Positions 1-64,000 of a stretch of DNA of 64,000 bases are shown piece after piece (position 1 is the stretch's first letter; every line of letters starts with the position of its first letter). The translations under genes and the position numbers were made by a program. A model generated the notes under the pieces. The model saw nothing but the letters and a program-made list of their open reading frames with translations. It was not told the origin of the DNA and ran no database searches. The stretch covers positions 3,722,001 to 3,786,000 of the forward strand of contig NC_019904.1 in assembly GCF_000325705.1 (NCBI RefSeq). The letters run 5' to 3'. The stretch comes from Echinicola vietnamensis DSM 17526 (GTDB taxonomy: Bacteria; Bacteroidota; Bacteroidia; Cytophagales; Cyclobacteriaceae).

Positions 1-1
1 T

Positions 2-2227
2 CTGATTCAGGACGTAAAAGGCAGTCCCATTACCCATGGCATCATCAAGATAGGTGATGGAAAGGTGTTGTCTGTCAATAGCAATGGACAGGCTAAAGTC
101 GATATCTCCGCTTATTCGGCATCCGTAGAGTTGGAGATCTATGCCATGGGTTTCGAGCAATTGAAACTGACAGTGGGCGAGCTGATGAACAATCCCCGGG
201 TAGTTCTGAAGGAGTCCCTTGGACAGATGGATGAGTATGTGCTGTCCGCTACACGGACGGACCGGAGTGTGGAAGATTTACCGATGCCAGTGACCATTTT
301 GACCCAGGAAAAGATTCGTGAAACCGGGGCATTCAGGCTCTCGGATATTTTAGGTGAGCAGACAGGCCTGCAGTTGGTGGCTGATCATGGCACGGGGCTT
401 CAGATGCAAGGACTTGACTCAGAGTATATTTTGATTCTCTTGGATGGAGAGCCGTTGATCGGTAGGACAGCCGGTACCTTTGACCTGGACCGGATCAGTG
501 TAAGCAATATCGAGCGGATCGAAATCCTACGCGGACCGTCCAGTGCGATTTATGGCAGTGAAGCCATGGCCGGGGTGGTTAATATCATTACCAAAAAGCA
601 ACGAGAGGGATTCAGTGCCAATGTGATCGGCCAATATGGCTCTTTTAATTCACTGGATCTAGGAGCTGAAGTAGGACTCAATACCAACGGCTGGAATGTG
701 TATGGATACTATGATTATTTTTCTACGGAAGGCTATGACCTGAACACAGAGAATATAGGGAAGACCAAGGCTCCCCATAAAGCCCAGACGGGGCAATTAA
801 AACTTGGCAAGTCCCTGGGAGAAAAATGGAAATTTAACCTTAACGGCAGAATCTATAAAGACGATTACCAGGACGTTATCGGTGTTAGCTCCGGCGGTGA
901 GACCTTGACAGCTGATATGGCAGGAGACAGCAGGGATATTAACATCAACCCTTCTGTTCGCTTCAAGCCCAACACGGACTGGACATTTACCCTGCGGAAC
1001 ATGACCACCTTGTATGATACCCATTCGAACACTGTTTTTGCCGAAACAGGGGAAGTGGTGGACGAGGAAAACTTTAGCCAGCGCTATCACCGGACAGAAA
1101 TGCAGACCGATTTCAGATTGGATGAAAAGCAGCTGCTGACCATAGGGGTGGGGCACCAACTCGAAACAGTGGATGCTACCAGGTATGATGACAATAACCG
1201 GTTCAACTCCGGCTACCTTTACCTCCAACACCAATGGAATCCCACCAAGAAGTGGAACGTGGTGACAGGAGTCCGGGGAGACCTGCACAGTGAATATGCT
1301 GGGAGGATCAGTCCCAAGATAGCCGCGATGTATGCGTTCTCGGATAACTTTAGCTGGCAAGGTTCCGTGGGCGCAGGATTTAAGTCACCCGACTTCCGTC
1401 AGCTCTTGCTCAATTTCAATAATGCAGCAGTGGGCTATTATGTCTATGGGGCCATGTTGGTGGAAGAAGGGGTAAGACAGTTGGAGGAGCAGGGCCAGGT
1501 GCAGCAGTTGCTGATGGATCCGTCTTCCTTTGGGGACTTGCAGCCGGAGAATAGCTGGGCCATAAACACCGGTTTTCGCTGGAAGCTGACAGACGACCTG
1601 CTGTTGAATACCAACTTCTATAGAAACCAAATTTCCAACCTCATCGAAACTGCAGCAGTGGCCAGGTTGACCAATGGCAGAAATGTCTACAGTTACATCA
1701 ACCTCAACGAGGTGATCACACAAGGAGCAGAAGTGGAAGCCAACTACCGGTTGGGCAGTCAATGGAGATTCTCCCTTGGCTATGTGTACCTGGACAGCCG
1801 TGATGAAGAGGTGATCGAGGGAATCAAAAATGGAGAATATTTCAAAAGGAATGCCCAAAATCAGACCAGAAGGGTAGAAAGATCAGATTATGGTGGTTTG
1901 TTTAATCGCAGCCGGCATAGTGGCAATGTGAAGGTGAATTTCTGGGAAAGACACAGCGGGATCAATGTAGCCCTGCGGGGAATTTATCGCGGAAAATACG
2001 GTTATGGCGATATCAATGGCAACCAGATTCTGGATGACCCTTCGGAATATGCCGATGGCCTGATGCAATTGCATTTGACCCTGTATAAAGAATTTGACAG
2101 AGGCATAAGGCTAGAAACGGGTGTAAGGAACATCACCGATGCCCTCAACCAATATGACAGCACCAATCCCGGAAGGACTTACTTTGTCCGGGTCACCGCA
2201 TCGCTGGATCGGTTGATTGGGGAATAA
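2..2227 (+). CDS. TonB-dependent outer-membrane receptor, 5' end outside window (haem/iron type)
   Basis: Beta-barrel receptor that moves a ligand across the outer membrane using TonB energy. The frame is open to the window edge, so the protein starts upstream; the GTG at 65 is only an internal codon. The visible order is the end of a carboxypeptidase-regulatory-like domain (LIQDVKGSPITHG onward), a plug domain (DEYVLSATRTDRSVEDLP through RGPSSAIYGSEAMAGVVNII) and a long barrel ending in a typical C-terminal aromatic strand (YFVRVTASLDRLIGE). The plug resembles BtuB/FepA/HmuR receptors more than SusC. The HmuY-like gene 104 bases downstream suggests haem or a similar iron source; that ligand is inference from context. 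Confidence 0.9.
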   Translation: MIQDVKGSPITHGIIKIGDGKVLSVNSNGQAKVDISAYSASVELEIYAMGFEQLKLTVGELMNNPRVVLKESLGQMDEYVLSATRTDRSVEDLPMPVTILTQEKIRETGAFRLSDILGEQTGLQLVADHGTGLQMQGLDSEYILILLDGEPLIGRTAGTFDLDRISVSNIERIEILRGPSSAIYGSEAMAGVVNIITKKQREGFSANVIGQYGSFNSLDLGAEVGLNTNGWNVYGYYDYFSTEGYDLNTENIGKTKAPHKAQTGQLKLGKSLGEKWKFNLNGRIYKDDYQDVIGVSSGGETLTADMAGDSRDININPSVRFKPNTDWTFTLRNMTTLYDTHSNTVFAETGEVVDEENFSQRYHRTEMQTDFRLDEKQLLTIGVGHQLETVDATRYDDNNRFNSGYLYLQHQWNPTKKWNVVTGVRGDLHSEYAGRISPKIAAMYAFSDNFSWQGSVGAGFKSPDFRQLLLNFNNAAVGYYVYGAMLVEEGVRQLEEQGQVQQLLMDPSSFGDLQPENSWAINTGFRWKLTDDLLLNTNFYRNQISNLIETAAVARLTNGRNVYSYINLNEVITQGAEVEANYRLGSQWRFSLGYVYLDSRDEEVIEGIKNGEYFKRNAQNQTRRVERSDYGGLFNRSRHSGNVKVNFWERHSGINVALRGIYRGKYGYGDINGNQILDDPSEYADGLMQLHLTLYKEFDRGIRLETGVRNITDALNQYDSTNPGRTYFVRVTASLDRLIGE

Positions 2228-2331
2228 TGAATTAAGAATGTAGAATTAAGAATGATCAAGGCAGCCTGCAACTTTCAGGCCTTCCAACAAGAAAACGTTC
2301 AAAACTTGCAACATTTAAACAATTTATAAAC

Positions 2332-2949
2332 ATGAAAAAAGTAAACTTTATAGCGCTGGCCATGATGGCATTACCTCTATTTGCTGCCTGTACCAATGAT
2401 GATGACACCGAACCACAAGTAGAAGGAGAATTGGAAGCGGTTTTGGTTGAGGACCTTTTTGCGCCTAATAGTAATCCTGGGTCTGACGATAGTCAAGAGT
2501 ATGATTATGTGTATTTTAATTTTGAAAATAGTACAGTGGTCGATTCCAAAGATGAGGACTGGGACATCGCTTTCAAATCAACAGAGATAATTGTAAATGG
2601 GGGCATCAACGGTAACGGAAATGTAAAGGGAGCATTATTATCTGGAACCGTGTTCGAGGAACTTAAAGTTTTATCTGATGATGTGGAATTAACTGTTGAT
2701 ACTGAAGAAATGAATGCAATTCCTAACGGTATGCAATCAGGGTGGTGGAACTATGATATGAGTACACACTTTGTCACTCCAAAAGCGGCAGTTGTTCTCA
2801 TCTTTCAAACAAATTCAGGGAATTACGTTAAAATGGAGATTTTAAGTTTCTTTAAAGGTAATCCACCCGCAGAAGAATATGAACTCAAGGATATGTATCA
2901 TTATACCTTCCGATACGTCCTTCAGCCAAACGGAACAACGACTTTCTAA
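2332..2949 (+). CDS. HmuY-family lipoprotein
   Basis: A 205-residue surface lipoprotein: signal peptide with lipobox ending at Cys20 (LPLFAAC), then an acidic linker and a beta-rich domain with the HmuY-family phrase DEDWDIAFKSTEI around residues 75-87. Known HmuY proteins bind haem and pass it to a TonB receptor, and the receptor lies directly upstream on the same strand, so the two probably form one uptake operon. The family is wide in Bacteroidota and not every member binds haem. The His pair used by Porphyromonas HmuY cannot be assigned by eye. Confidence 0.8.
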   Translation: MKKVNFIALAMMALPLFAACTNDDDTEPQVEGELEAVLVEDLFAPNSNPGSDDSQEYDYVYFNFENSTVVDSKDEDWDIAFKSTEIIVNGGINGNGNVKGALLSGTVFEELKVLSDDVELTVDTEEMNAIPNGMQSGWWNYDMSTHFVTPKAAVVLIFQTNSGNYVKMEILSFFKGNPPAEEYELKDMYHYTFRYVLQPNGTTTF

Positions 2950-2981
2950 AGGTAACTTGATTTGACATATGTTTTCGCGGA

Positions 2982-3012
2982 AAAGGTGGAGCTCTTGGCT
3001 CCACTTTTTTTT
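2982..3012 (+). terminator. Rho-independent terminator after the HmuY gene
   Basis: Stem GTGGAGC (2986-2992) pairs with GCTCCAC (2998-3004) around a 5-base loop and is followed by a run of eight T. It lies 40 bases after the HmuY stop and ends the receptor operon before the convergent AlkB gene. Confidence 0.8.
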
Positions 3013-3107
3013 ATGGGGGATTACAAATCCCCAGTATCCGTCATCATGGATTATAAATCCGCGACAGCGATAATCTTAAAATCTTCCAATTTTATAATCT
3101 CCCAATC

Positions 3108-3710
3108 TTACTCAATAATGCGACGGAACGTGAGGCTGATCCTTGGGCGGGTGACTTTCTTGGTAGGAGGAAGGCGGTGGAGCCAGTTTTTCTGGGAACC
3201 TTCCCGCATGACAAGCAAGCTGCCGTTTTCAAGGATCAGGCTAACGGTCTGTTTGGTGGTTTTATGTTTGAAGGAAAACTTGCGTTCCGCACCAAAGGTC
3301 AGGGAAGTCACGATGGGATCATCGCCAAGCATCTTTTCCCCATCGCTGTGCCAAGCCATGCCTTCGCTGCCTTCATGGTAGAGATTCAGCAGGCAGGAAT
3401 TAAAGATGTTGCCGGATTTAGCCTCCACTATGGCTTTAAGTTCTTTCAATGCCGGCGTCCAGGGAAGGGCCTGCTTTGTCGTGCCCGAATAGCGGTATTC
3501 AAAGGGGCTATCTCCGTACCAAGCTACTTTGCGTTTGGTAACGTAATGCTTGCCATAAAGCACGGCCTCATCATGTCTCCATTCGATGTGATGGAACAGC
3601 TTATCGAAATAATCAGTGGATTGCTCTTGGCTAAAGATTTTGCCATAGTAATGTACCGTGCCATCAAAAGGCAAAATATTGGGCAGGCTGTTTTGGCTAA
3701 ATAAATCCAT
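3108..3710 (-). CDS. AlkB-like 2-oxoglutarate/Fe(II) dioxygenase
   Basis: A 200-residue oxygenase of the AlkB family, which uses Fe(II) and 2-oxoglutarate to remove alkyl groups from nucleic-acid bases. Metal ligands are visible: H121 and D123 in WHSDGE and the distal H178 in NWLHRLP; R188/R190 of RPRISLTFR would hold 2-oxoglutarate. An N-x-Y motif (NLYHEG, about 109-114) is also typical. Length matches short bacterial/ALKBH2-like members. It is convergent with the HmuY operon and stands alone. Substrate (DNA or RNA) cannot be told from sequence. Confidence 0.88.
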   Translation of the reverse strand: MDLFSQNSLPNILPFDGTVHYYGKIFSQEQSTDYFDKLFHHIEWRHDEAVLYGKHYVTKRKVAWYGDSPFEYRYSGTTKQALPWTPALKELKAIVEAKSGNIFNSCLLNLYHEGSEGMAWHSDGEKMLGDDPIVTSLTFGAERKFSFKHKTTKQTVSLILENGSLLVMREGSQKNWLHRLPPTKKVTRPRISLTFRRIIE

Positions 3711-3820
3711 GGCTAAATGTAGCCGTTTGGCCAGAAAGTCCCAAAGGTGCTAATAAGTTGTTTTTTGTAGTGCACTTTAGGGATAGCTGGAAATACTGGT
3801 GTTAAGTTAGTCATAAAATA

Positions 3821-3935
3821 ACCTTTCGACTTTCGTTTATCCTGAGCTAGTAGAAGTGCCGAAGGACTCAAGGTGACACTTCAGTATGTCAGGTCGAGCG
3901 CCCGCCTCCCGGAGGGCAGGGAGTCAAGACCTCGG
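3821..3935. repeat. Possible short palindromic intergenic repeat
   Basis: The non-coding stretch between the AlkB and PqaA-like genes (3711-3974) holds a G+C-rich block unlike its surroundings, with the small palindrome CCTCCCGGAGG inside CCCGCCTCCCGGAGGGCAGG, preceded by a run reading like AGTAGAAGTGCCGAAGGACTC. Such blocks are often dispersed REP-like repeats. No second copy is recognised in this window, so the call rests on composition and symmetry only. Confidence 0.3.
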
Positions 3936-3974
3936 ATTAATGACACATCACGCCAAACTTCCTGGCACCTATTG

Positions 3975-5318
3975 TCACTTGATCACGCCATCAGCATCAC
4001 AGCGGACGATTTGACTGGAGATGTAATAAGGTTTCCCTAATGGACTGGTGAAGTGATAGGCAATGTAAAACGTTTTCTGGCCTTTCTTGGGTAAGGTGAC
4101 CTTGGTTTGGTTGTTTTTAACGGATTTTGATTTCCACTTTTCATCCCTGAAATCCATGTCTTCTGGTGATTTGGCCTCCCAAATCAAGACCTTATCTGGG
4201 ACGTGGGATGGAAAACTACAGGAGACCGTCAGCTTTTTCTGGCCAGACTTGCTTACATCCATCTTCACTTGAGGTAGGGCTTGCTGCAGACATTGATATT
4301 CGAAGAAGGCACTGAGGTTTTGCAGGGCAATTTGGCCATCCCCCAAGCCATGTTCCACATTGGGAATGTATACCAAGTCATTGTCTCCAGGGATTTCATG
4401 CCAGTAGTTTTTTGCCGCATCGATGGGCCAATAAGGATCATTGGTGCCCATAAAGACTAGCTTTGGCATGTCCAATTGATTGCGGTAGGCATAGGGATCC
4501 ACCATGGAGATGGTCGCCGTTCCTTCAGGAGTATTGGACGTTTGTGGAATGCCCAAGTCCACATAATCCTGAATTTCTGGACTGTAATCTTTCCACATTT
4601 CTATTTGATATTGTAAGCTGACAGGCATGTTCAGTACATCGATTACCATGGGGGCAATGGCGTTGACCCGATCGTCCTGACTTCCGGTCAGCCACGTAGT
4701 CCAACCTCTTTTGGAAAGTCCGGTCAATAGAAAATCATGAACCTCATGGCCTGTTTCATCCCTTGTAAAGGTCGATACAGCATCCATGGCACGCTGGACG
4801 GATTTTACCATTGGGAAGAGCAGGGGCCAGGTTTCGTCTCCCGTTTCTTGGTATTGGTGTAAGGTATAGCTAATGATTTCGTCTTCTACCTTTCCATCAA
4901 ATATGGGCTGGTTGGGCACTTGAAAGATGGCCGCCACGATTGCATTATTGTCCACGGCCAGGTTTTCAAGCCCTTTAACGACCGCATCGTCACGGTCCCG
5001 CTGTTTGGGCAGGTTGTTTTCCAGCCGTCCTCCACCGATGTAAAGCAAGGCTTGATCGTACTGGACTCGTTCAGGTACCAGTATCACCAGGCGGTGTTTC
5101 CAAGTATAGCCTTTCCACTCCTGCGAAGTCAATAGAAGCTCATATTGGGTTTGATGAGGTAAACCGATTTCATCCACCCATTCCACCGTAAACTCGGGTG
5201 AAGGAGAGGAGAGGAAATTGGTGATGGCTGCATGCTTTTCCTGAGTAAAGCCAGGAACCGATAAGCAGCAAGCAAATAAAACGATTAACAGTCCATGATG
5301 TAAACGGTGCATCTTCAT
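3975..5318 (-). CDS. Secreted PqaA-family alpha/beta hydrolase
   Basis: A 447-residue protein of the PhoPQ-activated pathogenicity-related family. Signal peptide at residues 1-25 (LLIVLFACCLSVPGFTQ). The nucleophile elbow is GLSKRGWT with Ser202; D294 or D300 in GTNDPYWPIDAA and H323 in NVEHGLGDG complete a likely catalytic triad. Family members are secreted or periplasmic hydrolases of poorly known substrate; the Salmonella name refers to regulation, not to a reaction. It diverges from the phosphatase gene at 5446, with 127 bases of shared upstream region. Confidence 0.82.
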   Translation of the reverse strand: MKMHRLHHGLLIVLFACCLSVPGFTQEKHAAITNFLSSPSPEFTVEWVDEIGLPHQTQYELLLTSQEWKGYTWKHRLVILVPERVQYDQALLYIGGGRLENNLPKQRDRDDAVVKGLENLAVDNNAIVAAIFQVPNQPIFDGKVEDEIISYTLHQYQETGDETWPLLFPMVKSVQRAMDAVSTFTRDETGHEVHDFLLTGLSKRGWTTWLTGSQDDRVNAIAPMVIDVLNMPVSLQYQIEMWKDYSPEIQDYVDLGIPQTSNTPEGTATISMVDPYAYRNQLDMPKLVFMGTNDPYWPIDAAKNYWHEIPGDNDLVYIPNVEHGLGDGQIALQNLSAFFEYQCLQQALPQVKMDVSKSGQKKLTVSCSFPSHVPDKVLIWEAKSPEDMDFRDEKWKSKSVKNNQTKVTLPKKGQKTFYIAYHFTSPLGKPYYISSQIVRCDADGVIK

Positions 5319-5445
5319 ATAAAATTAATAACTAACAATAGCCCAAAAGGGCCGGTCCAAAGTTTAATTAGTGTAAGGCGCTTAAAAAGAAGAAGACAGC
5401 GTAAAATTACTTAAATAATTATAAACCACAAGTCAAAAGTAAAAT

Positions 5446-6783
5446 ATGATCAGCTCAAAACCATTGGTAATGAGTGCGTTATTGTTGTTGTCCTTTGGGT
5501 TCCAACGGCAAGCATTCGGGACAATCCTATCAGCATGGGATACGGTGGACTTATCGCAAAATGCCCATTTATTGCCTACCGTAAAGCCGGATCGCATCAT
5601 CCTCAATTTAGCCGAAAATCCCTTGGAAACGGTAGGGGTAAATTGGCGAACCGGCACCATGGAGTCCACTTCATATTTGCAGTATGCTATTGCTACTGCT
5701 GGGCCTGAGTTTAGTGAGCATGCCCAAACCATTGCCGCAAAGACAAGCTACCTGAAGACCCAGCAAGATGATGAACCCACCATCGAGGCCCATTATCATG
5801 AGGTAGACTTGAACGGCTTGACTCCCGGTCAGGTGTATGTGTATCGCGTGGGATCTGATAAGGTCTGGAGTGAGTGGTACCAATTTAAAATGCCCAAGAA
5901 GGAGGGTCCAGTTAGCTTTTTCTATTTTGGCGATGCCCAAAATGATGTCGCTTCCAAGTGGAGCAGGGTTATTCGTGAAGCTAGTTTTCAATTTCCACGG
6001 GTAGATTTTATGCTTTACGCCGGTGACCTGATCAATCATGAAGATGCGGATTTCGAGTGGGGGGGATGGTTTGAAGCGGGAGGGTTTATTCATGCTTCTG
6101 TCCCCGTTATGATGACGCCCGGAAACCACGAATATGCCAAGGGAGTTATCCTGTCAAAACACTGGAAACCGCAGTTTAATTTGCCAGAAAATGGTCCTAA
6201 GGGGCTGGAAGAGATGGCCTATGAAATCAATTACCCCGACCTAAAGGTGGTGTCATTGGATGGAGAGCAGATAGATGAGATTCCTGCCCAGAAAATGGCA
6301 CAGGTGGAATGGCTAAGGAATATTTTGGAAAATAACCCTAAAAAATGGACCGTTATCACCTTTCATTACCCGATTTATTCCACCAAACCAAACCGTGTTA
6401 ACGAAGATATGTTGGAGTACATTAAACCTGTTTTGGAGGAATATGAGGTGGATCTAGTGTTGCAAGGGCATGATCATGCCTACGCCAGGGGACGCGTGAC
6501 CACACAAAACGGTCAGGAAGTTTTGGGTGAGGGGCCGATGTATGTGGTTTCCGTAAGCGGCCCAAAAATGTATGAGATTGGCGATGATCCCTGGATGGAT
6601 CGAAGGGCTTATATGACACAGCTTTTCCAATGGATAAATGTCCATGACGATCGACTTGAATATCAATCTCTAACTGCTACAGGAGAGCTTTATGATGCAT
6701 TTACCCTTGAAAAGGACGCCACAGGAAAAAATAAATTGATCAATCAGATCCCAGATAGCCCAGAGCGGGTAGGGGAACCGTAA
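5446..6783 (+). CDS. Secreted purple-acid-type metallophosphoesterase
   Basis: A 445-residue exported phosphoesterase. An N-terminal signal (about 1-25) and a fibronectin-III-like purple acid phosphatase domain (about 45-150) precede a calcineurin-like catalytic domain. Metal-binding motifs are in order: D163 (FGDAQ), GD at 193-194 (YAGDLIN), GNHE at 226-229, H307 (TFHYP), and GHDHA with H342 and H344. It would release phosphate from organic esters in the periplasm or outside. The glycerophosphodiesterase begins 3 bases after its stop, so the two form a phosphate-scavenging pair. Confidence 0.88.
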   Translation: MISSKPLVMSALLLLSFGFQRQAFGTILSAWDTVDLSQNAHLLPTVKPDRIILNLAENPLETVGVNWRTGTMESTSYLQYAIATAGPEFSEHAQTIAAKTSYLKTQQDDEPTIEAHYHEVDLNGLTPGQVYVYRVGSDKVWSEWYQFKMPKKEGPVSFFYFGDAQNDVASKWSRVIREASFQFPRVDFMLYAGDLINHEDADFEWGGWFEAGGFIHASVPVMMTPGNHEYAKGVILSKHWKPQFNLPENGPKGLEEMAYEINYPDLKVVSLDGEQIDEIPAQKMAQVEWLRNILENNPKKWTVITFHYPIYSTKPNRVNEDMLEYIKPVLEEYEVDLVLQGHDHAYARGRVTTQNGQEVLGEGPMYVVSVSGPKMYEIGDDPWMDRRAYMTQLFQWINVHDDRLEYQSLTATGELYDAFTLEKDATGKNKLINQIPDSPERVGEP

Positions 6784-6786
6784 CCC

Positions 6787-7644
6787 ATGCATGTGATGAA
6801 TCGAATAAAGATACGACCGATTTATTTTTGGGCGGTACTGGCCTTAATGAGCTGTGGATCGCTTTGTCATGGACAGGTAGCAGCCATCCAAGAGCGTTTT
6901 TTACACAGTGACCATTTGATGGTTGCCTCTCATCGGGCCGCCCATCAGCACTATCCAGAAAACAGTTTGGCAGCGATCCAGGAAGCCATTACCATTGGGG
7001 TGGACATTATAGAATTGGATATTCGTGTGACGCGCGATGGTGTTCCGGTGATCATGCATGACCAAACGATCGACAGGACCACCACGGGAATAGGGGATAT
7101 AGAGCAGTTGGATTATGGGGACATTCATTCCCTGAAATTGCTTCACCAGGGCAAAGTGACCGATCAGTCCATTCCTACGCTACAGGAGGCCCTAATGCTG
7201 TGCAAAGGAAAGGTCATGGTGGATATGGACATGAAGACCGATAAAATCGATGAAGTGGTTGAGGTGGTAAAAGCAATAGGGGCAATAGATCAGCTGATCT
7301 TTTTCGATGCCGATTGGGAGGTGCTGGAAAGAATAAGCCATAAGCTGGATGGAGCCCACCTGATGCCCCGGGCATATAAGCCGAATGATATTAAAAAGGC
7401 GGTGAAGCGACTGGATCCAGTGGCCATCCATATAGATCCCAGCTTTTATACTGCTAAAACCATCAAATTGGCCAATAAACATGGTTTGAGGATTTGGATC
7501 AATTCCCTTGGCGATCGCGATAAGGCTTTGAAGAGGGCTCCTGACGTGCAGGCATCATGTAAATGGTTGGAAAAAGGAGCCAATATGGTACAGACGGACT
7601 TGCCCGAATTTTGGGTTAGCGTAAGAGAATCTTTGGATGAGTAA
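6787..7644 (+). CDS. Glycerophosphodiester phosphodiesterase
   Basis: A 285-residue GDPD-type enzyme that splits glycerophosphodiesters from phospholipids to glycerol-3-phosphate and an alcohol. A signal peptide with a possible lipobox (ALMSC, Cys23) opens the protein. Catalytic residues follow the family pattern: H49-R50, the metal pair E76/D78 in ELDIR, and H91-D92 in VIMHD. Position 51 is Ala where many members have Gly. It starts 3 bases after the phosphatase gene and is almost certainly co-transcribed, so phosphate freed by both would feed the same uptake. Confidence 0.87.
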   Translation: MHVMNRIKIRPIYFWAVLALMSCGSLCHGQVAAIQERFLHSDHLMVASHRAAHQHYPENSLAAIQEAITIGVDIIELDIRVTRDGVPVIMHDQTIDRTTTGIGDIEQLDYGDIHSLKLLHQGKVTDQSIPTLQEALMLCKGKVMVDMDMKTDKIDEVVEVVKAIGAIDQLIFFDADWEVLERISHKLDGAHLMPRAYKPNDIKKAVKRLDPVAIHIDPSFYTAKTIKLANKHGLRIWINSLGDRDKALKRAPDVQASCKWLEKGANMVQTDLPEFWVSVRESLDE

Positions 7645-8064
7645 TTTTTACTATTTTAATTCCTTTAATCAAATGATGGATAAGATTTTTGGTTAAAAAG
7701 ATGTAATTAATGGTTTAAAAGACGGCTATTGTTCAGCTAGTGTTTCTTTTTTGAAGTTAGTCTTATGAATGATGTACGTTAACCCAAATTACCATGAAAC
7801 AATCCATCAATTCAACCATTTCCAAATGTGCCGCCCCTTTGGGGCTAACTTTCGAGTTTACATCATACACCATACCACGGATTTGTAACGCCTTAAGCAT
7901 CCTATTTGTGTTTATCAGCGTTCATCCGTGGCCCAATAGCAACCAAAGGAGGAGAAGAACATATTTACCCATCGATATAGGCTGCCCCATCTTTTCGGCT
8001 TGATCCTTTTTATTGGCTTTATGGTCAGCACGACTAAACCAGCCTTAGAAAAGGTGACTTTAAT
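7645..8064. other. Intergenic region with no convincing gene
   Basis: This stretch holds a weak 69-codon + frame from 7794 with no domain, and a second overlapping + frame ending near 8133 that encodes a hydrophobic run (LILFIGFMV) but has no good start. The text around 7850-7940 (ACGGATTTG, GTTTATCAGCGTTCATCCGTGG) reads like a decayed dispersed intergenic repeat of the sort common in Bacteroidota; that is memory, not a search. Confidence 0.4.
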
Positions 8065-8235
8065 CTATGATTTGGGCTTCAATCTTTCCTTCTTCTTACC
8101 TTTATCAGGGATTGGAATAGCGGGGATTTTATAATCTGCCAGTATTTCCGGGCTATTCAAATAGCAAACAGGAGAGGAAAGTGATGTTTTGGAAAGTAAT
8201 GGTTCCGTAGGGTATATGGTGGTTTTTTTATTCAT
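8065..8235 (-). CDS. Possible small protein of 56 residues
   Basis: An ATG-to-TAG frame on the minus strand begins MNKKTTIYPTEPLLSK and ends with a very basic tail (KGKKKERLKPKS). It has no signal or recognised domain and overlaps an antisense + frame. The A+T-rich lead before the ATG (AACATTAAAAACCATTTATAAAC) would suit translation in Bacteroidota, which rarely use Shine-Dalgarno sites. Kept as a low-confidence candidate only. Confidence 0.25.
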   Translation of the reverse strand: MNKKTTIYPTEPLLSKTSLSSPVCYLNSPEILADYKIPAIPIPDKGKKKERLKPKS

Positions 8236-8400
8236 GTTTATAAATGGTTTTTAATGTTAAGTAAATAATATTAAGGCGCTTAAACAAATTTCTTCACTTA
8301 ATGGAGAATCTGGCAGTGGTTAGCGAATAGCGAGGACATTTAAAGTAAATAATATATATAATTGGTAATTAACACAGTTTGGATCAACAATTATACATTC

Positions 8401-8991
8401 ATGAAAAAGGAAGTGGAGAAGTATATCCAAGTGTATCTTCGACAATTTAGCCATCTCGGGCCAGAAGTAGCCGAATTCATTCAGCCTTACCTCAGCATTC
8501 GCCAAATTCCCAAAGGTGAATATTACCTAAGCAGTGGAGAAATACAGCACGATATGGGGTTTGTATATGAGGGATTATGCAGAAGGTTCTTTATCAATGA
8601 TAAAGGAAATGAGATTACCACTGGATTTATCCAAGAAAATGAATATGTAACGGACTATCCAGCCTTTATCAGGCAACAACCATCCAAATATCACATACAG
8701 TGTCTGGAGCCATCCATTGTCGTAAATTTACCCTATGAGGTGATTCAGGAAAGTTATCGGAAGTTTAGGCAAAGTGAAATGCAAGGGAGATTGATTGCAG
8801 AAAAGGTGCTGACGATTTTGAGTGATCGTGTGGAAAGCTTCTTGTTTCTGACAGCAGAAGAGCGGTATTTGAATTTTTTGGCCAACCATGAAGACCTGAT
8901 GAACCGGGTGAGCCTGACCCATTTGGCTTCATTTTTAGGCATTGAGCGACAATCCTTAAGTCGGATCAGAAAAAGAATTGCTTCCAAATGA
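8401..8991 (+). CDS. Crp/Fnr-family transcription regulator
   Basis: A 196-residue one-component regulator starting at ATG 8401 (MKKEVEKYIQVYL); an upstream in-frame extension exists but adds nothing conserved. Residues about 25-120 form a cyclic-nucleotide-binding-like beta-roll (IPKGEYYLSSGEIQHDMGFV, YEGLCRRFFIND), and the end (LTHLASFLGIERQSLSRIRKRI) is a helix-turn-helix. This short Bacteroidota subfamily normally lacks the cAMP phosphate-binding Arg-Ala cassette, and none is seen here, so the ligand is unknown. The stop overlaps the next gene's ATG by 4 bases, implying coupled translation with the amidohydrolase. Confidence 0.85.
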   Translation: MKKEVEKYIQVYLRQFSHLGPEVAEFIQPYLSIRQIPKGEYYLSSGEIQHDMGFVYEGLCRRFFINDKGNEITTGFIQENEYVTDYPAFIRQQPSKYHIQCLEPSIVVNLPYEVIQESYRKFRQSEMQGRLIAEKVLTILSDRVESFLFLTAEERYLNFLANHEDLMNRVSLTHLASFLGIERQSLSRIRKRIASK

Positions 8992-10385
8992 CTTTGTCAC
9001 ATATGTGTCAGGAACCAAAAGTTCCTTTACTGCATCTTAGGGCTATAAAAACAGGTAAAAGAACAACACAAATTTTCAAGCAGATCAATTATTTGGTAAT
9101 TGGTACCTGCTTTTTATGGGGGGCGGTTTGCCCAGCCCAAGAGAAAAAGGCCCCTGATGGGATACATAAAGCTATTCAAGCACGTACGGATGCTATTTTC
9201 GATAGTTTGGTGCTGGTGAGACGTGACTTGCACCGCCATCCAGAAATTTCTGGTCAGGAAAAAAGAACGGCCGAGTTTGTTACCAATTACTTATTGGCTC
9301 TGGGTTTGGAAGTAAAAGTGGGAGTTGGCGGTTATGGAGTGGTGGGCATTTTGAAAGGAAAACAAGGAGGGAAAAAAATCGCTTGGCGTGCGGATATGGA
9401 TGCCCTCAAATTTGATGCACAGGACCCGGAAGTGTTTGGTTCTATTCATAAGGGCATCAACCATTATTGTGGACATGATGTTCACGTAACCATAGCATTG
9501 GGGATGGCAAACGTCCTGGCTCACCATAGAGAGCAGATAAAAGGTACCGTTTATTTCATCTTCCAACCTTCCGAAGAAAACTACAAAGGAGCAAAGTCCA
9601 TGATCTCCGATGGGCTTTTCGAAGGAATAGCTCCGGAGGAAATGTATGCAGCCCATATTTCGCCCATGCCTTCAGGGTTGGTGGCCTCCAAACCCGGCTA
9701 TTTATTTGCCGACTATAAAGAAATTCATGTGACTTATGAGGCCAGCGCGGCCGATGAAGAAGTGATAGCCTTTACAAAAAACTTGTTGTCAGGACTTCAA
9801 AATGTACCAGCATCCAGTGAATTTTGGGATACCCAAAACCTGATGGACCCGACCATAGGAATAGGAAACCCCGAAACCATTTTTCAGGATTATATCACCG
9901 TAAAAGAGAATGTTACGGTAAGTCGTCAAGACGGGCAGGTCCGTATAAGTGGCATATTGAGTGCCAGCAGTGCTTCCCTAATGGATGCCATCCCGAGACG
10001 TTTACAGCGTTCGATCGATCAGTCTGACTTTGCGGATCGATTTATGGACATTGCATTTGCCACGGAAGGATTCCTCTATTCTACCCAGCGAGCCAATATC
10101 CAAAATAATTCTTCTCTCACGGAGCAGGCCATTCAGGGGATTGCGGGGATTTATGGTCAAGGCAGCGCTATTCCTTTATATGGTGTCATTCCAGATGGCC
10201 GTGGGGATGATTTTGCGTACTTTCAGGAAAAGGTTCCCGGGGTTTATTTCCTGCTTGGAGGATCCAATTTTGAAAAGGGAATCATTGCAATGCCTCATAC
10301 TCCACATTTTAGGGTGGATGAAACATGTATCAAGTCAGGAGTCAATTATTTTTCCTCTTTACTGATAGAGCGGACAAATAATTGA
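8988..10385 (+). CDS. Secreted M20-family amidohydrolase/peptidase
   Basis: A 465-residue zinc hydrolase of the M20D group (N-acyl amino acid amidohydrolases). With the ATG at 8988 a signal peptide lies at about residues 33-51 (INYLVIGTCFLWGAVCPAQ), so a later start is possible. Metal residues include H82/H84 of the DLHRHPE entry motif region, D136/D138 (RADMDAL), H163-D164 (CGHDVH) and E196/E197 (PSEEN). The mid-domain lid and a closing HTPHFRVDE motif are present. Its ATG overlaps the TGA of the Crp-type gene, so that regulator may govern it. Substrate unknown. Confidence 0.85.
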   Translation: MTLSHMCQEPKVPLLHLRAIKTGKRTTQIFKQINYLVIGTCFLWGAVCPAQEKKAPDGIHKAIQARTDAIFDSLVLVRRDLHRHPEISGQEKRTAEFVTNYLLALGLEVKVGVGGYGVVGILKGKQGGKKIAWRADMDALKFDAQDPEVFGSIHKGINHYCGHDVHVTIALGMANVLAHHREQIKGTVYFIFQPSEENYKGAKSMISDGLFEGIAPEEMYAAHISPMPSGLVASKPGYLFADYKEIHVTYEASAADEEVIAFTKNLLSGLQNVPASSEFWDTQNLMDPTIGIGNPETIFQDYITVKENVTVSRQDGQVRISGILSASSASLMDAIPRRLQRSIDQSDFADRFMDIAFATEGFLYSTQRANIQNNSSLTEQAIQGIAGIYGQGSAIPLYGVIPDGRGDDFAYFQEKVPGVYFLLGGSNFEKGIIAMPHTPHFRVDETCIKSGVNYFSSLLIERTNN

Positions 10386-10415
10386 CTCCTGTTCATGATG
10401 GGTGATCAAGGGATT

Positions 10416-11735
10416 TTATAACTTATCACCATTGATCTTAACGTTTTTCATGATCAAGTTATCAATATATTCCGGTTTGGTCACTTGGTCTGGAGAGGTG
10501 GAAAGCTTGACGTCTTCCATAGTGACATTGGACACGTTATATTGATCAGAAGCCCTTGAGTTAAAGATTCGGTCACAGTCCAGTTTAATATTTCGGAAGG
10601 TAATATGGTTACCCTTGGAGAATTTGATGTCTTTTTCTCCTTTGAGATCGAAAAACTGTGTCCATGGACTAAAATTAAACATGTTTTTGGCGCTACCTTT
10701 AATGTCTTCAAGGGTGATGTACTCGTAATGCTGTGGGGTGTCTGGACGCATTTTCAAGAGAAAAAGACGCTTGGCATCGGTAACCTTTATCCTTCTCAAA
10801 ATAATGTTTCTATTGTGGATAGACTCACTGCCGCATGTCAAGGCACTATGGCAAAAGCCAAATTCACAATCCTCTACAATGATGTTATAATTGCCGCCAT
10901 TGTTCGGATCGGTATCTGCATTGGGTCCCTTTCCGCCCTTGAGAGCTATTGCATCATCATTGACGGACATAAAACAATTTTTCACCAAAACATTTTTGCA
11001 AGCATCCAAGTCAATGGCATCCGAGCTTGGGGCTTTTTCAGTGGTGTGGGGCGCAAAAATATGAAGGTTCAGGATTTTTACATTTTCACATTTGTAGTAA
11101 TGCGAAGTCCAAAAAGGAGAGTTGATCAAGCTGATGCCTGATACTTGCACATTTTTGCTATTGGATATGTACAGTACTCGGGGACGCATCTCATCCATAT
11201 TGGTACAGTTTTTATTGAATTGGCGACGAATCCAAAAATGCCTCCAATAGCGATGTCCATTGCCGTTAAGGGTACCGCTTCCTGATATGGTAAACCCGTC
11301 CATTCCATCGGCATTTACCAACGCAGCAAAATATTTTAGCGTTTGGCCTTCCATTCGTGTTTCCAATAATTTGAAATGGGTAATGTCATCACTTCCTTTG
11401 ATGACAGCATTTTTTTCGAGGTGCAGGTGTGTACCGGGTTTAAAAAACAGTGAGCCACTTAAGAAGGTGCCAGCAGGAATGATGATTATGCCACCTCCTT
11501 GCTCGGAAGCCTGATCAATGACCGCTTGGATTTTCTCAGTTTGTAAAACCGTACTGTCATTGACCACACCATAATCGGTGATCCGATAGTGCTTGCCGAG
11601 TTGATCGATATCGGTAGGTTCGATTTGCCTAAACCAGTCCGGAATGGGCGAGCCGTCCGGAAAGACTTCTTCTTGGGCCATCAGTGGGCTTATGCTGGTA
11701 AGTAGTACAATGAGTAGAAAGAGGTACCTTTTCAT
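10416..11735 (-). CDS. Glycoside hydrolase family 28 enzyme (polygalacturonase-like)
   Basis: A 439-residue secreted right-handed beta-helix enzyme. Signal peptide residues 1-20 (LLTSISPLMA). GH28 signature positions are recognisable though divergent: D239 (PSSDAID), D260-D261 (VNDDAIALKGG), H296 (CHSALTCGSES) and a basic pair K328/R330 (LLKMRPD) in place of RIK. GH28 enzymes hydrolyse galacturonan or rhamnogalacturonan by inversion. It is convergent with the amidohydrolase and is separated from the SusCD locus by the VWA gene. Exact glycosidic bond cannot be assigned. Confidence 0.83.
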   Translation of the reverse strand: MKRYLFLLIVLLTSISPLMAQEEVFPDGSPIPDWFRQIEPTDIDQLGKHYRITDYGVVNDSTVLQTEKIQAVIDQASEQGGGIIIIPAGTFLSGSLFFKPGTHLHLEKNAVIKGSDDITHFKLLETRMEGQTLKYFAALVNADGMDGFTISGSGTLNGNGHRYWRHFWIRRQFNKNCTNMDEMRPRVLYISNSKNVQVSGISLINSPFWTSHYYKCENVKILNLHIFAPHTTEKAPSSDAIDLDACKNVLVKNCFMSVNDDAIALKGGKGPNADTDPNNGGNYNIIVEDCEFGFCHSALTCGSESIHNRNIILRRIKVTDAKRLFLLKMRPDTPQHYEYITLEDIKGSAKNMFNFSPWTQFFDLKGEKDIKFSKGNHITFRNIKLDCDRIFNSRASDQYNVSNVTMEDVKLSTSPDQVTKPEYIDNLIMKNVKINGDKL

Positions 11736-11906
11736 GGATGAATCTTGGATTTATGTGTTTAAAGTTTGTAACGATTTAATGAACCGAAATTAACGGATCC
11801 ATTTCACATATCAATCCTGTATTGTTATGGTAACGGTGAAGTAAGAGGGATAGCTGATTTTTGCCTTTCCTTTTAGAGATTGTAGCTTATGCTAAAAGCA
11901 AAGAAA

Positions 11907-11941
11907 GCCGTGGCAAAGGAATTGTATCCTTTATCCACGGC
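11907..11941 (-). terminator. Hairpin terminator downstream of the VWA gene
   Basis: A two-tier hairpin: GCCGTGG (11907-11913) with CCACGGC (11935-11941) and inside it AAAGGA (11915-11920) with TCCTTT (11927-11932). Read on the minus strand it lies about 100 bases after the VWA stop and is followed by a T-rich stretch (TTTCTTTGCTTTT). The rest of the 302-base gap 11736-12037 shows no gene. Confidence 0.55.
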
Positions 11942-12037
11942 GATCAAAGTAGTAGTTCCCTTAGAAGTATTCGAAAGCGGCTGTATTACATGTTGACGTT
12001 ATTGCCCTTTACCAGTTAAGTAAGTAGTTATGACGTT

Positions 12038-13249
12038 CTATTGTACCGCTTCACCAATTAACCTTACCATCAGATCATTGAGGAATTCCACTTCATATTC
12101 CCCGATTGACGGCTCCAAATGATCATTGCCAATGCCACTGTGATTGGTGATGAAGACGTAGGTGCCATTGGTGGCATTGCCCAAAAGACGCATTAAAAAT
12201 TCTGTTTCCTTATCGATTCCACTTGCGGTGACAGGGATGATTTTGATCCCGTTGGCTGCTGCCAATTGGGTCAGTCCATGGATTTCATCAATCACCTGGG
12301 CATCATAGTGTGGCGGAGCATCCAGCAAGAGAAATAGAAGTCTTGCCCTTCCAGAAGAAGTCCACTGGAGCGCTTTGATTGCTTTGGAGAGAGCCGTGTG
12401 CACCGCTTCTGGAAAATCTCCACCACCGTTTGCCTCTTGATCCTTGATAAACGATAAAGTCGAGGTTATGTCTGTGGTAAAGGGTGACTGTCGCGTCACA
12501 TATTCATCACCAATATCCCGGTAGAATACAGTTCCAGTCAGGAATGTGGTAGAGGGATTTTCTGATTTGGCCCGCTGGATCACATCAAGCAGTTCGGTTT
12601 TCAAATATTCCAGTTCATCGCCCATGGATCCGGTAGCATCCACTACAAAGGCAATTTCCGCTTGATTGGCTGCATAATGTTGGGGTAAATATGTGATCAC
12701 TTGAGGTTGTTGGTAATTGGTTTGGGAAAGCTCGATAAGTTTATTTCCGTCTTCGATGGAGATGGTCAAGTTTTCTAGTAGCATCCTTGACTGGGGAGTC
12801 GAGAAGATATTTCCCCATAATTCTGCCCGGCCACTGTTATCCGTTCTTGCTTCCCAAATGGTCTCATTACCTGATTTCAGGGCTACCTTCACATTGACGG
12901 CGGGACTTCCATTGGGCCTATTGAGCTGAAGAGGGATCCGATGCCGAAGGTTAATACCCCAGTAGTCGGGCATTTTTCCAAAATCCTTTTCATTCAACAG
13001 GTTTTGCCAAAATTCCCAATGGTCCAAGTCATTCCATTCCCCTGCAGTGATCAATCCTGGCTGCGGTGGGGGGGCTTGGCCGTTTCCGCTTCCATTAGGT
13101 GTCCCGCTTCCTTCACCGGCATAAAAACTATCCAATTCACCGTTACTTGAATCCGACTTGGGATCGGTGCTGTCCAAGTTGCTCTCACAGCTGTAGAATA
13201 TCATCGGAAGCGCGAAAAACAATAAAAATCGTAGTAAGGATCTTTTCAT
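12038..13249 (-). CDS. VWA-domain lipoprotein
   Basis: A 403-residue lipoprotein: signal with lipobox ending at Cys21 (MIFYSC), a Ser/Gly/Pro-rich linker to about residue 65, a beta-rich region (about 100-185), and a von Willebrand factor A domain from about 197. The MIDAS metal site reads DATGSM (D204, T206, S208), a DxTxS variant of DxSxS, with a later Asp in GGGDFPE. VWA domains mediate metal-dependent protein binding. The gene stands alone; partner and role are unknown. Confidence 0.8.
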   Translation of the reverse strand: MKRSLLRFLLFFALPMIFYSCESNLDSTDPKSDSSNGELDSFYAGEGSGTPNGSGNGQAPPPQPGLITAGEWNDLDHWEFWQNLLNEKDFGKMPDYWGINLRHRIPLQLNRPNGSPAVNVKVALKSGNETIWEARTDNSGRAELWGNIFSTPQSRMLLENLTISIEDGNKLIELSQTNYQQPQVITYLPQHYAANQAEIAFVVDATGSMGDELEYLKTELLDVIQRAKSENPSTTFLTGTVFYRDIGDEYVTRQSPFTTDITSTLSFIKDQEANGGGDFPEAVHTALSKAIKALQWTSSGRARLLFLLLDAPPHYDAQVIDEIHGLTQLAAANGIKIIPVTASGIDKETEFLMRLLGNATNGTYVFITNHSGIGNDHLEPSIGEYEVEFLNDLMVRLIGEAVQ

Positions 13250-13588
13250 GGTTAAATAAGTTTTAGTCGTATGGTCTTGACGTAAACTTTTATATGTGTG
13301 TCTCAGTAAAGAGGATTTTTTTATTTTAATTTTTTATGGGTTTACAAAGCTTAACACTAACTTATTTTAGCACTGGTGAATTTTAACAATTACTTGCATA
13401 TTTTTGGCATCAAACGTTTGGGTTAAGAGGAATTAGAAAGCGCTAAAACCTGTTGAGCATCAAGTTTTAGTAATTTATACGGAGTATTTGTAGGATTTCA
13501 AAACAATTGTAAAATAGAGAAATGCTAATTGATATTTTGTAAATGTTATTAGAAGTCCAAGGCTCTTGGCTTGGAAAAATGAACATCT
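13250..13588. other. Intergenic region upstream of the sigma factor gene
   Basis: A+T-rich spacer between the divergent VWA gene and the ECF sigma gene. It must carry promoters for both. A TATTTTTG box at about 13398 resembles the -7 element of Bacteroidota promoters, but no matching -33 box at the usual spacing is clear. No small gene is seen. Confidence 0.4.
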
Positions 13589-14164
13589 ATGGAAAGCTAT
13601 CCGCATTCAGATATGACATTATTGGACGGTTTAAGACAGGGGTCTTGGGAAGCTTTCGAATCCCTTTATGATAAGTATTGGGAAAAAATTTATGCCGTCA
13701 GCAGTGCCGTCACCAAAGATCAGGAGCTGAGCAAGGATATTGTTCAGGAGATATTCTTGGACCTTTGGAATAGGCGGGAAAAGTTAGCCATTAAAAACCT
13801 TTACGCATATCTCTACCAAGCCTCTAAATATCGATTGATTGAACATATTCGAAAGCAAGAGCAACAGGAGCAGTTTCTGGAAGAGTTTAATCAAATCCTG
13901 TCTCATTGTCCCGTTGAAGATTATCTTTTCCATAAAGAACTGGAATTGACAATCAAAGAAAGCTTAGAGGAATTGTCTCCAAAGTGCAAGCGGATTTTTT
14001 ACCTTAGTCGCTATGATCACCTATCCAATCATGAAATTTCCCAGCAACTTAAAATATCCAAAAGTACTGTAGAGAACCATATCAACAAGGCCTTAAACCA
14101 TTTACGGAATTCCCCTGAAGTAAAGATGGCTTTTATCATCGCCTTTTCGTTAATAGACGCTTAG
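13589..14164 (+). CDS. ECF RNA polymerase sigma-70 factor
   Basis: A 191-residue sigma factor of the Bacteroides-expansion type. Region 2 is at about residues 20-85 (WEAFESLYDKYWEKIY, DIVQEIFLDLWNRREKL) and region 4 helix-turn-helix at about 145-180 (LSNHEISQQLKISKSTVENHINKAL). It directs transcription of the SusC/SusD pair when released by the FecR protein encoded 114 bases downstream. The sigma, FecR, SusC, SusD order on one strand is the standard trans-envelope signalling layout. Confidence 0.92.
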   Translation: MESYPHSDMTLLDGLRQGSWEAFESLYDKYWEKIYAVSSAVTKDQELSKDIVQEIFLDLWNRREKLAIKNLYAYLYQASKYRLIEHIRKQEQQEQFLEEFNQILSHCPVEDYLFHKELELTIKESLEELSPKCKRIFYLSRYDHLSNHEISQQLKISKSTVENHINKALNHLRNSPEVKMAFIIAFSLIDA

Positions 14165-14278
14165 CGATGTTACCTATTTTTTAAAATTGTTATTTAATCG
14201 TTAAATCAGGCCGGGTCCTTAATTTTTTTTAGGTGCGAAGGTCTTTTATCTCCACTATCTGTTCAAAGGACACAACGG

Positions 14279-15238
14279 ATGGTAGGTAAAAAACAATTTA
14301 ACGATATACTCAAACGGTACCTGAAGGGGAAGGCCAGTAAAAGGGAAGTCTTCATAGTGGATCAATGGTTTCGAAAAAGCTTTTCTAAGGAACCTGAAGA
14401 ATCTAACCTGGAACTGTTAAGCATAAGAAAGGATATTTGGGCACGTATAGAAGCGCAAAAAAGTTCAGGCAAAGGAAAAGAAGCCTCTCTCACTTATACC
14501 GGTTTCTGGTGGAAGGCTGTTGCAGCTTCATTGATTGTCTTGATAGGAGGATATTGGCTCATGATGAGCCAAATCCAGCAAATAGACTGGATAACTGCCT
14601 CAACCGGTATTGGCGAACAACGGACCATTTCCCTCCCTGATGGGTCCATTGTCATGCTCAATGTAGCTTCAAGTATTCGATATCCGGCGGATTTTGACGG
14701 TGAAAGCAGAAACATAGCACTTACAGGGGAAGCTTTTTTTGACGTGGCACCTGATGTAGACAAACCTTTTGTTGTGGATACCGATGAGCTTTCGACTACT
14801 GTATTAGGGACCCAATTTAATGTTCGTGCCTATCCTTCCGAAAAAACAGAAGTCAGCGTATTTGAAGGTAATGTAAAAGTAGGGAGTATAAATTCTCCCG
14901 ATCAGGAAAAACTTTTGTCGGCCAACCAAGCAGCATCTTTTGATGATAATGGTACGCTTCTAAAATACCCTGCCAATCTCGACCTCGCCGGAGCATGGAG
15001 AAATCAAATCACCTATTTAGATGAAACCTCGCTTAAAGACTTGGCCAAAACCGTGGAGCGGTGGTATGGATATCAGATTCATTTTGAGCCAAAATCCTTG
15101 GAACACTGTACCGTCTCAGGGAAGCTCAAGATGGGAGATCTGAAAGTTTTACTCAATCAGATTAAGTTCATCAAAGAGATTGATTGGGAAATAAAGGAGG
15201 AGAATAATGTAGTATTTATTGGAAACGACTGTAAATAA
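14279..15238 (+). CDS. FecR-family anti-sigma factor
   Basis: A 319-residue inner-membrane regulator. A cytoplasmic N-terminal part (about 1-78) would hold the sigma factor, one membrane segment follows (about 80-97, AVAASLIVLIGGYWLMM), then the periplasmic FecR domain (TASTGIGEQRTISLPDGS, VEVSVFEGNVKV-like stretch) and a C-terminal DUF4974-type domain that contacts the receptor's signalling domain. Its partner is the SusC protein downstream, which carries the matching N-terminal STN domain. Confidence 0.9.
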   Translation: MVGKKQFNDILKRYLKGKASKREVFIVDQWFRKSFSKEPEESNLELLSIRKDIWARIEAQKSSGKGKEASLTYTGFWWKAVAASLIVLIGGYWLMMSQIQQIDWITASTGIGEQRTISLPDGSIVMLNVASSIRYPADFDGESRNIALTGEAFFDVAPDVDKPFVVDTDELSTTVLGTQFNVRAYPSEKTEVSVFEGNVKVGSINSPDQEKLLSANQAASFDDNGTLLKYPANLDLAGAWRNQITYLDETSLKDLAKTVERWYGYQIHFEPKSLEHCTVSGKLKMGDLKVLLNQIKFIKEIDWEIKEENNVVFIGNDCK

Positions 15239-15348
15239 AATGCCTATGTAACACTTTGTCAATCAACATCTAAAAAGCAGCCCATGTCTGGTCGCAACAG
15301 GCATGGGCCAAAACAATTTTATTAACCTCAGTTAACATTTAGAAATTT

Positions 15349-18300
15349 ATGTATTCCACCATCTTAAAACAATCGATATTTTTATCGAAGCGACTAGTTT
15401 ATGTGTTTGTGGTGCAACTGTTTATGATGCAGTTGCTTTTGGCTAATACTTCCAATGGCCAAAATAAAGGGCAGATCATGATTTCCTTTTTTTCGCAAGA
15501 AGCCCCTTACACAGATGTTTTTAATCAGATTGAAGCTCAGACAGATCTTGTATTCTTATACGATGATGATATTTCTGGTAGTGATAAACGGTTTACCTTA
15601 AATCGTGAAAATATCAGCTTGAATGAGCTCCTGGGCTTACTGGAGAAAAAAGGGCTTAAGTTTATGCGGGAAGGAGATCATATTTCCGTGAAAATGGCTG
15701 AAAATGCCTATGATAAGATAGATATTACAGGGCGTGTGACCGATGAAAATGGAGCGCCTATGCCTGGAGCTACCATCCTTATCAAGGGGACAAACGTGGG
15801 AACGGTTACCGATAATGATGGCTATTATCGCATCCATGCCGAAGAGAAAGGTGTATTGATTTTCAGTATGCTAGGTTATCAAAACCAAGAGGTGAACATT
15901 GACAACCGAAGTACTGTGAATGTATCGCTCAAGGAAGAGAGTACAGCATTGGATGAAGTGGTGGTTATGGGCTACAACTCCGTTGAAAAACAACACGTCG
16001 CTTCATCGATTGCTGAATTGGATATGAAAAGGGCAAAGATGCGTCCCATTTTCAAATTGCAGGAAGCGTTTAGTGGCACCCTTCCAGGCGTCACCATGTT
16101 GCAGGGTAGCAATTTACCCGGAAGTGTCCCAGGGACCATTAATATACGAGGCATCAGTACGTTACAGAATGCCGATCCATTGGTTATTGTGGATGGAATG
16201 GAGCAAAGCCTTACCGATATCGATCCCAATGAAATCAAAAGTATCAGTGTGCTAAAAGATGCTGCTTCGGCAGCAATGTATGGTTCAAGGGGAGCTAATG
16301 GTGTGATCATCATCACGACCAATAGGGGAACTACAGGGCAGTTTAGAGTAGACCTGCATTCGTGGGCTGCCGTGAATGACCCGATAGATATGCCCACTTT
16401 TGTAAATTCCGCTGATTATATGCGATTGAACAATGAAGCTCGCGAATTTCAAGGACAAACGCCGCAATTCACCGATGAGGAAATCACCAATGCCACGAAT
16501 GGAAATACCACCAATACGGACTGGCTGGATGAGGTCATGGAAAGACGGGCGCATTCCTATAACATGTCTGCCAATATTTCTGGTGGCGGCGGAGTGGGGA
16601 CGTTTAACCTGATGCTTGGTTACCTTAAAGAAAACGGATTGAATACCTACGAAGGATCGGAAAGGTTCAGTGCCCGGTTTAATACCGATATCCATATTGA
16701 TGACAAATTTGTCCTTTTGGCAGACTTTTATGCCAGAAGGTTACAGGTAAATAGGCTCCAAGCCAATTCAGATGGCCATGGGCTTTATAAAATTGCCTGG
16801 AGAATGAATCCTACCCAAGCTGTATTTTATGATTCGGATCTTCCCGATCATTATATACTACACAACGAGATGAACCCAATTGCCTCCATTAATCATGGAG
16901 GCGAGCGTAACAACCTATATGACAGAAGCACCATAAATCTTCGTCCGCGCTATCATATCAATGACAATTTGCACATCAATGGTAATATTTCATATATGAT
17001 CAATAAATCCGCCAATAAATACAAGCGGGAAACCTTTAAGTTTTTCGATGGAGATGGGATTCCTGTGGCGACTTGGGCAAACGATGTGGATTCGGAACAA
17101 GGCGTAAGTGTCAGCCAGCTCACGGCCAGGGCAAATATTAACTATGAACGTGATTTGAGGAAAGAGCAGGACAAACTCTATTTGGTTGCGGGTACTGAGA
17201 TCATGAACTATAATTATACCGATTACAGGGAGATTGCAAAAGCTTCATTTTACTCCAAACTCAATTATTCCTTTGACGACAGGTATCTGCTGGAAGTAAC
17301 GGCTAGGGGGGATGGCAGTAGTAAATTTGCCCCAGGACACCGGTGGGGATTTTTTCCATCCGGGGCATTGGCATGGAATATTCATAATGAGAGGTTTCTA
17401 TCTGGGGTTACCCAAAGTGGACTGATCAATAACATGAAAATTCGACTTTCCTATGGTTTGATAGGAAACGAAAATGTGAATCCATACCTCTGGCAAGAGG
17501 TGGTAAACAATTGGGGATGGACGATGAGAATTCCCAATCCAAGTTTTAGTTGGGAAAAACAGCGTCAGGCCAATATCGGTATCGATTTAGGCATGTTTGA
17601 TAACCGCTTTAAGTTTACGGCAGAATTTTACAGAAAACATTCATTTGACCTGATCTATTCAGAATTTCCAGTTCCCCCATTGACCGGTTCGAATAGCTTG
17701 GAATCAGCTGTCAACATTGGAGAGGTGGAGAACAAAGGCTGGGAACTATCAGGATCATGGAGTGACCAGGTTGGGGAATTGTCCTATACCATTGGCGGAA
17801 TCTTATTTGAGAATAACAATAAGGTGCTGAAGGCAGGGTATAACAAATCAGACACGCTCATCTTTAAAGATAACAATGAGAAAATCTGGTATCGCGGCAT
17901 TGCTTTGGACAATTATTACGGTTTTGAAAGCGATGGTTATTTTCAAAATCAACAGGAAGTAGATGAAACCTCTGCTAAACTTCCCAATACACTGCCCGGT
18001 GATATTCGGTATGTTGACCAAAATGGAGATGGCGTAATTAATGACAAGGACCGTGTAGATTTGGGAGATCCTTTCCCTCACATGAATTATTCCATTACCC
18101 TAGACCTTCGATTTCGCCATTGGGATTTCAGCTTCCTTGGCCATGGTGTGGGAAGAAGAACTGGAAGGCTAGGAGGTCAAGAAGGATTTCCAGTGTTCAT
18201 GGATGGAGAAAATAATGATTTGGGAGCGCCACGCCAGTATTATATGGATAATAGATGGACGCCAGAAACCCCAAACAGTCGGTTCCCACGTGTATGGACT

Positions 18301-18555
18301 GGAACTACTCCAAATTCAGAACTTAGTGATGTTTGGTTGAGCAATGCATCATTTTTTAGGATCAAAACCCTACAATTGGGCTACACTTTTCCCCATATCA
18401 CCAAAGGTGTTAAGAATATGCGCGTCTACATTAATGCCCAAGATGCTTTTACTTTCACCAATTGGGAAGGACTGGAGCCAGAAAGAAACGGTGGCACTGG
18501 CAATTACCCAAGGATGGCCAGTTATAGTTTGGGTGTAAAATTCACAATTCTCTAA
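15349..18555 (+). CDS. SusC-type TonB-dependent receptor with STN signalling domain
   Basis: A 1068-residue outer-membrane transporter. After the signal region (about 10-38) comes an STN domain (about 45-118, APYTDVFNQIEAQTDLVFLY) that signals to FecR, a carboxypeptidase-regulatory-like domain (about 125-200, ITGRVTDENGAPMPGATI), a plug with the SusC phrase RGANGVIIITT, then the barrel ending YSLGVKFTIL. It imports an oligosaccharide or peptide captured by the SusD protein encoded 7 bases downstream. The STN domain means that substrate binding should switch on the upstream sigma factor. Confidence 0.94.
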   Translation: MYSTILKQSIFLSKRLVYVFVVQLFMMQLLLANTSNGQNKGQIMISFFSQEAPYTDVFNQIEAQTDLVFLYDDDISGSDKRFTLNRENISLNELLGLLEKKGLKFMREGDHISVKMAENAYDKIDITGRVTDENGAPMPGATILIKGTNVGTVTDNDGYYRIHAEEKGVLIFSMLGYQNQEVNIDNRSTVNVSLKEESTALDEVVVMGYNSVEKQHVASSIAELDMKRAKMRPIFKLQEAFSGTLPGVTMLQGSNLPGSVPGTINIRGISTLQNADPLVIVDGMEQSLTDIDPNEIKSISVLKDAASAAMYGSRGANGVIIITTNRGTTGQFRVDLHSWAAVNDPIDMPTFVNSADYMRLNNEAREFQGQTPQFTDEEITNATNGNTTNTDWLDEVMERRAHSYNMSANISGGGGVGTFNLMLGYLKENGLNTYEGSERFSARFNTDIHIDDKFVLLADFYARRLQVNRLQANSDGHGLYKIAWRMNPTQAVFYDSDLPDHYILHNEMNPIASINHGGERNNLYDRSTINLRPRYHINDNLHINGNISYMINKSANKYKRETFKFFDGDGIPVATWANDVDSEQGVSVSQLTARANINYERDLRKEQDKLYLVAGTEIMNYNYTDYREIAKASFYSKLNYSFDDRYLLEVTARGDGSSKFAPGHRWGFFPSGALAWNIHNERFLSGVTQSGLINNMKIRLSYGLIGNENVNPYLWQEVVNNWGWTMRIPNPSFSWEKQRQANIGIDLGMFDNRFKFTAEFYRKHSFDLIYSEFPVPPLTGSNSLESAVNIGEVENKGWELSGSWSDQVGELSYTIGGILFENNNKVLKAGYNKSDTLIFKDNNEKIWYRGIALDNYYGFESDGYFQNQQEVDETSAKLPNTLPGDIRYVDQNGDGVINDKDRVDLGDPFPHMNYSITLDLRFRHWDFSFLGHGVGRRTGRLGGQEGFPVFMDGENNDLGAPRQYYMDNRWTPETPNSRFPRVWTGTTPNSELSDVWLSNASFFRIKTLQLGYTFPHITKGVKNMRVYINAQDAFTFTNWEGLEPERNGGTGNYPRMASYSLGVKFTIL

Positions 18556-18562
18556 TTAAGAA

Positions 18563-20164
18563 ATGACCATGAAAAAGATAGTTTGCATAATTGTATTAGT
18601 AATTACCATGTCGGGATGTGAAAGCTTTTTGGATAAAACAGATCCGACGGCAACCTCTTTTACAGAGTTCTTCAATGATGAAGATGATCTTCGTAGGGTG
18701 ACCTACAGTAGTTTTTATGATGTGTTTACTCACCATAGTAACAGGAGAAGCCTTCTTTACATGCTGGATGGTCGTTCTGACAATGCCTACGCACGGGATT
18801 TCAGTGATCACCACCAAGCAATTGCCAACGGTACGCTGAACGCCAGTAGTATCGGTATGGAGTATTATTATGCGACATACATGAAACACGTGGGAAGGCT
18901 AAACACCTATATCGATAACATCAATGAGCCTTATGTGGAAAATGAAACGATCAGGACACGCTATGAAAACATCCTGAAAGGACTTCGCATGTGGCATTAT
19001 CTTAGGCTTACGTTTTATTGGGGAGATGTCCCCTTTATGTTGGATCCTGCCAATTTGGATGATGCCCGACAACCTGCGCGGCCCAAAGAGGAGATCTTGG
19101 AGATCATCTTTCCGATGGCTGTGGAAATTGCAGAACAGCTTCCCATAGATGAATACACGTCGAATAAGTACATGTTTAACCAGCTTTCCCTGAAGGCAGT
19201 CATCATGCGGTATGCCCTATACCATGAACGGTATGAGTTGGCAGCCAGCCTGGCCAAAGAAATCATAGATAGCGGAAACTATAGTTTGCATCCATCTTAT
19301 GGGGACCTTTTTCAGTATGAAGCTGCTTCGAATAACAATGAGTTTATTGTCCATCTGGACGAGGAAAGCCACAGTGGCAGTACCACCTATTCTTTCAGGG
19401 ATTTGGGTCCGCACTTTCGCACAGGAAACGGTCAATCGTACTGTGTACCGTTAAAATCCTTAGTGGACAGTTATTGGACACTTCAAGGACGCCCGATTGA
19501 GGATTGTCCGCTTCATACCAAAGAGGAATATGAGTTAAATCCCAACCTGAACCGTGATCCTCGGTACGAAGCTTCCATCATGGGGCATGGTGATGTATTC
19601 TACGGTGAACCCATCGATATTTACAATTCCAATAATCCAATGTTTTATGAAAATCAGCGGGCCAGTAAATCGGGGTATTGGTTTAAGAAATTCGTATCCG
19701 AAAACGATGCGTTTCGGAATGGAAATATGGAATACGGGCTCTTGAGGTACGCAGAAGTACTGCTGACATATGCTGAAGCAAAGATCATGATGGGAGAAGT
19801 AGATGCCCTGACCAAAGAGTGCATTAATCAGGTAAGAGAACGTGCCGGGCTGGATATGACAGTAGCAGATGTGAATTTACCGAGCTATAACAGCTATGTA
19901 CAAGAGGATTGGATGACCTTGATTCAAAACGAAAGAAGAGTGGAGTTTGCTGGAGAGGGGTTGCGTTATGCAGACCTTTTACGCTGGAGAATAGCTGAAG
20001 ATGTTTTAAACCAACCAGCTTTGGGGCACACCAGAGAGGAAAATGGACAGATGACTAGTCTTAAGATTGAAGATAGGACATTTTCATCCCATCAATACCG
20101 TTGGCCATTTCCTGAAAGCAGCCTAAAGGTAAATCCTGGTTTGAAACAAAATCCAGGGTACTAA
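18563..20164 (+). CDS. SusD/RagB-family substrate-binding lipoprotein
   Basis: A 533-residue surface lipoprotein with lipobox ITMSGC near residue 19. The TPR-like helical N-terminal half and the C-terminal SusD part with RERAGL (about residue 424) and ERRVEFAGEGLRYADLLRW are typical. The end, KVNPGLKQNPGY, is the usual family close. It caps the SusC barrel and captures substrate. A second ATG lies two codons in. No enzyme gene follows; the GH28 gene 7 kb upstream may or may not belong to the same use of pectin-like glycan. Confidence 0.93.
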   Translation: MTMKKIVCIIVLVITMSGCESFLDKTDPTATSFTEFFNDEDDLRRVTYSSFYDVFTHHSNRRSLLYMLDGRSDNAYARDFSDHHQAIANGTLNASSIGMEYYYATYMKHVGRLNTYIDNINEPYVENETIRTRYENILKGLRMWHYLRLTFYWGDVPFMLDPANLDDARQPARPKEEILEIIFPMAVEIAEQLPIDEYTSNKYMFNQLSLKAVIMRYALYHERYELAASLAKEIIDSGNYSLHPSYGDLFQYEAASNNNEFIVHLDEESHSGSTTYSFRDLGPHFRTGNGQSYCVPLKSLVDSYWTLQGRPIEDCPLHTKEEYELNPNLNRDPRYEASIMGHGDVFYGEPIDIYNSNNPMFYENQRASKSGYWFKKFVSENDAFRNGNMEYGLLRYAEVLLTYAEAKIMMGEVDALTKECINQVRERAGLDMTVADVNLPSYNSYVQEDWMTLIQNERRVEFAGEGLRYADLLRWRIAEDVLNQPALGHTREENGQMTSLKIEDRTFSSHQYRWPFPESSLKVNPGLKQNPGY

Positions 20165-20368
20165 GTTGGGATTAATCAGAAAAGGTGGGGATTGGCTGTT
20201 GGCTTAATGTTAAAGCCACGGATAACTAAAAATGTAACAACCTCCCAAAAGCACCAAACGGATGCTGTAACCTGGACGGAAAGGAAAGTATGATTGCTTT
20301 GTAGTTTATAGGTTTGGTAGCGTGTCATTGTTACGATAAACATCCCTGAATTATTGATACTTACCGTT

Positions 20369-20406
20369 AGTCCGGTCAATTATAATTGGCCGGGCTTATT
20401 TTTTTG
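20369..20406 (+). terminator. Rho-independent terminator of the SusCD operon
   Basis: A 12-pair stem, AGTCCGGTCAAT (20369-20380) with ATTGGCCGGGCT (20385-20396), around a TATA loop and followed by TATTTTTTTG. It lies about 205 bases after the SusD stop. Confidence 0.8.
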
Positions 20407-21203
20407 ACCTTACCGAATAGCTTATTATGGATTAAGCCAAGTTTTTTGAATGGAAATTGATAAGGGAATTACCGATTGACCAACAAGTCTCGTGTTTTAG
20501 ACAAATTGGATTTTGTAGAAGCTATAAGCTTCATAAAATTTAGTGCGGTGTGGTAGTTTCGATATTGTGTTTTATGGATCAAGCAATATTTCAGAGGGGA
20601 CGAATGTTGACATGGTCTTATAAAAGAAAATTTCATAACTTCAAAACGATGGGCTTCCTCCACAGGGCAAACGCCTTTAAAAAAAATCTATTTGCATTTA
20701 TATCTGCCGTTCCTAGGGTACTTACCCTTTTTTGTGTAATCATTTTTGGTGCAAGTGAAAACCTGCACCTTCTATATGACCCTTCCCCAAAGGCGGATTA
20801 GGTAGGATGCTCAGTTGCTAAGCCATAGCCAGGGTTTAACCTCAACCAAGCCCCAACCACTATACATGAGCAGATTGGGGCAAAGTGCCAGCGGCACGGA
20901 TGATGGCTCCTTTATACGAAATTAGTACTAAATGCATTTGCCACACTTGACAAACCATCAGGGAAAGGACTTTTAGCCTCTTGAAGTTCTTTAATTCAGG
21001 CTGACATCTCTTTACTAATAGTTTAAAAGTGTTTGCCCTGGGGGAACTGCCAATTTTCATTATGGAGTAAAATGCCCCTAACTTTTCCGCTTGATCCGGT
21101 TCTTATTGATAATCACAAAATACAAAGACCACTAATGGAGAATATTACACCTTTAATAAAAGAAAAAAGGTCTTTTTCTGAATTTCAGAAAGAGACCTTT
21201 TTG
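20407..21203. other. Long intergenic region with inverted repeats, no convincing gene
   Basis: About 800 bases without a supportable gene. An imperfect inverted repeat is visible: CAGGGCAAACGCCTTTAAA near 20662 against TTTAAAAGTGTTTGCCCTG near 21022. Between them are G+C-rich blocks such as GTGCCAGCGGCAC near 20887, itself a near palindrome. A frame of 83 codons at 20550-20801 has no domain and lies across the left arm. The pattern suggests a decayed mobile or MITE-like element. Confidence 0.45.
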
Positions 21204-21285
21204 TGCGGACGAAAGGACTCGAACCTTCATGCCCAAAGGCACTGCCGCCTGAAGACAGCGCGTCTACCAATTTCGCCACGTCCGC
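21204..21285 (-). tRNA. tRNA-Leu (anticodon CAG)
   Basis: Read on the minus strand: acceptor GCGGACG pairs with CGTCCGC, D-arm GAAATTGGTAGACGC, anticodon stem-loop CTGTC-TTCAGGC-GGCAG with CAG at the anticodon, a long variable arm (TGCCTTTGGGCA) as in leucine tRNAs, and T-arm GAAGGTTCGAGTCCTTC. No CCA is encoded. A strong hairpin (AAAGGTCTCTTTCTGAAATT and its partner) lies just beyond its 3' side at about 21165-21200 and would end transcription. Confidence 0.93.
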
Positions 21286-21476
21286 TTAACTTAGCGTTTT
21301 CCGCTATTGGGATGGCAAAGAAATAAACAAACTTGAATTAAAACAATGCTTTGGTAAAAATTATTTTTGATTTGTTATTTCCCATTCATTCGGCACCCTT
21401 AACCTTCAAAAAATGCCTGTCAAACCCTCAAGGTAAAGTTGACAGGCACATTATTATCGATAAATGAATCAAGTGC

Positions 21477-22547
21477 CTATTTCCACCATAACTTTCCATG
21501 GGAAACGCCCATTAGATTGGACATCCTATAAAGTAACCGGGCACCAACATTACCGTCCCACTCGCTATCATCTTCCCCAGGAGCTACCTCCACCAAATCA
21601 AATCCAATGATTTTACGGCCGGATTTGACAATCAGCTTCATCAAATACAGCAATTGGTTCAAGTCAAAGCCACCTGGAACGGGCGTTCCCGTATGAGGGC
21701 AAAGCTTTGGATCTAATCCATCGATATCAATGGTAATATAAATCTCTCTGGGCAAAGAAGCGATTACCTGATCACAGATTGTTCTCCATGTGACCCCTTC
21801 ATACAATTGTTCCTTAATATGGTGATCAAAGAAAGTAGTGATTCTATCATCACCATCAATTCGGTCCGATTCCTCCTCGCAATAATCTCTCACGCCAACT
21901 TGAACAAGTTTCTCGACTTGAGGAATATTTAGGAAATTATGGGAAATGGAAGCGTGTGAATAGTTGAAGCCTTCATATTGATCCCTTAAATCAGCATGGG
22001 CATCTATCTGCAATATACCAAAACTTGAATACCGTTCAGACAACGCTTTGATATGCCCCAACGGAGTACTATGGTCGCCGCCAACCAATGCCACTAATTT
22101 CCCTTGATTCAACTGGTCTTTTGCGGTTTCATAAACCCAATCGTTCATGCTTTGACAGGCTTTATCGATTAATGCCGGAACGGCTCCAAAACGCTCCCTT
22201 TCTTCCTTTGGAGACCCTCTTTCCAGCCAATCAATATAATTTCCTGCCAAGATCCGATATTTTGTATTGTTACTGTATACATTTTCTGGGATCGGCAGCA
22301 TATGGATACCCATTGTCCATGCATCCGTGATATCATCCTGAAAAAGATCCACCTGTGAAGAGGCATCCAATATCGCCTGTGGACCATTTGCGGTGCCCGG
22401 AGCATAAGAAACAGTCACTTCCCAAGGCACTGGTACGATGACAACTGAAGCAGTTTCCTCATCAAATGGCAATCCAAAAATGCTCCCTTCGGAGGATACC
22501 CCATTTGGGTCGAATTTGTCAATTGCTTTTTGTTTTTTTGTAGTCAT
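21477..22547 (-). CDS. Arginase/agmatinase-family ureohydrolase
   Basis: A 356-residue binuclear manganese enzyme. Metal motifs are complete: GGDHS (about 155-159), DAHADLR (about 181-187) and DIDGLDP (about 271-277), with NYSHAS in the substrate loop. The sequence is closest in style to Bacteroidota agmatinase-like proteins, which split agmatine to putrescine and urea; arginase or formiminoglutamase activity cannot be excluded by eye. Typical length is about 300, so roughly 50 residues are extra, mostly a region around residues 105-140. Confidence 0.85.
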   Translation of the reverse strand: MTTKKQKAIDKFDPNGVSSEGSIFGLPFDEETASVVIVPVPWEVTVSYAPGTANGPQAILDASSQVDLFQDDITDAWTMGIHMLPIPENVYSNNTKYRILAGNYIDWLERGSPKEERERFGAVPALIDKACQSMNDWVYETAKDQLNQGKLVALVGGDHSTPLGHIKALSERYSSFGILQIDAHADLRDQYEGFNYSHASISHNFLNIPQVEKLVQVGVRDYCEEESDRIDGDDRITTFFDHHIKEQLYEGVTWRTICDQVIASLPREIYITIDIDGLDPKLCPHTGTPVPGGFDLNQLLYLMKLIVKSGRKIIGFDLVEVAPGEDDSEWDGNVGARLLYRMSNLMGVSHGKLWWK

Positions 22548-22722
22548 ATTTCCTTAAAATTTATAACTGCCTGACAAACTGTAAATTGTTTCTAGTGAGC
22601 AGTTAATCATAGTTATAATTTACATTAAATTTGGTTTTTACCCAACTCCTAAAACCATATTTAGCATTTCTTTTATCGATAGTAAAATAAACCAAAAAAT
22701 GGTTTGTTTCTTGATTTTGCCG

Positions 22723-23202
22723 TTACTGCAATACTTCTGTCAGATTTCCCATCCCTCTATTGATGGCGATCTCCCAGCTGTCTACTTCAAAATCAACCAT
22801 CGTCATCATTCCGGGCTGCAGGCTCATATGATATTCTCCCGTAACGTATGAAAGAAAAGCACTAATACTGGGATTGTGGCCTACAAATAGTACTTTACAG
22901 TACTTTTCCGGTAAGTTCCCAAAAAAGTCAATGATCGTCTGGACATCGGCCAAATAAAGGGAATCCAGAAAAGTGGTCTCCTCAGCTTCAATACCATTTA
23001 GCATGATCTCGGTGGTTTGGCGTGTCCTGGCTGCCGAGCTAGAAACCACAGCATCGAAATGTAACCCACGTTCCTTCAAAACATTCGAGAGTCTTTTTAG
23101 TTTTGATTTTCCGGATGCAGATAAATTTCGGGAGAAATCACGATGCTGGCTTTGGCCATATTCCGCCTCCCCGTGTCTCAGTAAAGCTATTAACTTAGTC
23201 AT
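22723..23202 (-). CDS. SixA-type phosphohistidine phosphatase
   Basis: A 159-residue histidine phosphatase. I place the start at ATG 23202, giving MTKLIALLRHGEAEYG, because the RHG catalytic motif belongs near residue 10; the longer frame to 23265 has no conserved sequence. The second catalytic His is in VLFVGHNPSIS. SixA removes phosphate from histidine-containing phosphotransfer domains. It stands alone between the ureohydrolase and topA. Confidence 0.85.
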   Translation of the reverse strand: MTKLIALLRHGEAEYGQSQHRDFSRNLSASGKSKLKRLSNVLKERGLHFDAVVSSSAARTRQTTEIMLNGIEAEETTFLDSLYLADVQTIIDFFGNLPEKYCKVLFVGHNPSISAFLSYVTGEYHMSLQPGMMTMVDFEVDSWEIAINRGMGNLTEVLQ

Positions 23203-23362
23203 TTGGGTAGAATTAGATTTAAAAATCACTATAAAATTACAATAAAATAACCGTGCCAAAAGCAATATGAGATGGATTAATATTTGGAGGAGAATATAAT
23301 CGCTTCTATTTTTGGATTTTGTTGAGGACAGCTCTCAGCACTTCAAGTAAAGTAAAACCATT

Positions 23363-25684
23363 ATGCCAAAAAATCTAGTCATTGTCGAATCTCCAGCCAA
23401 AGCCAAAACCATAGAAGGCTATCTTGGTAAGGACTATAAAGTAACTTCAAGTTACGGACATGTCAGGGATCTTCCCAAAGGAGACAAGGCTATAGATATA
23501 AAAAACCACTTCAAACCTACCTATGAGGTAACTTCCGATAAAAAAGAGGTCATCAAGCAACTAAAGAAAATGGTGAAAGATTCTGATACCATCTATTTGG
23601 CAAGTGATGATGACCGTGAAGGAGAAGCTATCTCGTGGCATTTAAAAGAAGTGCTAAAGCTCGATAACGACAAAACCAAGCGAATTGTCTTCCGGGAAAT
23701 TACGAAAAATGCCATCACCAAAGCCATTGAAAACCCAAGAAGCATAGACATTGACTTGGTGAATGCGCAGCAAGCCCGAAGAATTTTGGATCGGTTGGTG
23801 GGATTTGAGCTTTCTCCAGTACTGTGGAAAAAAGTGAAAGCTGGACTTTCTGCCGGTAGAGTGCAGTCCGTTGCCGTAAGGTTCATTGTAGAGCGTGAGC
23901 GTGAAATCGATAAATTCGAATCCAAATCTTCTTATAAAGTTACGGCGATTTTCAATGTCAAGGGCAAAGAACTCAATGCCGAGCTTCCCAAGAAGTTTGA
24001 AACGCAGGAAGAGGCTGAAGCCTTTCTCAAGAACTGTCTTGAAGCTGATTTTTCCATCAAGAACTTGGAAAAAAAGCCAGCCAAAAAGACGCCAGCAGCA
24101 CCGTTTACCACCTCCACTCTACAGCAGGAAGCCAGTAGGAAATTGAGCTTCTCGGTGGCTCAGACGATGACATTGGCCCAACGGCTCTATGAGGCAGGTA
24201 AAATCACTTACATGAGGACAGACAGTGTTAACTTGTCTCAAGAAGCCATGGAAAGTGCCCAAAACCAAATCATATCTGCTTTTGGTCCGGAGTACCATAA
24301 ATCCAGAAAATATACTTCAAAGTCTGAAGGTGCCCAAGAGGCTCACGAAGCCATTCGTCCTACCAATTTTGCGAACGAGGAAATCTCCGGAGAACGGAAT
24401 GAACAACGGCTCTATGAGTTGATCTGGAAGCGGGCCATCGCCTCACAGATGGCCGATGCCCTATTGGAAAAGACCCTTGTGACCATTGGCATCAGTAATT
24501 CAGATCTTACGCTCAGCGCTAGTGGAGAAGTCATCAAGTTTGAGGGCTTTCTAAAAGTCTATCTGGAGAGCACCGATGATGAAGAGGAAGAAGAAAACAA
24601 TGACAATAAAGGACTGCTTCCACCACTGACGATTGGTCAAGACCTTGACCTGATCGAAATGAAGTCCCGTCAAAGCTTCACCAGACCGCCTGCGCGTTAT
24701 ACGGAGGCCTCATTGGTGAAAAAGCTTGAAGAAATGGGCATCGGTAGACCTTCTACGTATGCTCCGACCATTTCGACGATACAGAAACGTAATTATGTCA
24801 TCAAGGAATCCAGGGATGGGAAGCCACGTAATTACACCGAAATGATCATCAAGGACGGCTCATTTTCCAAAGCAGAAAAGACCGAAAACTACGGTTCGGA
24901 TAAGAACAAATTGTTTCCTACCAATATCGCTATGGTGGTAAATGATTTCTTGGTTGATCATTTCCCGAATGTCATTGACTATAAATTTACGGCAAAGGTA
25001 GAAAAGGAATTTGACGACATCGCCCATGGCATACAGCAATGGGATAATATGATCGAGAATTTTTATGGTAAATTCCATAATACCGTAGAAGAGGCAGAAA
25101 CCGTCGAACGCGCCAATGTAAGTTCCTCTAGAGAGCTGGGCAAAGACCCCAAAACGGGCAAGCCAGTGATAGCTCGACTGGGTAAATTTGGTCCACTCGT
25201 GCAAATAGGAGACCAAGACGATGAAGAAAAGCAGTTTGCAAGCCTCAAAAAAGGGCAATTTATCGAAAACATCACTTTTGAAGATGCCATGGAACTCTTT
25301 AAGTTGCCAAGGGATGTTGGGATGTTTGAGGACAAAAAGATCGTTGCGGCCATTGGAAGGTTCGGCCCATATATTCGTCATGACGGGAAATTTGTCTCTT
25401 TGGGCAAGGAGTATGACCCCTTAAGTGTCAATGAAGAAGAAGCCATACAGCTCATTAAAGATAAGCGAGAAGCGGATGCCAAGAAACACATCAAGTCGTT
25501 TGATGAAAATCCTGACATCCAAATCCTCAATGGTCGCTGGGGGCCTTATATTAAGTTTGCCAAAAAGAACTATAAAATCCCCAAGGATAAAGTAGCAGAA
25601 GATCTCAGTTATGAAGAAACCATAGAGATCATCGAAAACCAACCTGAAAAGAAAAAAGGAAGGTTTTCCAAAAAGAAAAAATAA
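23363..25684 (+). CDS. topA: DNA topoisomerase I
   Basis: A 773-residue type IA topoisomerase that relaxes negative supercoils. Toprim domain: E9 in IVESPAKAKTIEGYLG and the acidic cluster DDDRE at 82-86. The active-site Tyr is Y283 in ITYMRTDS. The C-terminal part has no zinc-binding cysteines but several topoisomerase C-terminal repeats (GKFGPLVQIG, GRFGPYIRHDGKF, GRWGPYIKFAKKNYKIP) and a Lys-rich tail, which is usual in Bacteroidota. Single-copy essential housekeeping gene. Confidence 0.97.
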   Translation: MPKNLVIVESPAKAKTIEGYLGKDYKVTSSYGHVRDLPKGDKAIDIKNHFKPTYEVTSDKKEVIKQLKKMVKDSDTIYLASDDDREGEAISWHLKEVLKLDNDKTKRIVFREITKNAITKAIENPRSIDIDLVNAQQARRILDRLVGFELSPVLWKKVKAGLSAGRVQSVAVRFIVEREREIDKFESKSSYKVTAIFNVKGKELNAELPKKFETQEEAEAFLKNCLEADFSIKNLEKKPAKKTPAAPFTTSTLQQEASRKLSFSVAQTMTLAQRLYEAGKITYMRTDSVNLSQEAMESAQNQIISAFGPEYHKSRKYTSKSEGAQEAHEAIRPTNFANEEISGERNEQRLYELIWKRAIASQMADALLEKTLVTIGISNSDLTLSASGEVIKFEGFLKVYLESTDDEEEEENNDNKGLLPPLTIGQDLDLIEMKSRQSFTRPPARYTEASLVKKLEEMGIGRPSTYAPTISTIQKRNYVIKESRDGKPRNYTEMIIKDGSFSKAEKTENYGSDKNKLFPTNIAMVVNDFLVDHFPNVIDYKFTAKVEKEFDDIAHGIQQWDNMIENFYGKFHNTVEEAETVERANVSSSRELGKDPKTGKPVIARLGKFGPLVQIGDQDDEEKQFASLKKGQFIENITFEDAMELFKLPRDVGMFEDKKIVAAIGRFGPYIRHDGKFVSLGKEYDPLSVNEEEAIQLIKDKREADAKKHIKSFDENPDIQILNGRWGPYIKFAKKNYKIPKDKVAEDLSYEETIEIIENQPEKKKGRFSKKKK

Positions 25685-25689
25685 ATAAG

Positions 25690-25718
25690 AACCGGATCAT
25701 TTAGATCCGGTTTTTTTG
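25690..25718 (+). terminator. Rho-independent terminator of topA
   Basis: AACCGGATC (25690-25698) pairs with GATCCGGTT (25704-25712) around a 5-base loop, with seven T at its end. The remaining spacer to 25987 is A+T-rich and holds no gene; a small hairpin (CGTTTTT with AAAAACG) lies near 25873-25890. Confidence 0.9.
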
Positions 25719-25987
25719 TTTCATTTTTTTAAAAAATCGGCAAAGACTAGCTAGTTCGTACCCCATGAGGAGTATTTTTTTAATATTTACGTAATCGAAT
25801 CCAGTAACTATTTAATTTTTATTTTCAAAATACGTAATTTAAAAAAAGCTGTTTAAAGCAAAAATCTGTCGTTTTTAAGATAAAAAACGGTTTCTACAAT
25901 AAGCCCTATAACCAACGGAGGATGGTTAAAGCAAAAGCCTATAACCATTCTAGTTGCAACGATTGAACCAACACAGACTTATAGCAT

Positions 25988-26683
25988 ATGGCAAAAAAGA
26001 AACTGGTAGTATTAACAGGAGCTGGCATATCAGCAGAAAGTGGCATCAAGACTTTCAGAGACAGCAACGGCCTATGGGAAGGACACGATGTCATGGAAGT
26101 GGCCACTCCAGAGGGCTGGCAAAAAAACAAAAAATTGGTCCTTGATTTTTATAATCAACGCAGAAAGCAATCCTTGGAAGTAGAACCTAACGGAGCACAT
26201 TTTGGCCTGGCAGCACTGGAAAAGGATTTTGATGTCACCATCGTCACCCAAAACGTAGACAACCTCCATGAACGAGCAGGATCGACCAATGTCATCCATC
26301 TCCACGGGGAGCTTGCAAAATCCCAAAGTACTTTAGATCCTTCACTGGTCTATGAGCTCGATCACTGGGAGATAAAGCTAGGGGACAAATGCGAAAAAGG
26401 AAGCCAATTAAGGCCATTTATAGTTTGGTTCGGAGAGATGGTCCCCATGATGGAGCCGGCGGCAAGAGCAGCCCAAGAGGCGGATATTTTTGCTGTTATT
26501 GGCACCTCTATGCTTGTTTATCCTGCAGCTGGACTGATTCAGTATACTGCTGAGGAAATACCTAAATACATCATTGATGTGAAAATCCCAAAAATAGGCC
26601 ATATCAACAATCTCATCAAGATAGAAGACTTCGCCAGTTCGGGGGTAGGCAAGATGATGTCCATGATTGAAGTATCGAAATAA
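25988..26683 (+). CDS. cobB: NAD-dependent sirtuin deacylase (class III)
   Basis: A 231-residue Sir2 enzyme that removes acyl groups from lysine using NAD. Visible motifs: GAGISAESGIKTFR (10-23), QNVDNLHERAG with catalytic H106 in HLHGEL, and IVWFGE. Y55 and R58 in FYNQRR match the Tyr-x-x-Arg pair of SIRT5/CobB enzymes that accept succinyl or malonyl groups. Only one cysteine (GDKCEKG) remains where four usually bind structural zinc, so the zinc site is lost, as in several Bacteroidota relatives. Confidence 0.88.
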   Translation: MAKKKLVVLTGAGISAESGIKTFRDSNGLWEGHDVMEVATPEGWQKNKKLVLDFYNQRRKQSLEVEPNGAHFGLAALEKDFDVTIVTQNVDNLHERAGSTNVIHLHGELAKSQSTLDPSLVYELDHWEIKLGDKCEKGSQLRPFIVWFGEMVPMMEPAARAAQEADIFAVIGTSMLVYPAAGLIQYTAEEIPKYIIDVKIPKIGHINNLIKIEDFASSGVGKMMSMIEVSK

Positions 26684-26810
26684 TCGTGTAAGAAAAAATA
26701 TGAGCTCAACTTTCATAAAAACCTGAAATATTTTTCTTATTGAATCACAGAAACTTAAGTATCAGAAGGGGAAAAACATCCAATAACGCCTATTATTTTG
26801 CATTATGGTG

Positions 26811-26843
26811 TTTGCTTTAGTGAAAAATAATCCTTTATATTTG
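26811..26843 (+). promoter_or_regulatory. Bacteroidota-type promoter for tRNA-Ser
   Basis: TTTG at 26811-26814 (-33 box) and TATATTTG at 26836-26843 (-7 box, consensus TAnnTTTG) are 21 bases apart. The predicted start of transcription is near 26850, shortly before the tRNA at 26886. This is the clearest sigma-ABfr-type promoter in the window. Confidence 0.75.
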
Positions 26844-26885
26844 CAACGCCTTTAGGGAAAACAAAACGTGTTTTAGGGCATAATT

Positions 26886-26974
26886 AGAGAGTTGGGTGAG
26901 TGGCTTAAACCAGCAGTTTGCTAAACTGTCGTACGGGTCAAACCGTACCGGGGGTTCGAATCCCCCACTCTCTA
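26886..26974 (+). tRNA. tRNA-Ser (anticodon GCT)
   Basis: Acceptor AGAGAGT pairs with ACTCTCT; D-arm TGGGTGAGTGGCTTAAACCA; anticodon stem-loop GCAGT-TTGCTAA-ACTGT with GCT; a long variable arm (GTACGGGTCAAACCGTAC), as expected for serine; T-arm GGGGGTTCGAATCCCCC. No CCA is encoded. Confidence 0.92.
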
Positions 26975-26976
26975 CA

Positions 26977-27005
26977 AAAGGATTCTTTATGGAATCCTTT
27001 TTTTT
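26977..27005 (+). terminator. Terminator of tRNA-Ser
   Basis: AAAGGATTC (26977-26985) pairs with GAATCCTTT (26992-27000), followed by more T to 27005. Between this and tRNA-Pro (27006-27173) there is no gene. Confidence 0.85.
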
Positions 27006-27159
27006 GATACTGATAGAATTAGATTTCTTGTAAACCATTTTGGTGACATTTCATCTCGTATAACAGTATTGATAAAAAGGCATAGTCGATCATGGCGTTG
27101 CATTAGCGATTGAAAAGGTCAATGGATCTCATCGCTAAAGGAAACAGGACCAAAAGAAT

Positions 27160-28764
27160 CTATGTATTATAAACGGGGTGTAGCGTAGCCCGGTCATCGC
27201 GCCTGCTTTGGGAGCAGGAGGTCGCAGGTTCGAATCCTGCCACCCCGACTTGACGGGACAAAGTAGAAAAATCTATTTTTGTCCCGTTTTTATTTTTACC
27301 TAATTCGCTATTAATCAACTGAATATAACTCACGAATTCATTGCGTCTTCTGGTTCGAACTTTGCTTCCGTCAAAAACGATTTTTTCGGGATAAATCGAA
27401 CCAATATCTTTTCTGACCTCTGAAAGGTTCCCATTTTTAACCGATGTGCCTATCTCTTTGATTTTTGTCAACCCCTGCTCAATAAGCGTTTGCACATTGT
27501 CGATATCATGATTGAACTTGGTCAGTTGCAATTCCAGAGCTGATATCTTTGCCCCGTATTCTGTTTTCATTTCCCGGTAATCAGAAGCATCGATTTCCCG
27601 TGTGGCCAATAGCTCCCTTACATGAGAAAGCCGACTTTCATAGTCTTTGATCTGATTGAGGATTTCTTTCTTTTCGGTTTGTACTTCCCTTGTCTGTTCA
27701 AGGTAATCCTTGGTGACTATCTCCTGATATAATTTCTTGTCCTGAATTTCGGGGATAAACCGTAGCAAATCTGCTTGGATGGCATCGTTCACTTTTCCGG
27801 CATTTGTACGATGTTTACAGCCTCCCTTGCAGTGGTAATATGCGTAATAACGATATCTCCCTTTTGATTTGCTGGCCGTCAGGAGCTTTTCACATTCCGG
27901 GCATACCAGAAATCCCCTAAAAGGGAATTCATCTACTGTCTCGACCTTCGTCCGGTAATTTCTGCCTCTACCGTCCAATGTATCCTGAACCTCATTAAAC
28001 AAACTCTCAGAGATGATTGGCTTGTGCTGCGCCTTAACAAAATATCCTTCCTCATCTTTAAACGGCGGCACGAATAGCTTTCCGCAATAAAGCGGATTCC
28101 TCAGCACCTGCCAAAAAGCATTTTTGCTGCATTTAAGCCCTTTCGTCCTCGCTTGCTTCCAGACTTGTTCCGTGTTAAAGACTCCCTTGTTAACTTCGTT
28201 AAAAGCCCATTTCAGGATTTCGGCATCCGGTTCTTTAGGTGCTATATATTTTTTGCCGTACTCATCCGATTTATTTACGTATGCCACCGGTGCCAGTCCC
28301 ATGTACCGTCCTTCTTTCTTTGCCCGGCGCATGCCGTAAAATACGTTCAATGCCCTGCGGTCGTTTTCCACTTCCGGGGCAGCCAGATAAAACGCCAGCA
28401 TCATTTTGTTTTCCGGAATCTCCAGATCCAAAGGTTGTTCAATTGCCTGCGGTTCCACGCCTAAGCGACGAAGGACATTAATCATCTGGTAGGCATCCCC
28501 AGCATTACGGCTGAAACGATCCCATTTGGTAAACAGTACCAGATTAACGCTATTCTTCCGCTTCTTTAAGCTTTGTATCAATTCCTTCCACCTTGGGCGG
28601 TTGAAAGATTTCGCCGAATGGTCCTCATAGACCACATTGCGGATTTCTATCTTGTTGTTGATGCAGTATTTCCTCAACATCTCCTCTTGGTTCCGCTGAG
28701 AGTACCCTTTGTCCGCCTGTTCGTCGGTGCTTACCCGAATATATAGATCCGCTAAATATCCCAT
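27160..28764 (-). CDS. Large serine recombinase 1 (frame runs into tRNA-Pro antisense)
   Basis: A resolvase/invertase-type integrase of up to 534 residues. Start taken at ATG 28764 (MGYLADLYIRVSTDEQ), by alignment with recombinase 2; the frame to 28812 is an unneeded extension. The catalytic Ser is in YIRVST, followed by the recombinase domain, a zinc ribbon (CPECEKLL with CKGGCKHR) and a coiled-coil. About the last 30 codons are chromosomal: the frame passes through the terminator hairpin and then the antisense of tRNA-Pro (VAGFEPATSCSQ). The native C-terminus was probably changed at integration. Confidence 0.87.
   Translation of the reverse strand: MGYLADLYIRVSTDEQADKGYSQRNQEEMLRKYCINNKIEIRNVVYEDHSAKSFNRPRWKELIQSLKKRKNSVNLVLFTKWDRFSRNAGDAYQMINVLRRLGVEPQAIEQPLDLEIPENKMMLAFYLAAPEVENDRRALNVFYGMRRAKKEGRYMGLAPVAYVNKSDEYGKKYIAPKEPDAEILKWAFNEVNKGVFNTEQVWKQARTKGLKCSKNAFWQVLRNPLYCGKLFVPPFKDEEGYFVKAQHKPIISESLFNEVQDTLDGRGRNYRTKVETVDEFPFRGFLVCPECEKLLTASKSKGRYRYYAYYHCKGGCKHRTNAGKVNDAIQADLLRFIPEIQDKKLYQEIVTKDYLEQTREVQTEKKEILNQIKDYESRLSHVRELLATREIDASDYREMKTEYGAKISALELQLTKFNHDIDNVQTLIEQGLTKIKEIGTSVKNGNLSEVRKDIGSIYPEKIVFDGSKVRTRRRNEFVSYIQLINSELGKNKNGTKIDFSTLSRQVGVAGFEPATSCSQSRRDDRATLHPVYNT
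27174..27248 (+). tRNA. tRNA-Pro (anticodon TGG), integration site of the mobile element
   Basis: Acceptor CGGGGTG pairs with CACCCCG; D-arm GTAGCGTAGCCCGGTCATCGC; anticodon stem-loop CCTGC-TTTGGGA-GCAGG with TGG; T-arm GCAGGTTCGAATCCTGC. The gene is intact. The frame of the outer serine recombinase enters it from the 3' side on the other strand, so this tRNA or the bases just behind it mark the left boundary of the element. Confidence 0.93.
27253..27287. terminator. Bidirectional hairpin between tRNA-Pro and the recombinase
   Basis: ACGGGACAAA (27253-27262) pairs with TTTGTCCCGT (27278-27287), with an inner TAGA/TCTA pair, and T follows on the + side. It would end tRNA-Pro transcription. 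It also lies inside the recombinase reading frame on the other strand, where it encodes GTKIDFSTLSR. Confidence 0.75.
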
Positions 28765-28984
28765 ACCTCTAATCGAATTTTGTGCAAGAAGAGCCAGTCT
28801 TTCGGAGTGCAATGAAGTTCTTTGTCCTTCATTGGTTGCATTTGGCTCTCGATGGCTACTAATTTAACGATTAAAATCGAAGTAAAAGACTGTTAAATAG
28901 TAAAATTAGGGCTGCCTGTAGATGAGTGACCTGGAATAGAAAATGGATTGCGGTAGTTTTAAAACGGGAAAAATCAGCCTGTCC

Positions 28985-30469
28985 TTATTTCGTTTTTTCC
29001 GTGTTATAGTGATAGGCAAGCGTTAGGATGTCATCGGGTTTAACCTCTTCGGCTAATGTGCCGTAAAACAACAGCTTTTGCGGGTATATCGTGTGTATAA
29101 GGGATCTTTTGTCCTCTGTTTTGCTTTCTTCAAAGATGCTGTCCAACGCCATTAATTCCATGATGTCTTTTTCCAATAAGGATTCTATTTTGGGCAGGCT
29201 TCGGCAAATATTATCCAGTTTTTCTTTCAATCCGGTTAAGACCGAGTCGTATTGCCGCTTGATTTCGAGATAATCGGTTGGTTCAATTTTCTGCATGGCC
29301 AGCAGGTTACGGATATGCGATACCCTGTTCTCGTAATCCTTTAGCTGATGTAACAATTGCTTTTTTATTTTCTGCTCATTTTGGGTAAGCTCATAGTACG
29401 CTTCCGCGATGATTTTTCGGTAGATAGCCGACATCTCTTTTCTGGGGATGAACTTTCGCAACTCCCCCTCAAACACCTGGTGGAGTTCTTCAACCCTTAT
29501 CCGGTAAGGGCATCCCTTACGGCAGTGATAGTAACTGTAATGATTTGTCCTTCCCTTTGATCTACTGGCGGTGAGAAGGCTACCGCAGACCGGGCATATC
29601 AGGAAACCTCTTAATGGAAAATCATTTCGGGTATTGATCTTGGGTCTATATTTCCTGCCTCTTCCGTCCAATATCTCCTGTACCTTATCAAACAACTCTT
29701 CTGATATGATGGCCTGATGCTGTCCCTGGATAAACCGGCTTTCTTCATCCTTGAACTTTGGCAGGAATATCTTTCCGCAGTACACGGGATTTCGAATCAA
29801 TTGCCAAAACGCATTTTTACTACATTGCAAACCTTTTTCCCTTGCATTTTTCCAGACCTGTTCGGTATTGAATACACCCTTTGACAACTCTTCGAATGCC
29901 CAATAGAGTATGGTGGCATCCGGTTCTTTGGGAGCAATGTACTTATGCCCACCCTGGTCTATCTTGTTTTTGTAACCTACGGGAGCGAGTCCCATATAAC
30001 GACCTTCCTTCTTCGCCCTTCGCATGCCGTAGAATACGTTGAGCGCGCGACGGTCATTTTCTACCTCGGGTGCGGCAAGATAAAAGGCAAGCATCATCTT
30101 GTTCTCCGGAATGGATAGATCCAACGGTTGTTCGATGGCCTGTGGTTCAACCCCGAAATCACGGAGAACATTTATCATCTGATAAGCGTCACCTGCGTTC
30201 CTGCTGAACCGATCCCATTTGGTGAACAGGACAAGATCGATTTTGCCCCGGTGTTTTTTAAGGTAGGAAAGCAGTTTTTTCCATTCAGGTCTATTGAAGG
30301 ATTTAGCAGAATGATCCTCATAGACAATATTCCGTATTTCAATCCAATGATTGTCACAGTATTTTCGCAGCATTTCCTCCTGGTTACGCTGTGAATAACC
30401 CTTGTCTGCCTGTTCATCGGTACTTACGCGGACGTATAGATCAGCTCTCTTTCCTCTTTCAACGCTCAT
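28985..30469 (-). CDS. Large serine recombinase 2
   Basis: A 494-residue paralogue of recombinase 1; the two share long identical runs in the catalytic domain (YSQRNQEEMLRKYC, VYEDHSAKSFNRP, LVLFTKWDRFSRNAG). Domains: serine catalytic core (about 1-150), recombinase domain (about 165-270), zinc ribbon (CPVCGSLLTASRSKG, then CRKGCPYR), coiled-coil (about 370-460). It ends normally at YHYNTEKTK. Its ATG overlaps the preceding small gene by 11 bases. Two such enzymes may act as a heteromeric pair or at different sites. Confidence 0.9.
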   Translation of the reverse strand: MSVERGKRADLYVRVSTDEQADKGYSQRNQEEMLRKYCDNHWIEIRNIVYEDHSAKSFNRPEWKKLLSYLKKHRGKIDLVLFTKWDRFSRNAGDAYQMINVLRDFGVEPQAIEQPLDLSIPENKMMLAFYLAAPEVENDRRALNVFYGMRRAKKEGRYMGLAPVGYKNKIDQGGHKYIAPKEPDATILYWAFEELSKGVFNTEQVWKNAREKGLQCSKNAFWQLIRNPVYCGKIFLPKFKDEESRFIQGQHQAIISEELFDKVQEILDGRGRKYRPKINTRNDFPLRGFLICPVCGSLLTASRSKGRTNHYSYYHCRKGCPYRIRVEELHQVFEGELRKFIPRKEMSAIYRKIIAEAYYELTQNEQKIKKQLLHQLKDYENRVSHIRNLLAMQKIEPTDYLEIKRQYDSVLTGLKEKLDNICRSLPKIESLLEKDIMELMALDSIFEESKTEDKRSLIHTIYPQKLLFYGTLAEEVKPDDILTLAYHYNTEKTK

Positions 30470-30626
30470 CCGATTCCAGGTATTTTGTTACCGTTATCTT
30501 TGCCAGTTTCTTCAAGAACGCCAGAAGCTTAGCAGCTTCTTCCTTGCTGACTTCAATCTGCTGCGGCCTTAACATACTGACGATTTTATCCGGTGTTACT
30601 TTTATATTTTGTGCTATTGCTTCCAT
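30459..30626 (-). CDS. Small protein (55 residues) coupled to recombinase 2
   Basis: ATG at 30626 is preceded by GGAGGATAGCTT, an unusually good Shine-Dalgarno site for this phylum. The product, MEAIAQNIKVTPDKIVSMLR onward, is helical and basic in its second half (KKLAKITVTKYL) and has no membrane segment. The stop lies 11 bases inside the recombinase gene, so translation is coupled. Position and size fit a recombination directionality factor or a DNA-binding helper; no family is recognised, so the role is inference. Confidence 0.7.
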   Translation of the reverse strand: MEAIAQNIKVTPDKIVSMLRPQQIEVSKEEAAKLLAFLKKLAKITVTKYLESDER

Positions 30627-30956
30627 AAGCTATCCTCCAATTGCCATTCATCCTGAAAGTTATAGGCAAAGGAGCCCGGACGTTGGAATGATGCAGTGAT
30701 TGGCGATTAAAGGAAGTATTTGGCTAAATAGATTTCCACATTCGTTTTAGCTTTTTTGTAGCCCAAGCACATTTGCTTCCCTGCACATTCCCTCTACTGC
30801 AAAAGAGCTTGCTGGCTACCTCTGAAACAGGAAATAGAAAACCGTAACCCCGCCGCAGTCTTCCGTTTGCGTTTTTCCAATCCCTGTTCACCGGGCTTTC
30901 ACAGCCCTATCATTAGTACCCAAAAGGAAATTGTCAGAATAATATTTTCCAATACG

Positions 30957-31124
30957 AAACCGGTAAAAAGGCAGCTAAGATGTAGTGGGCAGCCACCGCG
31001 CAAGCCCAACCAAAAGACTACGGCATAAACGGTTTCCTCCCCGGGGGGTCCCCTCCAATTATTCCGTTTCCTTTTGGTTTTGCGCCATGCCCACTCCGGT
31101 TACCTGCTTTCTTTTTTCCGGTTT
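30957..31124. promoter_or_regulatory. Large nested dyad-symmetric region upstream of ssb
   Basis: Five blocks pair in order around one centre near 31042: AAACCGG (30957-30963) with CCGGTTT (31118-31124); AGTGGGCA (30984-30991) with TGCCCACT (31088-31095); GCGCAA (30998-31003) with TTGCGC (31080-31085); AACCAAAAG (31008-31016) with CTTTTGGTT (31071-31079); AAACGG (31027-31032) with CCGTTT (31064-31069). The tip contains CCCCGGGGGG. Single-stranded DNA or RNA would fold into one long stem. It ends 83 bases before the ssb ATG. The rest of 30627-31206 has no gene; GCGAAGCGAAGCGGAGC at about 31143 is a short tandem motif. Likely roles are a single-strand promoter, an oriT or replication start, or a leader RNA. 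Confidence 0.7.
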
Positions 31125-31206
31125 TTCTTTTGGAAAAATTTATGCGAAGCGAAGCGGAGCAGACCACAACAGGAAACAGGGAACGAGGAAAAGCGAACGT
31201 AACAAA

Positions 31207-31626
31207 ATGTCAAACTCTAAAAACAGTACGATTATGAACATCATCGGAAGACTGACAAGGGATGCGGAAGTACGTACCCTGTCAAACGAAAAGCAGGTAG
31301 TAAACTTTTCGGTAGCGGTAAACGACAGCTACCGAAACAAACAGGGTGAGCGAGTAGAACAGACCGCATATTTCGATTGCGCCTATTGGATTTCCTCAAG
31401 CGTAGCAAGGCTACTGACCAAAGGTACATTGGTAGAATTATCAGGCAGGGTAAGCGCCAGGGCGTGGACGGGCAAAGACGGTGAAACCCGTGCAGGACTG
31501 AACTTCCATACTTCACAAATTAAATTGCATGGAGGCGGTAAGAGAGCGGAAACCACACAGGCTACCCAGCAACCCGAAAACAACAAGGTAACGGTGCAGG
31601 GAACGGAGGACGACCTCCCATTTTAA
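31207..31626 (+). CDS. ssb: Single-stranded DNA-binding protein
   Basis: A 139-residue SSB. Start at ATG 31207 (MSNSKNSTIMNIIGRL); the frame upstream passes through the dyad and is not coding. The OB-fold is at about residues 10-110 (NIIGRLTRDAEVRTL, VNFSVAVNDSY, LVELSGRVSARAW), and the end EDDLPF is the acidic tip that recruits partner proteins. Element-borne SSBs coat the transferred strand in the recipient. It precedes the DUF932 gene by 44 bases. Confidence 0.93.
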   Translation: MSNSKNSTIMNIIGRLTRDAEVRTLSNEKQVVNFSVAVNDSYRNKQGERVEQTAYFDCAYWISSSVARLLTKGTLVELSGRVSARAWTGKDGETRAGLNFHTSQIKLHGGGKRAETTQATQQPENNKVTVQGTEDDLPF

Positions 31627-31670
31627 CAACAGTATTCATTTCATTTTCAAACATCAAAATTTCAAATATC

Positions 31671-32744
31671 ATGGCACATAATCTGAATTTCAACGAGCGT
31701 ACAGGACGTTATTCATTCTTTAGCGTACAGCAGAAAGCGTGGCACGGTTTGGGACAAATCGTGGAGCAGTACCCGACAAGCGAGGAAGCTATCAAATATG
31801 CAGGGTTAGATTACGAGGTAGTAAAATCCCCCCTGTTCACCAAAGGTTCGGGCATAATCGAAACAGCTAATGGCATAGAGATAGGCAGTAATGAACTGGA
31901 AGTCCCCAACTATTTCGCCAATATCCGCACCGACAACAATGTCGTATTGGGCGTAGTGGGCAAAGATTACCATATTGTACAGAACCGTGAAGCCTTTAAT
32001 TTCTTTGATGCCATCGTAGGCGGTGGCGAAGGTATCCTGTACGAAACTGCAGGAGCGTTGGGCAATGGGGAGCGCATATTTATCACAGCCAAACTGCCCG
32101 ATTATATCCGTGTGGGAAATGGCGATGACGTGACGGAAAAATACATTTTCCTGACCACTTCGCATGACGGTAGCGGAAGTATCACGGCAGCTTTCACACC
32201 TATCCGTATCGTATGCCAAAATACGCTGAATGCTTCGCTTCGCAATATGACCAATGTAGTGCGAATCAAACACACTTCAGGCGCAAAACAGCGTATCGAG
32301 AATGCCCACAGGATAATGGGGTTGGCAAACACGTTGAGCAACCAGTTAGAAGGCATTTTCAACGAATGGACAAAGGTAAAGGTGACCGACCGAGAAGTAA
32401 GAAAGCTCATCCAGTTAGCACTTTGCCCGAACAAGGAAACCCTTGACCTTATCAAAAAAGGTGCGGAAGATGAAATTTCCACCGTGTTCAAAAACACCGT
32501 GGATGATGCCTTCGCCTATGCCATGATAAGCGACACACAGCAAATGGACACGACCAAAGGCACGTTGTTCGGGGCGTATAATGCCGTTACAGGCTACTAT
32601 CAGAATGTTCGCAATTACAGGAACGAGGAAGCCAAGTTACAGAGCATTGTATTGGGTGGTACTGCCCAACTCAAATCGCAGAAAGCCTTTGAATGGTGTA
32701 ATGCCTTTGCAACAGACGGTGCGGACATCCTGAACCTTAATTAG
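31671..32744 (+). CDS. DUF932 (phage/plasmid-like) protein
   Basis: A 357-residue protein of the DUF932 family (TIGR03299 phage/plasmid-like), often found with ssb and PRTRC genes on Bacteroidota mobile elements. The opening AHNLNFNERTGRYSFFSVQQKAWHGLG and the core VVGKDYHIVQNREAF and FTPIRIVCQNTLNASLR are family landmarks. Function is not established; position in the presumed leading region suggests a role soon after transfer. Confidence 0.85.
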   Translation: MAHNLNFNERTGRYSFFSVQQKAWHGLGQIVEQYPTSEEAIKYAGLDYEVVKSPLFTKGSGIIETANGIEIGSNELEVPNYFANIRTDNNVVLGVVGKDYHIVQNREAFNFFDAIVGGGEGILYETAGALGNGERIFITAKLPDYIRVGNGDDVTEKYIFLTTSHDGSGSITAAFTPIRIVCQNTLNASLRNMTNVVRIKHTSGAKQRIENAHRIMGLANTLSNQLEGIFNEWTKVKVTDREVRKLIQLALCPNKETLDLIKKGAEDEISTVFKNTVDDAFAYAMISDTQQMDTTKGTLFGAYNAVTGYYQNVRNYRNEEAKLQSIVLGGTAQLKSQKAFEWCNAFATDGADILNLN

Positions 32745-32752
32745 ATAATCAC

Positions 32753-32783
32753 AGGCTACCGCCTTATTCGGTGGTAGCCTTTA
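32753..32783 (+). terminator. Hairpin terminator after the DUF932 gene
   Basis: AGGCTACC (32753-32760) pairs with GGTAGCCT (32773-32780), extended by CC/GG inside, then TTT. It separates DUF932 from the PRTRC_E start 15 bases on; the T-run is short, so read-through is likely. Confidence 0.6.
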
Positions 32784-32798
32784 AAAAAACTTTAAACG

Positions 32799-32969
32799 AT
32801 GAACACAAATTTCTTCAATCAGATAGCGCAGTTGGAGTTTACAGGAAACCTGCAACTGACCATAGCAAAAGGAGCGGAAAACCATCTTATCGTATCGGTA
32901 ATGCTCCACAATGACGGGTGCGGAGATAGTGCCTGGAATGGAAGCCCATTTTCCGAAACTGACCCGTGA
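32799..32969 (+). pseudogene. PRTRC system protein E, truncated after about 45 residues
   Basis: The ATG at 32799 opens MNTNFFNQIAQLEFTGNLQL, the start typical of PRTRC_E. The match fails after about HNDGCGDSA (near 32930), where the DNA changes into the 3' part of an IS1595-type transposase gene; the frame then stops at 32967. PRTRC genes C, F, B, A and the ThiF-like gene that normally follow are absent from here. The native gene is therefore broken by the insertion of the cargo. Confidence 0.7.
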
Positions 32970-33195
32970 AAAATCAGGAAAGAAGGGAGAGAACTTCAAG
33001 CAGATGCACCGGGTGATTATGATGTTCAAGGCCTGGCTTAGGGGCACCCACCATTCGGTCATGAACTTACAGCCATATATCAACGAGTACACTTACCGGT
33101 TTAACCGTCATAAAATGAAAGAGGGACTCTTTGAGAATTTAATGCAGAGGATGGTAGCAAAGCCTCCTTATCCATATAAGGAATTCATTTATTAA
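32928..33195 (+). pseudogene. IS1595-family transposase, 3' remnant
   Basis: The C-terminal part of an ISXO2-like transposase in one open frame: KLTREKSGKKGENFKQMHR, FKAWLRGTHHSV, INEYTYRFNRHK, LMQRMVAKPP. It aligns with the end of the two full copies nearby (INRYSQSK-like and ITRMVSKK regions) but is clearly a different member. The catalytic aspartates are missing, so it is inactive. It joins directly onto the broken PRTRC_E gene. Confidence 0.78.
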
Positions 33196-33217
33196 ATGCC
33201 TAATTCAAATAAAATAA

Positions 33218-34174
33218 TAGAGGTGACCGTTTAATTTCATATATTTATGCTTTTAAACAAGCAGATAATGGATGTTTTCAAAGGACAAGAGCTTATAGAG
33301 TTCAGTAGAAGGTTCCAGACCGAGTTGGATTGTAAGAAATATTTGTCCGAACTTAAGTGGAAAGATGGATTTACGTGTCGCAAGTGTGGTCATCAGGGTA
33401 GCCAGATCAGAAAGGATTACGCACGTACCTGCAATAAATGTAGCGATACAGAAAGTGCTGGCGCAGGCACCCTTTTCCATAAAGTCAAATTTGGTCTTGT
33501 AAAGGCATTTTATATCTGTTTTGAGATGAGCACAAGTACCAAAAGTCTCTCTGCGATGTATATGGCCAAACGGTATGGCATTAACCGTAAAACAGCCATG
33601 AGCTTCATGCATAAAGTACGTGAGGCCATGAAATCGAGCGGAAATCATCCGATGAAGGGAGAAGTTCATGTGGACGAATTCGTAGTAGGGGGCCAAGAAG
33701 CCGGACATACCGGAAGGAGCTATGGAGGTAAGAAAAAGAAGGTAGTATGCGCGGTAGAACTTACTGATGCAGGAAAAGTCAAACGGTTTTATGCTTTACA
33801 GATCAAGGATTTTTCAGCCAAATCACTACGTCCCATCTTTGAGAGCCACATCGACAGGGGTGCCCAAGTTCAGACAGACGAATGGAAAGGGTATCGTCCT
33901 ATCAAAAATGACTTTACCATCAAACAGACTCCCAGTGAATTAGGCTTAAATTTTAAAGCAATTCACACCATGATCCATCAGGTAAAATCGTGGTTAAGGA
34001 CGACGTTTTCCTGGGTAAGCAAAAGGCATATAGACCGCTACCTAAGTGAGTTTTCCTACAGAATCAACCGCTCACAGAGCAAGGACACGATCTTCCACAA
34101 TTTGATCACCAGAATGGTCAGTAAGAAAAAAATCCATATTGCTGACTTAATATGATATTAACTGGTCACCTCTA
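33218..34174 (+). mobile_element. IS1595-family insertion sequence, copy 1 (957 bp)
   Basis: Terminal inverted repeats TAGAGGTGACC (33218-33228) and GGTCACCTCTA (34164-34174) bound one transposase gene. The target duplication is perfect: TAAAATAA at 33210-33217 and again at 34175-34182. Eight bases is the normal duplication size for IS1595. The element appears identical to copy 2. Confidence 0.96.
33247..34155 (+). CDS. IS1595-family transposase, copy 1
   Basis: A 302-residue ISXO2-like DDE-type transposase. Zinc ribbon at the N-terminus (C44, C47, C62, C65), a helical DNA-binding part (KRYGINRKTAMSFMHKVREAM), then the catalytic domain with D143 (VHVDEFVVGG) and D211 (QTDEWKGY) and a C-terminal helix with HQVKSWLRTTFSW. 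Protein identical to copy 2; intact and probably active. Confidence 0.94.
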   Translation: MLLNKQIMDVFKGQELIEFSRRFQTELDCKKYLSELKWKDGFTCRKCGHQGSQIRKDYARTCNKCSDTESAGAGTLFHKVKFGLVKAFYICFEMSTSTKSLSAMYMAKRYGINRKTAMSFMHKVREAMKSSGNHPMKGEVHVDEFVVGGQEAGHTGRSYGGKKKKVVCAVELTDAGKVKRFYALQIKDFSAKSLRPIFESHIDRGAQVQTDEWKGYRPIKNDFTIKQTPSELGLNFKAIHTMIHQVKSWLRTTFSWVSKRHIDRYLSEFSYRINRSQSKDTIFHNLITRMVSKKKIHIADLI

Positions 34175-34250
34175 TAAAATAATTGAACAGTTGAATTTTA
34201 TTATTTTCCAAAATCCTTTAATGTTAATCAAAATTTATTAACTTTACAAT

Positions 34251-34673
34251 GTGAAAACATTTTTTACTAAAATATTGTCTTTCTTTTTAGCAGTTTTAAT
34301 ACTGTTTTCTACCTCTTCTTTTACGGTAGATATGCATTTTTGTTGTAATCAATTGGTAGATATAGCTGTTTGGAACAAAGCAAAAACCTGCACAGAAAAG
34401 GTTCAAAAGAAAGATTCACCGTTAAAGCAGTGCACTACGTTACAAGAAAAAGACTGTTGCGATAATCAAACCATCGTGAAAGAAGGAGATGACACCTTCA
34501 AGAAGGCCAATAAAATTTCAGAGATTGAAACTTTAGTTTTCTTAAACAATTTCGTCTATTCTTATATCAACCTTTTTGAAGGTTTAGAGAAAAACACAGT
34601 TCCTTTTAAGGCTTATAGGCCACCATTGCTATCCACAGACCTTGTAATTCTCAACGAGTCCTTTTTAATTTGA
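34251..34673 (+). CDS. HYC_CC_PP-family Cys-rich exported protein
   Basis: A 140-residue protein starting at GTG 34251 (MKTFFTKILSFFLAVLILF, signal peptide). It has the family marks H-x-CC (DMHFCCNQ), CT..C and DCC(D) (EKDCCDNQ) and a closing YRPPLL. This family accompanies copper and other metal-transport genes in Bacteroidota; the exact role is not known. Its TGA is part of the 8-bp target site duplicated by IS copy 2, so the gene ends at the element's edge but is complete. An A+T-rich box TAACTTTAC lies just before the start and may be its promoter. Confidence 0.75.
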   Translation: MKTFFTKILSFFLAVLILFSTSSFTVDMHFCCNQLVDIAVWNKAKTCTEKVQKKDSPLKQCTTLQEKDCCDNQTIVKEGDDTFKKANKISEIETLVFLNNFVYSYINLFEGLEKNTVPFKAYRPPLLSTDLVILNESFLI

Positions 34674-35630
34674 TAGAGGTGACCGTTTAATTTCATATAT
34701 TTATGCTTTTAAACAAGCAGATAATGGATGTTTTCAAAGGACAAGAGCTTATAGAGTTCAGTAGAAGGTTCCAGACCGAGTTGGATTGTAAGAAATATTT
34801 GTCCGAACTTAAGTGGAAAGATGGATTTACGTGTCGCAAGTGTGGTCATCAGGGTAGCCAGATCAGAAAGGATTACGCACGTACCTGCAATAAATGTAGC
34901 GATACAGAAAGTGCTGGCGCAGGCACCCTTTTCCATAAAGTCAAATTTGGTCTTGTAAAGGCATTTTATATCTGTTTTGAGATGAGCACAAGTACCAAAA
35001 GTCTCTCTGCGATGTATATGGCCAAACGGTATGGCATTAACCGTAAAACAGCCATGAGCTTCATGCATAAAGTACGTGAGGCCATGAAATCGAGCGGAAA
35101 TCATCCGATGAAGGGAGAAGTTCATGTGGACGAATTCGTAGTAGGGGGCCAAGAAGCCGGACATACCGGAAGGAGCTATGGAGGTAAGAAAAAGAAGGTA
35201 GTATGCGCGGTAGAACTTACTGATGCAGGAAAAGTCAAACGGTTTTATGCTTTACAGATCAAGGATTTTTCAGCCAAATCACTACGTCCCATCTTTGAGA
35301 GCCACATCGACAGGGGTGCCCAAGTTCAGACAGACGAATGGAAAGGGTATCGTCCTATCAAAAATGACTTTACCATCAAACAGACTCCCAGTGAATTAGG
35401 CTTAAATTTTAAAGCAATTCACACCATGATCCATCAGGTAAAATCGTGGTTAAGGACGACGTTTTCCTGGGTAAGCAAAAGGCATATAGACCGCTACCTA
35501 AGTGAGTTTTCCTACAGAATCAACCGCTCACAGAGCAAGGACACGATCTTCCACAATTTGATCACCAGAATGGTCAGTAAGAAAAAAATCCATATTGCTG
35601 ACTTAATATGATATTAACTGGTCACCTCTA
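34674..35630 (+). mobile_element. IS1595-family insertion sequence, copy 2 (957 bp)
   Basis: Inverted repeats TAGAGGTGACC (34674-34684) and GGTCACCTCTA (35620-35630). The target duplication TAATTTGA is perfect at 34666-34673 and 35631-35638. Its own duplication differs from that of copy 1, so the two copies arrived by separate events and do not form a composite transposon. Confidence 0.96.
34703..35611 (+). CDS. IS1595-family transposase, copy 2
   Basis: Residue-for-residue the same 302-residue transposase as at 33247, with the same zinc ribbon and D143/D211 catalytic positions. Lack of any change between copies means very recent spread. The element lies between the Cys-rich gene and the metal-responsive regulator on the same strand, so transcription reading out of it could alter expression of the cargo operon. 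Confidence 0.94.
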   Translation: MLLNKQIMDVFKGQELIEFSRRFQTELDCKKYLSELKWKDGFTCRKCGHQGSQIRKDYARTCNKCSDTESAGAGTLFHKVKFGLVKAFYICFEMSTSTKSLSAMYMAKRYGINRKTAMSFMHKVREAMKSSGNHPMKGEVHVDEFVVGGQEAGHTGRSYGGKKKKVVCAVELTDAGKVKRFYALQIKDFSAKSLRPIFESHIDRGAQVQTDEWKGYRPIKNDFTIKQTPSELGLNFKAIHTMIHQVKSWLRTTFSWVSKRHIDRYLSEFSYRINRSQSKDTIFHNLITRMVSKKKIHIADLI

Positions 35631-35748
35631 TAATTTGATTTTCTACATCGCAGGTTAAAATTAATCTGCATTACCTCTATAGCCAATATTTCACTTCTGG
35701 CTAACATTTGTTGTACCCTATTCTCAACAACGCCACACAATATTAATC

Positions 35749-35790
35749 CTGTTAGGCTAAACCTATCAGACCATTGAGCTAAACTCAATG
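35749..35790. promoter_or_regulatory. Two adjacent inverted repeats with the same CTAAA centre
   Basis: CTGTTAGG-CTAAA-CCTATCAG (35749-35769, one mismatch) is followed two bases later by CATTGAG-CTAAA-CTCAATG (35772-35790, perfect). Both have a 5-base CTAAA spacer and the wider form AGNCTAAANCT. They end 17 bases before the ATG of the metal-responsive AraC gene. They could be operators for that regulator or two small RNA hairpins in its leader. Confidence 0.6.
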
Positions 35791-35807
35791 ACAATACATT
35801 CTATACT

Positions 35808-36389
35808 ATGAACAAACCAAAAGAATTTTGGATTAAGAATATGGTCTGTAACCGCTGCTTAAAAGTAATTAAGCAAGAATTACAAGAACTTGAAGTAACA
35901 GTGCTTTCCCTTGAATTGGGAAGGTTGCTGGTAGAAGCACCAAAAAAAGCGAACAATGAAATTATCGATGCCGTTACAAGTGTACTTCACGCCAATGATT
36001 TTGAAATTGTTCAGAATGAAGAAGAAATGCTCACAGAAAGAATCAAGATTATTCTAATAGAACAATTGCAAGAGCTACCGCTACATATTAAGGTAAAAAC
36101 ATCTGAACTATTGGCTTCAAGACTTCATAAAGATTACAAGACATTGAGCAGATTATTTTCAGCAAATCAACAGACAACCATTGAAAAGTACTTTATCAAA
36201 TTAAAAATAGAGAAAGTTAAAGAGCTCATTCAGCTTAAACAACATTCCTTTTCAGATATAGGATATTTATTGGACTACAGTAGTGTAAACCACCTGTCTA
36301 GACAGTTTAAAGACGTTGTTGGTATGAGTATGACCGATTATAAAAATACTGAAAACTGGAAACGAAGTTTTTATGATGAAATTATATAG
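35808..36389 (+). CDS. AraC-family regulator with N-terminal heavy-metal-binding domain
   Basis: A 193-residue fusion. Residues 1-70 resemble an HMA copper-chaperone domain with CxxC (C14 and C17 in MVCNRC); residues about 90-190 are an AraC-type DNA-binding domain with two helix-turn-helix units (TLSRLFSANQQTTIEKY, SFSDIGYLLDYSSVNHLSRQFK). This arrangement would let metal binding directly control DNA binding. It is the first gene of the metal block and probably regulates it and itself through the paired repeats just upstream. Confidence 0.87.
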   Translation: MNKPKEFWIKNMVCNRCLKVIKQELQELEVTVLSLELGRLLVEAPKKANNEIIDAVTSVLHANDFEIVQNEEEMLTERIKIILIEQLQELPLHIKVKTSELLASRLHKDYKTLSRLFSANQQTTIEKYFIKLKIEKVKELIQLKQHSFSDIGYLLDYSSVNHLSRQFKDVVGMSMTDYKNTENWKRSFYDEII

Positions 36390-36458
36390 ATAACAACGAA
36401 AGTTGTGCAGATAAATGCCTGTGCCAGTTGTTAATTTTACCGTATTAAATCAAAAAAA

Positions 36459-37058
36459 ATGAAAAAACTACTCATCACATTAGTTTTGATTCCTTTTCTG
36501 GGGATTGCACAAACTATAGAAAATATAGATTATATCTCGCCCTTTAATAATGACGTGGCTGCGATTAAAAAAGGAAACGAATGGGGATTCATTGACCGCG
36601 ATGGACAATTAACCGTTGATTTTCGAAATGATTTAGTGCTAACTAAAACGGAAAATGCTGCCTATCCCATATTCAGTAATGGGAAATGCTTAATTGCCCA
36701 TCAAAAAAACGGTGTTCTTTATTATGGCTATATCGATAAAACTGGAAAAACTGTCATCACTCCACAATTCCTCAATGCCAACAACTTTCAATATGGCAAA
36801 GCCTTGGTGTTAAAAGTTGAAAAAGAAACCATTGGCTATAATGACATTTTCAAAAAAGACGTGGTAAACTACCATTATTTTGAGCTTGTTATAGATGAGA
36901 ATGGTAATACCATTGACCATTTAACGCAATTGGCCATTCACGTCTCGCCAAAAGATAAGAATGATAAAAATCCACCTGCCATCACATCAAAATTGATTTC
37001 GGAAAATTTGGTGGCAGTTAAAGGTAATAATAAGAAGTGGCGTATAAAAAAAATCTAA
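36459..37058 (+). CDS. Secreted WG-repeat protein
   Basis: A 199-residue protein with a signal peptide (MKKLLITLVLIPFLGIAQ). WG-type repeats are visible as EWGFIDRDGQLTVDFR (about 42-57) and YGYIDKTGKTVITPQF (about 89-105), followed by a less clear third. WG repeats form beta-propeller-like or beta-sheet units with no known catalytic role. It lies between the regulator and the Met-rich lipoprotein. Confidence 0.75.
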   Translation: MKKLLITLVLIPFLGIAQTIENIDYISPFNNDVAAIKKGNEWGFIDRDGQLTVDFRNDLVLTKTENAAYPIFSNGKCLIAHQKNGVLYYGYIDKTGKTVITPQFLNANNFQYGKALVLKVEKETIGYNDIFKKDVVNYHYFELVIDENGNTIDHLTQLAIHVSPKDKNDKNPPAITSKLISENLVAVKGNNKKWRIKKI

Positions 37059-37140
37059 TAATATTGAAAATACACATAACATATAAGAAATTCAAAAAGA
37101 TTATAACCTTTTTAAAATCTGCGAATTAATAGTTGATAAT

Positions 37141-37180
37141 CCATTCCCTCAACTATAAACATTTAGATTGTTGGGAATGG
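37141..37180 (+). promoter_or_regulatory. Hairpin in the leader of the Met-rich lipoprotein gene
   Basis: CCATTCCC (37141-37148) pairs with GGGAATGG (37173-37180), with AAC/GTT pairing further in, about 45 bases before the ATG at 37224. There is no T-run, so this is more likely a leader structure or protein site than a terminator. Confidence 0.4.
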
Positions 37181-37223
37181 GTTTATAAAAATTAAAATAA
37201 ATGTTTAACTCAAAAAATAAATT

Positions 37224-37703
37224 ATGAAAACACTACTAATTGTTTTATCGGCAGTTGGGCTTTTAAGCTTAAACAGTTGCAAACAAGAAACAAACACTCA
37301 GGCACTAATGGAAAACCCTGAAACTCGCACAGAAGTTTTTAATGCCATTTCCAAAAATCACGACTATATGACCGAATTTATGGAAAGTATGCACGACAAC
37401 CAACACGCAATGCAAATGATGCAGGGCAACAAAAAAATGATGAGCTCAATGATGCAAGGAGAAGGAATGCAAATGATGATGAAAGACAGTACAATGATGC
37501 ACTCAATGATGGACGGAATGATGAATGACGGCAAAATGATGGGCACTATGATGAAAATGATGCACGAAAAAGGGATGATGAGCGAAGACTGTATGGAATC
37601 CTGCTCAAAGATGATGGGCGAAAAAGGAATGGATATGCAGGGTATGGACAAGATGGACGATATGGATAGTCCAACCAAAGGTGAGCATACCGAGCATCAT
37701 TAA
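37224..37703 (+). CDS. Methionine-rich lipoprotein, likely copper-binding
   Basis: A 159-residue lipoprotein with lipobox LSLNSC (Cys19). From about residue 55 onward more than a quarter of residues are Met, arranged as MM, MxM and MMxxMM (MQMMQGNKKMMSSMM), with a His-containing end (GEHTEHH). Such arrays bind Cu(I) or Ag(I) outside the cytoplasm. The CopZ-like chaperone and CPH ATPase of the same block support this role. Confidence 0.8.
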   Translation: MKTLLIVLSAVGLLSLNSCKQETNTQALMENPETRTEVFNAISKNHDYMTEFMESMHDNQHAMQMMQGNKKMMSSMMQGEGMQMMMKDSTMMHSMMDGMMNDGKMMGTMMKMMHEKGMMSEDCMESCSKMMGEKGMDMQGMDKMDDMDSPTKGEHTEHH

Positions 37704-37727
37704 TTTTAACTTTTAAAATAAACAACA

Positions 37728-37997
37728 ATGAAAAATAATCACTGGATATGGATGGTCATCGGTTGTGGATTACCATTACTGTTTATCTTTTTTGCACCAT
37801 CATTAGGTATAGGAAGCAGTTCGTCTCTATTCATCTTCATCCTCTTTATGTTTGCTTGTCACTTATTTATGCCTCACGGTTCACATCGCCACGGTGGGCA
37901 CAATCATTCACAGAATAGACAAAGAGAAAACGAACACGGTAAAGATGTTTCAAAAACAGAACCAAAAGATGAACACAAAGGGCATCATCACCATTAA
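37728..37997 (+). CDS. Small membrane protein with His-rich tail
   Basis: 89 residues: two membrane segments (about 6-24 and 28-48) and a hydrophilic His-rich tail (HGSHRHGGHNH, ending GHHHH). DUF2933-like in build. The tail would bind soft or borderline metal ions. It lies 24 bases after the Met-rich gene and 7 before the CopZ-like gene. Confidence 0.72.
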   Translation: MKNNHWIWMVIGCGLPLLFIFFAPSLGIGSSSSLFIFILFMFACHLFMPHGSHRHGGHNHSQNRQRENEHGKDVSKTEPKDEHKGHHHH

Positions 37998-38004
37998 ATA
38001 CTAA

Positions 38005-38223
38005 ATGATGAAACAAAAATTTCAAATAAGCGGAATCAGCTGCGGTGGATGTGTATCAAGAGTAAAAAAGACTTTAGAAGAACATCCCAATATAGAAAAA
38101 GCAGAGATCTTTTTGGCACCAAAAGGTGCTGCACTTATCACGATGAATGAAGCACTTTCTGTTGCCGAATTACAAAAGCAACTTGATGGGCTCAATGGTT
38201 ATACAATTACAGAATTAAATTAA
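38005..38223 (+). CDS. Heavy-metal-associated (CopZ-like) chaperone
   Basis: A 72-residue single HMA domain with the metal motif GISCGGC (C13, C16) and beta-alpha-beta-beta-alpha-beta length. It carries Cu(I) in the cytoplasm, most likely to the P1B ATPase at the far end of the cargo, which lacks its own CxxC domain. Confidence 0.88.
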   Translation: MMKQKFQISGISCGGCVSRVKKTLEEHPNIEKAEIFLAPKGAALITMNEALSVAELQKQLDGLNGYTITELN

Positions 38224-38245
38224 CAACAACTTAAAACCAAAAATT

Positions 38246-38464
38246 ATGCATTTTTACGAAGGACATTTTGGAGGTATGCACCTAATATGGTGGATTATAT
38301 GGATTATTTTATTGGCTTGGATATTCTTTATCCCAGCAGATATCCCTTATCAAAAAACAAAGAAGGACAGCCCACTGGATATTCTTAAAAACCGCTTTGC
38401 AAAAGGCGAAATATCCAAGGAAGAATTTGAGGAATCAAAAAAGATATTAAAATCAGACAACTAA
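38246..38464 (+). CDS. SHOCT-domain small membrane protein
   Basis: 72 residues: one membrane segment (IWWIIWIILLAWIFFIP, about 14-31) and a C-terminal SHOCT motif (DILKNRFAKGEISKEEFEE). SHOCT peptides are common beside metal-efflux genes and their action is unknown. Confidence 0.8.
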   Translation: MHFYEGHFGGMHLIWWIIWIILLAWIFFIPADIPYQKTKKDSPLDILKNRFAKGEISKEEFEESKKILKSDN

Positions 38465-38481
38465 CTCAAAACTTTAAAATT

Positions 38482-38760
38482 ATGTATCGATTAAACGTAA
38501 AAAAACTCGGATTTGCTTTCGGTCTTACGGGGGCACTAATTTACTTAGGCTGTATGATAGTTATGTCAACAGCAGGTCGAGAAGCCACTATCGATTTTTT
38601 CAACAGCCTATTGCACGGTTTAGATACCACAAGCATTATCAGGATGGATGTGCCACTATGGGAAGCTGGTTTGGGAATAGTACAGATATTCATTTTAGGA
38701 TGGCTAATAGGTGCCTGTATTGCGGCTTTTTATAATGCGCAAATAAAAGTCAAAAAATAA
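38482..38760 (+). CDS. DUF5676-family membrane protein
   Basis: 92 residues with two membrane helices (about 9-30 and 63-86), matching the build of the DUF5676 family seen in Bacteroidota metal-resistance clusters. No catalytic or metal motif is apparent. Confidence 0.65.
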   Translation: MYRLNVKKLGFAFGLTGALIYLGCMIVMSTAGREATIDFFNSLLHGLDTTSIIRMDVPLWEAGLGIVQIFILGWLIGACIAAFYNAQIKVKK

Positions 38761-38778
38761 GAGAGTAAAATAAAATTT

Positions 38779-39489
38779 ATGCAATATGTCTGGTTCATAT
38801 GGTCTCTTATAATTCTTGCTCTTTGGGCAATAATCTATTTGTCAAAAAAGGGGTATAGAAAAGAAATGCTCAAAATGAGCCTTATTACTATGCCCTTTGG
38901 ATTGACCGAACCTTTGTTTGTACCTGAATATTGGTTTCCACCTTCCCTATTTAATTTAGCAGAAAGAACAGGCTTCGATATTGAGAGTCTTATATTCTCT
39001 TTTGCCATTGGCGGAATTGGGACGGTATTGTATAACCTAATATTCAAAAAAAGCTATATAGATATGCCTCATACCGAACGAGGCCACCAAAGACATAAGC
39101 TACATATTTATATACTTTTTGTTCCAGCCATTGTATTTGTCATATTTAGTCTTTTCACCACGCTTAACCACATCTATTGTGGCATCATTGCAATGTTTTT
39201 TGGTGGTTTGGCAACATTGTACTGTCGCCCGGATTTAAAAGGAAAAATATGGGTTGGTGGAATCTTGTTTACCATACTGTATTTCATTTATTTCGGAAGC
39301 ATCCTTCCGTTCTATCCCCAATATGTGGAGTTGTACTGGAATCTGGACAACCTGACCCATATTCTTGTTTTGAGAATCCCAATTGAAGAGTTACTGTTCG
39401 CTTTCACCTTTGGCATGTATTGGTCTGGATTATATGAACACTTGTATTGGAGAAAACTTATAAAATCGAAAGAAATGTCAACCAACTAA
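38779..39489 (+). CDS. Lycopene cyclase-domain membrane protein
   Basis: A 236-residue protein with about six or seven membrane helices that resembles the CrtYc/CrtYd-type lycopene cyclase domain; the motif RIPIEELLFAFTFGMYW near residues 203-219 corresponds to the PxEE element. In carotenoid producers the enzyme closes the end rings of lycopene. No other carotenoid gene is present here, so its action in this cluster is open; it may have been taken over for another membrane function. Confidence 0.7.
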   Translation: MQYVWFIWSLIILALWAIIYLSKKGYRKEMLKMSLITMPFGLTEPLFVPEYWFPPSLFNLAERTGFDIESLIFSFAIGGIGTVLYNLIFKKSYIDMPHTERGHQRHKLHIYILFVPAIVFVIFSLFTTLNHIYCGIIAMFFGGLATLYCRPDLKGKIWVGGILFTILYFIYFGSILPFYPQYVELYWNLDNLTHILVLRIPIEELLFAFTFGMYWSGLYEHLYWRKLIKSKEMSTN

Positions 39490-39501
39490 TACATTCAAAC
39501 T

Positions 39502-39963
39502 ATGAAAATACTATTGGCCATAGATGGTTCAGATTTCAGTAAAGTAGCCATTCACGAACTTATAAAAATGACCCTATCCTCAAATAGTGAAATTCATATT
39601 ATAAATGTTTATGAAGTTCCGAAAACAACCGGCCTGGGATTGCATACTATGGGCGGCAGGATAGGAAATTACATAGAAGAAATTAGAAGTAACGCTCAAA
39701 AATTGGGAAACAAAATCGTTTCAGAAGCTTTCGATAAAATCAAGGCCGAAAACAAGGCACTTACCATAACCACAAGTGTTGTTAGTGGCCTGCCCAAAAG
39801 TACTATTTATGAAAAAGCAGAAGATTGGGGTGCAGATTTAATCGTAGTAGGCTCTCAGGGTCACGGTGCACTTTCACGCTTAGTATTGGGCTCTGTATCC
39901 CAATATTTGACCACAAATGCCAAATGTTCAGTACTCATTGCAAGAGATAGAAATAAAAAATGA
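39502..39963 (+). CDS. Universal stress protein, single domain
   Basis: A 153-residue UspA-type protein. The ATP-binding pattern is complete: LLAIDGSDFS at the start and VVGSQGHGALSRLVLGS near residues 115-131. ATP-binding USPs appear in energy stress and low-oxygen responses. It overlaps the NADH dehydrogenase gene by 4 bases (ATGA), so the two are translated together. Confidence 0.9.
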   Translation: MKILLAIDGSDFSKVAIHELIKMTLSSNSEIHIINVYEVPKTTGLGLHTMGGRIGNYIEEIRSNAQKLGNKIVSEAFDKIKAENKALTITTSVVSGLPKSTIYEKAEDWGADLIVVGSQGHGALSRLVLGSVSQYLTTNAKCSVLIARDRNKK

Positions 39964-41315
39964 AAGAAAAGCAAACACATAGCATTACATTAGAATCCAC
40001 TTGTAAGATAACAGATGAAATCTGTCTTCCCGATACCAAATTACCTAGTGTGGTTATCGTTGGTGGAGGATTTGCAGGTTTGGCATTGGTTGAAAAACTG
40101 AAACACAAAGAAGTTCAAGTGGTTTTACTCGATAAAAATAACTTCCATCAATTTCAACCTTTATTATATCAAGTGGCAACGAGTGCGTTGGAACCTGATA
40201 GCATAGTATTTCCATTCAGAAAACAAATCAATGGCTATAAAAATGTTTTCTTTCGTTTGGCAGAAGTTGTGGAAATTCAACCTGATTCAAATACTATATT
40301 GACCAATAAGGGAAGTGTTTCTTATGACTATTTAGTGTTGGCTACTGGCACGACCACCAATTTCTTTGGGATGGATTCTGTAGCCGAAAATAGTTTGGGG
40401 ATGAAGGATATTCGCGATTCCCTCAACATCCGTCATATGATGTTGCAAAATTTGGAACAGGCAGCTATTACTTGTGATAATAAAGAACGCGACGCACTGA
40501 CAAATTTTGTAATAGTAGGTGGTGGTCCAGCAGGCGTAGAAATGGCAGGAGCTTTGGCAGAGTTTTGCAAATACATCCTTCCCAAAGATTACCCAGAGTA
40601 CCCTTCTTCCATTATGAATATTTATTTAATAGAAGCCATTGATGAGTTGTTAAGCACAATGTCTGATAAGGCATCATCGAAAACCCTCAAATATTTAGAG
40701 GATTTAAATGTAAAGGTATTATTAAATGAAGCTGTAAGCAATTATGATGGAAAGGAAGTCACTACCATAAGTGGTAAGACCATTTTGGCTAAAAACCTTA
40801 TCTGGACGGCTGGCGTAAAAGGACAATTCCCAAATGGTATTGATGAAAAACACATAGTCAGGGGCAACCGGATTAAAACCGATGCTAATTTAAAAGTAGA
40901 AGGCTACGAAAACATTTTTGCCATAGGCGATATAGCTGCGCTTATTTCTGAAGAAAGACCCAAAGGGCATCCACAGGTGGCGCAGGCAGCAATTCAACAA
41001 GGAAAATATCTGGGTAATTCTATATTAAACCTCATAAATAATAAACCCACACAACCTTTCGAATATAAAGACAAAGGCTCCTTGGCCACTGTAGGAAAAC
41101 GCAAGGCAGTTGCCGATTTGGGCAAATTTAAATTTGCAGGCTATTTCGCCTGGTTGCTGTGGTCCGTTGTTCACTTGATGTCCATAAGTGGATTTAGAAA
41201 TAGATTGATGGTTGGTTTTAATTGGGCGGTTAGCTATTTCACTTATGAAAAGAGCAACCGCTTGATTATTAGAAATTTTAAGCCAAAATCATTAATCGAT
41301 AATACAGAAGAATAA
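39960..41315 (+). CDS. Type II NADH dehydrogenase (NDH-2-like)
   Basis: A 451-residue FAD enzyme that passes electrons from NADH to quinone without pumping protons. FAD-binding VVIVGGGFAGLALVEKL (about 32-48), NAD-binding FVIVGGGPAGVEMAGAL (about 181-197), and FAIGDIAAL. The C-terminal amphipathic region (WSVVHLMSISGFRNRLMVG) anchors it to the membrane. A 30-residue N-terminal lead containing two Cys is unusual. In the cluster it could re-oxidise NADH from the glycolytic enzymes. Confidence 0.88.
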   Translation: MKEKQTHSITLESTCKITDEICLPDTKLPSVVIVGGGFAGLALVEKLKHKEVQVVLLDKNNFHQFQPLLYQVATSALEPDSIVFPFRKQINGYKNVFFRLAEVVEIQPDSNTILTNKGSVSYDYLVLATGTTTNFFGMDSVAENSLGMKDIRDSLNIRHMMLQNLEQAAITCDNKERDALTNFVIVGGGPAGVEMAGALAEFCKYILPKDYPEYPSSIMNIYLIEAIDELLSTMSDKASSKTLKYLEDLNVKVLLNEAVSNYDGKEVTTISGKTILAKNLIWTAGVKGQFPNGIDEKHIVRGNRIKTDANLKVEGYENIFAIGDIAALISEERPKGHPQVAQAAIQQGKYLGNSILNLINNKPTQPFEYKDKGSLATVGKRKAVADLGKFKFAGYFAWLLWSVVHLMSISGFRNRLMVGFNWAVSYFTYEKSNRLIIRNFKPKSLIDNTEE

Positions 41316-41335
41316 CTAATTAAAACAAAATTTAT

Positions 41336-42349
41336 ATGAAAGAAATAGGAGTTATAGGATACGGAGTCATAGGAAAAAGAGTGGCAGATGCCATCAAATT
41401 ACAAGATGATATGAAGCTTTCGGGCGTTTGCGATATAATCAGCGATTGGCGCATTCAAAATGCCGTAAGAAAGGAGTATGATATTTATGCAGCTACCGAA
41501 GAAGCAGCCAATGATATGGACTCAAAAGGAATTTCAGTAAAAGGAAGCTTACAGGAACTTTTAAAGAAATCAGATCTTGTTGTGGACTGTACACCCAAAA
41601 AAATTGCCGCTCAGAATGTCGTTATCTACAAGGAGCAAAACATCAAATTTATTCTACACGGTGGCGAAAAACACGAAACCACAGGGCATTCCTTTAGTGC
41701 AGAAAATAATTACAAATCGGCTCTAAACTTGAATGCGACAAGAGTAGTTTCTTGTAATACTACGTCTATTTTAAGAACCTTGACCGCTTTAAAAAGAGCC
41801 GATTTATTGGATTATGCCAGAGGTACACTTTTAAGAAGAGCTACAGACCCTTGGGAAAGTCATTTAGGTGGTATTATGAATACAATGGTTCCCGAAAAAG
41901 ATATCCCAAGCCATCAAGGTCCAGATGCTAAAAGTGTTGACCCAGAACTGGATGTCATCACCGCAGCGGTAAAAGTACCCGAAACATTGAGCCATATGCA
42001 CTACTGGAATGTGAAATTGAAAAAGCAGGCGACAAAGGAAGAAGTACTAAATGCATTTAAAACATCAAGCCGTATTAAATTAATTCGATATGACCAAGGC
42101 TTGGTCTCTAACAACACCATTAAGGAAATGTTTCTGGATATGGGAAGACCTTGGGGAGATATGTATGAAGTGGCTCTTTGGGAAGATATGCTGAAAGTAC
42201 AGGGAGACGAACTTTTTTATGCTTATGTAGTCGATAACCAAGCTATTGTTATACCAGAAACCATAGATGCTATTAGAGCACTTACCGGAATTGAAACAAA
42301 TGGTACAAAATCCATAGTCAAAACAAATGAAAGTTTAGGAATCTATTAA
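41336..42349 (+). CDS. Type II (archaeal-type) glyceraldehyde-3-phosphate dehydrogenase
   Basis: A 337-residue enzyme of the archaeal GAPDH group, not the usual bacterial GapA. Nucleotide-binding [12 protein letters not shown] (8-19) and the catalytic Cys140 in [10 protein letters not shown] (bacterial GapA has SCTTN). HGGEKHE and [12 protein letters not shown] also match archaeal enzymes. It oxidises glyceraldehyde-3-phosphate with NAD(P), reversibly. The gene is followed 11 bases on by the aldolase. In bacteria this type is rare and points to lateral transfer. Confidence 0.9.
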
Positions 42350-42360
42350 ATACTATCAAA

Positions 42361-43422
42361 ATGAAAACAGACAAGAATATAGTAGAACTTTTAGGAGAAA
42401 AAGCATCTTTCTATTTGGAACACATTTGTGAAAAAATAACTAAAGATGAGTTGCAGACCCCAAGCAAGAATAGTATAGATAAGGTGTTTGGAAATAGCAA
42501 CAGAAATCCACAGGTACTTCGTAGCCTTTCCCAGTTATACAATCACGGAAATTTGGCAGGAACTGGTTATTTAAGTATCCTCCCTGTCGACCAAGGCATT
42601 GAGCATAGCGCAGCATATTCATTCTACAAAAACCCAGATTATTTTGACCCTGAGAACATTATAAAACTCGCCCTTGAGGCAGGTTGTAATGGTGTGGCGT
42701 CCACGTTTGGGGTTTTGGGTTTGAACGCCCGAAAATATGCCCATAAAATCCCTTTTATCGTTAAGATTAACCATAATGAGTTACTCACCTATCCTAATAA
42801 ATATGACCAAACGCTCTTTGGTAAGGTAAAAACCGCTTGGGATATGGGAGCAATTGCCGTAGGAGCTACGATTTATTTTGGTTCAGCGGAAAGTAACCGA
42901 CAACTCAAAGAAATAGCTGAGGCTTTTGAAGAAGCTCACAATCTGGGTATGGCTACCATTTTATGGTGCTATACACGAAATGAAGCTTTTAAAACCGAAA
43001 AAGAAGATTACCACGCAGCTGCCGATGTTACTGGGCAGGCCAATCATTTGGGCGTAACTATTCAAGCGGATATCATTAAACAAAAATTACCAACCAATAA
43101 TTTCGGGTTTAAAGAAATAGGATTTGGAAAATATGATGATGAAATGTATAAAACGTTGACGACAGACCATCCCATAGACCTTTGTCGATTACAAGTTGCC
43201 AATTGTTATATGGGAAAAATAGGACTTATAAATTCAGGAGGCGGTTCCAAAGGAGAATCTGATTTGGTTGAGGCGATAACAACTGCCGTCATCAATAAAA
43301 GGGCTGGTGGCTCTGGGCTGATAATGGGAAGAAAAGCCTTTCAAAAACCATTCACTGAAGGGATTGAGCTCTTAAGATTTGTACAAGACGTCTATTTGGA
43401 CCAAAAAATAAGTATTGCTTAA
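42361..43422 (+). CDS. fbaB: Class I fructose-bisphosphate aldolase, DhnA/FbaB type
   Basis: 353 residues, almost the length of E. coli FbaB (350). It splits fructose-1,6-bisphosphate to two triose phosphates by a Schiff base; the likely lysine is K240 in [20 protein letters not shown] and a phosphate-binding [10 protein letters not shown] loop are further marks. It lies between GAPDH and the symporter, with phosphofructokinase next, making three consecutive glycolytic steps. Confidence 0.92.
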
Positions 43423-43433
43423 TTAAAAAAAGA

Positions 43434-44782
43434 ATGTTCGATACGGAAATAAAATCATTAAAATCACTTAACCACTACCTCCTTAAACTGGTAGAAAGCC
43501 GTCTATGGCTTAAAGTAATCATTGCTTTGTTGTTAGGTGTTGGATTTGGTCTGTTATTGAGTCCACAAAATGGATGGATTTCTAAAGAAACAGCAGATAT
43601 CGCGGGGAATTGGCTGGCATTGCCCGGTGTACTATTTCTGAAACTGGTTCAAATGATTATGATTCCGTTGATTGTGGCTTCCATCATCACAGGAATCGCA
43701 AGTAATGATAAGGACAGTTTAAAAAAATTAGGTGGTGGTGTTTTACTATATTTTTTGGGCACAACAATAGTTTCGGTTAGCATTGGTACGATACTATCCC
43801 AAATTTTTAGACCGGGTCGTTTTCTTCATCAACAAGCACTAAAAGAGCATAATGAAATTACGGCAGTTTCAACTGATGAACCCGAGCTTTCCTTCGGAGT
43901 TGAAACGATTCCTGATGCCATCTCAAACCTGCTTCCTGAAAATCCATTGGCATCTATGGTAAGTGGTGAAATGTTAAGTATTGTGATTTTCACAATCATT
44001 ATTGGTGTAGCTGTGCTATCTCTTGAAAATGATTTACTGCGCCCAGTAAAGCTGCTTCTAAGTGCCATTCAGGAAGTCTGTATGACGGTGGTAAAATGGT
44101 CTATGTTATTAGTCCCTATTGCTGTTTTCGGACTTATGGCACAGCTTACCTCTAGTGTTGGTTTGAGTTCTCTATCTGGCCTCACCTACTATGTGGGTGT
44201 CGTCTTGCTCGGTCTGTTATTCTTAGTAATTTTCTATTTAGGGCTAATTGTGCTTCTTGGAAAAGCAAACCCTATGCATTTCTTAAAAAAAATAAGGGAC
44301 GTTCAATTATTGGCTTTTTCAACCACAAGCTCTGCCGCTGTGATGCCACTTTCTCTTCAAACAGCCGAAGAAAAACTAAAGGTGGACAAGACCATTAGCA
44401 ATTTTATCATTCCCATTGGCGCAACCGTCAATATGGATGGAACAGCACTCTATCAAACGATAACAACCCTTTTTATAGCCAAGCCTATGGACTGGAAATG
44501 AGTTTGCTCAATATTATTGTGGTCATTGTAACCATCGTTGCTGCTTCAATCGGCACACCTGCCATTCCCGGAGGTGGTGTGGTGATACTCGCTTCTGTTT
44601 TGGGAAGTGTCGGTATTCCAGCCGAAGGCATCATCATTATCATTGGTGTAGAAAGATTGTTGGGAATGTTCAGGACTGCTGTAAACGTAATGGGTGACCT
44701 TACAGCTTGTATGGTTTTTAATAGGTTGTATGATATAAAAATACTGAAATTCTTAAAAAAGAAGCTTTATAACTATGGATAG
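43434..44782 (+). pseudogene. Dicarboxylate/amino-acid:cation symporter broken by one-base frameshift
   Basis: A DAACS (GltP-like) transporter split into two frames: 43434-44501 (355 residues, ending FIAKPMDWK) and 44498-44782 (94 residues). Adding one C in ATAGCCAAGCC at 44478-44481 restores FIAQAYGLEMSLLN and an uninterrupted 449-residue protein with the family motifs MDGTALYQ, ASIGTPAIPGGG and RTAVNVMGD. A CCC to CC loss is thus the simplest cause, either a real mutation or a sequencing error. The second part overlaps the phosphofructokinase start by 8 bases. Confidence 0.88.
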
Positions 44783-45746
44783 TACTATAAAACATATAGG
44801 TGTATTTACCTCTGGAGGTGATAGTCCAGGGATGAATGCAGCCTTGTACGCCATTACAAAAACGGCTGAAGTAAATGGTATAAACGTAAGCGGCTTTCGA
44901 AAAGGATATGAAGGATTGATAGACGGTGACTTGGTTCAATTAAAATCACACGAATTACAAAAACTGACCCAAAAGGGTGGCACTATCCTTAAGACAGCCC
45001 GAAGCAAACGTTTTCTCGAACTGGAAGGTCGAAAAAAAGCCTTGCAAACTCTAAATGTAAACAAAATAGACGCTTTAATTGCCATTGGTGGTGATGGTAC
45101 ATTTAAAGGATTACTTGCTTTTTCAGAGATATGCGATATCCCATTCATAGGGATTCCCGGAACTATTGATAACGATATTTCGGGTACGGATTACACCCTT
45201 GGTTTTGATTCCGCAGTTAACACAGCCATTGAAAATATTGATAAAATAAGGGATACTGCCGAATCCCATAACCGTGTGTTCATTGTTGAAGTAATGGGAA
45301 GGGATTCGGGTTACATCGGTATTCATTCTGGATTGATGGTTGGTGCGGACGCCATATTAATTCCGGAGAGCGGTACGGACTTTATTAACCTTTTGGGTAA
45401 GGTGAAAAATTACGATAGCGAGGATGCTTTTCTAATCGTAGTTTCTGAAGGTGACGAAATTGGTGCCGATCTTGTTTCTTCAAAAATAAAGGAAGTCAAT
45501 CCCAATGTCGATTTACGCATAACAAAGCTTGGCCACATACAGCGAGGTGGAAATCCTTCTGCTTTGGATAGAATGTTGGGCATAAGGCTTGGGGTGGAAG
45601 CCGTAAAATCGCTTTTACAAAGTAAAAAGAATGTAATGATCGGGATTTTAAACAATCAATTGCACTTAACCCCTTTTAATGAGGTGGTCAAGCAACATCA
45701 GGTCAATAAAGAATTGCACGAACTTTTAGAACTATTTGGAACATAA
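44775..45746 (+). CDS. pfkA: ATP-dependent 6-phosphofructokinase
   Basis: A 323-residue PfkA. Motifs: TSGGDSPGMNA (12-22), GGDGT (105-109), PGTIDND (128-134), MGRDSGYIG and GHIQRGG. Gly108 and the Gly in PGTIDND are the residues of ATP-type enzymes; pyrophosphate-type enzymes have Asp and Lys at these places. It phosphorylates fructose-6-phosphate, the substrate-producing step for the aldolase upstream. Its ATG lies inside the end of the symporter gene. Confidence 0.95.
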   Translation: MDSTIKHIGVFTSGGDSPGMNAALYAITKTAEVNGINVSGFRKGYEGLIDGDLVQLKSHELQKLTQKGGTILKTARSKRFLELEGRKKALQTLNVNKIDALIAIGGDGTFKGLLAFSEICDIPFIGIPGTIDNDISGTDYTLGFDSAVNTAIENIDKIRDTAESHNRVFIVEVMGRDSGYIGIHSGLMVGADAILIPESGTDFINLLGKVKNYDSEDAFLIVVSEGDEIGADLVSSKIKEVNPNVDLRITKLGHIQRGGNPSALDRMLGIRLGVEAVKSLLQSKKNVMIGILNNQLHLTPFNEVVKQHQVNKELHELLELFGT

Positions 45747-45749
45747 ATT

Positions 45750-46745
45750 ATGAAAACAACAATATACAGCACACATAAATTCGATAAGCCTTCCATTGAA
45801 AACGCTAATAAAGGAAAACATCAATTGAATTTTCTGGAATTTAGGCTAACAAAGGAAACCGCCTTATTGGCAGAAGGTTCAAAGGCCATAGCACTTTTCT
45901 CAAATGACGATGCCTCTTCGGAAGTTTTGGATATTTTACACAAACTAGGCATAAAATTTATCGCATTACGTTCGGCAGGTTTCAATCACGTCGATTTAGA
46001 AAAAGCAGCTGAATTGAATATAAAAGTGGCACGTGTCCCAGCCTATTCACCTTATGCCATTGCAGAACATACAATGGCTTTGATACTTGCATTAAACCGA
46101 AGACTGATTAAAGCCCACAATAGAGTGCGCGAACAAAACTTTTCATTAAACGGTCTCACTGGTTTTGACCTAAATGGGAAAACCGTTGGCGTGATTGGAA
46201 CAGGAAAAATAGGGTCTGTACTCGTAAAAATACTTCACGGATTCGGCTGCAATATTCTTGCCCAGGATATAGAAGAAAGCAAAGACCTAATTGATAAATA
46301 TGGCCTAATCTATTCAGATTGTGCGACGCTCTGTAAGCACGCAGATATAATAAGCCTGCACGTGCCATTAAAAGCTTCAACAAAACATTTAATAAATAAA
46401 GAGCATATAGCACTAATGAAATCTGGAGTAATGCTCATCAATACAAGTCGTGGTGGGTTGGTGGACACCAAGGCAGTTATCGAAGGATTGAAAACTAAAA
46501 AAATAGGGTATTTAGGACTGGATGTTTATGAGGAAGAAGAAGGATTGTTCTTTGAAGACCATTCCGATGACATTTTGCAAGACGATGTGATTGCACGCTT
46601 AATGACTTTCAACAATGTACTAATTACAAGCCATCAAGCTTTTTTAACCAAAACCGCATTGACCAATATTGCAGAAACAACCATATATAATCTGGATTGT
46701 TTTGAAAAACAAAAACCTTCTGGAAATGAAATTAGCATTAATTAA
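45750..46745 (+). CDS. D-lactate dehydrogenase-type 2-hydroxyacid dehydrogenase
   Basis: A 331-residue D-isomer-specific 2-hydroxyacid dehydrogenase. NAD-binding GTGKIGSVLVKILHGFG (about 150-166), catalytic Arg in NTSRGGLVDT, Glu in DVYEEEEG, and His in TSHQAFLT; the last form and overall length fit LdhA. It would reduce pyruvate to D-lactate and regenerate NAD for GAPDH. It begins 3 bases after pfkA. Confidence 0.88.
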   Translation: MKTTIYSTHKFDKPSIENANKGKHQLNFLEFRLTKETALLAEGSKAIALFSNDDASSEVLDILHKLGIKFIALRSAGFNHVDLEKAAELNIKVARVPAYSPYAIAEHTMALILALNRRLIKAHNRVREQNFSLNGLTGFDLNGKTVGVIGTGKIGSVLVKILHGFGCNILAQDIEESKDLIDKYGLIYSDCATLCKHADIISLHVPLKASTKHLINKEHIALMKSGVMLINTSRGGLVDTKAVIEGLKTKKIGYLGLDVYEEEEGLFFEDHSDDILQDDVIARLMTFNNVLITSHQAFLTKTALTNIAETTIYNLDCFEKQKPSGNEISIN

Positions 46746-46763
46746 TAGTTAAAAACAAATATT

Positions 46764-47594
46764 ATGAAAAACATACTCGTACCAACAGACTTTTCAAAAA
46801 ATTGCAATAAAGCAGAAGAACTCGGAATTGAAATGGCAAAGCTTTACAATTCCGAAATCCATTTTTTCCATTTGATGAAAACCTCTGTTGATTGGGTAAA
46901 ACTGGATAAACAAAAAGAAAAAAGGTATCCCGAAACTTTAAAGGAAATTGGAGTCGTTAAATCAAAATTGCGGGAACTGGAAAAAAAGGCTGAGCACGAA
47001 GGTCTTAAATGTCGAACTTTTCTTCAATTTGATTCGGGACAGAAAGATATTTTAGAACATTCTGGTCATTTCCATCACGATTTTATAGTTACGGGAAGTA
47101 GTGGCACCCGAGGCGGTATACGTGAGTTAATGGGAAGCAACGTAGAAAAAATTGTTAGGAAAGCTGATGTACCGGTTGTTGTAGTCAAGGATGAAGAAGT
47201 ATCCTTTCCTTTTAAGGATATCGTTTTTGTTTCAGATTTTCTTCAAGATGTAAGCGATGCATTTAAGCAGGTTATTTCGATTGCTGAAAAATGCGGTGCA
47301 CATATCCATTTATTGAGGGTCAATACTCAGACCGATTTTAACAGTATAGAACAAGGGTTGGATCCCATCAAGGAGTTCCTGAAAAAATTCCCCGATTTGG
47401 ATAACTTCTCAATGAATGTATATAACGAACAAGACGTAGAAACAGGGATAAACAATTTTTTACGATATAAAAATGCCGATTTAATCGCAATGTGTACTCA
47501 CGGACGTACAGGCTTTTTAAGCTTATTCTCTAAAAGCATCGCAGAGGGTGTAACCAATCACTCCGAATTACCAGTAATGACTATTAAAATGTAA
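46764..47594 (+). CDS. Universal stress protein, two domains
   Basis: 276 residues with two Usp units. The first has VTGSSGTRGGIRELMGS (about 111-127), a full nucleotide-binding loop; the second ends MCTHGRTGFLSLFSKSIAEG, a weaker match. The opening is MKNILVPTDFSKNC. It lies 2 bases before the ATP-cone gene, another predicted adenine-nucleotide sensor. Confidence 0.9.
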   Translation: MKNILVPTDFSKNCNKAEELGIEMAKLYNSEIHFFHLMKTSVDWVKLDKQKEKRYPETLKEIGVVKSKLRELEKKAEHEGLKCRTFLQFDSGQKDILEHSGHFHHDFIVTGSSGTRGGIRELMGSNVEKIVRKADVPVVVVKDEEVSFPFKDIVFVSDFLQDVSDAFKQVISIAEKCGAHIHLLRVNTQTDFNSIEQGLDPIKEFLKKFPDLDNFSMNVYNEQDVETGINNFLRYKNADLIAMCTHGRTGFLSLFSKSIAEGVTNHSELPVMTIKM

Positions 47595-47596
47595 CA

Positions 47597-48442
47597 ATGA
47601 ATAAATCAGTCTTAATAAAAAAATACTCTGGAGACGTCGTTGAATTTGATGTGGACAAACTCATCAATTCCCTGAAACGGTCTCAGGCAAGCGATACTGT
47701 GGTTCAGCAAATTGTTGAACAAGTTGAAGGGCAACTTTATGATGGAATTACCACAAAAAAAATCTATCAGATGGCATTCAAAATACTTAAAAGTAAATCA
47801 AGGGTAAGTGCCTCAAAATACAAGCTCAAAAAGGCGATTATGGAATTAGGGCCATCAGGATTTCCTTTTGAAAAATTTGTCGGTAAGATTTTAGAGATGG
47901 AAGGCTTTAGTACAAACGTGGGAGTTATTGTTCAAGGTAATTGTGTACAGCACGAAGTTGATGTAATCGCCGAAAAAGAAAACAAACACTATATGATTGA
48001 ATGCAAATACCATAGCGACCAAGGTAGGTTTTGTAATGTAAAAATCCCATTATATATCCATTCACGGTTTTTGGACGTAGAAAAGCAATGGGAACACCAA
48101 AAAGGTCACGAGGCTAAACTTCATAAAGGAGGTGTGTACACCAATACGCGTTTCACAACCGATGCCATTCAGTACGGGAAATGTGTTGGAATGCTTATGA
48201 GCAGTTGGGATTATCCAAGAGGAAATGGTCTCAAGGACAGAATAGATAACTCTGGGCTACATCCCTTAACCGCTTTAACAACACTTACCAAAGCTGAAAA
48301 AACAAAATTATTGGATGAAGGCATCGTGCTCTGTAAAGAGCTTCACGAAAGTCCGAAGCTCTTGGAAAAAATAGGAATTGATAAAAAAAGACATAAAAAG
48401 ATTCTTGAAGATTCAGAAAAATTATGTTCAGTACATCAATAA
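47597..48442 (+). CDS. ATP-cone domain fused to PD-(D/E)XK nuclease-like domain
   Basis: 281 residues. Residues about 1-88 are an ATP-cone (VLIKKYSGDVVEFDVDKLIN, ASKYKLKKAIMELGPSG), the regulatory nucleotide-binding domain of ribonucleotide reductases and NrdR. Residues about 89-200 resemble Mrr-type restriction endonucleases, with D122 (HEVDVI) and E135/K137 (IECKY). The C-terminal part is helical. The pairing suggests nuclease activity gated by ATP/dATP or AMP level. No methyltransferase is near, so it is not an ordinary restriction enzyme. Confidence 0.8.
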   Translation: MNKSVLIKKYSGDVVEFDVDKLINSLKRSQASDTVVQQIVEQVEGQLYDGITTKKIYQMAFKILKSKSRVSASKYKLKKAIMELGPSGFPFEKFVGKILEMEGFSTNVGVIVQGNCVQHEVDVIAEKENKHYMIECKYHSDQGRFCNVKIPLYIHSRFLDVEKQWEHQKGHEAKLHKGGVYTNTRFTTDAIQYGKCVGMLMSSWDYPRGNGLKDRIDNSGLHPLTALTTLTKAEKTKLLDEGIVLCKELHESPKLLEKIGIDKKRHKKILEDSEKLCSVHQ

Positions 48443-48482
48443 AAAACAATGCAACAATCAGTAATTCTAAATAAAAAATCAA

Positions 48483-48737
48483 ATGAAAAAAGAAGATTCA
48501 CAACAACAGAACCAATTAGATTTTGAGCCGTTTTACGAAGCTCTCGAAGACGAGCCAAAATTACTTGAAGAAGCCTTAGAAATACTATTGGATATGGTAG
48601 AGTTAGAACCCAACTCAATTAAGAAGATAGCACTTTATATCAAAGAGGATTCACGAAATCTATATAATGAGATAACAAAATTATACAAATCGAGCCAAAA
48701 CCAAAGCAATACACCGTCCTGCTGTGGTGGACACTAA
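48483..48737 (+). CDS. Small acidic protein ending CCGGH
   Basis: 84 residues, strongly acidic and helical (EPFYEALEDEPKLLEEALEI) with a flexible tail ending SCCGGH, which could bind a metal. No family is recognised. It lies between the ATP-cone nuclease and the beta-CASP gene in the same transcription direction with short gaps. Confidence 0.65.
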   Translation: MKKEDSQQQNQLDFEPFYEALEDEPKLLEEALEILLDMVELEPNSIKKIALYIKEDSRNLYNEITKLYKSSQNQSNTPSCCGGH

Positions 48738-48749
48738 ATAAATGCTATA

Positions 48750-50129
48750 ATGATGACAAACAACAAAATAAACATCCATTTTTTAGGAGCGGCAGGCACA
48801 GTAACCGGTTCAAAATATCTGGTTGATACAGGAGATAGAAAGATACTGATAGACTGCGGTCTTTTTCAGGGATTGAAGGAATTGCGCCTTAAAAACTGGG
48901 AGTATCCACCCGTTAATGTTGCTGATATTGACGCTGTTTTGCTCACCCACGGCCATATGGACCATACAGGGTATTTGCCGAGATTGGTAAAGCAAGGTTT
49001 CAAAGGGCCCATTTACGGCACCAATCCCACCTTGGACATCGCAAAAATCATATTGAATGATAGTGCCAAAATACAAGAACAGGAAGCCGAACGTGCCAAT
49101 AAAGAGGGCTATTCCAAACACAGTCCTGCGGAACCACTTTACGATTTAAATGATGTAGAAAAAACAATCCCTTACTTCAAAGGAGTACCACCCTCGCAAT
49201 GGCTACCCATTCTCAAAGATGTGAAAGCGAGGTTTCAATACAACGGACACATCCTTGGTGCCACATACATTGAGTTAGATATACGCGGAAAACGTTTCGT
49301 ATTTTCTGGCGATATAGGCAGAACAAACGATTTATTACTGTTTCCGCCATTAAAGCCAAAAGAAGCAGATGTATTATTTATTGAATCCACCTACGGAGGA
49401 AGATTTCATCCTGATGAAGTAGAAGCACTTCCACAAATTGAAAAATTGGTCAATGACACCATCAACAGAGGTGGCAGCTTGTTTGTCCCAAGTTTTTCGG
49501 TAGAACGTGCCCAATTGATGATGCTTATTTTTTGGAGGTTACTCAAGGAAAACAAAATCCCCAAAGTACAAATGATAATGGACAGCCCGATGGGTGCCAA
49601 CGTATTGGAACTGTTTCATAGAACTCGGGATTGGCACAGATTGGAAGACAATGAATGTGACGAAATGTGCTCATACTTTACAGTCATTAGCAGCTATCGT
49701 GAAACAATGGAATTAAGAACAGATAACAAACCCAAAATCGTGATTGCAGGAAGCGGAATGCTCACAGGCGGAAGAATGCTTAACTATCTTGAAACACAGG
49801 CACAAAATCCAAATAACACCTTACTTTTTGTAGGCTATCAAGCTGAAGGCACTCGTGGCAGAAAATTATTGGAAGGTGAAAAAGAACTAAAAGTATATGG
49901 AAAATGGGTGCCGTTTAAAATGCAAGTAGCAGAAATTGAAGGGCTGTCGGCACACGCAGACCACGCAGAGCTTATGGACTGGATGGACAGTATAAAAAAC
50001 AAACCCAAACGCATTTTCATTATACACGGTGAAAAAGAGAGTGCAGAAGCATTGCAAAAAGGCATCAAGGAAACTTATGGGTGGGATGCAGAAATTCCGC
50101 AATTATACACCATCGAAGAAATAGAATAA
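48750..50129 (+). CDS. Metallo-beta-lactamase/beta-CASP ribonuclease-type protein
   Basis: A 459-residue RNA-processing exo/endonuclease of the Ysh1/CPSF73-like group. The zinc motif is H67-G-H69-M-D71-H72; later marks are FSGDIGR, SGMLTGGR in the beta-CASP region, and SAHAD and IIHGE near the end. Similar proteins act on RNA 3' ends. Bacterial copies are found beside the AMP phosphorylase and PRPP synthase genes in other stress clusters as far as I recall. Here the AMP phosphorylase gene follows by 21 bases. Confidence 0.9.
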   Translation: MMTNNKINIHFLGAAGTVTGSKYLVDTGDRKILIDCGLFQGLKELRLKNWEYPPVNVADIDAVLLTHGHMDHTGYLPRLVKQGFKGPIYGTNPTLDIAKIILNDSAKIQEQEAERANKEGYSKHSPAEPLYDLNDVEKTIPYFKGVPPSQWLPILKDVKARFQYNGHILGATYIELDIRGKRFVFSGDIGRTNDLLLFPPLKPKEADVLFIESTYGGRFHPDEVEALPQIEKLVNDTINRGGSLFVPSFSVERAQLMMLIFWRLLKENKIPKVQMIMDSPMGANVLELFHRTRDWHRLEDNECDEMCSYFTVISSYRETMELRTDNKPKIVIAGSGMLTGGRMLNYLETQAQNPNNTLLFVGYQAEGTRGRKLLEGEKELKVYGKWVPFKMQVAEIEGLSAHADHAELMDWMDSIKNKPKRIFIIHGEKESAEALQKGIKETYGWDAEIPQLYTIEEIE

Positions 50130-50150
50130 ATCACAACAATCAAAAAAAAT

Positions 50151-51653
50151 ATGGACACACACTCAAACATATTAAAATACAAACACCTCGGCATCTATAC
50201 CCAAAACGAGAATGTAGTGTATATGCGCGAAGATTGCCACGTTTGTATTTCAGAAGGGTTTGAGGCACTTACCCGAATAAGAATATCCAATGCAAATACA
50301 TCAATCGTGGCAAGTCTTAATGTTTTGAATTCTGATATCTTGTTGCCCAATGAAATCGGACTATCAGATGCTGCTGCGAAAAAACTCAATGTGTCCCAAA
50401 ACGATACATTGTATGTTTCCCATTTAGAACCTATAGAATCGTTAAGCCACGTCAGGGCAAAAATCTATAACAAAAAACTGGATTATAAGGCCTATAACAA
50501 CATCATAACCGATATCGTTGAAGGCGATTATTCCAACATCCATCTTTCGGCATTTATTACTGCCTGTGCTGGCGACCGAATGGATATTGATGAAATAAGT
50601 GACCTTACTAAAGCAATGATTGCTTCCGGAAAGCAACTGAACTGGAACAAGGATATCGTGGTCGACAAACATTGTATTGGTGGTTTACCAGGCAATAGAA
50701 CAACCCCATTGGTAGTAGCCATTGTTGCCGCGTATGGGCTTACTATGCCAAAAACATCCTCACGGGCAATCACTTCACCAGCAGGCACAGCAGATACAAT
50801 GGAAGTACTGACCAATGTTACGCTCTCTTCCGAGGAAATAAAGACCGTAGTAGAAAAAGAAGGCGGATGTTTTGTTTGGGGCGGTACAGCGCAGTTAAGT
50901 CCTGCCGATGATGTGCTCATTAAAATTGAAAAAGCCTTGGATATTGATAGCGAAGGTCAGCTCATTGCTTCAGTACTCTCTAAAAAGGCAGCAGCTGGTT
51001 CTACTCACGTGGTCATTGATATTCCCGTGGGAGAAACCGCCAAGGTTCGCAGTACCGAAATGGCAGAAAAACTAAAAAATCATATGGAAACTGTTGGAAC
51101 TGCTGTTGGGTTGAATGTAAAAGTTGTAGTTACGGATGGCACTCAGCCGGTTGGAAGGGGTATCGGTCCAACATTAGAAGCCATAGATATATTAAAAGTT
51201 TTGAAAAATGAGGAAGATGCACCTAAAGACTTAACAGAAAGAGCGTTGCTTTTAGCTACTGAACTATTAGAACTTTCTGGAAAAGTAGAAAAAGGGAAGG
51301 GACTGGAAACCGCACATAAAATTCTCAAATCTGGAAAAGCATATGAAAAATTCATAGCCATTTGTAAGGCGCAAGGTCAATTTTCAAAACCAGTTTTAGC
51401 ACCTTATAAAATTGAAATTAAAGCTGAAAAGTCAGGCGTTTTGCAACGAATTGATAACCGAAAAATCGCAAAACTTGCCAAGCTTTCTGGAGCACCACAA
51501 TCTAAATCGGCAGGGATTCTTTTGAATGTCCATTTAAATGAAAAAATTGAAATAGACCAATTGTTATATACCATATATGCTGAATCCAAAGGCGAACTCA
51601 ACTATGCTCTGGAATATAAAAACAACCATAATGACATCATAACTATAATTTAA
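50151..51653 (+). CDS. deoA: AMP phosphorylase (archaeal DeoA type)
   Basis: A 500-residue enzyme. The N-terminal domain of about 80 residues preceding the thymidine-phosphorylase core is the mark of archaeal AMP phosphorylases (about 503 residues) and is absent from short bacterial DeoA/Pdp. Core motifs: VDKHCIGGLPGNRTTP and SSRAITSPAGTADTMEVL. The known archaeal reaction is AMP + phosphate to adenine + ribose-1,5-bisphosphate. Ribose-1,5-bisphosphate isomerase and RubisCO, which follow in archaea, are not in this window; a PRPP synthase gene follows 6 bases on instead. Confidence 0.9.
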   Translation: MDTHSNILKYKHLGIYTQNENVVYMREDCHVCISEGFEALTRIRISNANTSIVASLNVLNSDILLPNEIGLSDAAAKKLNVSQNDTLYVSHLEPIESLSHVRAKIYNKKLDYKAYNNIITDIVEGDYSNIHLSAFITACAGDRMDIDEISDLTKAMIASGKQLNWNKDIVVDKHCIGGLPGNRTTPLVVAIVAAYGLTMPKTSSRAITSPAGTADTMEVLTNVTLSSEEIKTVVEKEGGCFVWGGTAQLSPADDVLIKIEKALDIDSEGQLIASVLSKKAAAGSTHVVIDIPVGETAKVRSTEMAEKLKNHMETVGTAVGLNVKVVVTDGTQPVGRGIGPTLEAIDILKVLKNEEDAPKDLTERALLLATELLELSGKVEKGKGLETAHKILKSGKAYEKFIAICKAQGQFSKPVLAPYKIEIKAEKSGVLQRIDNRKIAKLAKLSGAPQSKSAGILLNVHLNEKIEIDQLLYTIYAESKGELNYALEYKNNHNDIITII

Positions 51654-51659
51654 AAAACT

Positions 51660-52553
51660 ATGAAAACAATATTATTCAGTCTTCCCGGAAACGAAAAACT
51701 CACAGAACTAATGGCTACAAAAATGGATGCTGAAGTGGGCAAAGCCACTTTGCGCAACTTCCCTGATGGAGAATCCTATACACGTATCTTATCTGATGTT
51801 AAAGACAAATGTGTGGTACTGGTATGCACCTTGCACGAACCGGACGAGAAACTGTTGCCTCTATATTTTTTAAGCCACACAGCCAAATCATTGGGAGCAA
51901 TGTGTACCTGTTTGGTAGCACCCTATTTGGCGTATATGCGGCAGGACAAAGTATTTAATGAAGGTGAAGGAGTGACTTCTGGTTTCTTCGGAAAATTGAT
52001 TTCTGGTTTCGCCGATAGCATTACCACAGTTGACCCGCACTTACATAGAATTAGCTCGTTGGGTGAAGTGTATCAAATTCCCAACAAAGTGATTCACGCT
52101 GCCGATGCCATTTCAGATTGGATCAAGGAAAACATTGAAAACCCGGTACTTATCGGACCTGATTCGGAAAGTGAACAATGGGTTTCAGAAGTCGCCAAAA
52201 ATGCTGGAGCACCATTTATAGTATTACAAAAGATGCGCCACGGTGACCGTGATGTAGAGGTCTCTGTTCCCGATGTGGATATATATAAAGATGCTACACC
52301 CATTTTGGTAGATGATATTATTTCCACAGCCCGAACAATGATTGAAACCGTACAACATTTGAAAAAAGCAGGAATGAAACCTCCTATCTGCGTAGGCATT
52401 CACGCCGTTTTTTCAGGAAATTCCTATAAAGATTTATTGGGTTCCGGGGTGGAAAAAATAGTGACTTGTAATACCATCCCGCATCCTTCAAATGGAATAG
52501 ATTTAAGTGATATTATGGCAAAAGAGGTGAAAAAATTAATGCACCAGATATGA
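51660..52553 (+). CDS. prs: Ribose-phosphate pyrophosphokinase (PRPP synthase)
   Basis: 297 residues, slightly shorter than standard bacterial Prs. Motifs: NFPDGES (about 38-44), DPHLHR near residue 123, and the PRPP loop VDDIISTARTM. It makes PRPP from ribose-5-phosphate and ATP. The divergence from housekeeping Prs and its place next to AMP phosphorylase suggest a specialised role in recycling the ribose moiety or rebuilding AMP from adenine. The stop overlaps the next ATG by 4 bases. Confidence 0.9.
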   Translation: MKTILFSLPGNEKLTELMATKMDAEVGKATLRNFPDGESYTRILSDVKDKCVVLVCTLHEPDEKLLPLYFLSHTAKSLGAMCTCLVAPYLAYMRQDKVFNEGEGVTSGFFGKLISGFADSITTVDPHLHRISSLGEVYQIPNKVIHAADAISDWIKENIENPVLIGPDSESEQWVSEVAKNAGAPFIVLQKMRHGDRDVEVSVPDVDIYKDATPILVDDIISTARTMIETVQHLKKAGMKPPICVGIHAVFSGNSYKDLLGSGVEKIVTCNTIPHPSNGIDLSDIMAKEVKKLMHQI

Positions 52554-53194
52554 GAAAACAAGGATTTATAGTATTATTTATCTTATTCAGCATCACAGTG
52601 AATGGACAAACTGAAATGCTTATTGGACAGATTTCGGGCAGAGTTATCGTTCGGGAAAATTTTGATGAAAAAGGCTCTTTTTTAAACAAACAAACTTTTG
52701 AAGCTGGTGAAACAATAAAGAAAAATGGATCCTATGAAATTGAAGTAGTTACTGAGTTGTTTGATAAAGACAAAAAATTGACCGACAAATACACTACAAC
52801 CTATCGCTGTAAGCCTGATGAAGCAAGTGTAATGGTAATAGCTTTTCCATTCTCGAATCCAAAATCAAAGGAGACCGAAATTAATACCACCTCTAAAAAA
52901 TTTAAAGACCTCTACGATTTGGACAATCTTGAAGATATAGAATTGGAAATGACTTTTGATTCAGGACTGCTGGATTTTTTTGGTTCAAAAAGCATCATAA
53001 AGATTTACGACCGAACATTGAAGGACAACAAAACCAACATTAATTCAAAAATAAATATTAAGGCCTATGCGTGGGGCATTCGCATTAAACAACTCAACTA
53101 TACCGTCAACGAAAAACTAAACAGGAATGGCCTATTGACCTTTCAGAAATTTACAGAAGAAGACAATAGTTATTTTACAATGACTTATAAATAG
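52550..53194 (+). CDS. Exported protein of unknown function (possibly TapB/DUF3108-like)
   Basis: 214 residues with a signal peptide (GFIVLFILFSITVNGQ). The rest is beta-rich (YEIEVVTELFD, TTYRCKPDEASVMVIAF) in the manner of TapB/DUF3108 domains; that likeness is weak. It is coupled to the PRPP synthase gene through ATGA. Confidence 0.6.
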   Translation: MRKQGFIVLFILFSITVNGQTEMLIGQISGRVIVRENFDEKGSFLNKQTFEAGETIKKNGSYEIEVVTELFDKDKKLTDKYTTTYRCKPDEASVMVIAFPFSNPKSKETEINTTSKKFKDLYDLDNLEDIELEMTFDSGLLDFFGSKSIIKIYDRTLKDNKTNINSKINIKAYAWGIRIKQLNYTVNEKLNRNGLLTFQKFTEEDNSYFTMTYK

Positions 53195-53201
53195 AACGAA
53201 A

Positions 53202-53495
53202 ATGAACAACTACGACACCCTTTCAGAAGCCATAAACGATTTACAGCGAAAAGGTTATACATACGATTTTAACCTAAAACCAGAATGTTTGGAGTGTGCC
53301 TCACTAAAAATTGAAATACACCCAGAAGATTTTAATGTTGACGAGATGCATCGTTTTGAAGGTATGAGCAGTACCGACGATAACAGTGTGCTTTATGCTA
53401 TTTCATCAAAAAATGGGATTAAAGGACTTTTGGTAGATGCCTATGGCGTCTATGCCGAAAACATTTCGGAAGCTATGAGAAAAAAATTACGATAA
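53202..53495 (+). CDS. Small conserved Bacteroidota protein
   Basis: 97 residues with a conserved-looking core (DTLSEAINDLQRKGY, HRFEGMSSTDDNSVLYAIS, KGLLVDAYGVYAE). From memory, this family is often labelled phosphoribosylpyrophosphate synthetase in databases although it is far too small and has none of the Prs motifs; the name may have arisen from neighbours such as the Prs gene seen here. Two Cys (ECLECAS) are present. Function unknown. Confidence 0.72.
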   Translation: MNNYDTLSEAINDLQRKGYTYDFNLKPECLECASLKIEIHPEDFNVDEMHRFEGMSSTDDNSVLYAISSKNGIKGLLVDAYGVYAENISEAMRKKLR

Positions 53496-53513
53496 CACTT
53501 AAACAAGACAATA

Positions 53514-55616
53514 ATGGAAAATCACGAACACCACAATCACGAAGAAATGGACCATTCTAAAATGGACCATTCGAAGATGAAACACAAAAAAGAAGACCAT
53601 TCTAAAATGAACCACAAAGGTGGGGACCATTCGGGTCACAATCCGGGTCACGGTCAAATGGGTCACGACCATCATAAAATGATGATTGCGGACTTTAGAA
53701 AACGGTTTTGGGTAACACTCGTGCTTACCATCCCCATATTGTTCTTCTCACCAATGATACAAGAATTTTTTGGTTATGAATTTTTACTTCCAGGAAATCC
53801 ATACATCCTTTTTGCACTTTCCACTATTGTCTATTTTTATGGTGGTTGGCCATTTTTAAAAGGGTTTTGGTCTGAAGTCAAAAAAGGTGCACCAGGAATG
53901 ATGACCTTGATTTCTATGGCAATTTCCGTAGCTTATTTTTATAGTACAGCTACTGTATTTGGCTTAAGAGGTGAAGACTTTTTCTGGGAACTATCAACAC
54001 TTATAGCCATAATGTTGCTTGGTCATTGGATAGAAATGAAAAGTGTTTTGGGTGCGTCAAAAGCGCTGCAGTTGTTGGTGAGTATGATGCCTGCGGAAGC
54101 CCACAGGGTGAAGGGAGATACTATTGAAGACATCCCTCTTGAAGATTTACTAAAGGATGATGTGATTTTGGTTAAACCAGGTGAAAAAGTTCCTGCTGAT
54201 GGGATTATAGTAGACGGTTCAAGTTACCTGAACGAATCTATGCTTACAGGCGAATCCAAACCTGTAAAAAAAGATGAAAACGATAAGGTTATTGGTGGTT
54301 CGGTAAATGGTAACAGTACCTTAAAAGTAAAGGTTGAGCATACTGGAAAAGATAGCTTTCTCAACAAGGTCATCAAAATGGTCGAAGAAGCGCAAAAAAC
54401 CAAATCCAAGATGCAAAATCTTTCAGACAGGGCTGCAAAATGGTTAACCTATATCGCTTTGGCTATTGGTTTTGGAACATTAGCGGTATGGCTGATTTTA
54501 GGCTTTCCATTTGTCTATGCTTTAGAAAGAATGGTTACCGTTATGGTCATTGCTTGTCCACACGCATTGGGTCTTGCCATTCCCCTTGTGGTTGCGATTT
54601 CTACGGCAGTATCTGCTCAAAATGGATTGCTTATCCGAAATAGAACTGCTTTTGAAGAGTCAAGAAAAATTTCAGCTTTGCTTTTTGATAAAACAGGAAC
54701 ACTAACCAAAGGTGATTTTGGTGTCACTCGAATCGAATCTGTTAAAGAAGCTTATTCAACAGAGGAAATTTTAAGACTTTCAAGTGCATTGGAACAAAGC
54801 TCAGAACACCCCATTGCAGTTGGTATTATTAAAAGAGTTAAAGAAGATAACATTACTATTCCAAAACCTGAAAACTTTAATGCAATTACAGGAAAAGGTG
54901 TAGAGGCAAATGTAGATGGTAAACAAGTGAAGGTGGTCAGCCCTGGTTATTTAAGGGATGAAAAAATCACTATTCCTGAAGATGCTTATAGTGACGCTGC
55001 TGAAACTGTTGTATTTGTATTAATAGATGGCCAGCTAGCAGGATACATTGCTCTTGCTGATGAAATAAGACCTGAATCTGCGGAAGCTATAAAAATATTC
55101 AAAAAAAACAATATTAAAGTCTTGATGGCAACTGGCGATAATGAAAAAACCGCTAAGGCTGTGAGTGAAAAACTTGGATTGGATGGTTACTACGCCGAAG
55201 TATTGCCACATCAAAAAGTTGAAATTGTAGAAGAGTTACAGAACAAAGGCGAATTTGTAGCGATGACGGGTGATGGTGTAAATGATGCGCCCGCACTTGC
55301 CAAAGCTGATGTGGGAATTGCAGTTGGTTCAGGTACGGACGTTGCCGCCGAAACAGCAGATATCATTCTGGTCAACAGTAACCCACAGGATATTGCCAAC
55401 TTAATTCTCTTTGGAAAAGCCACCTACAATAAAATGATTCAGAATTTGATTTGGGCTACAGGATATAATGTAGTGGCTATTCCTTTAGCAGCCGGTGTAT
55501 TATATTCTTCAGGCTTTGTTTTAGGACCAGCTGTAGGAGCGGTATTTATGAGTTTAAGTACGATTATAGTGGCCATTAATGCGCAACTATTAAAGCGAAA
55601 AATCGGTAAAAAATAA
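53514..55616 (+). CDS. Copper/silver P1B-type ATPase (CPH type, CopB-like)
   Basis: A 700-residue metal-exporting ATPase. The cytosolic N-terminus (1-55) is His/Met-rich (MDHSKMDHSKMKH) instead of a CxxC domain. TGES at 245-248, the metal motif CPH at 348-350, phosphorylated DKTGT at 392-396, HP in SEHPIAVG, and GDGVNDAPALA follow. CPH marks the P1B-3 group, linked to Cu(II)/Ag(I)/Cu(I) export. Cargo may be handed over by the CopZ-like protein at 38005. The MFS gene starts at the base after its stop codon. Confidence 0.93.
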   Translation: MENHEHHNHEEMDHSKMDHSKMKHKKEDHSKMNHKGGDHSGHNPGHGQMGHDHHKMMIADFRKRFWVTLVLTIPILFFSPMIQEFFGYEFLLPGNPYILFALSTIVYFYGGWPFLKGFWSEVKKGAPGMMTLISMAISVAYFYSTATVFGLRGEDFFWELSTLIAIMLLGHWIEMKSVLGASKALQLLVSMMPAEAHRVKGDTIEDIPLEDLLKDDVILVKPGEKVPADGIIVDGSSYLNESMLTGESKPVKKDENDKVIGGSVNGNSTLKVKVEHTGKDSFLNKVIKMVEEAQKTKSKMQNLSDRAAKWLTYIALAIGFGTLAVWLILGFPFVYALERMVTVMVIACPHALGLAIPLVVAISTAVSAQNGLLIRNRTAFEESRKISALLFDKTGTLTKGDFGVTRIESVKEAYSTEEILRLSSALEQSSEHPIAVGIIKRVKEDNITIPKPENFNAITGKGVEANVDGKQVKVVSPGYLRDEKITIPEDAYSDAAETVVFVLIDGQLAGYIALADEIRPESAEAIKIFKKNNIKVLMATGDNEKTAKAVSEKLGLDGYYAEVLPHQKVEIVEELQNKGEFVAMTGDGVNDAPALAKADVGIAVGSGTDVAAETADIILVNSNPQDIANLILFGKATYNKMIQNLIWATGYNVVAIPLAAGVLYSSGFVLGPAVGAVFMSLSTIIVAINAQLLKRKIGKK

Positions 55617-56834
55617 ATGAACCAAAAAGAAAAACTCAACAGCATATCTTTAATCCTGTTGAGTTTATTTGTAGTGATGTTGGGTTATGGTATTTTATTG
55701 CCAACCCTTCCCTACTATACCGAAAGATTAGCTTTAAAAGACAATCTCGACACCGATTTAATCAACTTCCATATTGGGTTGCTTACCAGCATTTATCCAT
55801 TATTTCAATTAATTTTTGTTGTCGTTTGGGGGAAGTTATCTGACAGATATGGTCGTAAACCCGTTATTATTATTGGTTTGATTGGCTTTGTAATAATGCA
55901 ATTGCTAACTGGGCTTGCAACATCACTAACGATGCTATATATCGCTCGGATTTTTGGTGGTGTTTTCACTTCATCAGTTATTCCTGTCAGCAACGCATAT
56001 TTAAGTGATATTACTTCAGAAAAACGTAGAACGAAGATAATGGCCTGGTCTGGTGTAGCCATTAGTTCAGGGGTTATTTTTGGACCCGTTATCGGTGGCT
56101 TTCTTTCGCAATCAGACCTTCATTTTGAGTATGCAATTGGTCAACTACATTTGGGTCGATTTTCCACACCTTTTTTATTCGCTGCATTATTAGGTTTTAT
56201 TGTTTTAGTCATTGTTGTAAAATGCCTGAAAAATTCAGTTCGCATCCATAAATTTACAACTCAAAAATTCACTTTTCGCTTCTCGTTCAGCCAATATTTT
56301 CTTGTTCTATTGGCGCTATCATTTGTCATCCAATTTGTAGTGACCTTGTTTGAAACTGTTTTTTCAATCTACGGTAAAGACGAATTAGGGTTTAACAGCA
56401 ACCAGGTTGGTATTGGTTTTATACTGTGTGGTTCAATAATGGCTGTTTTGCAGCCTGTATTTGCGAGTTATGGGGAAAAGATTCTATCTACTAAAAAGCA
56501 AATTGGCTTTGGGTTATTCATTTCAGGAATTTCATTAATTGCCTTTCCTTTTTTCAAAAATGAATTTGTTGTGTACGGTTTAATTGTGGTGTTTGCTGCT
56601 GGTGGTGCTATGGTTACACCTAATTTGTTGTCTGCGGTATCCTTGTTATCCAAAACAAATACAGGGCGAAATATTTCAATACAAAGTTCAACAAACAGCG
56701 TTGGTCAGATTTTAGGTCCCGTTTTAGGAACTTGGTTGGTTACCGGTGGTTTTTATTATCCATTTCTAATTGCAGGAAGCATTATTTTAGTTGCTATTGG
56801 TTTTCTCATTTTTCTTAAAAAACCTCCTATTTAA
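55617..56834 (+). CDS. MFS drug/proton antiporter (TetA-like DHA1 family)
   Basis: A 405-residue, 12-helix transporter. The loop motif GKLSDRYGRKPV is the MFS motif A, and SGVIFGPVIGG in helix 5 is the antiporter motif C. It resembles tetracycline/multidrug efflux pumps of Bacteroidota, but substrate cannot be read from sequence. It is the last gene of the A+T-rich cargo operon. Confidence 0.85.
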   Translation: MNQKEKLNSISLILLSLFVVMLGYGILLPTLPYYTERLALKDNLDTDLINFHIGLLTSIYPLFQLIFVVVWGKLSDRYGRKPVIIIGLIGFVIMQLLTGLATSLTMLYIARIFGGVFTSSVIPVSNAYLSDITSEKRRTKIMAWSGVAISSGVIFGPVIGGFLSQSDLHFEYAIGQLHLGRFSTPFLFAALLGFIVLVIVVKCLKNSVRIHKFTTQKFTFRFSFSQYFLVLLALSFVIQFVVTLFETVFSIYGKDELGFNSNQVGIGFILCGSIMAVLQPVFASYGEKILSTKKQIGFGLFISGISLIAFPFFKNEFVVYGLIVVFAAGGAMVTPNLLSAVSLLSKTNTGRNISIQSSTNSVGQILGPVLGTWLVTGGFYYPFLIAGSIILVAIGFLIFLKKPPI

Positions 56835-57172
56835 AAAAATGATAATTCACCACAATCATTTTAAAAAAATTGCAGGTTCTGAATTTGAAGGACGGATACA
56901 AATTCCTTACATTCTGTTCAGATTCTAAAAGGTTAAAGAAGAGGAGGCAGTCTCTTTTCTTGAATATACCATAAGGCTATTTAAAGCAAAATCTGCTCTC
57001 GCTCTTCTTCACTTAGATTATATTATACAAACATAGGAGAAGCAAAAGAACGCCGCTTGGTTAGAACTGAATAGATATTGCTTCCACTATCCTGGCGTTG
57101 TTGGAGTGCTGTTTGCAAGCAAGTTTTTAACCACTTTATCGCCTAAAAAATCTTATCGTATTATTGAACCGA
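56835..57172. other. Cargo/transfer-core junction without a supportable gene
   Basis: A+T-rich sequence with only fragments: an open + stretch reading EEEAVSFLEYTIRLFKAKSA (about 56940-57035) and another frame with no start codon (about 57015-57250). They look like remains of a disrupted gene. The 15-base word AAAAACCTCCTATTT ends the MFS gene (56818-56832) and recurs at 57488-57502, on the other side of the small membrane gene, in direct orientation. Confidence 0.4.
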
Positions 57173-57454
57173 CTATTTCGGGCTATGAATTTCGGTGGTT
57201 TGCTGTTCCTTATCGCTTTTCATTCTGGAATACGACCATAGAAAAAGAATGCCGATGATAATCAGCGCATATGCGAGCCATTTGCCGATACGTTCCAATA
57301 AACGGGTGAATACTGAAGATTCAAAGCTCGAAAAGCCTTCCACACCAGCCATATTGCGGCGGTAAAATTTCCTGCGGCTTATCCAGTAGATAAGCCCAAT
57401 CCCCACCACAACGGGAATAATACCAAGCATTAATTGTGAAGTTACTGCATCCAT
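57173..57454 (-). CDS. Small membrane protein at the end of the tra operon
   Basis: 93 residues from ATG 57454 (MDAVTSQLMLGIIPVVVGIG); the longer frame would need a TTG. Two membrane helices (about 8-25 and 58-77) enclose a basic loop (WISRRKFYRRN). Similar proteins in Bacteroidota conjugative elements are often mislabelled molybdenum ABC transporter permease. A terminator separates it from traQ. Confidence 0.65.
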   Translation of the reverse strand: MDAVTSQLMLGIIPVVVGIGLIYWISRRKFYRRNMAGVEGFSSFESSVFTRLLERIGKWLAYALIIIGILFLWSYSRMKSDKEQQTTEIHSPK

Positions 57455-57517
57455 TGCATTGAGCTGATAATCCAAGTAAATTTAAGGAAAAACCTCCTAT
57501 TTGGGGAGCAAAAAATG

Positions 57518-57557
57518 AAAAAAGCGACCTGTAAATAAGGATACAAGTCGCTTTTTT
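57518..57557. terminator. Bidirectional terminator after traQ
   Basis: AAAAAAGCGAC (57518-57528) pairs with GTCGCTTTTTT (57547-57557). Both sides are A/T runs, so it works in either direction. Read on the minus strand it lies 19 bases after the traQ stop codon and closes the main transfer operon. Confidence 0.85.
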
Positions 57558-57575
57558 GATTGATTTCGGAAGCCT

Positions 57576-58025
57576 TTAATCACTATTGTTAAACCGGAAA
57601 CTCAATTGTTTCTCGTTACCGAAATTATCCGAAATCCACACCTCAAACGATTGTGATACGGTGGATGCCGAGGTGTAATATAATCGGAACTGCTCTGCTG
57701 GCAAAGGGTATAAATCATTGGGCAGGTATGGCGGTTCATCGTAATACCGCAAGTTTCCCTGTCCGTCAAACTGGAAGTAGCGGAGAAAGTACCGGGTATC
57801 TGCGTAGTTGCCGTTTCGCTGTATCGTTACCCTGATCTCCACGGTACTGCCATTTGCCACCTCATTGGGTACGGGCATTACATCGACTTCAAAGGGAAAG
57901 TCGTTCTGGATTTCGAGTTCGTCCTTTTCACAAGAAAACAAAACCACTGAACAAATGAACATTGCTGCAAGCATAAATGTAGCTTGAAAATGCAGACTGT
58001 ATTTTCTGAATAATCGTTTCATCAT
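57576..58025 (-). CDS. traQ: Conjugative transfer protein TraQ (DUF3872)
   Basis: 149 residues: signal with lipobox-like Cys (VVLFSCEKDE, Cys32) and a beta-rich domain (NDFPFEVDVMPVP, TVEIRVTIQRNG) typical of DUF3872. TraQ belongs to the CTnDOT-type mating machine; its exact part is not known. It begins 8 bases after the traO stop. Confidence 0.87.
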   Translation of the reverse strand: MMKRLFRKYSLHFQATFMLAAMFICSVVLFSCEKDELEIQNDFPFEVDVMPVPNEVANGSTVEIRVTIQRNGNYADTRYFLRYFQFDGQGNLRYYDEPPYLPNDLYPLPAEQFRLYYTSASTVSQSFEVWISDNFGNEKQLSFRFNNSD

Positions 58026-58033
58026 AAGTCATT

Positions 58034-58594
58034 TTAAAAGTTAAATCGTAATCCTACGCCTGCCGATGGACGGAACTGCTCCAGATCCGTTCCCCAAAGA
58101 ACTTTTGTACGTCCTTGTATGAGGAATACAACCTGGTCGGACAGGTATGTTTCTAAACTGAGCCGTCCGCCTGCGCCGTAAACGAAGTTGTCTTCACTTA
58201 ATATCCTCGCACCGTCGTATAGCATTTGCTCACCTCGATTGATGTTTTCATAGCCGACAACACCTGTAATTCCAAGATTGAATGTGAAATTCTTCCGGGT
58301 ATCGCCCAACAAAAAGAAGCTGTAACCACCTTCTGCCATGTAGGTTTCATGTGGTATGCGAAGGTCTTTATAGTCGTAATACTGGTGAGCATATTCCAAA
58401 GCCCAAAGCTGGTAGTTCCCGTTTTTGCCATTTACAGTCATGCCGATTTGGAGGTAATAATCGTTTCCGATTTTGTCATTGGATAATACACCGGCGCTTA
58501 CTTCCAATCCTTTCTGCTTGGGCAACATCCGTTGTGCCTGTGCCATCGTGATGCCCAAGAGCGTGAACATCACGGTATAGATATACTTTTTCAT
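58034..58594 (-). CDS. traO: Conjugative transfer protein TraO
   Basis: 186 residues: signal peptide (MKKYIYTVMFTLLGITMAQA) and a small outer-membrane beta-barrel pattern ending VGLRFNF. The opening after the signal, MLPKQKGLEVSAGVLSND, is characteristic of TraO in Bacteroidota elements. Its place between traN and traQ agrees. Confidence 0.9.
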   Translation of the reverse strand: MKKYIYTVMFTLLGITMAQAQRMLPKQKGLEVSAGVLSNDKIGNDYYLQIGMTVNGKNGNYQLWALEYAHQYYDYKDLRIPHETYMAEGGYSFFLLGDTRKNFTFNLGITGVVGYENINRGEQMLYDGARILSEDNFVYGAGGRLSLETYLSDQVVFLIQGRTKVLWGTDLEQFRPSAGVGLRFNF

Positions 58595-58614
58595 ATTTCG
58601 CTGTCAAAGGGTTA

Positions 58615-59511
58615 TCAAATTTTCAGGTGCATGTCGTCAATCAGACGAGCCTTGATCAAATCCAAATTTTCCACCTGAAGTGTTTGATGCCTACCTCCGT
58701 TCTTCTCAAAAATCTCAATCTGGAGAATCTTGTCATCGCCGATGGTAAACTGATCCAAGAGGAATACATTCTGCTCCGTCATATTTCCTGAAATTCCTCC
58801 CAATGGCTTATAGGTACGGAGTGGTATCAGTGGTCGCTCCTGCACGACGGTACGTTTAGCGACTTGTTTGTCCACTACCTTGAAATTGATGAAATCAATC
58901 TCGAACGGCACATTGCTTTTGTTCCGGATCTCCGTATGGTAATAGTATTTACCGTTATGGATATAAATTCCCTTCAGGATGAACTGAATGCCGAAGCTTT
59001 TAGCACCGATGTGCTTTATGATGCGCTTATCCTTTTTGTAAATGGTTTCCATTAGCAGACCTGCAAGCGATGGCGAGCTGCTTCCCAGCTCTTCAAACAG
59101 AACGTCGTTTCCATTCGCTTTCTCCACGGCTTTCTGCATGGTAAGGAGGTCGTAGCTCAAAGCCAGTGGATTGGCACTGTAATGGACATTGAAACTGTAG
59201 AAACGTCCGTCATTGGTAATGACCGAAAAATTGGTTTCCTGTTCAAAATCCTTTACCGAGGCCTTTACACGTAACACGTTTTCCGCATCGTCCGCTTTTC
59301 CGGCAATCAGGTACTCACTTCCCAAATCCACGTAACGTATAGCGGTCGGGAAAATCAAATGCGAAGTCTTATCGTAGGTGACTTCCATCTGGTACGGTTC
59401 TATCTTGCCCAGGGCAAGAGGTTTTCTTGTCGCGTTGTCCTGTGCAAATGACGGCATGGCAAAGCCGATGATCAGGGTTATTGCTCCCAGTGTTTTAAAA
59501 AGACTGTTCAT
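58615..59511 (-). CDS. traN: Conjugative transfer protein TraN (DUF4138, VirB9-like)
   Basis: 298 residues: signal peptide (about 1-23) and the DUF4138 domain with DKTSHLIFPTAIRYVDLGS and the later FEIDFINFKVVDKQVAKRT. TraN is the counterpart of VirB9 in the outer part of the type IV secretion channel. It follows traM by 24 bases. Confidence 0.93.
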   Translation of the reverse strand: MNSLFKTLGAITLIIGFAMPSFAQDNATRKPLALGKIEPYQMEVTYDKTSHLIFPTAIRYVDLGSEYLIAGKADDAENVLRVKASVKDFEQETNFSVITNDGRFYSFNVHYSANPLALSYDLLTMQKAVEKANGNDVLFEELGSSSPSLAGLLMETIYKKDKRIIKHIGAKSFGIQFILKGIYIHNGKYYYHTEIRNKSNVPFEIDFINFKVVDKQVAKRTVVQERPLIPLRTYKPLGGISGNMTEQNVFLLDQFTIGDDKILQIEIFEKNGGRHQTLQVENLDLIKARLIDDMHLKI

Positions 59512-59535
59512 TGTTTTACTTATTTGAGTTTAACA

Positions 59536-60867
59536 TTATTGTTTAGGGACGAGGAAGAGCTGGTGCCCTGCTTTAAGGGTGACTTTCGGTGTCCTTACTT
59601 TCTTGGAGAAATAGCCGGATATGCCCTGCACCACACCACGACTGAGGTCTGCGGCCATCTGCTGTCCGGCGGATTGGGTAAGCATCAGGCTTGTTCCCGA
59701 AGTCTGGCTCATATTACCCGCCATTTCGGTCAGTGCATTCATTTCCGGCGAATACGGAACGTGCAGACCTTGCTGTCCATCCAGATCATAAATGGCAATA
59801 TCCACCGGCATGATATTGCCTTCCAGTTCGATGGAAGATACATTCAATTGTAAGCGGCCGCCCTGAAACTTGGCATTTGCCGTTAAAACAGTCCCCTTGG
59901 GGATCGTACGATCAGGTGTTTGGGCAGACTCCAATAAACGAAGCCGAACTCCACTTTCACCGGTAATGGTCTGCGTTTCATGTACACAGGCTTTGATACT
60001 GTTTTTCGATTGTACCACCTGCCCGACGGAACCCGTAGTAAAGAAACCCCTGTTTCGGGATTCACTCCAATCGGCTAAAAAGGTACTATCCGCTGGTTCA
60101 CGGTACAGTGCGGATACCGTGTTTTTCCTTGTTGGCGTGAATGCGACAAAATGTACCTTTTGTGTAGGAGCAGCGACTTTGGCTACACCGTCAGCTGACA
60201 CAGCTTGTCCCGCATTCGTGCCTGAAGGAAGGTATTTTGCAGCCATCTGATAGGATTTCTCCATCAGCGCCAATTGGTCATCCACAGTGACGGCGGGTGG
60301 TACCTCTTTTTCCGCCAGCTGTTCTTTCAATTCATCTAGTTGCCTGCGAAGTTCAGCTGTTTCGGTATCATCTTCCTGATAAAAGGATTCTAATGTATTC
60401 TGTGCATAACGATAGCTGCTGAGTGCCGGATTACCGGACCGTCCGGCGCTTCTACCACCCGTATAGCTGTAATTTTCGTCTTCTTCGGGAAATTCCTCCA
60501 TTGGTTTTTCCTGGTCATTGGTATTCCAATAATCCGAAAGTGTTGCCATCGCATTGCGTTTTTCCTGTTCCTTACGTTCCATCATTTCCTGCTCATAGGC
60601 TTTGCCTTTATCGGCGGGGAGTCCTGCTCCTGTAGCTTGGGGAACGGCATCGTTGATCCCGACATTTTCGACCTCCTTTTTATCGGAGGATGGTTTAAAT
60701 ATCAGGTACATACAACCGAGAAATACGACCCCCATCAAGACGAATATGAGGGGCTTTTTGAACTTTTCGGTTTTGTTCTGTGTGCTGTCCTGCAGCATAT
60801 CTTTGGTTGTTCCCGGATCACCCTCGGTCACCCGGACAACCGTTCTTTGGTTCTCATTTTCTTTCAT
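59536..60867 (-). CDS. traM: Conjugative transfer protein TraM (VirB10-like)
   Basis: 443 residues from ATG 60867 (MKENENQRTVVRVTEGD); the upstream frame overlaps traL and is not used. One membrane helix at about 42-60 (PLIFVLMGVVFLGCMYLIF), a long Glu/Gln-rich coiled linker (LRRQLDELKEQLAEK), then the C-terminal VirB10-like domain (VRLRLLESAQTP, GTVLTANAKFQGGRLQL). It spans the envelope. Its start overlaps the traL end by 14 bases. Confidence 0.93.
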   Translation of the reverse strand: MKENENQRTVVRVTEGDPGTTKDMLQDSTQNKTEKFKKPLIFVLMGVVFLGCMYLIFKPSSDKKEVENVGINDAVPQATGAGLPADKGKAYEQEMMERKEQEKRNAMATLSDYWNTNDQEKPMEEFPEEDENYSYTGGRSAGRSGNPALSSYRYAQNTLESFYQEDDTETAELRRQLDELKEQLAEKEVPPAVTVDDQLALMEKSYQMAAKYLPSGTNAGQAVSADGVAKVAAPTQKVHFVAFTPTRKNTVSALYREPADSTFLADWSESRNRGFFTTGSVGQVVQSKNSIKACVHETQTITGESGVRLRLLESAQTPDRTIPKGTVLTANAKFQGGRLQLNVSSIELEGNIMPVDIAIYDLDGQQGLHVPYSPEMNALTEMAGNMSQTSGTSLMLTQSAGQQMAADLSRGVVQGISGYFSKKVRTPKVTLKAGHQLFLVPKQ

Positions 60868-61141
60868 CAGTCTTATCTTTTGAGTTTGTGAATAATGTAT
60901 CCTGCAAGCTTGCAGGGCTTTCGTTCTTTTTAAGAACAGGGTTTTCGATATGCTCAATGACCATATCGTTGGCAGACTTTCCTGTATCGAGCCAGACACT
61001 GGTAATTACTCCGGCGGTAAGCATCAGGTAACCTGTAAAAAAGTATAAGGTGTACCTACGCTGTTTTCGAACGGGTAAGGCTTTCCAGTGCTCGTCCAGC
61101 CTGTCAAAATACCTGTCCAGATTTGCTCTGATCTTTTTCAT
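60854..61141 (-). CDS. traL: Conjugative transfer protein TraL
   Basis: 95 residues with one membrane helix (YTLYFFTGYLMLTAGVITSVW, about 30-50 region) and a basic N-terminus, matching the short TraL family. It overlaps traM by 14 bases. Confidence 0.82.
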   Translation of the reverse strand: MKKIRANLDRYFDRLDEHWKALPVRKQRRYTLYFFTGYLMLTAGVITSVWLDTGKSANDMVIEHIENPVLKKNESPASLQDTLFTNSKDKTDERK

Positions 61142-61154
61142 ACTATTTCTGTTG

Positions 61155-61583
61155 TTATAGCTTGAAACGCTTGGGGCTTAGATCTACTTTTTGCTTCGGT
61201 ACTTCGTTTACCAAAGCCACTGCTTCTGCTGCTTTTGGGACGGTAAACACCGATAGGTTAGTCAGCTTTGATTGTTTCAATAGTTGACCAAAGCGGTCTT
61301 TCTTCGTAATCTCCATGCTGTCGACGAAGAATTTGTTGTTCAGGTATTTCACCCACATATTACATTCTATCCGTGGCTTGTCTTCGCCAGCCCAGAGCAG
61401 GTAGCTCGTCAATAGCAATTCCCTTTCAGGCAGATGATCATTACCTTTTTGACAGCTTTCAAGGTATTCCCCTATGCTTTCTTTTAATTTCCCCGGATAT
61501 GCACCCTGTGTGTGGAAATAGCCGTTATATCCTTTGTCAGTAAGGATTTTCGCGAATGTGTTTAAATCTGATAATGCTTCCAT
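61155..61583 (-). CDS. Unrecognised gene inserted between traK and traL
   Basis: 142 residues without signal or membrane segment. The first half is helical (LSDLNTFAKILTDKGYNG), the middle reads like an alpha/beta domain (IECNMWVKYLNNKFFVDSMEI), and the end is basic (DLSPKRFKL). In CTnDOT traL follows traK directly, so this is extra. It keeps 12-base gaps on both sides, so it is a regular operon member. The fold cannot be named. Confidence 0.7.
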   Translation of the reverse strand: MEALSDLNTFAKILTDKGYNGYFHTQGAYPGKLKESIGEYLESCQKGNDHLPERELLLTSYLLWAGEDKPRIECNMWVKYLNNKFFVDSMEITKKDRFGQLLKQSKLTNLSVFTVPKAAEAVALVNEVPKQKVDLSPKRFKL

Positions 61584-61595
61584 TACATTGTTTTT

Positions 61596-62219
61596 TTAGC
61601 GTTCAATCACTTCCATATCCCTATTTTCCATGACGGCAAACTTTTCGATGTTAAACCCTTGGGGATTGTTGTCCGAGCGGACGGAATTGACGAGGTAACA
61701 GGAAGTAATCAGGTTTCGCCGGGTCACGTTGCTCGATCGGATGATGAACTGTTTGGCATAGGTTCGTACCGAATAAGGATAGTTGTCGAAATTGCACACC
61801 ACGCTATCCACTTCAATGCGCTGTTGGACATTCCCCGATATGATCCTACCGTAATACCCCTTTTCTGAAAGGTCTTTGTAATAGTTAAAGGCACTTTTAT
61901 CGGCAAGGTTAAATGCCCGGTTCATATTGCTTTCGATGGCATTCCTGTCAGGTGCCAACGTAAAGAACAGTTCGTGAAAGCGCCTCACGTGCTCCCGAGC
62001 CTCAACCGGACGGTTGATACTTGCATCCTGTGACAGCGCCAACATCAATGACTTTCCACTGTCCAGCACATAGATTTTCTGGCGTTGCTGCTCTGCGAAG
62101 TGATAGGATTTCCATACGGTATATCCCACCACTCCAGTGCAGAGAACGGCAAATACGATTGCGTACAAGCGTATCTGGCGGAAGCTGTTTTCGATATTTC
62201 TTAGCGTCTTAAATTCCAT
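61596..62219 (-). CDS. traK: Conjugative transfer protein TraK (VirB8-like)
   Basis: 207 residues: a short cytoplasmic head (MEFKTLRNIENSFRQIR), one helix (YAIVFAVLCTGVVGYTVW, about 18-35) and a VirB8-like periplasmic domain (RFHELFFTLAPDRNAIESNM, YYGRIISGNVQQRIEVDSV). A core scaffold part of the mating channel. Confidence 0.94.
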   Translation of the reverse strand: MEFKTLRNIENSFRQIRLYAIVFAVLCTGVVGYTVWKSYHFAEQQRQKIYVLDSGKSLMLALSQDASINRPVEAREHVRRFHELFFTLAPDRNAIESNMNRAFNLADKSAFNYYKDLSEKGYYGRIISGNVQQRIEVDSVVCNFDNYPYSVRTYAKQFIIRSSNVTRRNLITSCYLVNSVRSDNNPQGFNIEKFAVMENRDMEVIER

Positions 62220-62243
62220 TTTTTACGGATTAATCGTTTTACA

Positions 62244-63236
62244 TTATTTGAGTAGCTGACCGCCGATGTTTCCAGCTGCTGAACCTGCTCCGGCACTTGC
62301 GACATTCCCTGCTTTCATTGCGGTCTGGTTTACGTTACGGGTAAAGTTTCCTGCGCCACCTGCCTGGATAATCCAACCTGTTACCGTCGGGATAGTGAAG
62401 TATCCCACGATTCCGATAATCATAAAGATGATATAGACGGTATTGGAGGTGTCGGGAATGAATGTCGGGTCGGCAAGCTTTTCGATATCCTTTTCGACGA
62501 TTAGGGATTGAATCTTGGAGAGCATGGCACTAAACAGGTCTGCAACGGGCAGCCATAGGTAGACACTGATGTACCTCGTAAGCCACTGCGTGAGCGTGGA
62601 CTGAAAACCGTCCCATACGGAAATAGCAAAAGCTATGGGACCGAGTATGGACAGGACGATCAGAAAAAAAGTACGTATGGTATCGATTACCAATGCTGCC
62701 GCTTGAAACAGAATTTCCAGCAGTTCCCGGAACCAGTTTTTGACTGCCTGTTCCATATTGTACATGCCCCGCTCGATGTACATGCCCGACATCGTCATTA
62801 AATCGGATGGTGACCAGCCCAATTCGTCCAGTTTTTTATCAAACTCCTCATCAGATGCCAGATAAGCGGTTTCAGGATTTCTGAGCATCGCTTCCCGTTC
62901 CAACAGGTCTTTTTTCTCCTGTAATTCGGTCATATCAAGCACTTGGTCTTCGAGGATAGTATGCGTACCCTGCACTACAGGGCTCAACACGGCATTGATG
63001 GTTCCCAGCACGATGGTCGGAAAAAACATAATGCAGATGCCCAAAGCAAAAGGACGGAGCAAAGGGTATATATCAATCGGCTCTGCCTGGCTCAATGCCT
63101 GCCATACCTTGATGGCCACATAGAATAAAGCCCCCAAACCTGCCAACCCTTTGGCTATTGCCGCCATATCGGCGGACAGGGGCAGCATCTCATCGTATAA
63201 TGAGCGCAGGACTTCGTGTAGATTACTAAACTCCAT
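62244..63236 (-). CDS. traJ: Conjugative transfer protein TraJ (TrbL/VirB6-like)
   Basis: 330 residues with several membrane helices (ALFYVAIKVW, FALGICIMFFPTIVLG, TFFLIVLSILGPIAFAISVW, YIIFMIIGIVGYF) and a Gly/Ala-rich tail (AGAGSAAGNIGGQLL). Typical Bacteroidota TraJ, an inner-membrane channel component like VirB6/TrbL. It begins 3 bases after the traI stop. Confidence 0.93.
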   Translation of the reverse strand: MEFSNLHEVLRSLYDEMLPLSADMAAIAKGLAGLGALFYVAIKVWQALSQAEPIDIYPLLRPFALGICIMFFPTIVLGTINAVLSPVVQGTHTILEDQVLDMTELQEKKDLLEREAMLRNPETAYLASDEEFDKKLDELGWSPSDLMTMSGMYIERGMYNMEQAVKNWFRELLEILFQAAALVIDTIRTFFLIVLSILGPIAFAISVWDGFQSTLTQWLTRYISVYLWLPVADLFSAMLSKIQSLIVEKDIEKLADPTFIPDTSNTVYIIFMIIGIVGYFTIPTVTGWIIQAGGAGNFTRNVNQTAMKAGNVASAGAGSAAGNIGGQLLK

Positions 63237-63239
63237 GGC

Positions 63240-63872
63240 TTACCAGTATTTTTGGTTAGCCGTTCCATAGAGTTCCAGCACCTGGTGGGTATTGTTCTGT
63301 TTTTTGGCTCTGAGATAACTTACGGAGATGTTCTTGGTGGTATAGTAGCGCACCAAACTGTGGTATTCCTTAACCTCTTTGTACACCCGGTCGATAATAT
63401 CCATCCGTTCCTTATCATTCAGCGACAGGCTTGTGGCACTTACGATCTGTTTGAGTTCCTTCAGCAGTTCAGTACTTTCATTAAGCAATGCGGAATAACC
63501 GTTGGATATGGCTGTTAATTCCTGTGCGGAAAAATTCGGGTCGTTCATCATCTTGCCGAAATTCTGTACATACATCTCGGACACGTCACCCACCAAGAGT
63601 ACCGTTTGCTGTACTTTTCGGGCATCTTTGACCAGGTTACTTACCGCTTTCAGCTTGTCGTAATATTCTTTACCCTGCTTATAGACCTTTTCAACTTCCT
63701 TGAAATTTTTCACCACATTACTTACCGTGGAGGAAGTCTGTACGATCTCATTCGCGCTGTTGAGAATACCCGAAGCCAGATTTGCCGGGTCGGTTACTAC
63801 AAACTGGGCTTTTGCGGACGGTGCTACGGCAAGCATGATTGCCGTACACACCAAATACATGATCTTCTTCAT
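63240..63872 (-). CDS. traI: Conjugative transfer protein TraI (DUF4141)
   Basis: 210 residues: signal peptide (about 1-22, MLAVAPSAKAQF) and a mostly coiled-coil body (NFKEVEKVYKQGKEYYDKLK), matching the DUF4141/TraI family of CTnDOT-type elements, comparable to VirB5 in position and build. It is the most upstream complete tra gene in the window. Confidence 0.9.
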   Translation of the reverse strand: MKKIMYLVCTAIMLAVAPSAKAQFVVTDPANLASGILNSANEIVQTSSTVSNVVKNFKEVEKVYKQGKEYYDKLKAVSNLVKDARKVQQTVLLVGDVSEMYVQNFGKMMNDPNFSAQELTAISNGYSALLNESTELLKELKQIVSATSLSLNDKERMDIIDRVYKEVKEYHSLVRYYTTKNISVSYLRAKKQNNTHQVLELYGTANQKYW

Positions 63873-63899
63873 TGTTTCTGATTTTTAAAATGTTAATGA

Positions 63900-64000
63900 C
63901 TATTGATTTACTTTATCCCGCCTTTGCATAGCGATGTGCTTAATAGCGAGTTCTACATTGCCATCCAGTTCGGAAGCAAGCTGCATCACTTCCATCTTTT
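63900..64000 (-). CDS. Fragment of a small gene at the window edge
   Basis: On the minus strand an open frame enters from beyond 64000 and stops at 63900-63902. The visible residues are KMEVMQLASELDGNVELAIK and then HIAMQRRDKVNQ. A start at the ATG at 63995 would give only 31 residues. In CTnDOT-type elements a small gene often lies between traG and traI, which fits this position. Confidence 0.45.
   Translation of the reverse strand, partial: KMEVMQLASELDGNVELAIKHIAMQRRDKVNQ

Follow-up and report, generated by a model that had tools for sequence, protein, structure and literature searches.

Target-replacement resistance on mobile elements depends on a second form of the enzyme under attack, either divergent or unrelated, extra DHFR genes being one example, and the archaeal NMP pathway consists of AMP phosphorylase, R15P isomerase, and RuBisCO III. 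Mobile copper-resistance islands carry a copper-type P-type ATPase (Cu-ATPase) and HMA proteins. Several enzymes of central metabolism are described as metal targets in published work: Cu(I) binding inhibits GapA in Staphylococcus (PMC6350627), Cu(I) also inhibits staphylococcal PRPP synthase (Prs), with copper tolerance set by prs expression (PMC10249872), and zinc inhibits phosphofructokinase (PFK) and GAPDH (PMC4450579; also cited are PMC3759415, PMC9104464, PMC11841059, and PMC10903455). These published targets are from Gram-positive bacteria (Staphylococcus, Streptococcus), not Bacteroidota. In Burkholderia cenocepacia, low oxygen switches on the lxa locus, whose tabulated part encodes six universal stress proteins (Usps), a 51-kDa metallo-beta-lactamase protein, PFK, phosphate acetyl/butyryl transferase, and alcohol dehydrogenase (PMC6127331).

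A 64,000-nucleotide stretch of the Echinicola vietnamensis DSM 17526 genome (the window) holds a gene block that resembles each of these systems in part. With the copper-resistance islands it has in common a Cu-ATPase, a CopZ-like HMA protein, DUF5676, Met/His-rich proteins, and carriage by a conjugative element; it differs in that roughly a dozen genes for central metabolism, Usps, and nucleotide enzymes lie in the same one-strand run. As in target replacement, divergent or unrelated second versions of enzymes travel on the element, but in this case the toxic agent would be a metal, and several steps of a pathway may be replaced. The long-form AMP/thymidine phosphorylase-like enzyme recalls the archaeal NMP pathway; however, neither the isomerase nor RuBisCO was found in the block, and the enzyme scores below the TIGR03327 cut-off. 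GapA and Prs, inhibited in Staphylococcus, correspond to two enzymes duplicated in the block, although those are a Gram-positive host's own enzymes and the available portions of the two reports describe no mobile backup (PMC6350627, PMC10249872). Compared by gene names only, not by sequence, lxa and the block are both long stress loci in which several Usps occur together with PFK, fermentation enzymes, and a metallo-beta-lactamase protein as large as a beta-CASP nuclease, but lxa responds to low oxygen, and GAPDH, aldolase, Prs, and a copper pump are all missing from the tabulated part of its 50 genes (PMC6127331). No earlier description of the module was found in term searches of the open-licence literature.

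The block is a 19.6-kb run of genes on a single strand (37224–56834) with gaps all ≤40 bp in the ORF list, the intergenic distances across 37703–56834 being -8 to 40 bp (Table 1). Every gene named in an earlier note on this DNA is present where it was placed, on one strand and, as the note had it, with almost no gaps. The gene for the AraC-type regulator precedes the block, in which copper-type genes are followed by a Usp, NDH-2, type II GAPDH (GAPDH-II), class I aldolase, PFK, and a D-2-hydroxyacid dehydrogenase, then by the second of the two Usps that the note had recorded, an ATP-cone protein, a beta-CASP nuclease, the phosphorylase, and Prs, and then by the Cu-ATPase. The note had passed over the split symporter, the ATP-cone/Mrr protein, and the beta-CASP nuclease within its range, and the AraC regulator outside it. 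The symporter is a single ORF in 45/47 relatives and is broken in loci L011 and L045. Two small ORFs of the block have no Pfam family match.

Table 1. Features of the block and its surroundings, in window coordinates.
Feature	Coordinates	Strand	Basis
Two large serine recombinases beside tRNA-Pro (27174–27249)	27160..30469	-	Pfam Resolvase/Recombinase
AraC-type regulator, N-terminal copper-chaperone-like domain (MVCNRC)	35808..36389	+	
WG-repeat protein	36459..37058	+	PF14903
Met-rich lipoprotein-like protein	37224..37703	+	Sequence; no Pfam match
His-rich membrane protein, HMA (CopZ-like) protein, SHOCT-type protein, DUF5676	37728..38760	+	ORFs; PF18926
Lycopene cyclase-domain membrane protein	38779..39489	+	PF18916
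Universal stress protein	39502..39963	+	PF00582
NDH-2-type NADH dehydrogenase	39960..41315	+	PF07992, PF22366
Type II GAPDH, Cys140	41336..42349	+	NF003251, TIGR01546
Class I (Schiff-base type) fructose-bisphosphate aldolase, K240	42361..43422	+	NF006707; 1ojx alignment
Na+:dicarboxylate symporter, two ORFs split by frameshift	43434..44782	+	PF00375 in each ORF
6-phosphofructokinase	44775..45746	+	PF00365, PRK03202
D-2-hydroxyacid dehydrogenase, D-LDH/VanH-like	45750..46745	+	PF02826; no NCBIfam cut-off reached
Tandem universal stress protein	46764..47594	+	PF00582, two stretches
ATP-cone + Mrr-like protein	47597..48442	+	PF03477, PF04471
Beta-CASP metallo-beta-lactamase-fold nuclease	48750..50129	+	PF10996, PF07521
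AMP/thymidine phosphorylase-like enzyme, long archaeal form	50151..51653	+	TIGR02645, PRK04350 reached
PRPP synthase (Prs), PRK07199 subfamily	51660..52553	+	PRK07199 reached
Copper-type P-type ATPase, N-terminus His/Met-rich	53514..55616	+	TIGR01511
MFS transporter, distantly Tet-type drug pump-like	55617..56834	+	PF07690; under cut-off of all models listed
Conjugation genes TraQ, TraO, DUF4138 (TraN-like), TraM, TraJ, DUF4141	57576..63872	-	Pfam

Pfam matches to TraJ, TraM, DUF4138, TraO, and TraQ at 57.6–63.9 kb represent the CTnDOT Tra gene set, and the block is predicted from its sequence context to be carried by a CTnDOT-type integrative conjugative element, in keeping with the conjugative element of the earlier note. 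The left end of the element is probably the tRNA-Pro/serine recombinase region; tRNA-Ser and tRNA-Pro are adjacent in two congeners too, where the DNA past tRNA-Pro differs. A right end was not found when two congeners were compared over 120 kb past the window. Rfam matched two tRNAs and nothing else in 26000–58000.

Most enzyme names in the earlier note were borne out. Both domains of NDH-2 (Pyr_redox_2 and NDH2_C) score above cut-off, as does the GAPDH with NF003251 (447 bits) and TIGR01546 (330 bits), its Cys140 lying in VSCNTT and aligning with the SCNTT of 2czc. The aldolase, described as FbaB-type, exceeds the cut-off of the class I model NF006707 (640 bits), and K240 aligns with the residue that we take to be the Schiff-base lysine of 1ojx. 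The Prs name also holds. Three names had to be narrowed. The PFK, said to be ATP-type, reaches subfamily PRK03202 but narrowly misses the ATP equivalog TIGR02482 (352 vs 371 bits). The supposed D-LDH is a VanH/D-LDH-like 2-hydroxyacid dehydrogenase that falls short of the D-LDH models (PRK12480, 169 vs 579 bits; PRK08605, 200 vs 356) and likewise of the remaining models listed; its substrate is therefore not certain, and D-lactate is unsupported. The phosphorylase is of the long form by the models that it reaches, but it misses the AMP phosphorylase equivalog TIGR03327 (487.9 vs 535 bits), and the name is not firm. Its closest solved structures, 4ga4–4ga6 (nearest 4ga5), were deposited as putative thymidine phosphorylase and are presumably Thermococcus AMP phosphorylase. 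The word archaeal is here best read as a family name only, with no statement of origin. Direct transfer from archaea is unsupported by the GAPDH-II tree, which has no archaeal rows and in which the window's protein is nested among Flavobacteriaceae; the earlier "archaeal-type", taken as an origin, is not sustained. ArsJ-type arsenate resistance pairs a GAPDH with an MFS permease, and this candidate was set aside since the MFS protein is distantly Tet-like and the GAPDH is type II.

The first 69 residues of the AraC regulator have a predicted copper-chaperone-like fold with an MxCxxC motif (structure model and structural alignment). Relatives of the regulator adjoin copper-type genes in 6/7 loci away from the flavobacterial block, one of which (L179) itself has relatives of block genes (DUF5676 and the second Usp). 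At the start of the block, the Met-rich protein likely binds metal, to judge by its composition; the HMA protein is CopZ-like with a score below the model cut-off, and the SHOCT label is borrowed from an annotated neighbour gene in a relative. The ATPase matches the copper-exporting family TIGR01511 with 615 bits, as expected of a copper-resistance island.

Gene order and strand are conserved in 80/80 loci, almost all from Flavobacteriaceae. These are the best 80 of 154, with GAPDH-II identity of at least 86% in all; a few share a genome or come from sister genomes, and order was counted from best matches with identity ≥50%. The AraC regulator lies upstream in 62 of these. The block is thus a conserved, transferable unit whose spread crosses orders and families; scattered genes in relatives, which the earlier note had named as refuting the module, were not what these loci showed. 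A tblastn search of 114 islands found a class I aldolase in 83 and neither type I GAPDH nor class II aldolase in any. Chance accretion was rejected on the conserved order. Generic stress cargo, gathered by chance and with no shared function, is a very improbable account: gene content differs among loci, with many insertions, but all 80 keep one order, and metal pumps repeatedly accompany GAPDH-II on plasmids from several phyla.

The association between GAPDH-II and copper genes extends beyond the flavobacterial block. In 10/16 Bacteroidota genomes the stretch around GAPDH-II contains a Cu-ATPase match, vs 1/16 for the stretch around type I GAPDH in the same genomes (Fisher p 0.002), the 16 being not independent because eight belong to one family and four to another. 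This paired comparison covers 16 of the 17 GAPDH-II genomes other than the window's own (G352 was omitted because its gene is in two fragments), and 5 of its 32 stretches fall short of 20 kb. With the copper-chaperone-like regulator, it upholds the copper link of the earlier note. The aldolase and beta-CASP occur in two of the 16 GAPDH-II stretches, phosphorylase and Prs in none, and PFK is equally common in GAPDH-II and control stretches (two and two). The full metabolic block was not seen in these 16 stretches outside Flavobacteriaceae, and these low counts indicate that only GAPDH-II and copper genes co-travel there. Among 37 GAPDH-II plasmids, 18 spanning four phyla were examined, picked to avoid near-copies (three others have a GAPDH-II ≤34% identical to the window's protein); a heavy-metal or copper P-ATPase is annotated near GAPDH-II in 12 of the 18 regions, spanning three phyla, a count that comes with no plasmid base rate. 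No matched or annotated heavy-metal P-ATPase lies near GAPDH-II in 6/16 chromosomal and 6/18 plasmid stretches; two of these chromosomal cases (L118, L119) are true modules in which any pump would lie beyond the stretch.

GAPDH-II plasmid regions also carry phosphoketolase, acetate kinase, arginine deiminase, PFOR, and glycogen phosphorylase, and some flavobacterial loci add ORFs that by eye are alpha-amylase-, glycogen-phosphorylase-, and acetate-kinase-like. Such genes, together with the low-oxygen induction of lxa (PMC6127331), speak for a module for persistence under low oxygen or energy starvation, in which ATP would come from substrate-level phosphorylation and NADH would be spent on a 2-oxoacid; copper genes would co-travel since both are useful in sediments or biofilms, or since a lack of oxygen makes Cu(I) more toxic. 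The Usp, beta-CASP, and PFK genes shared with the tabulated part of lxa, and the anoxia-type genes (arginine deiminase, PFOR) of the plasmid islands, were counted against a copper backup, as were the incomplete metabolic block in the 16 stretches, the GAPDH-II regions with no P-ATPase match or annotation, and the Gram-positive source of the published targets. We consider persistence possible though rather unlikely, however, as the regulator at the head of the block resembles a copper chaperone and is no known oxygen sensor, with relatives beside copper-type genes, the Cu-ATPase and small metal proteins lie within the same 19.6-kb run, and no FNR-type palindrome was evident in the upstream regions inspected by eye.

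Another alternative is ribose fuelling or adenylate recycling, in which beta-CASP, phosphorylase, and Prs would turn RNA and nucleotides into ribose phosphates for glycolysis and the copper genes would be secondary. The beta-CASP and phosphorylase genes are ≤200 bp apart in 32/39 plasmids common to both listed sets (60 listed of 155 for phosphorylase, 60 listed of 249 for beta-CASP), and the pair also occurs on plasmids without a listed GAPDH-II match, such as that of Criblamydia. This alternative is nonetheless improbable: the proteins of the block, its two small ORFs without Pfam matches aside, include no R15P isomerase or RuBisCO, and GAPDH-II and copper genes occur without the trio in some stretches, L088 and L150 among them.

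The host genome has two type I GAPDH genes, two class II aldolases, two other PFKs, and one other full-length Prs, so the block duplicates host steps. Copper damage to standard GAPDH, which the note had also raised, is published for Staphylococcus, as it is for Prs (PMC6350627, PMC10249872). Type I GAPDH has a second Cys in the motif CTTNC in 18/18 cases (pattern match; 16 control stretches and the host's two genes), whereas in type II VSCNTT is followed by S, A, or G in 133/133 matches, drawn from fetched loci with overlapping stretches included, and the second Cys is absent. Fewer thiols as a sign of copper tolerance would fit this difference in GAPDH, but it is no general rule because block and host Prs, which share 26% identity, have six Cys each. 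Since Prs Cys counts are equal and GAPDH-II keeps its catalytic Cys, the copper tolerance of the enzymes is not derivable from sequence. Of the earlier reading overall, the transferable unit and the copper link stand; the archaeal origin, the firm AMP phosphorylase name, and the D-lactate substrate are not supported.

We put at about even the chance that the block couples copper export to fermentation and to a copper-induced backup for steps that metals poison. The regulator would detect cytosolic Cu(I) with its copper-chaperone-like domain and turn the operon on; the Cu-ATPase and small metal-binding proteins would bring copper levels down while the operon simultaneously supplied second versions of metal-blocked steps: a type II GAPDH for the type I enzyme, a metal-free class I aldolase for the class II one, and a further PFK and Prs. 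NADH would be removed by NDH-2 and the 2-hydroxyacid dehydrogenase, and beta-CASP and the phosphorylase-like enzyme may recycle RNA and nucleotides into ribose phosphates at times of PRPP and ATP shortage. Protection through copper-tolerant enzymes or merely through extra dosage is compatible with this copper backup. More tentatively, and with rather less than even confidence, the block could be mobile target replacement, in which the conjugative element, controlled by the copper-chaperone-like AraC protein, would bring a pump along with divergent or unrelated substitutes (type II GAPDH, class I aldolase, another Prs and PFK) for Cu(I)-poisoned host enzymes. Bacteroidota, Deinococcota, and Actinomycetota would then have arrived at such an assembly more than once, each time using a different class I aldolase.

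Second enzyme copies under a copper-sensor-like regulator suggest a transferable way to sustain metabolism in copper stress. In the usual accounts of metal resistance, the metal is exported, bound, or oxidised. If islands also carry substitutes, bacterial copper targets would be readable from what mobile elements replace, and which of them matter in nature would become testable. It would also give a reason for the presence of housekeeping enzymes on plasmids and conjugative elements.

Every gene of the block lies on one strand, with intergenic gaps of at most 40 bp (see table). The earlier note had claimed a transferable glycolysis and AMP/PRPP module on a conjugative element, linked to copper, and all the genes it named were confirmed at the family level by Pfam and NCBIfam. 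Three of the names call for more cautious wording: the AMP phosphorylase missed its NCBIfam equivalog cut-off, the ATP-type PFK just missed its own, and the D-LDH matched no D-LDH model at the cut-off.

A protein search of genome contigs with GAPDH-II returned 154 relatives, of which the best 80 loci (86–99% identical) were kept. The genes are not scattered in these relatives, an outcome by which the earlier note would have abandoned the module idea: in 80/80 loci the genes matched by tblastn follow the order of the window on one strand, with a median of 16.5 matched per locus (range 7 to 21). An extra P-loop kinase-like ORF of ~180 residues, named by eye, occurs inside the block in 10 of the 80 loci (L054 and nine others); by guesswork, it could be a partner for ribose-1,5-bisphosphate. 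The symporter gene of the window is broken by a frameshift. It is intact in 45/47 relatives and is interrupted also in L045 and in L011, a Cyclobacterium metagenome bin and close relative of the window's element, so inherited decay is likely rather than a sequencing slip.

Coordinates of features in and around the block (window positions)
Feature	Position	Basis or remark
Two large serine recombinases adjoining tRNA-Pro	27.2-30.5 kb	Pfam
Two IS1595-type transposase genes, just left of the regulator	33247-34155 and 34703-35611	apparently identical (equal length and Pfam scores)
AraC-type regulator	35808-36389	copper-chaperone-like domain
AACGAAAGTTATGCAGA-like conserved run	36390-36415	directly after regulator stop codon; same place in most of the loci compared
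Inverted repeat CCATTCCC / GGGAATGG	37141-37180	5' of Met-rich protein gene
Block	37224-56834	
Na+:dicarboxylate symporter gene	43434-44782	frameshift
TraQ, TraO, DUF4138, TraM, TraJ, DUF4141	57.6-63.9 kb	Pfam
tRNA-Ala, minus strand, inside tra genes	61985-62072	ARAGORN; probably false

The AACGAAAGTTATGCAGA-like run is possibly a binding site of the regulator. The inverted repeat resembles a hairpin of the terminator or leader kind; by eye, other loci have a different spelling at about the same position, with arms that still pair.

Seventy-eight of the 80 loci carry flavobacterial names, the exceptions being L011 (Cyclobacteriaceae) and L049 (Saprospiraceae), and the window's genome (5.6 Mb, single contig) belongs to another order. 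In a GAPDH-II tree of 86 rows (75 different), the window's protein falls within Flavobacteriaceae; no fewer than three separate changes are required to account for the three rows of other Bacteroidota families (window, L011, L049). GAPDH-II was found in 0/10 sampled relatives of the host's genus and in 18/395 genomes of a phylum sample, the window's own included. Window DNA is up to about 95% identical to Flavobacteriaceae across 5.7 kb. Its identity to L011 is 95.7% across 13.6 kb and 99.6% across a 2.8-kb stretch upstream of the block. Identity to relatives differs gene by gene, and so does the nearest relative (Sinomicrobium for GAPDH, L011 for aldolase, Christiangramia for Prs and Cu-ATPase), as would be expected from recombination between elements. 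GC is low between the recombinases and tra genes (0.34–0.41 vs about 0.40–0.49 outside). The element probably starts at tRNA-Pro, since two congeners have the same adjacent tRNA-Ser and tRNA-Pro but other DNA beyond the tRNA-Pro, which in one includes a reversed stretch matching window 13.6-20.1 kb. Its right end was not found (comparison with two congeners, 120 kb beyond the window).

The copper link was examined in 16 Bacteroidota genomes by comparing, within each genome, the neighbourhoods of GAPDH-II and of the ordinary type I GAPDH, each spanning up to 20 kb. Cu-ATPase matches occurred near GAPDH-II in 10/16 and near type I GAPDH in 1/16 (Fisher P = 0.002, a value that is too small because eight genomes are from one family and four from another). 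DUF5676 (7 vs 0) and ATP-cone (8 vs 0) were distributed likewise. Copper-pump matches were absent at L130–L133 (GAPDH-II about 58% identical; two are short stretches) and, within the stretch fetched, at the true modules L118 and L119. Counts for aldolase (2 vs 0), beta-CASP (2 vs 0), phosphorylase and Prs (0 vs 0 each), PFK (2 vs 2), and acetate kinase (0 vs 3) speak against one wandering block.

Outside flavobacterial loci the block recurs in part. GAPDH-II was identified on 37 of 72,556 plasmids (three at ≤34% identity), and 18 of these regions, from Bacteroidota, Pseudomonadota, Actinomycetota, and Deinococcota, were examined. In twelve, spanning three phyla and none from Bacteroidota, the stretch contains a P-type ATPase annotated as a heavy-metal or copper pump. 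The regions with none are L083 (Cu-ATPase elsewhere on the plasmid, outside the examined stretch), L152 (HMA protein), L153, L154, L158 (unspecified HAD-IC P-type ATPase), and L160 (multicopper oxidase). Companions of plasmid GAPDH-II are variable and include phosphoketolase, glycogen phosphorylase, acetate kinase, the arginine deiminase pathway, PFOR, phosphoglucomutase, beta-CASP, phosphorylase, Prs, Usp, and DUF5676. The 60 phosphorylase plasmids listed (out of 155) include at least 19 of the 37 with GAPDH-II, against 0.08 expected under independence, a figure that takes no account of plasmid size and kinship. Beta-CASP and phosphorylase genes lie within 200 bp in 32/39 plasmids common to both listed sets. 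Block-related copies of this pair are also present on plasmids of Chlamydiae (Criblamydia NZ_LK031773, 65% and 61% identical to the block's) and Legionella (NZ_CP082853, NZ_LN614828). On Roseovarius and Sulfitobacter plasmids (L155, L156), GAPDH-II and a heavy-metal P-ATPase flank an arginine deiminase pathway that looks complete.

For these steps the host itself encodes two type I GAPDH, two class II aldolases, two further PFKs, and one further full-length Prs. Block aldolase has no significant match to host aldolases, and the host's sole other DeoC-family match is a 222-residue frame. Only weak pieces of block GAPDH-II match host GAPDH, and the Prs proteins are 26% identical. Among 114 islands (80 flavobacterial, 18 plasmid, and 16 Bacteroidota stretches; tblastn, E 1e-10), none matched the host type I GAPDHs (control stretches 16/16, as must be) or the two host class II aldolases, a search that divergent ones could escape. 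Class I aldolases of two families, PF01791 and PF00274, were found in 83 (79 flavobacterial, two plasmid, two Bacteroidota).

Several of these enzymes are published metal targets. Copper binds and inhibits Staphylococcus aureus GapA (PMC6350627). Prs activity falls 7-fold at 2 µM Cu(I) and PRPP drops, and raising or lowering prs expression decreases or increases copper sensitivity, respectively (PMC10249872). In Streptococcus pyogenes, PFK and GAPDH are both inhibited by zinc (PMC4450579), and work on streptococci has connected arginine deiminase with resistance to this metal (PMC10903455). Mainly from the overlap of such targets with the block and its cousins, we infer, as the preferred reading, that the block may be a copper-induced backup of metal-poisoned steps. 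Alternatively, it could be a low-oxygen persistence module like the lxa locus of Burkholderia cenocepacia, which is upregulated at low oxygen, is required for anoxic persistence, and is described as containing six Usps, a 51 kDa metallo-beta-lactamase protein, PFK, and fermentation enzymes (PMC6127331). Judged by gene names alone, the likeness in kind is strong; as far as the published description of lxa goes, the block is set apart by a regulator of copper type and by the copper genes within its run. Both may apply, copper and anoxia possibly acting together, since Cu(I) dominates without oxygen.

The observation in the earlier note is confirmed, and the copper reading has better support than that note knew of; copper-induced expression, metal binding, and copper tolerance of the block are proposals. 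In kind, the block is a variant of mobile metal-resistance and stress cargo, which is known; only target replacement, if true, would place it in a new category.
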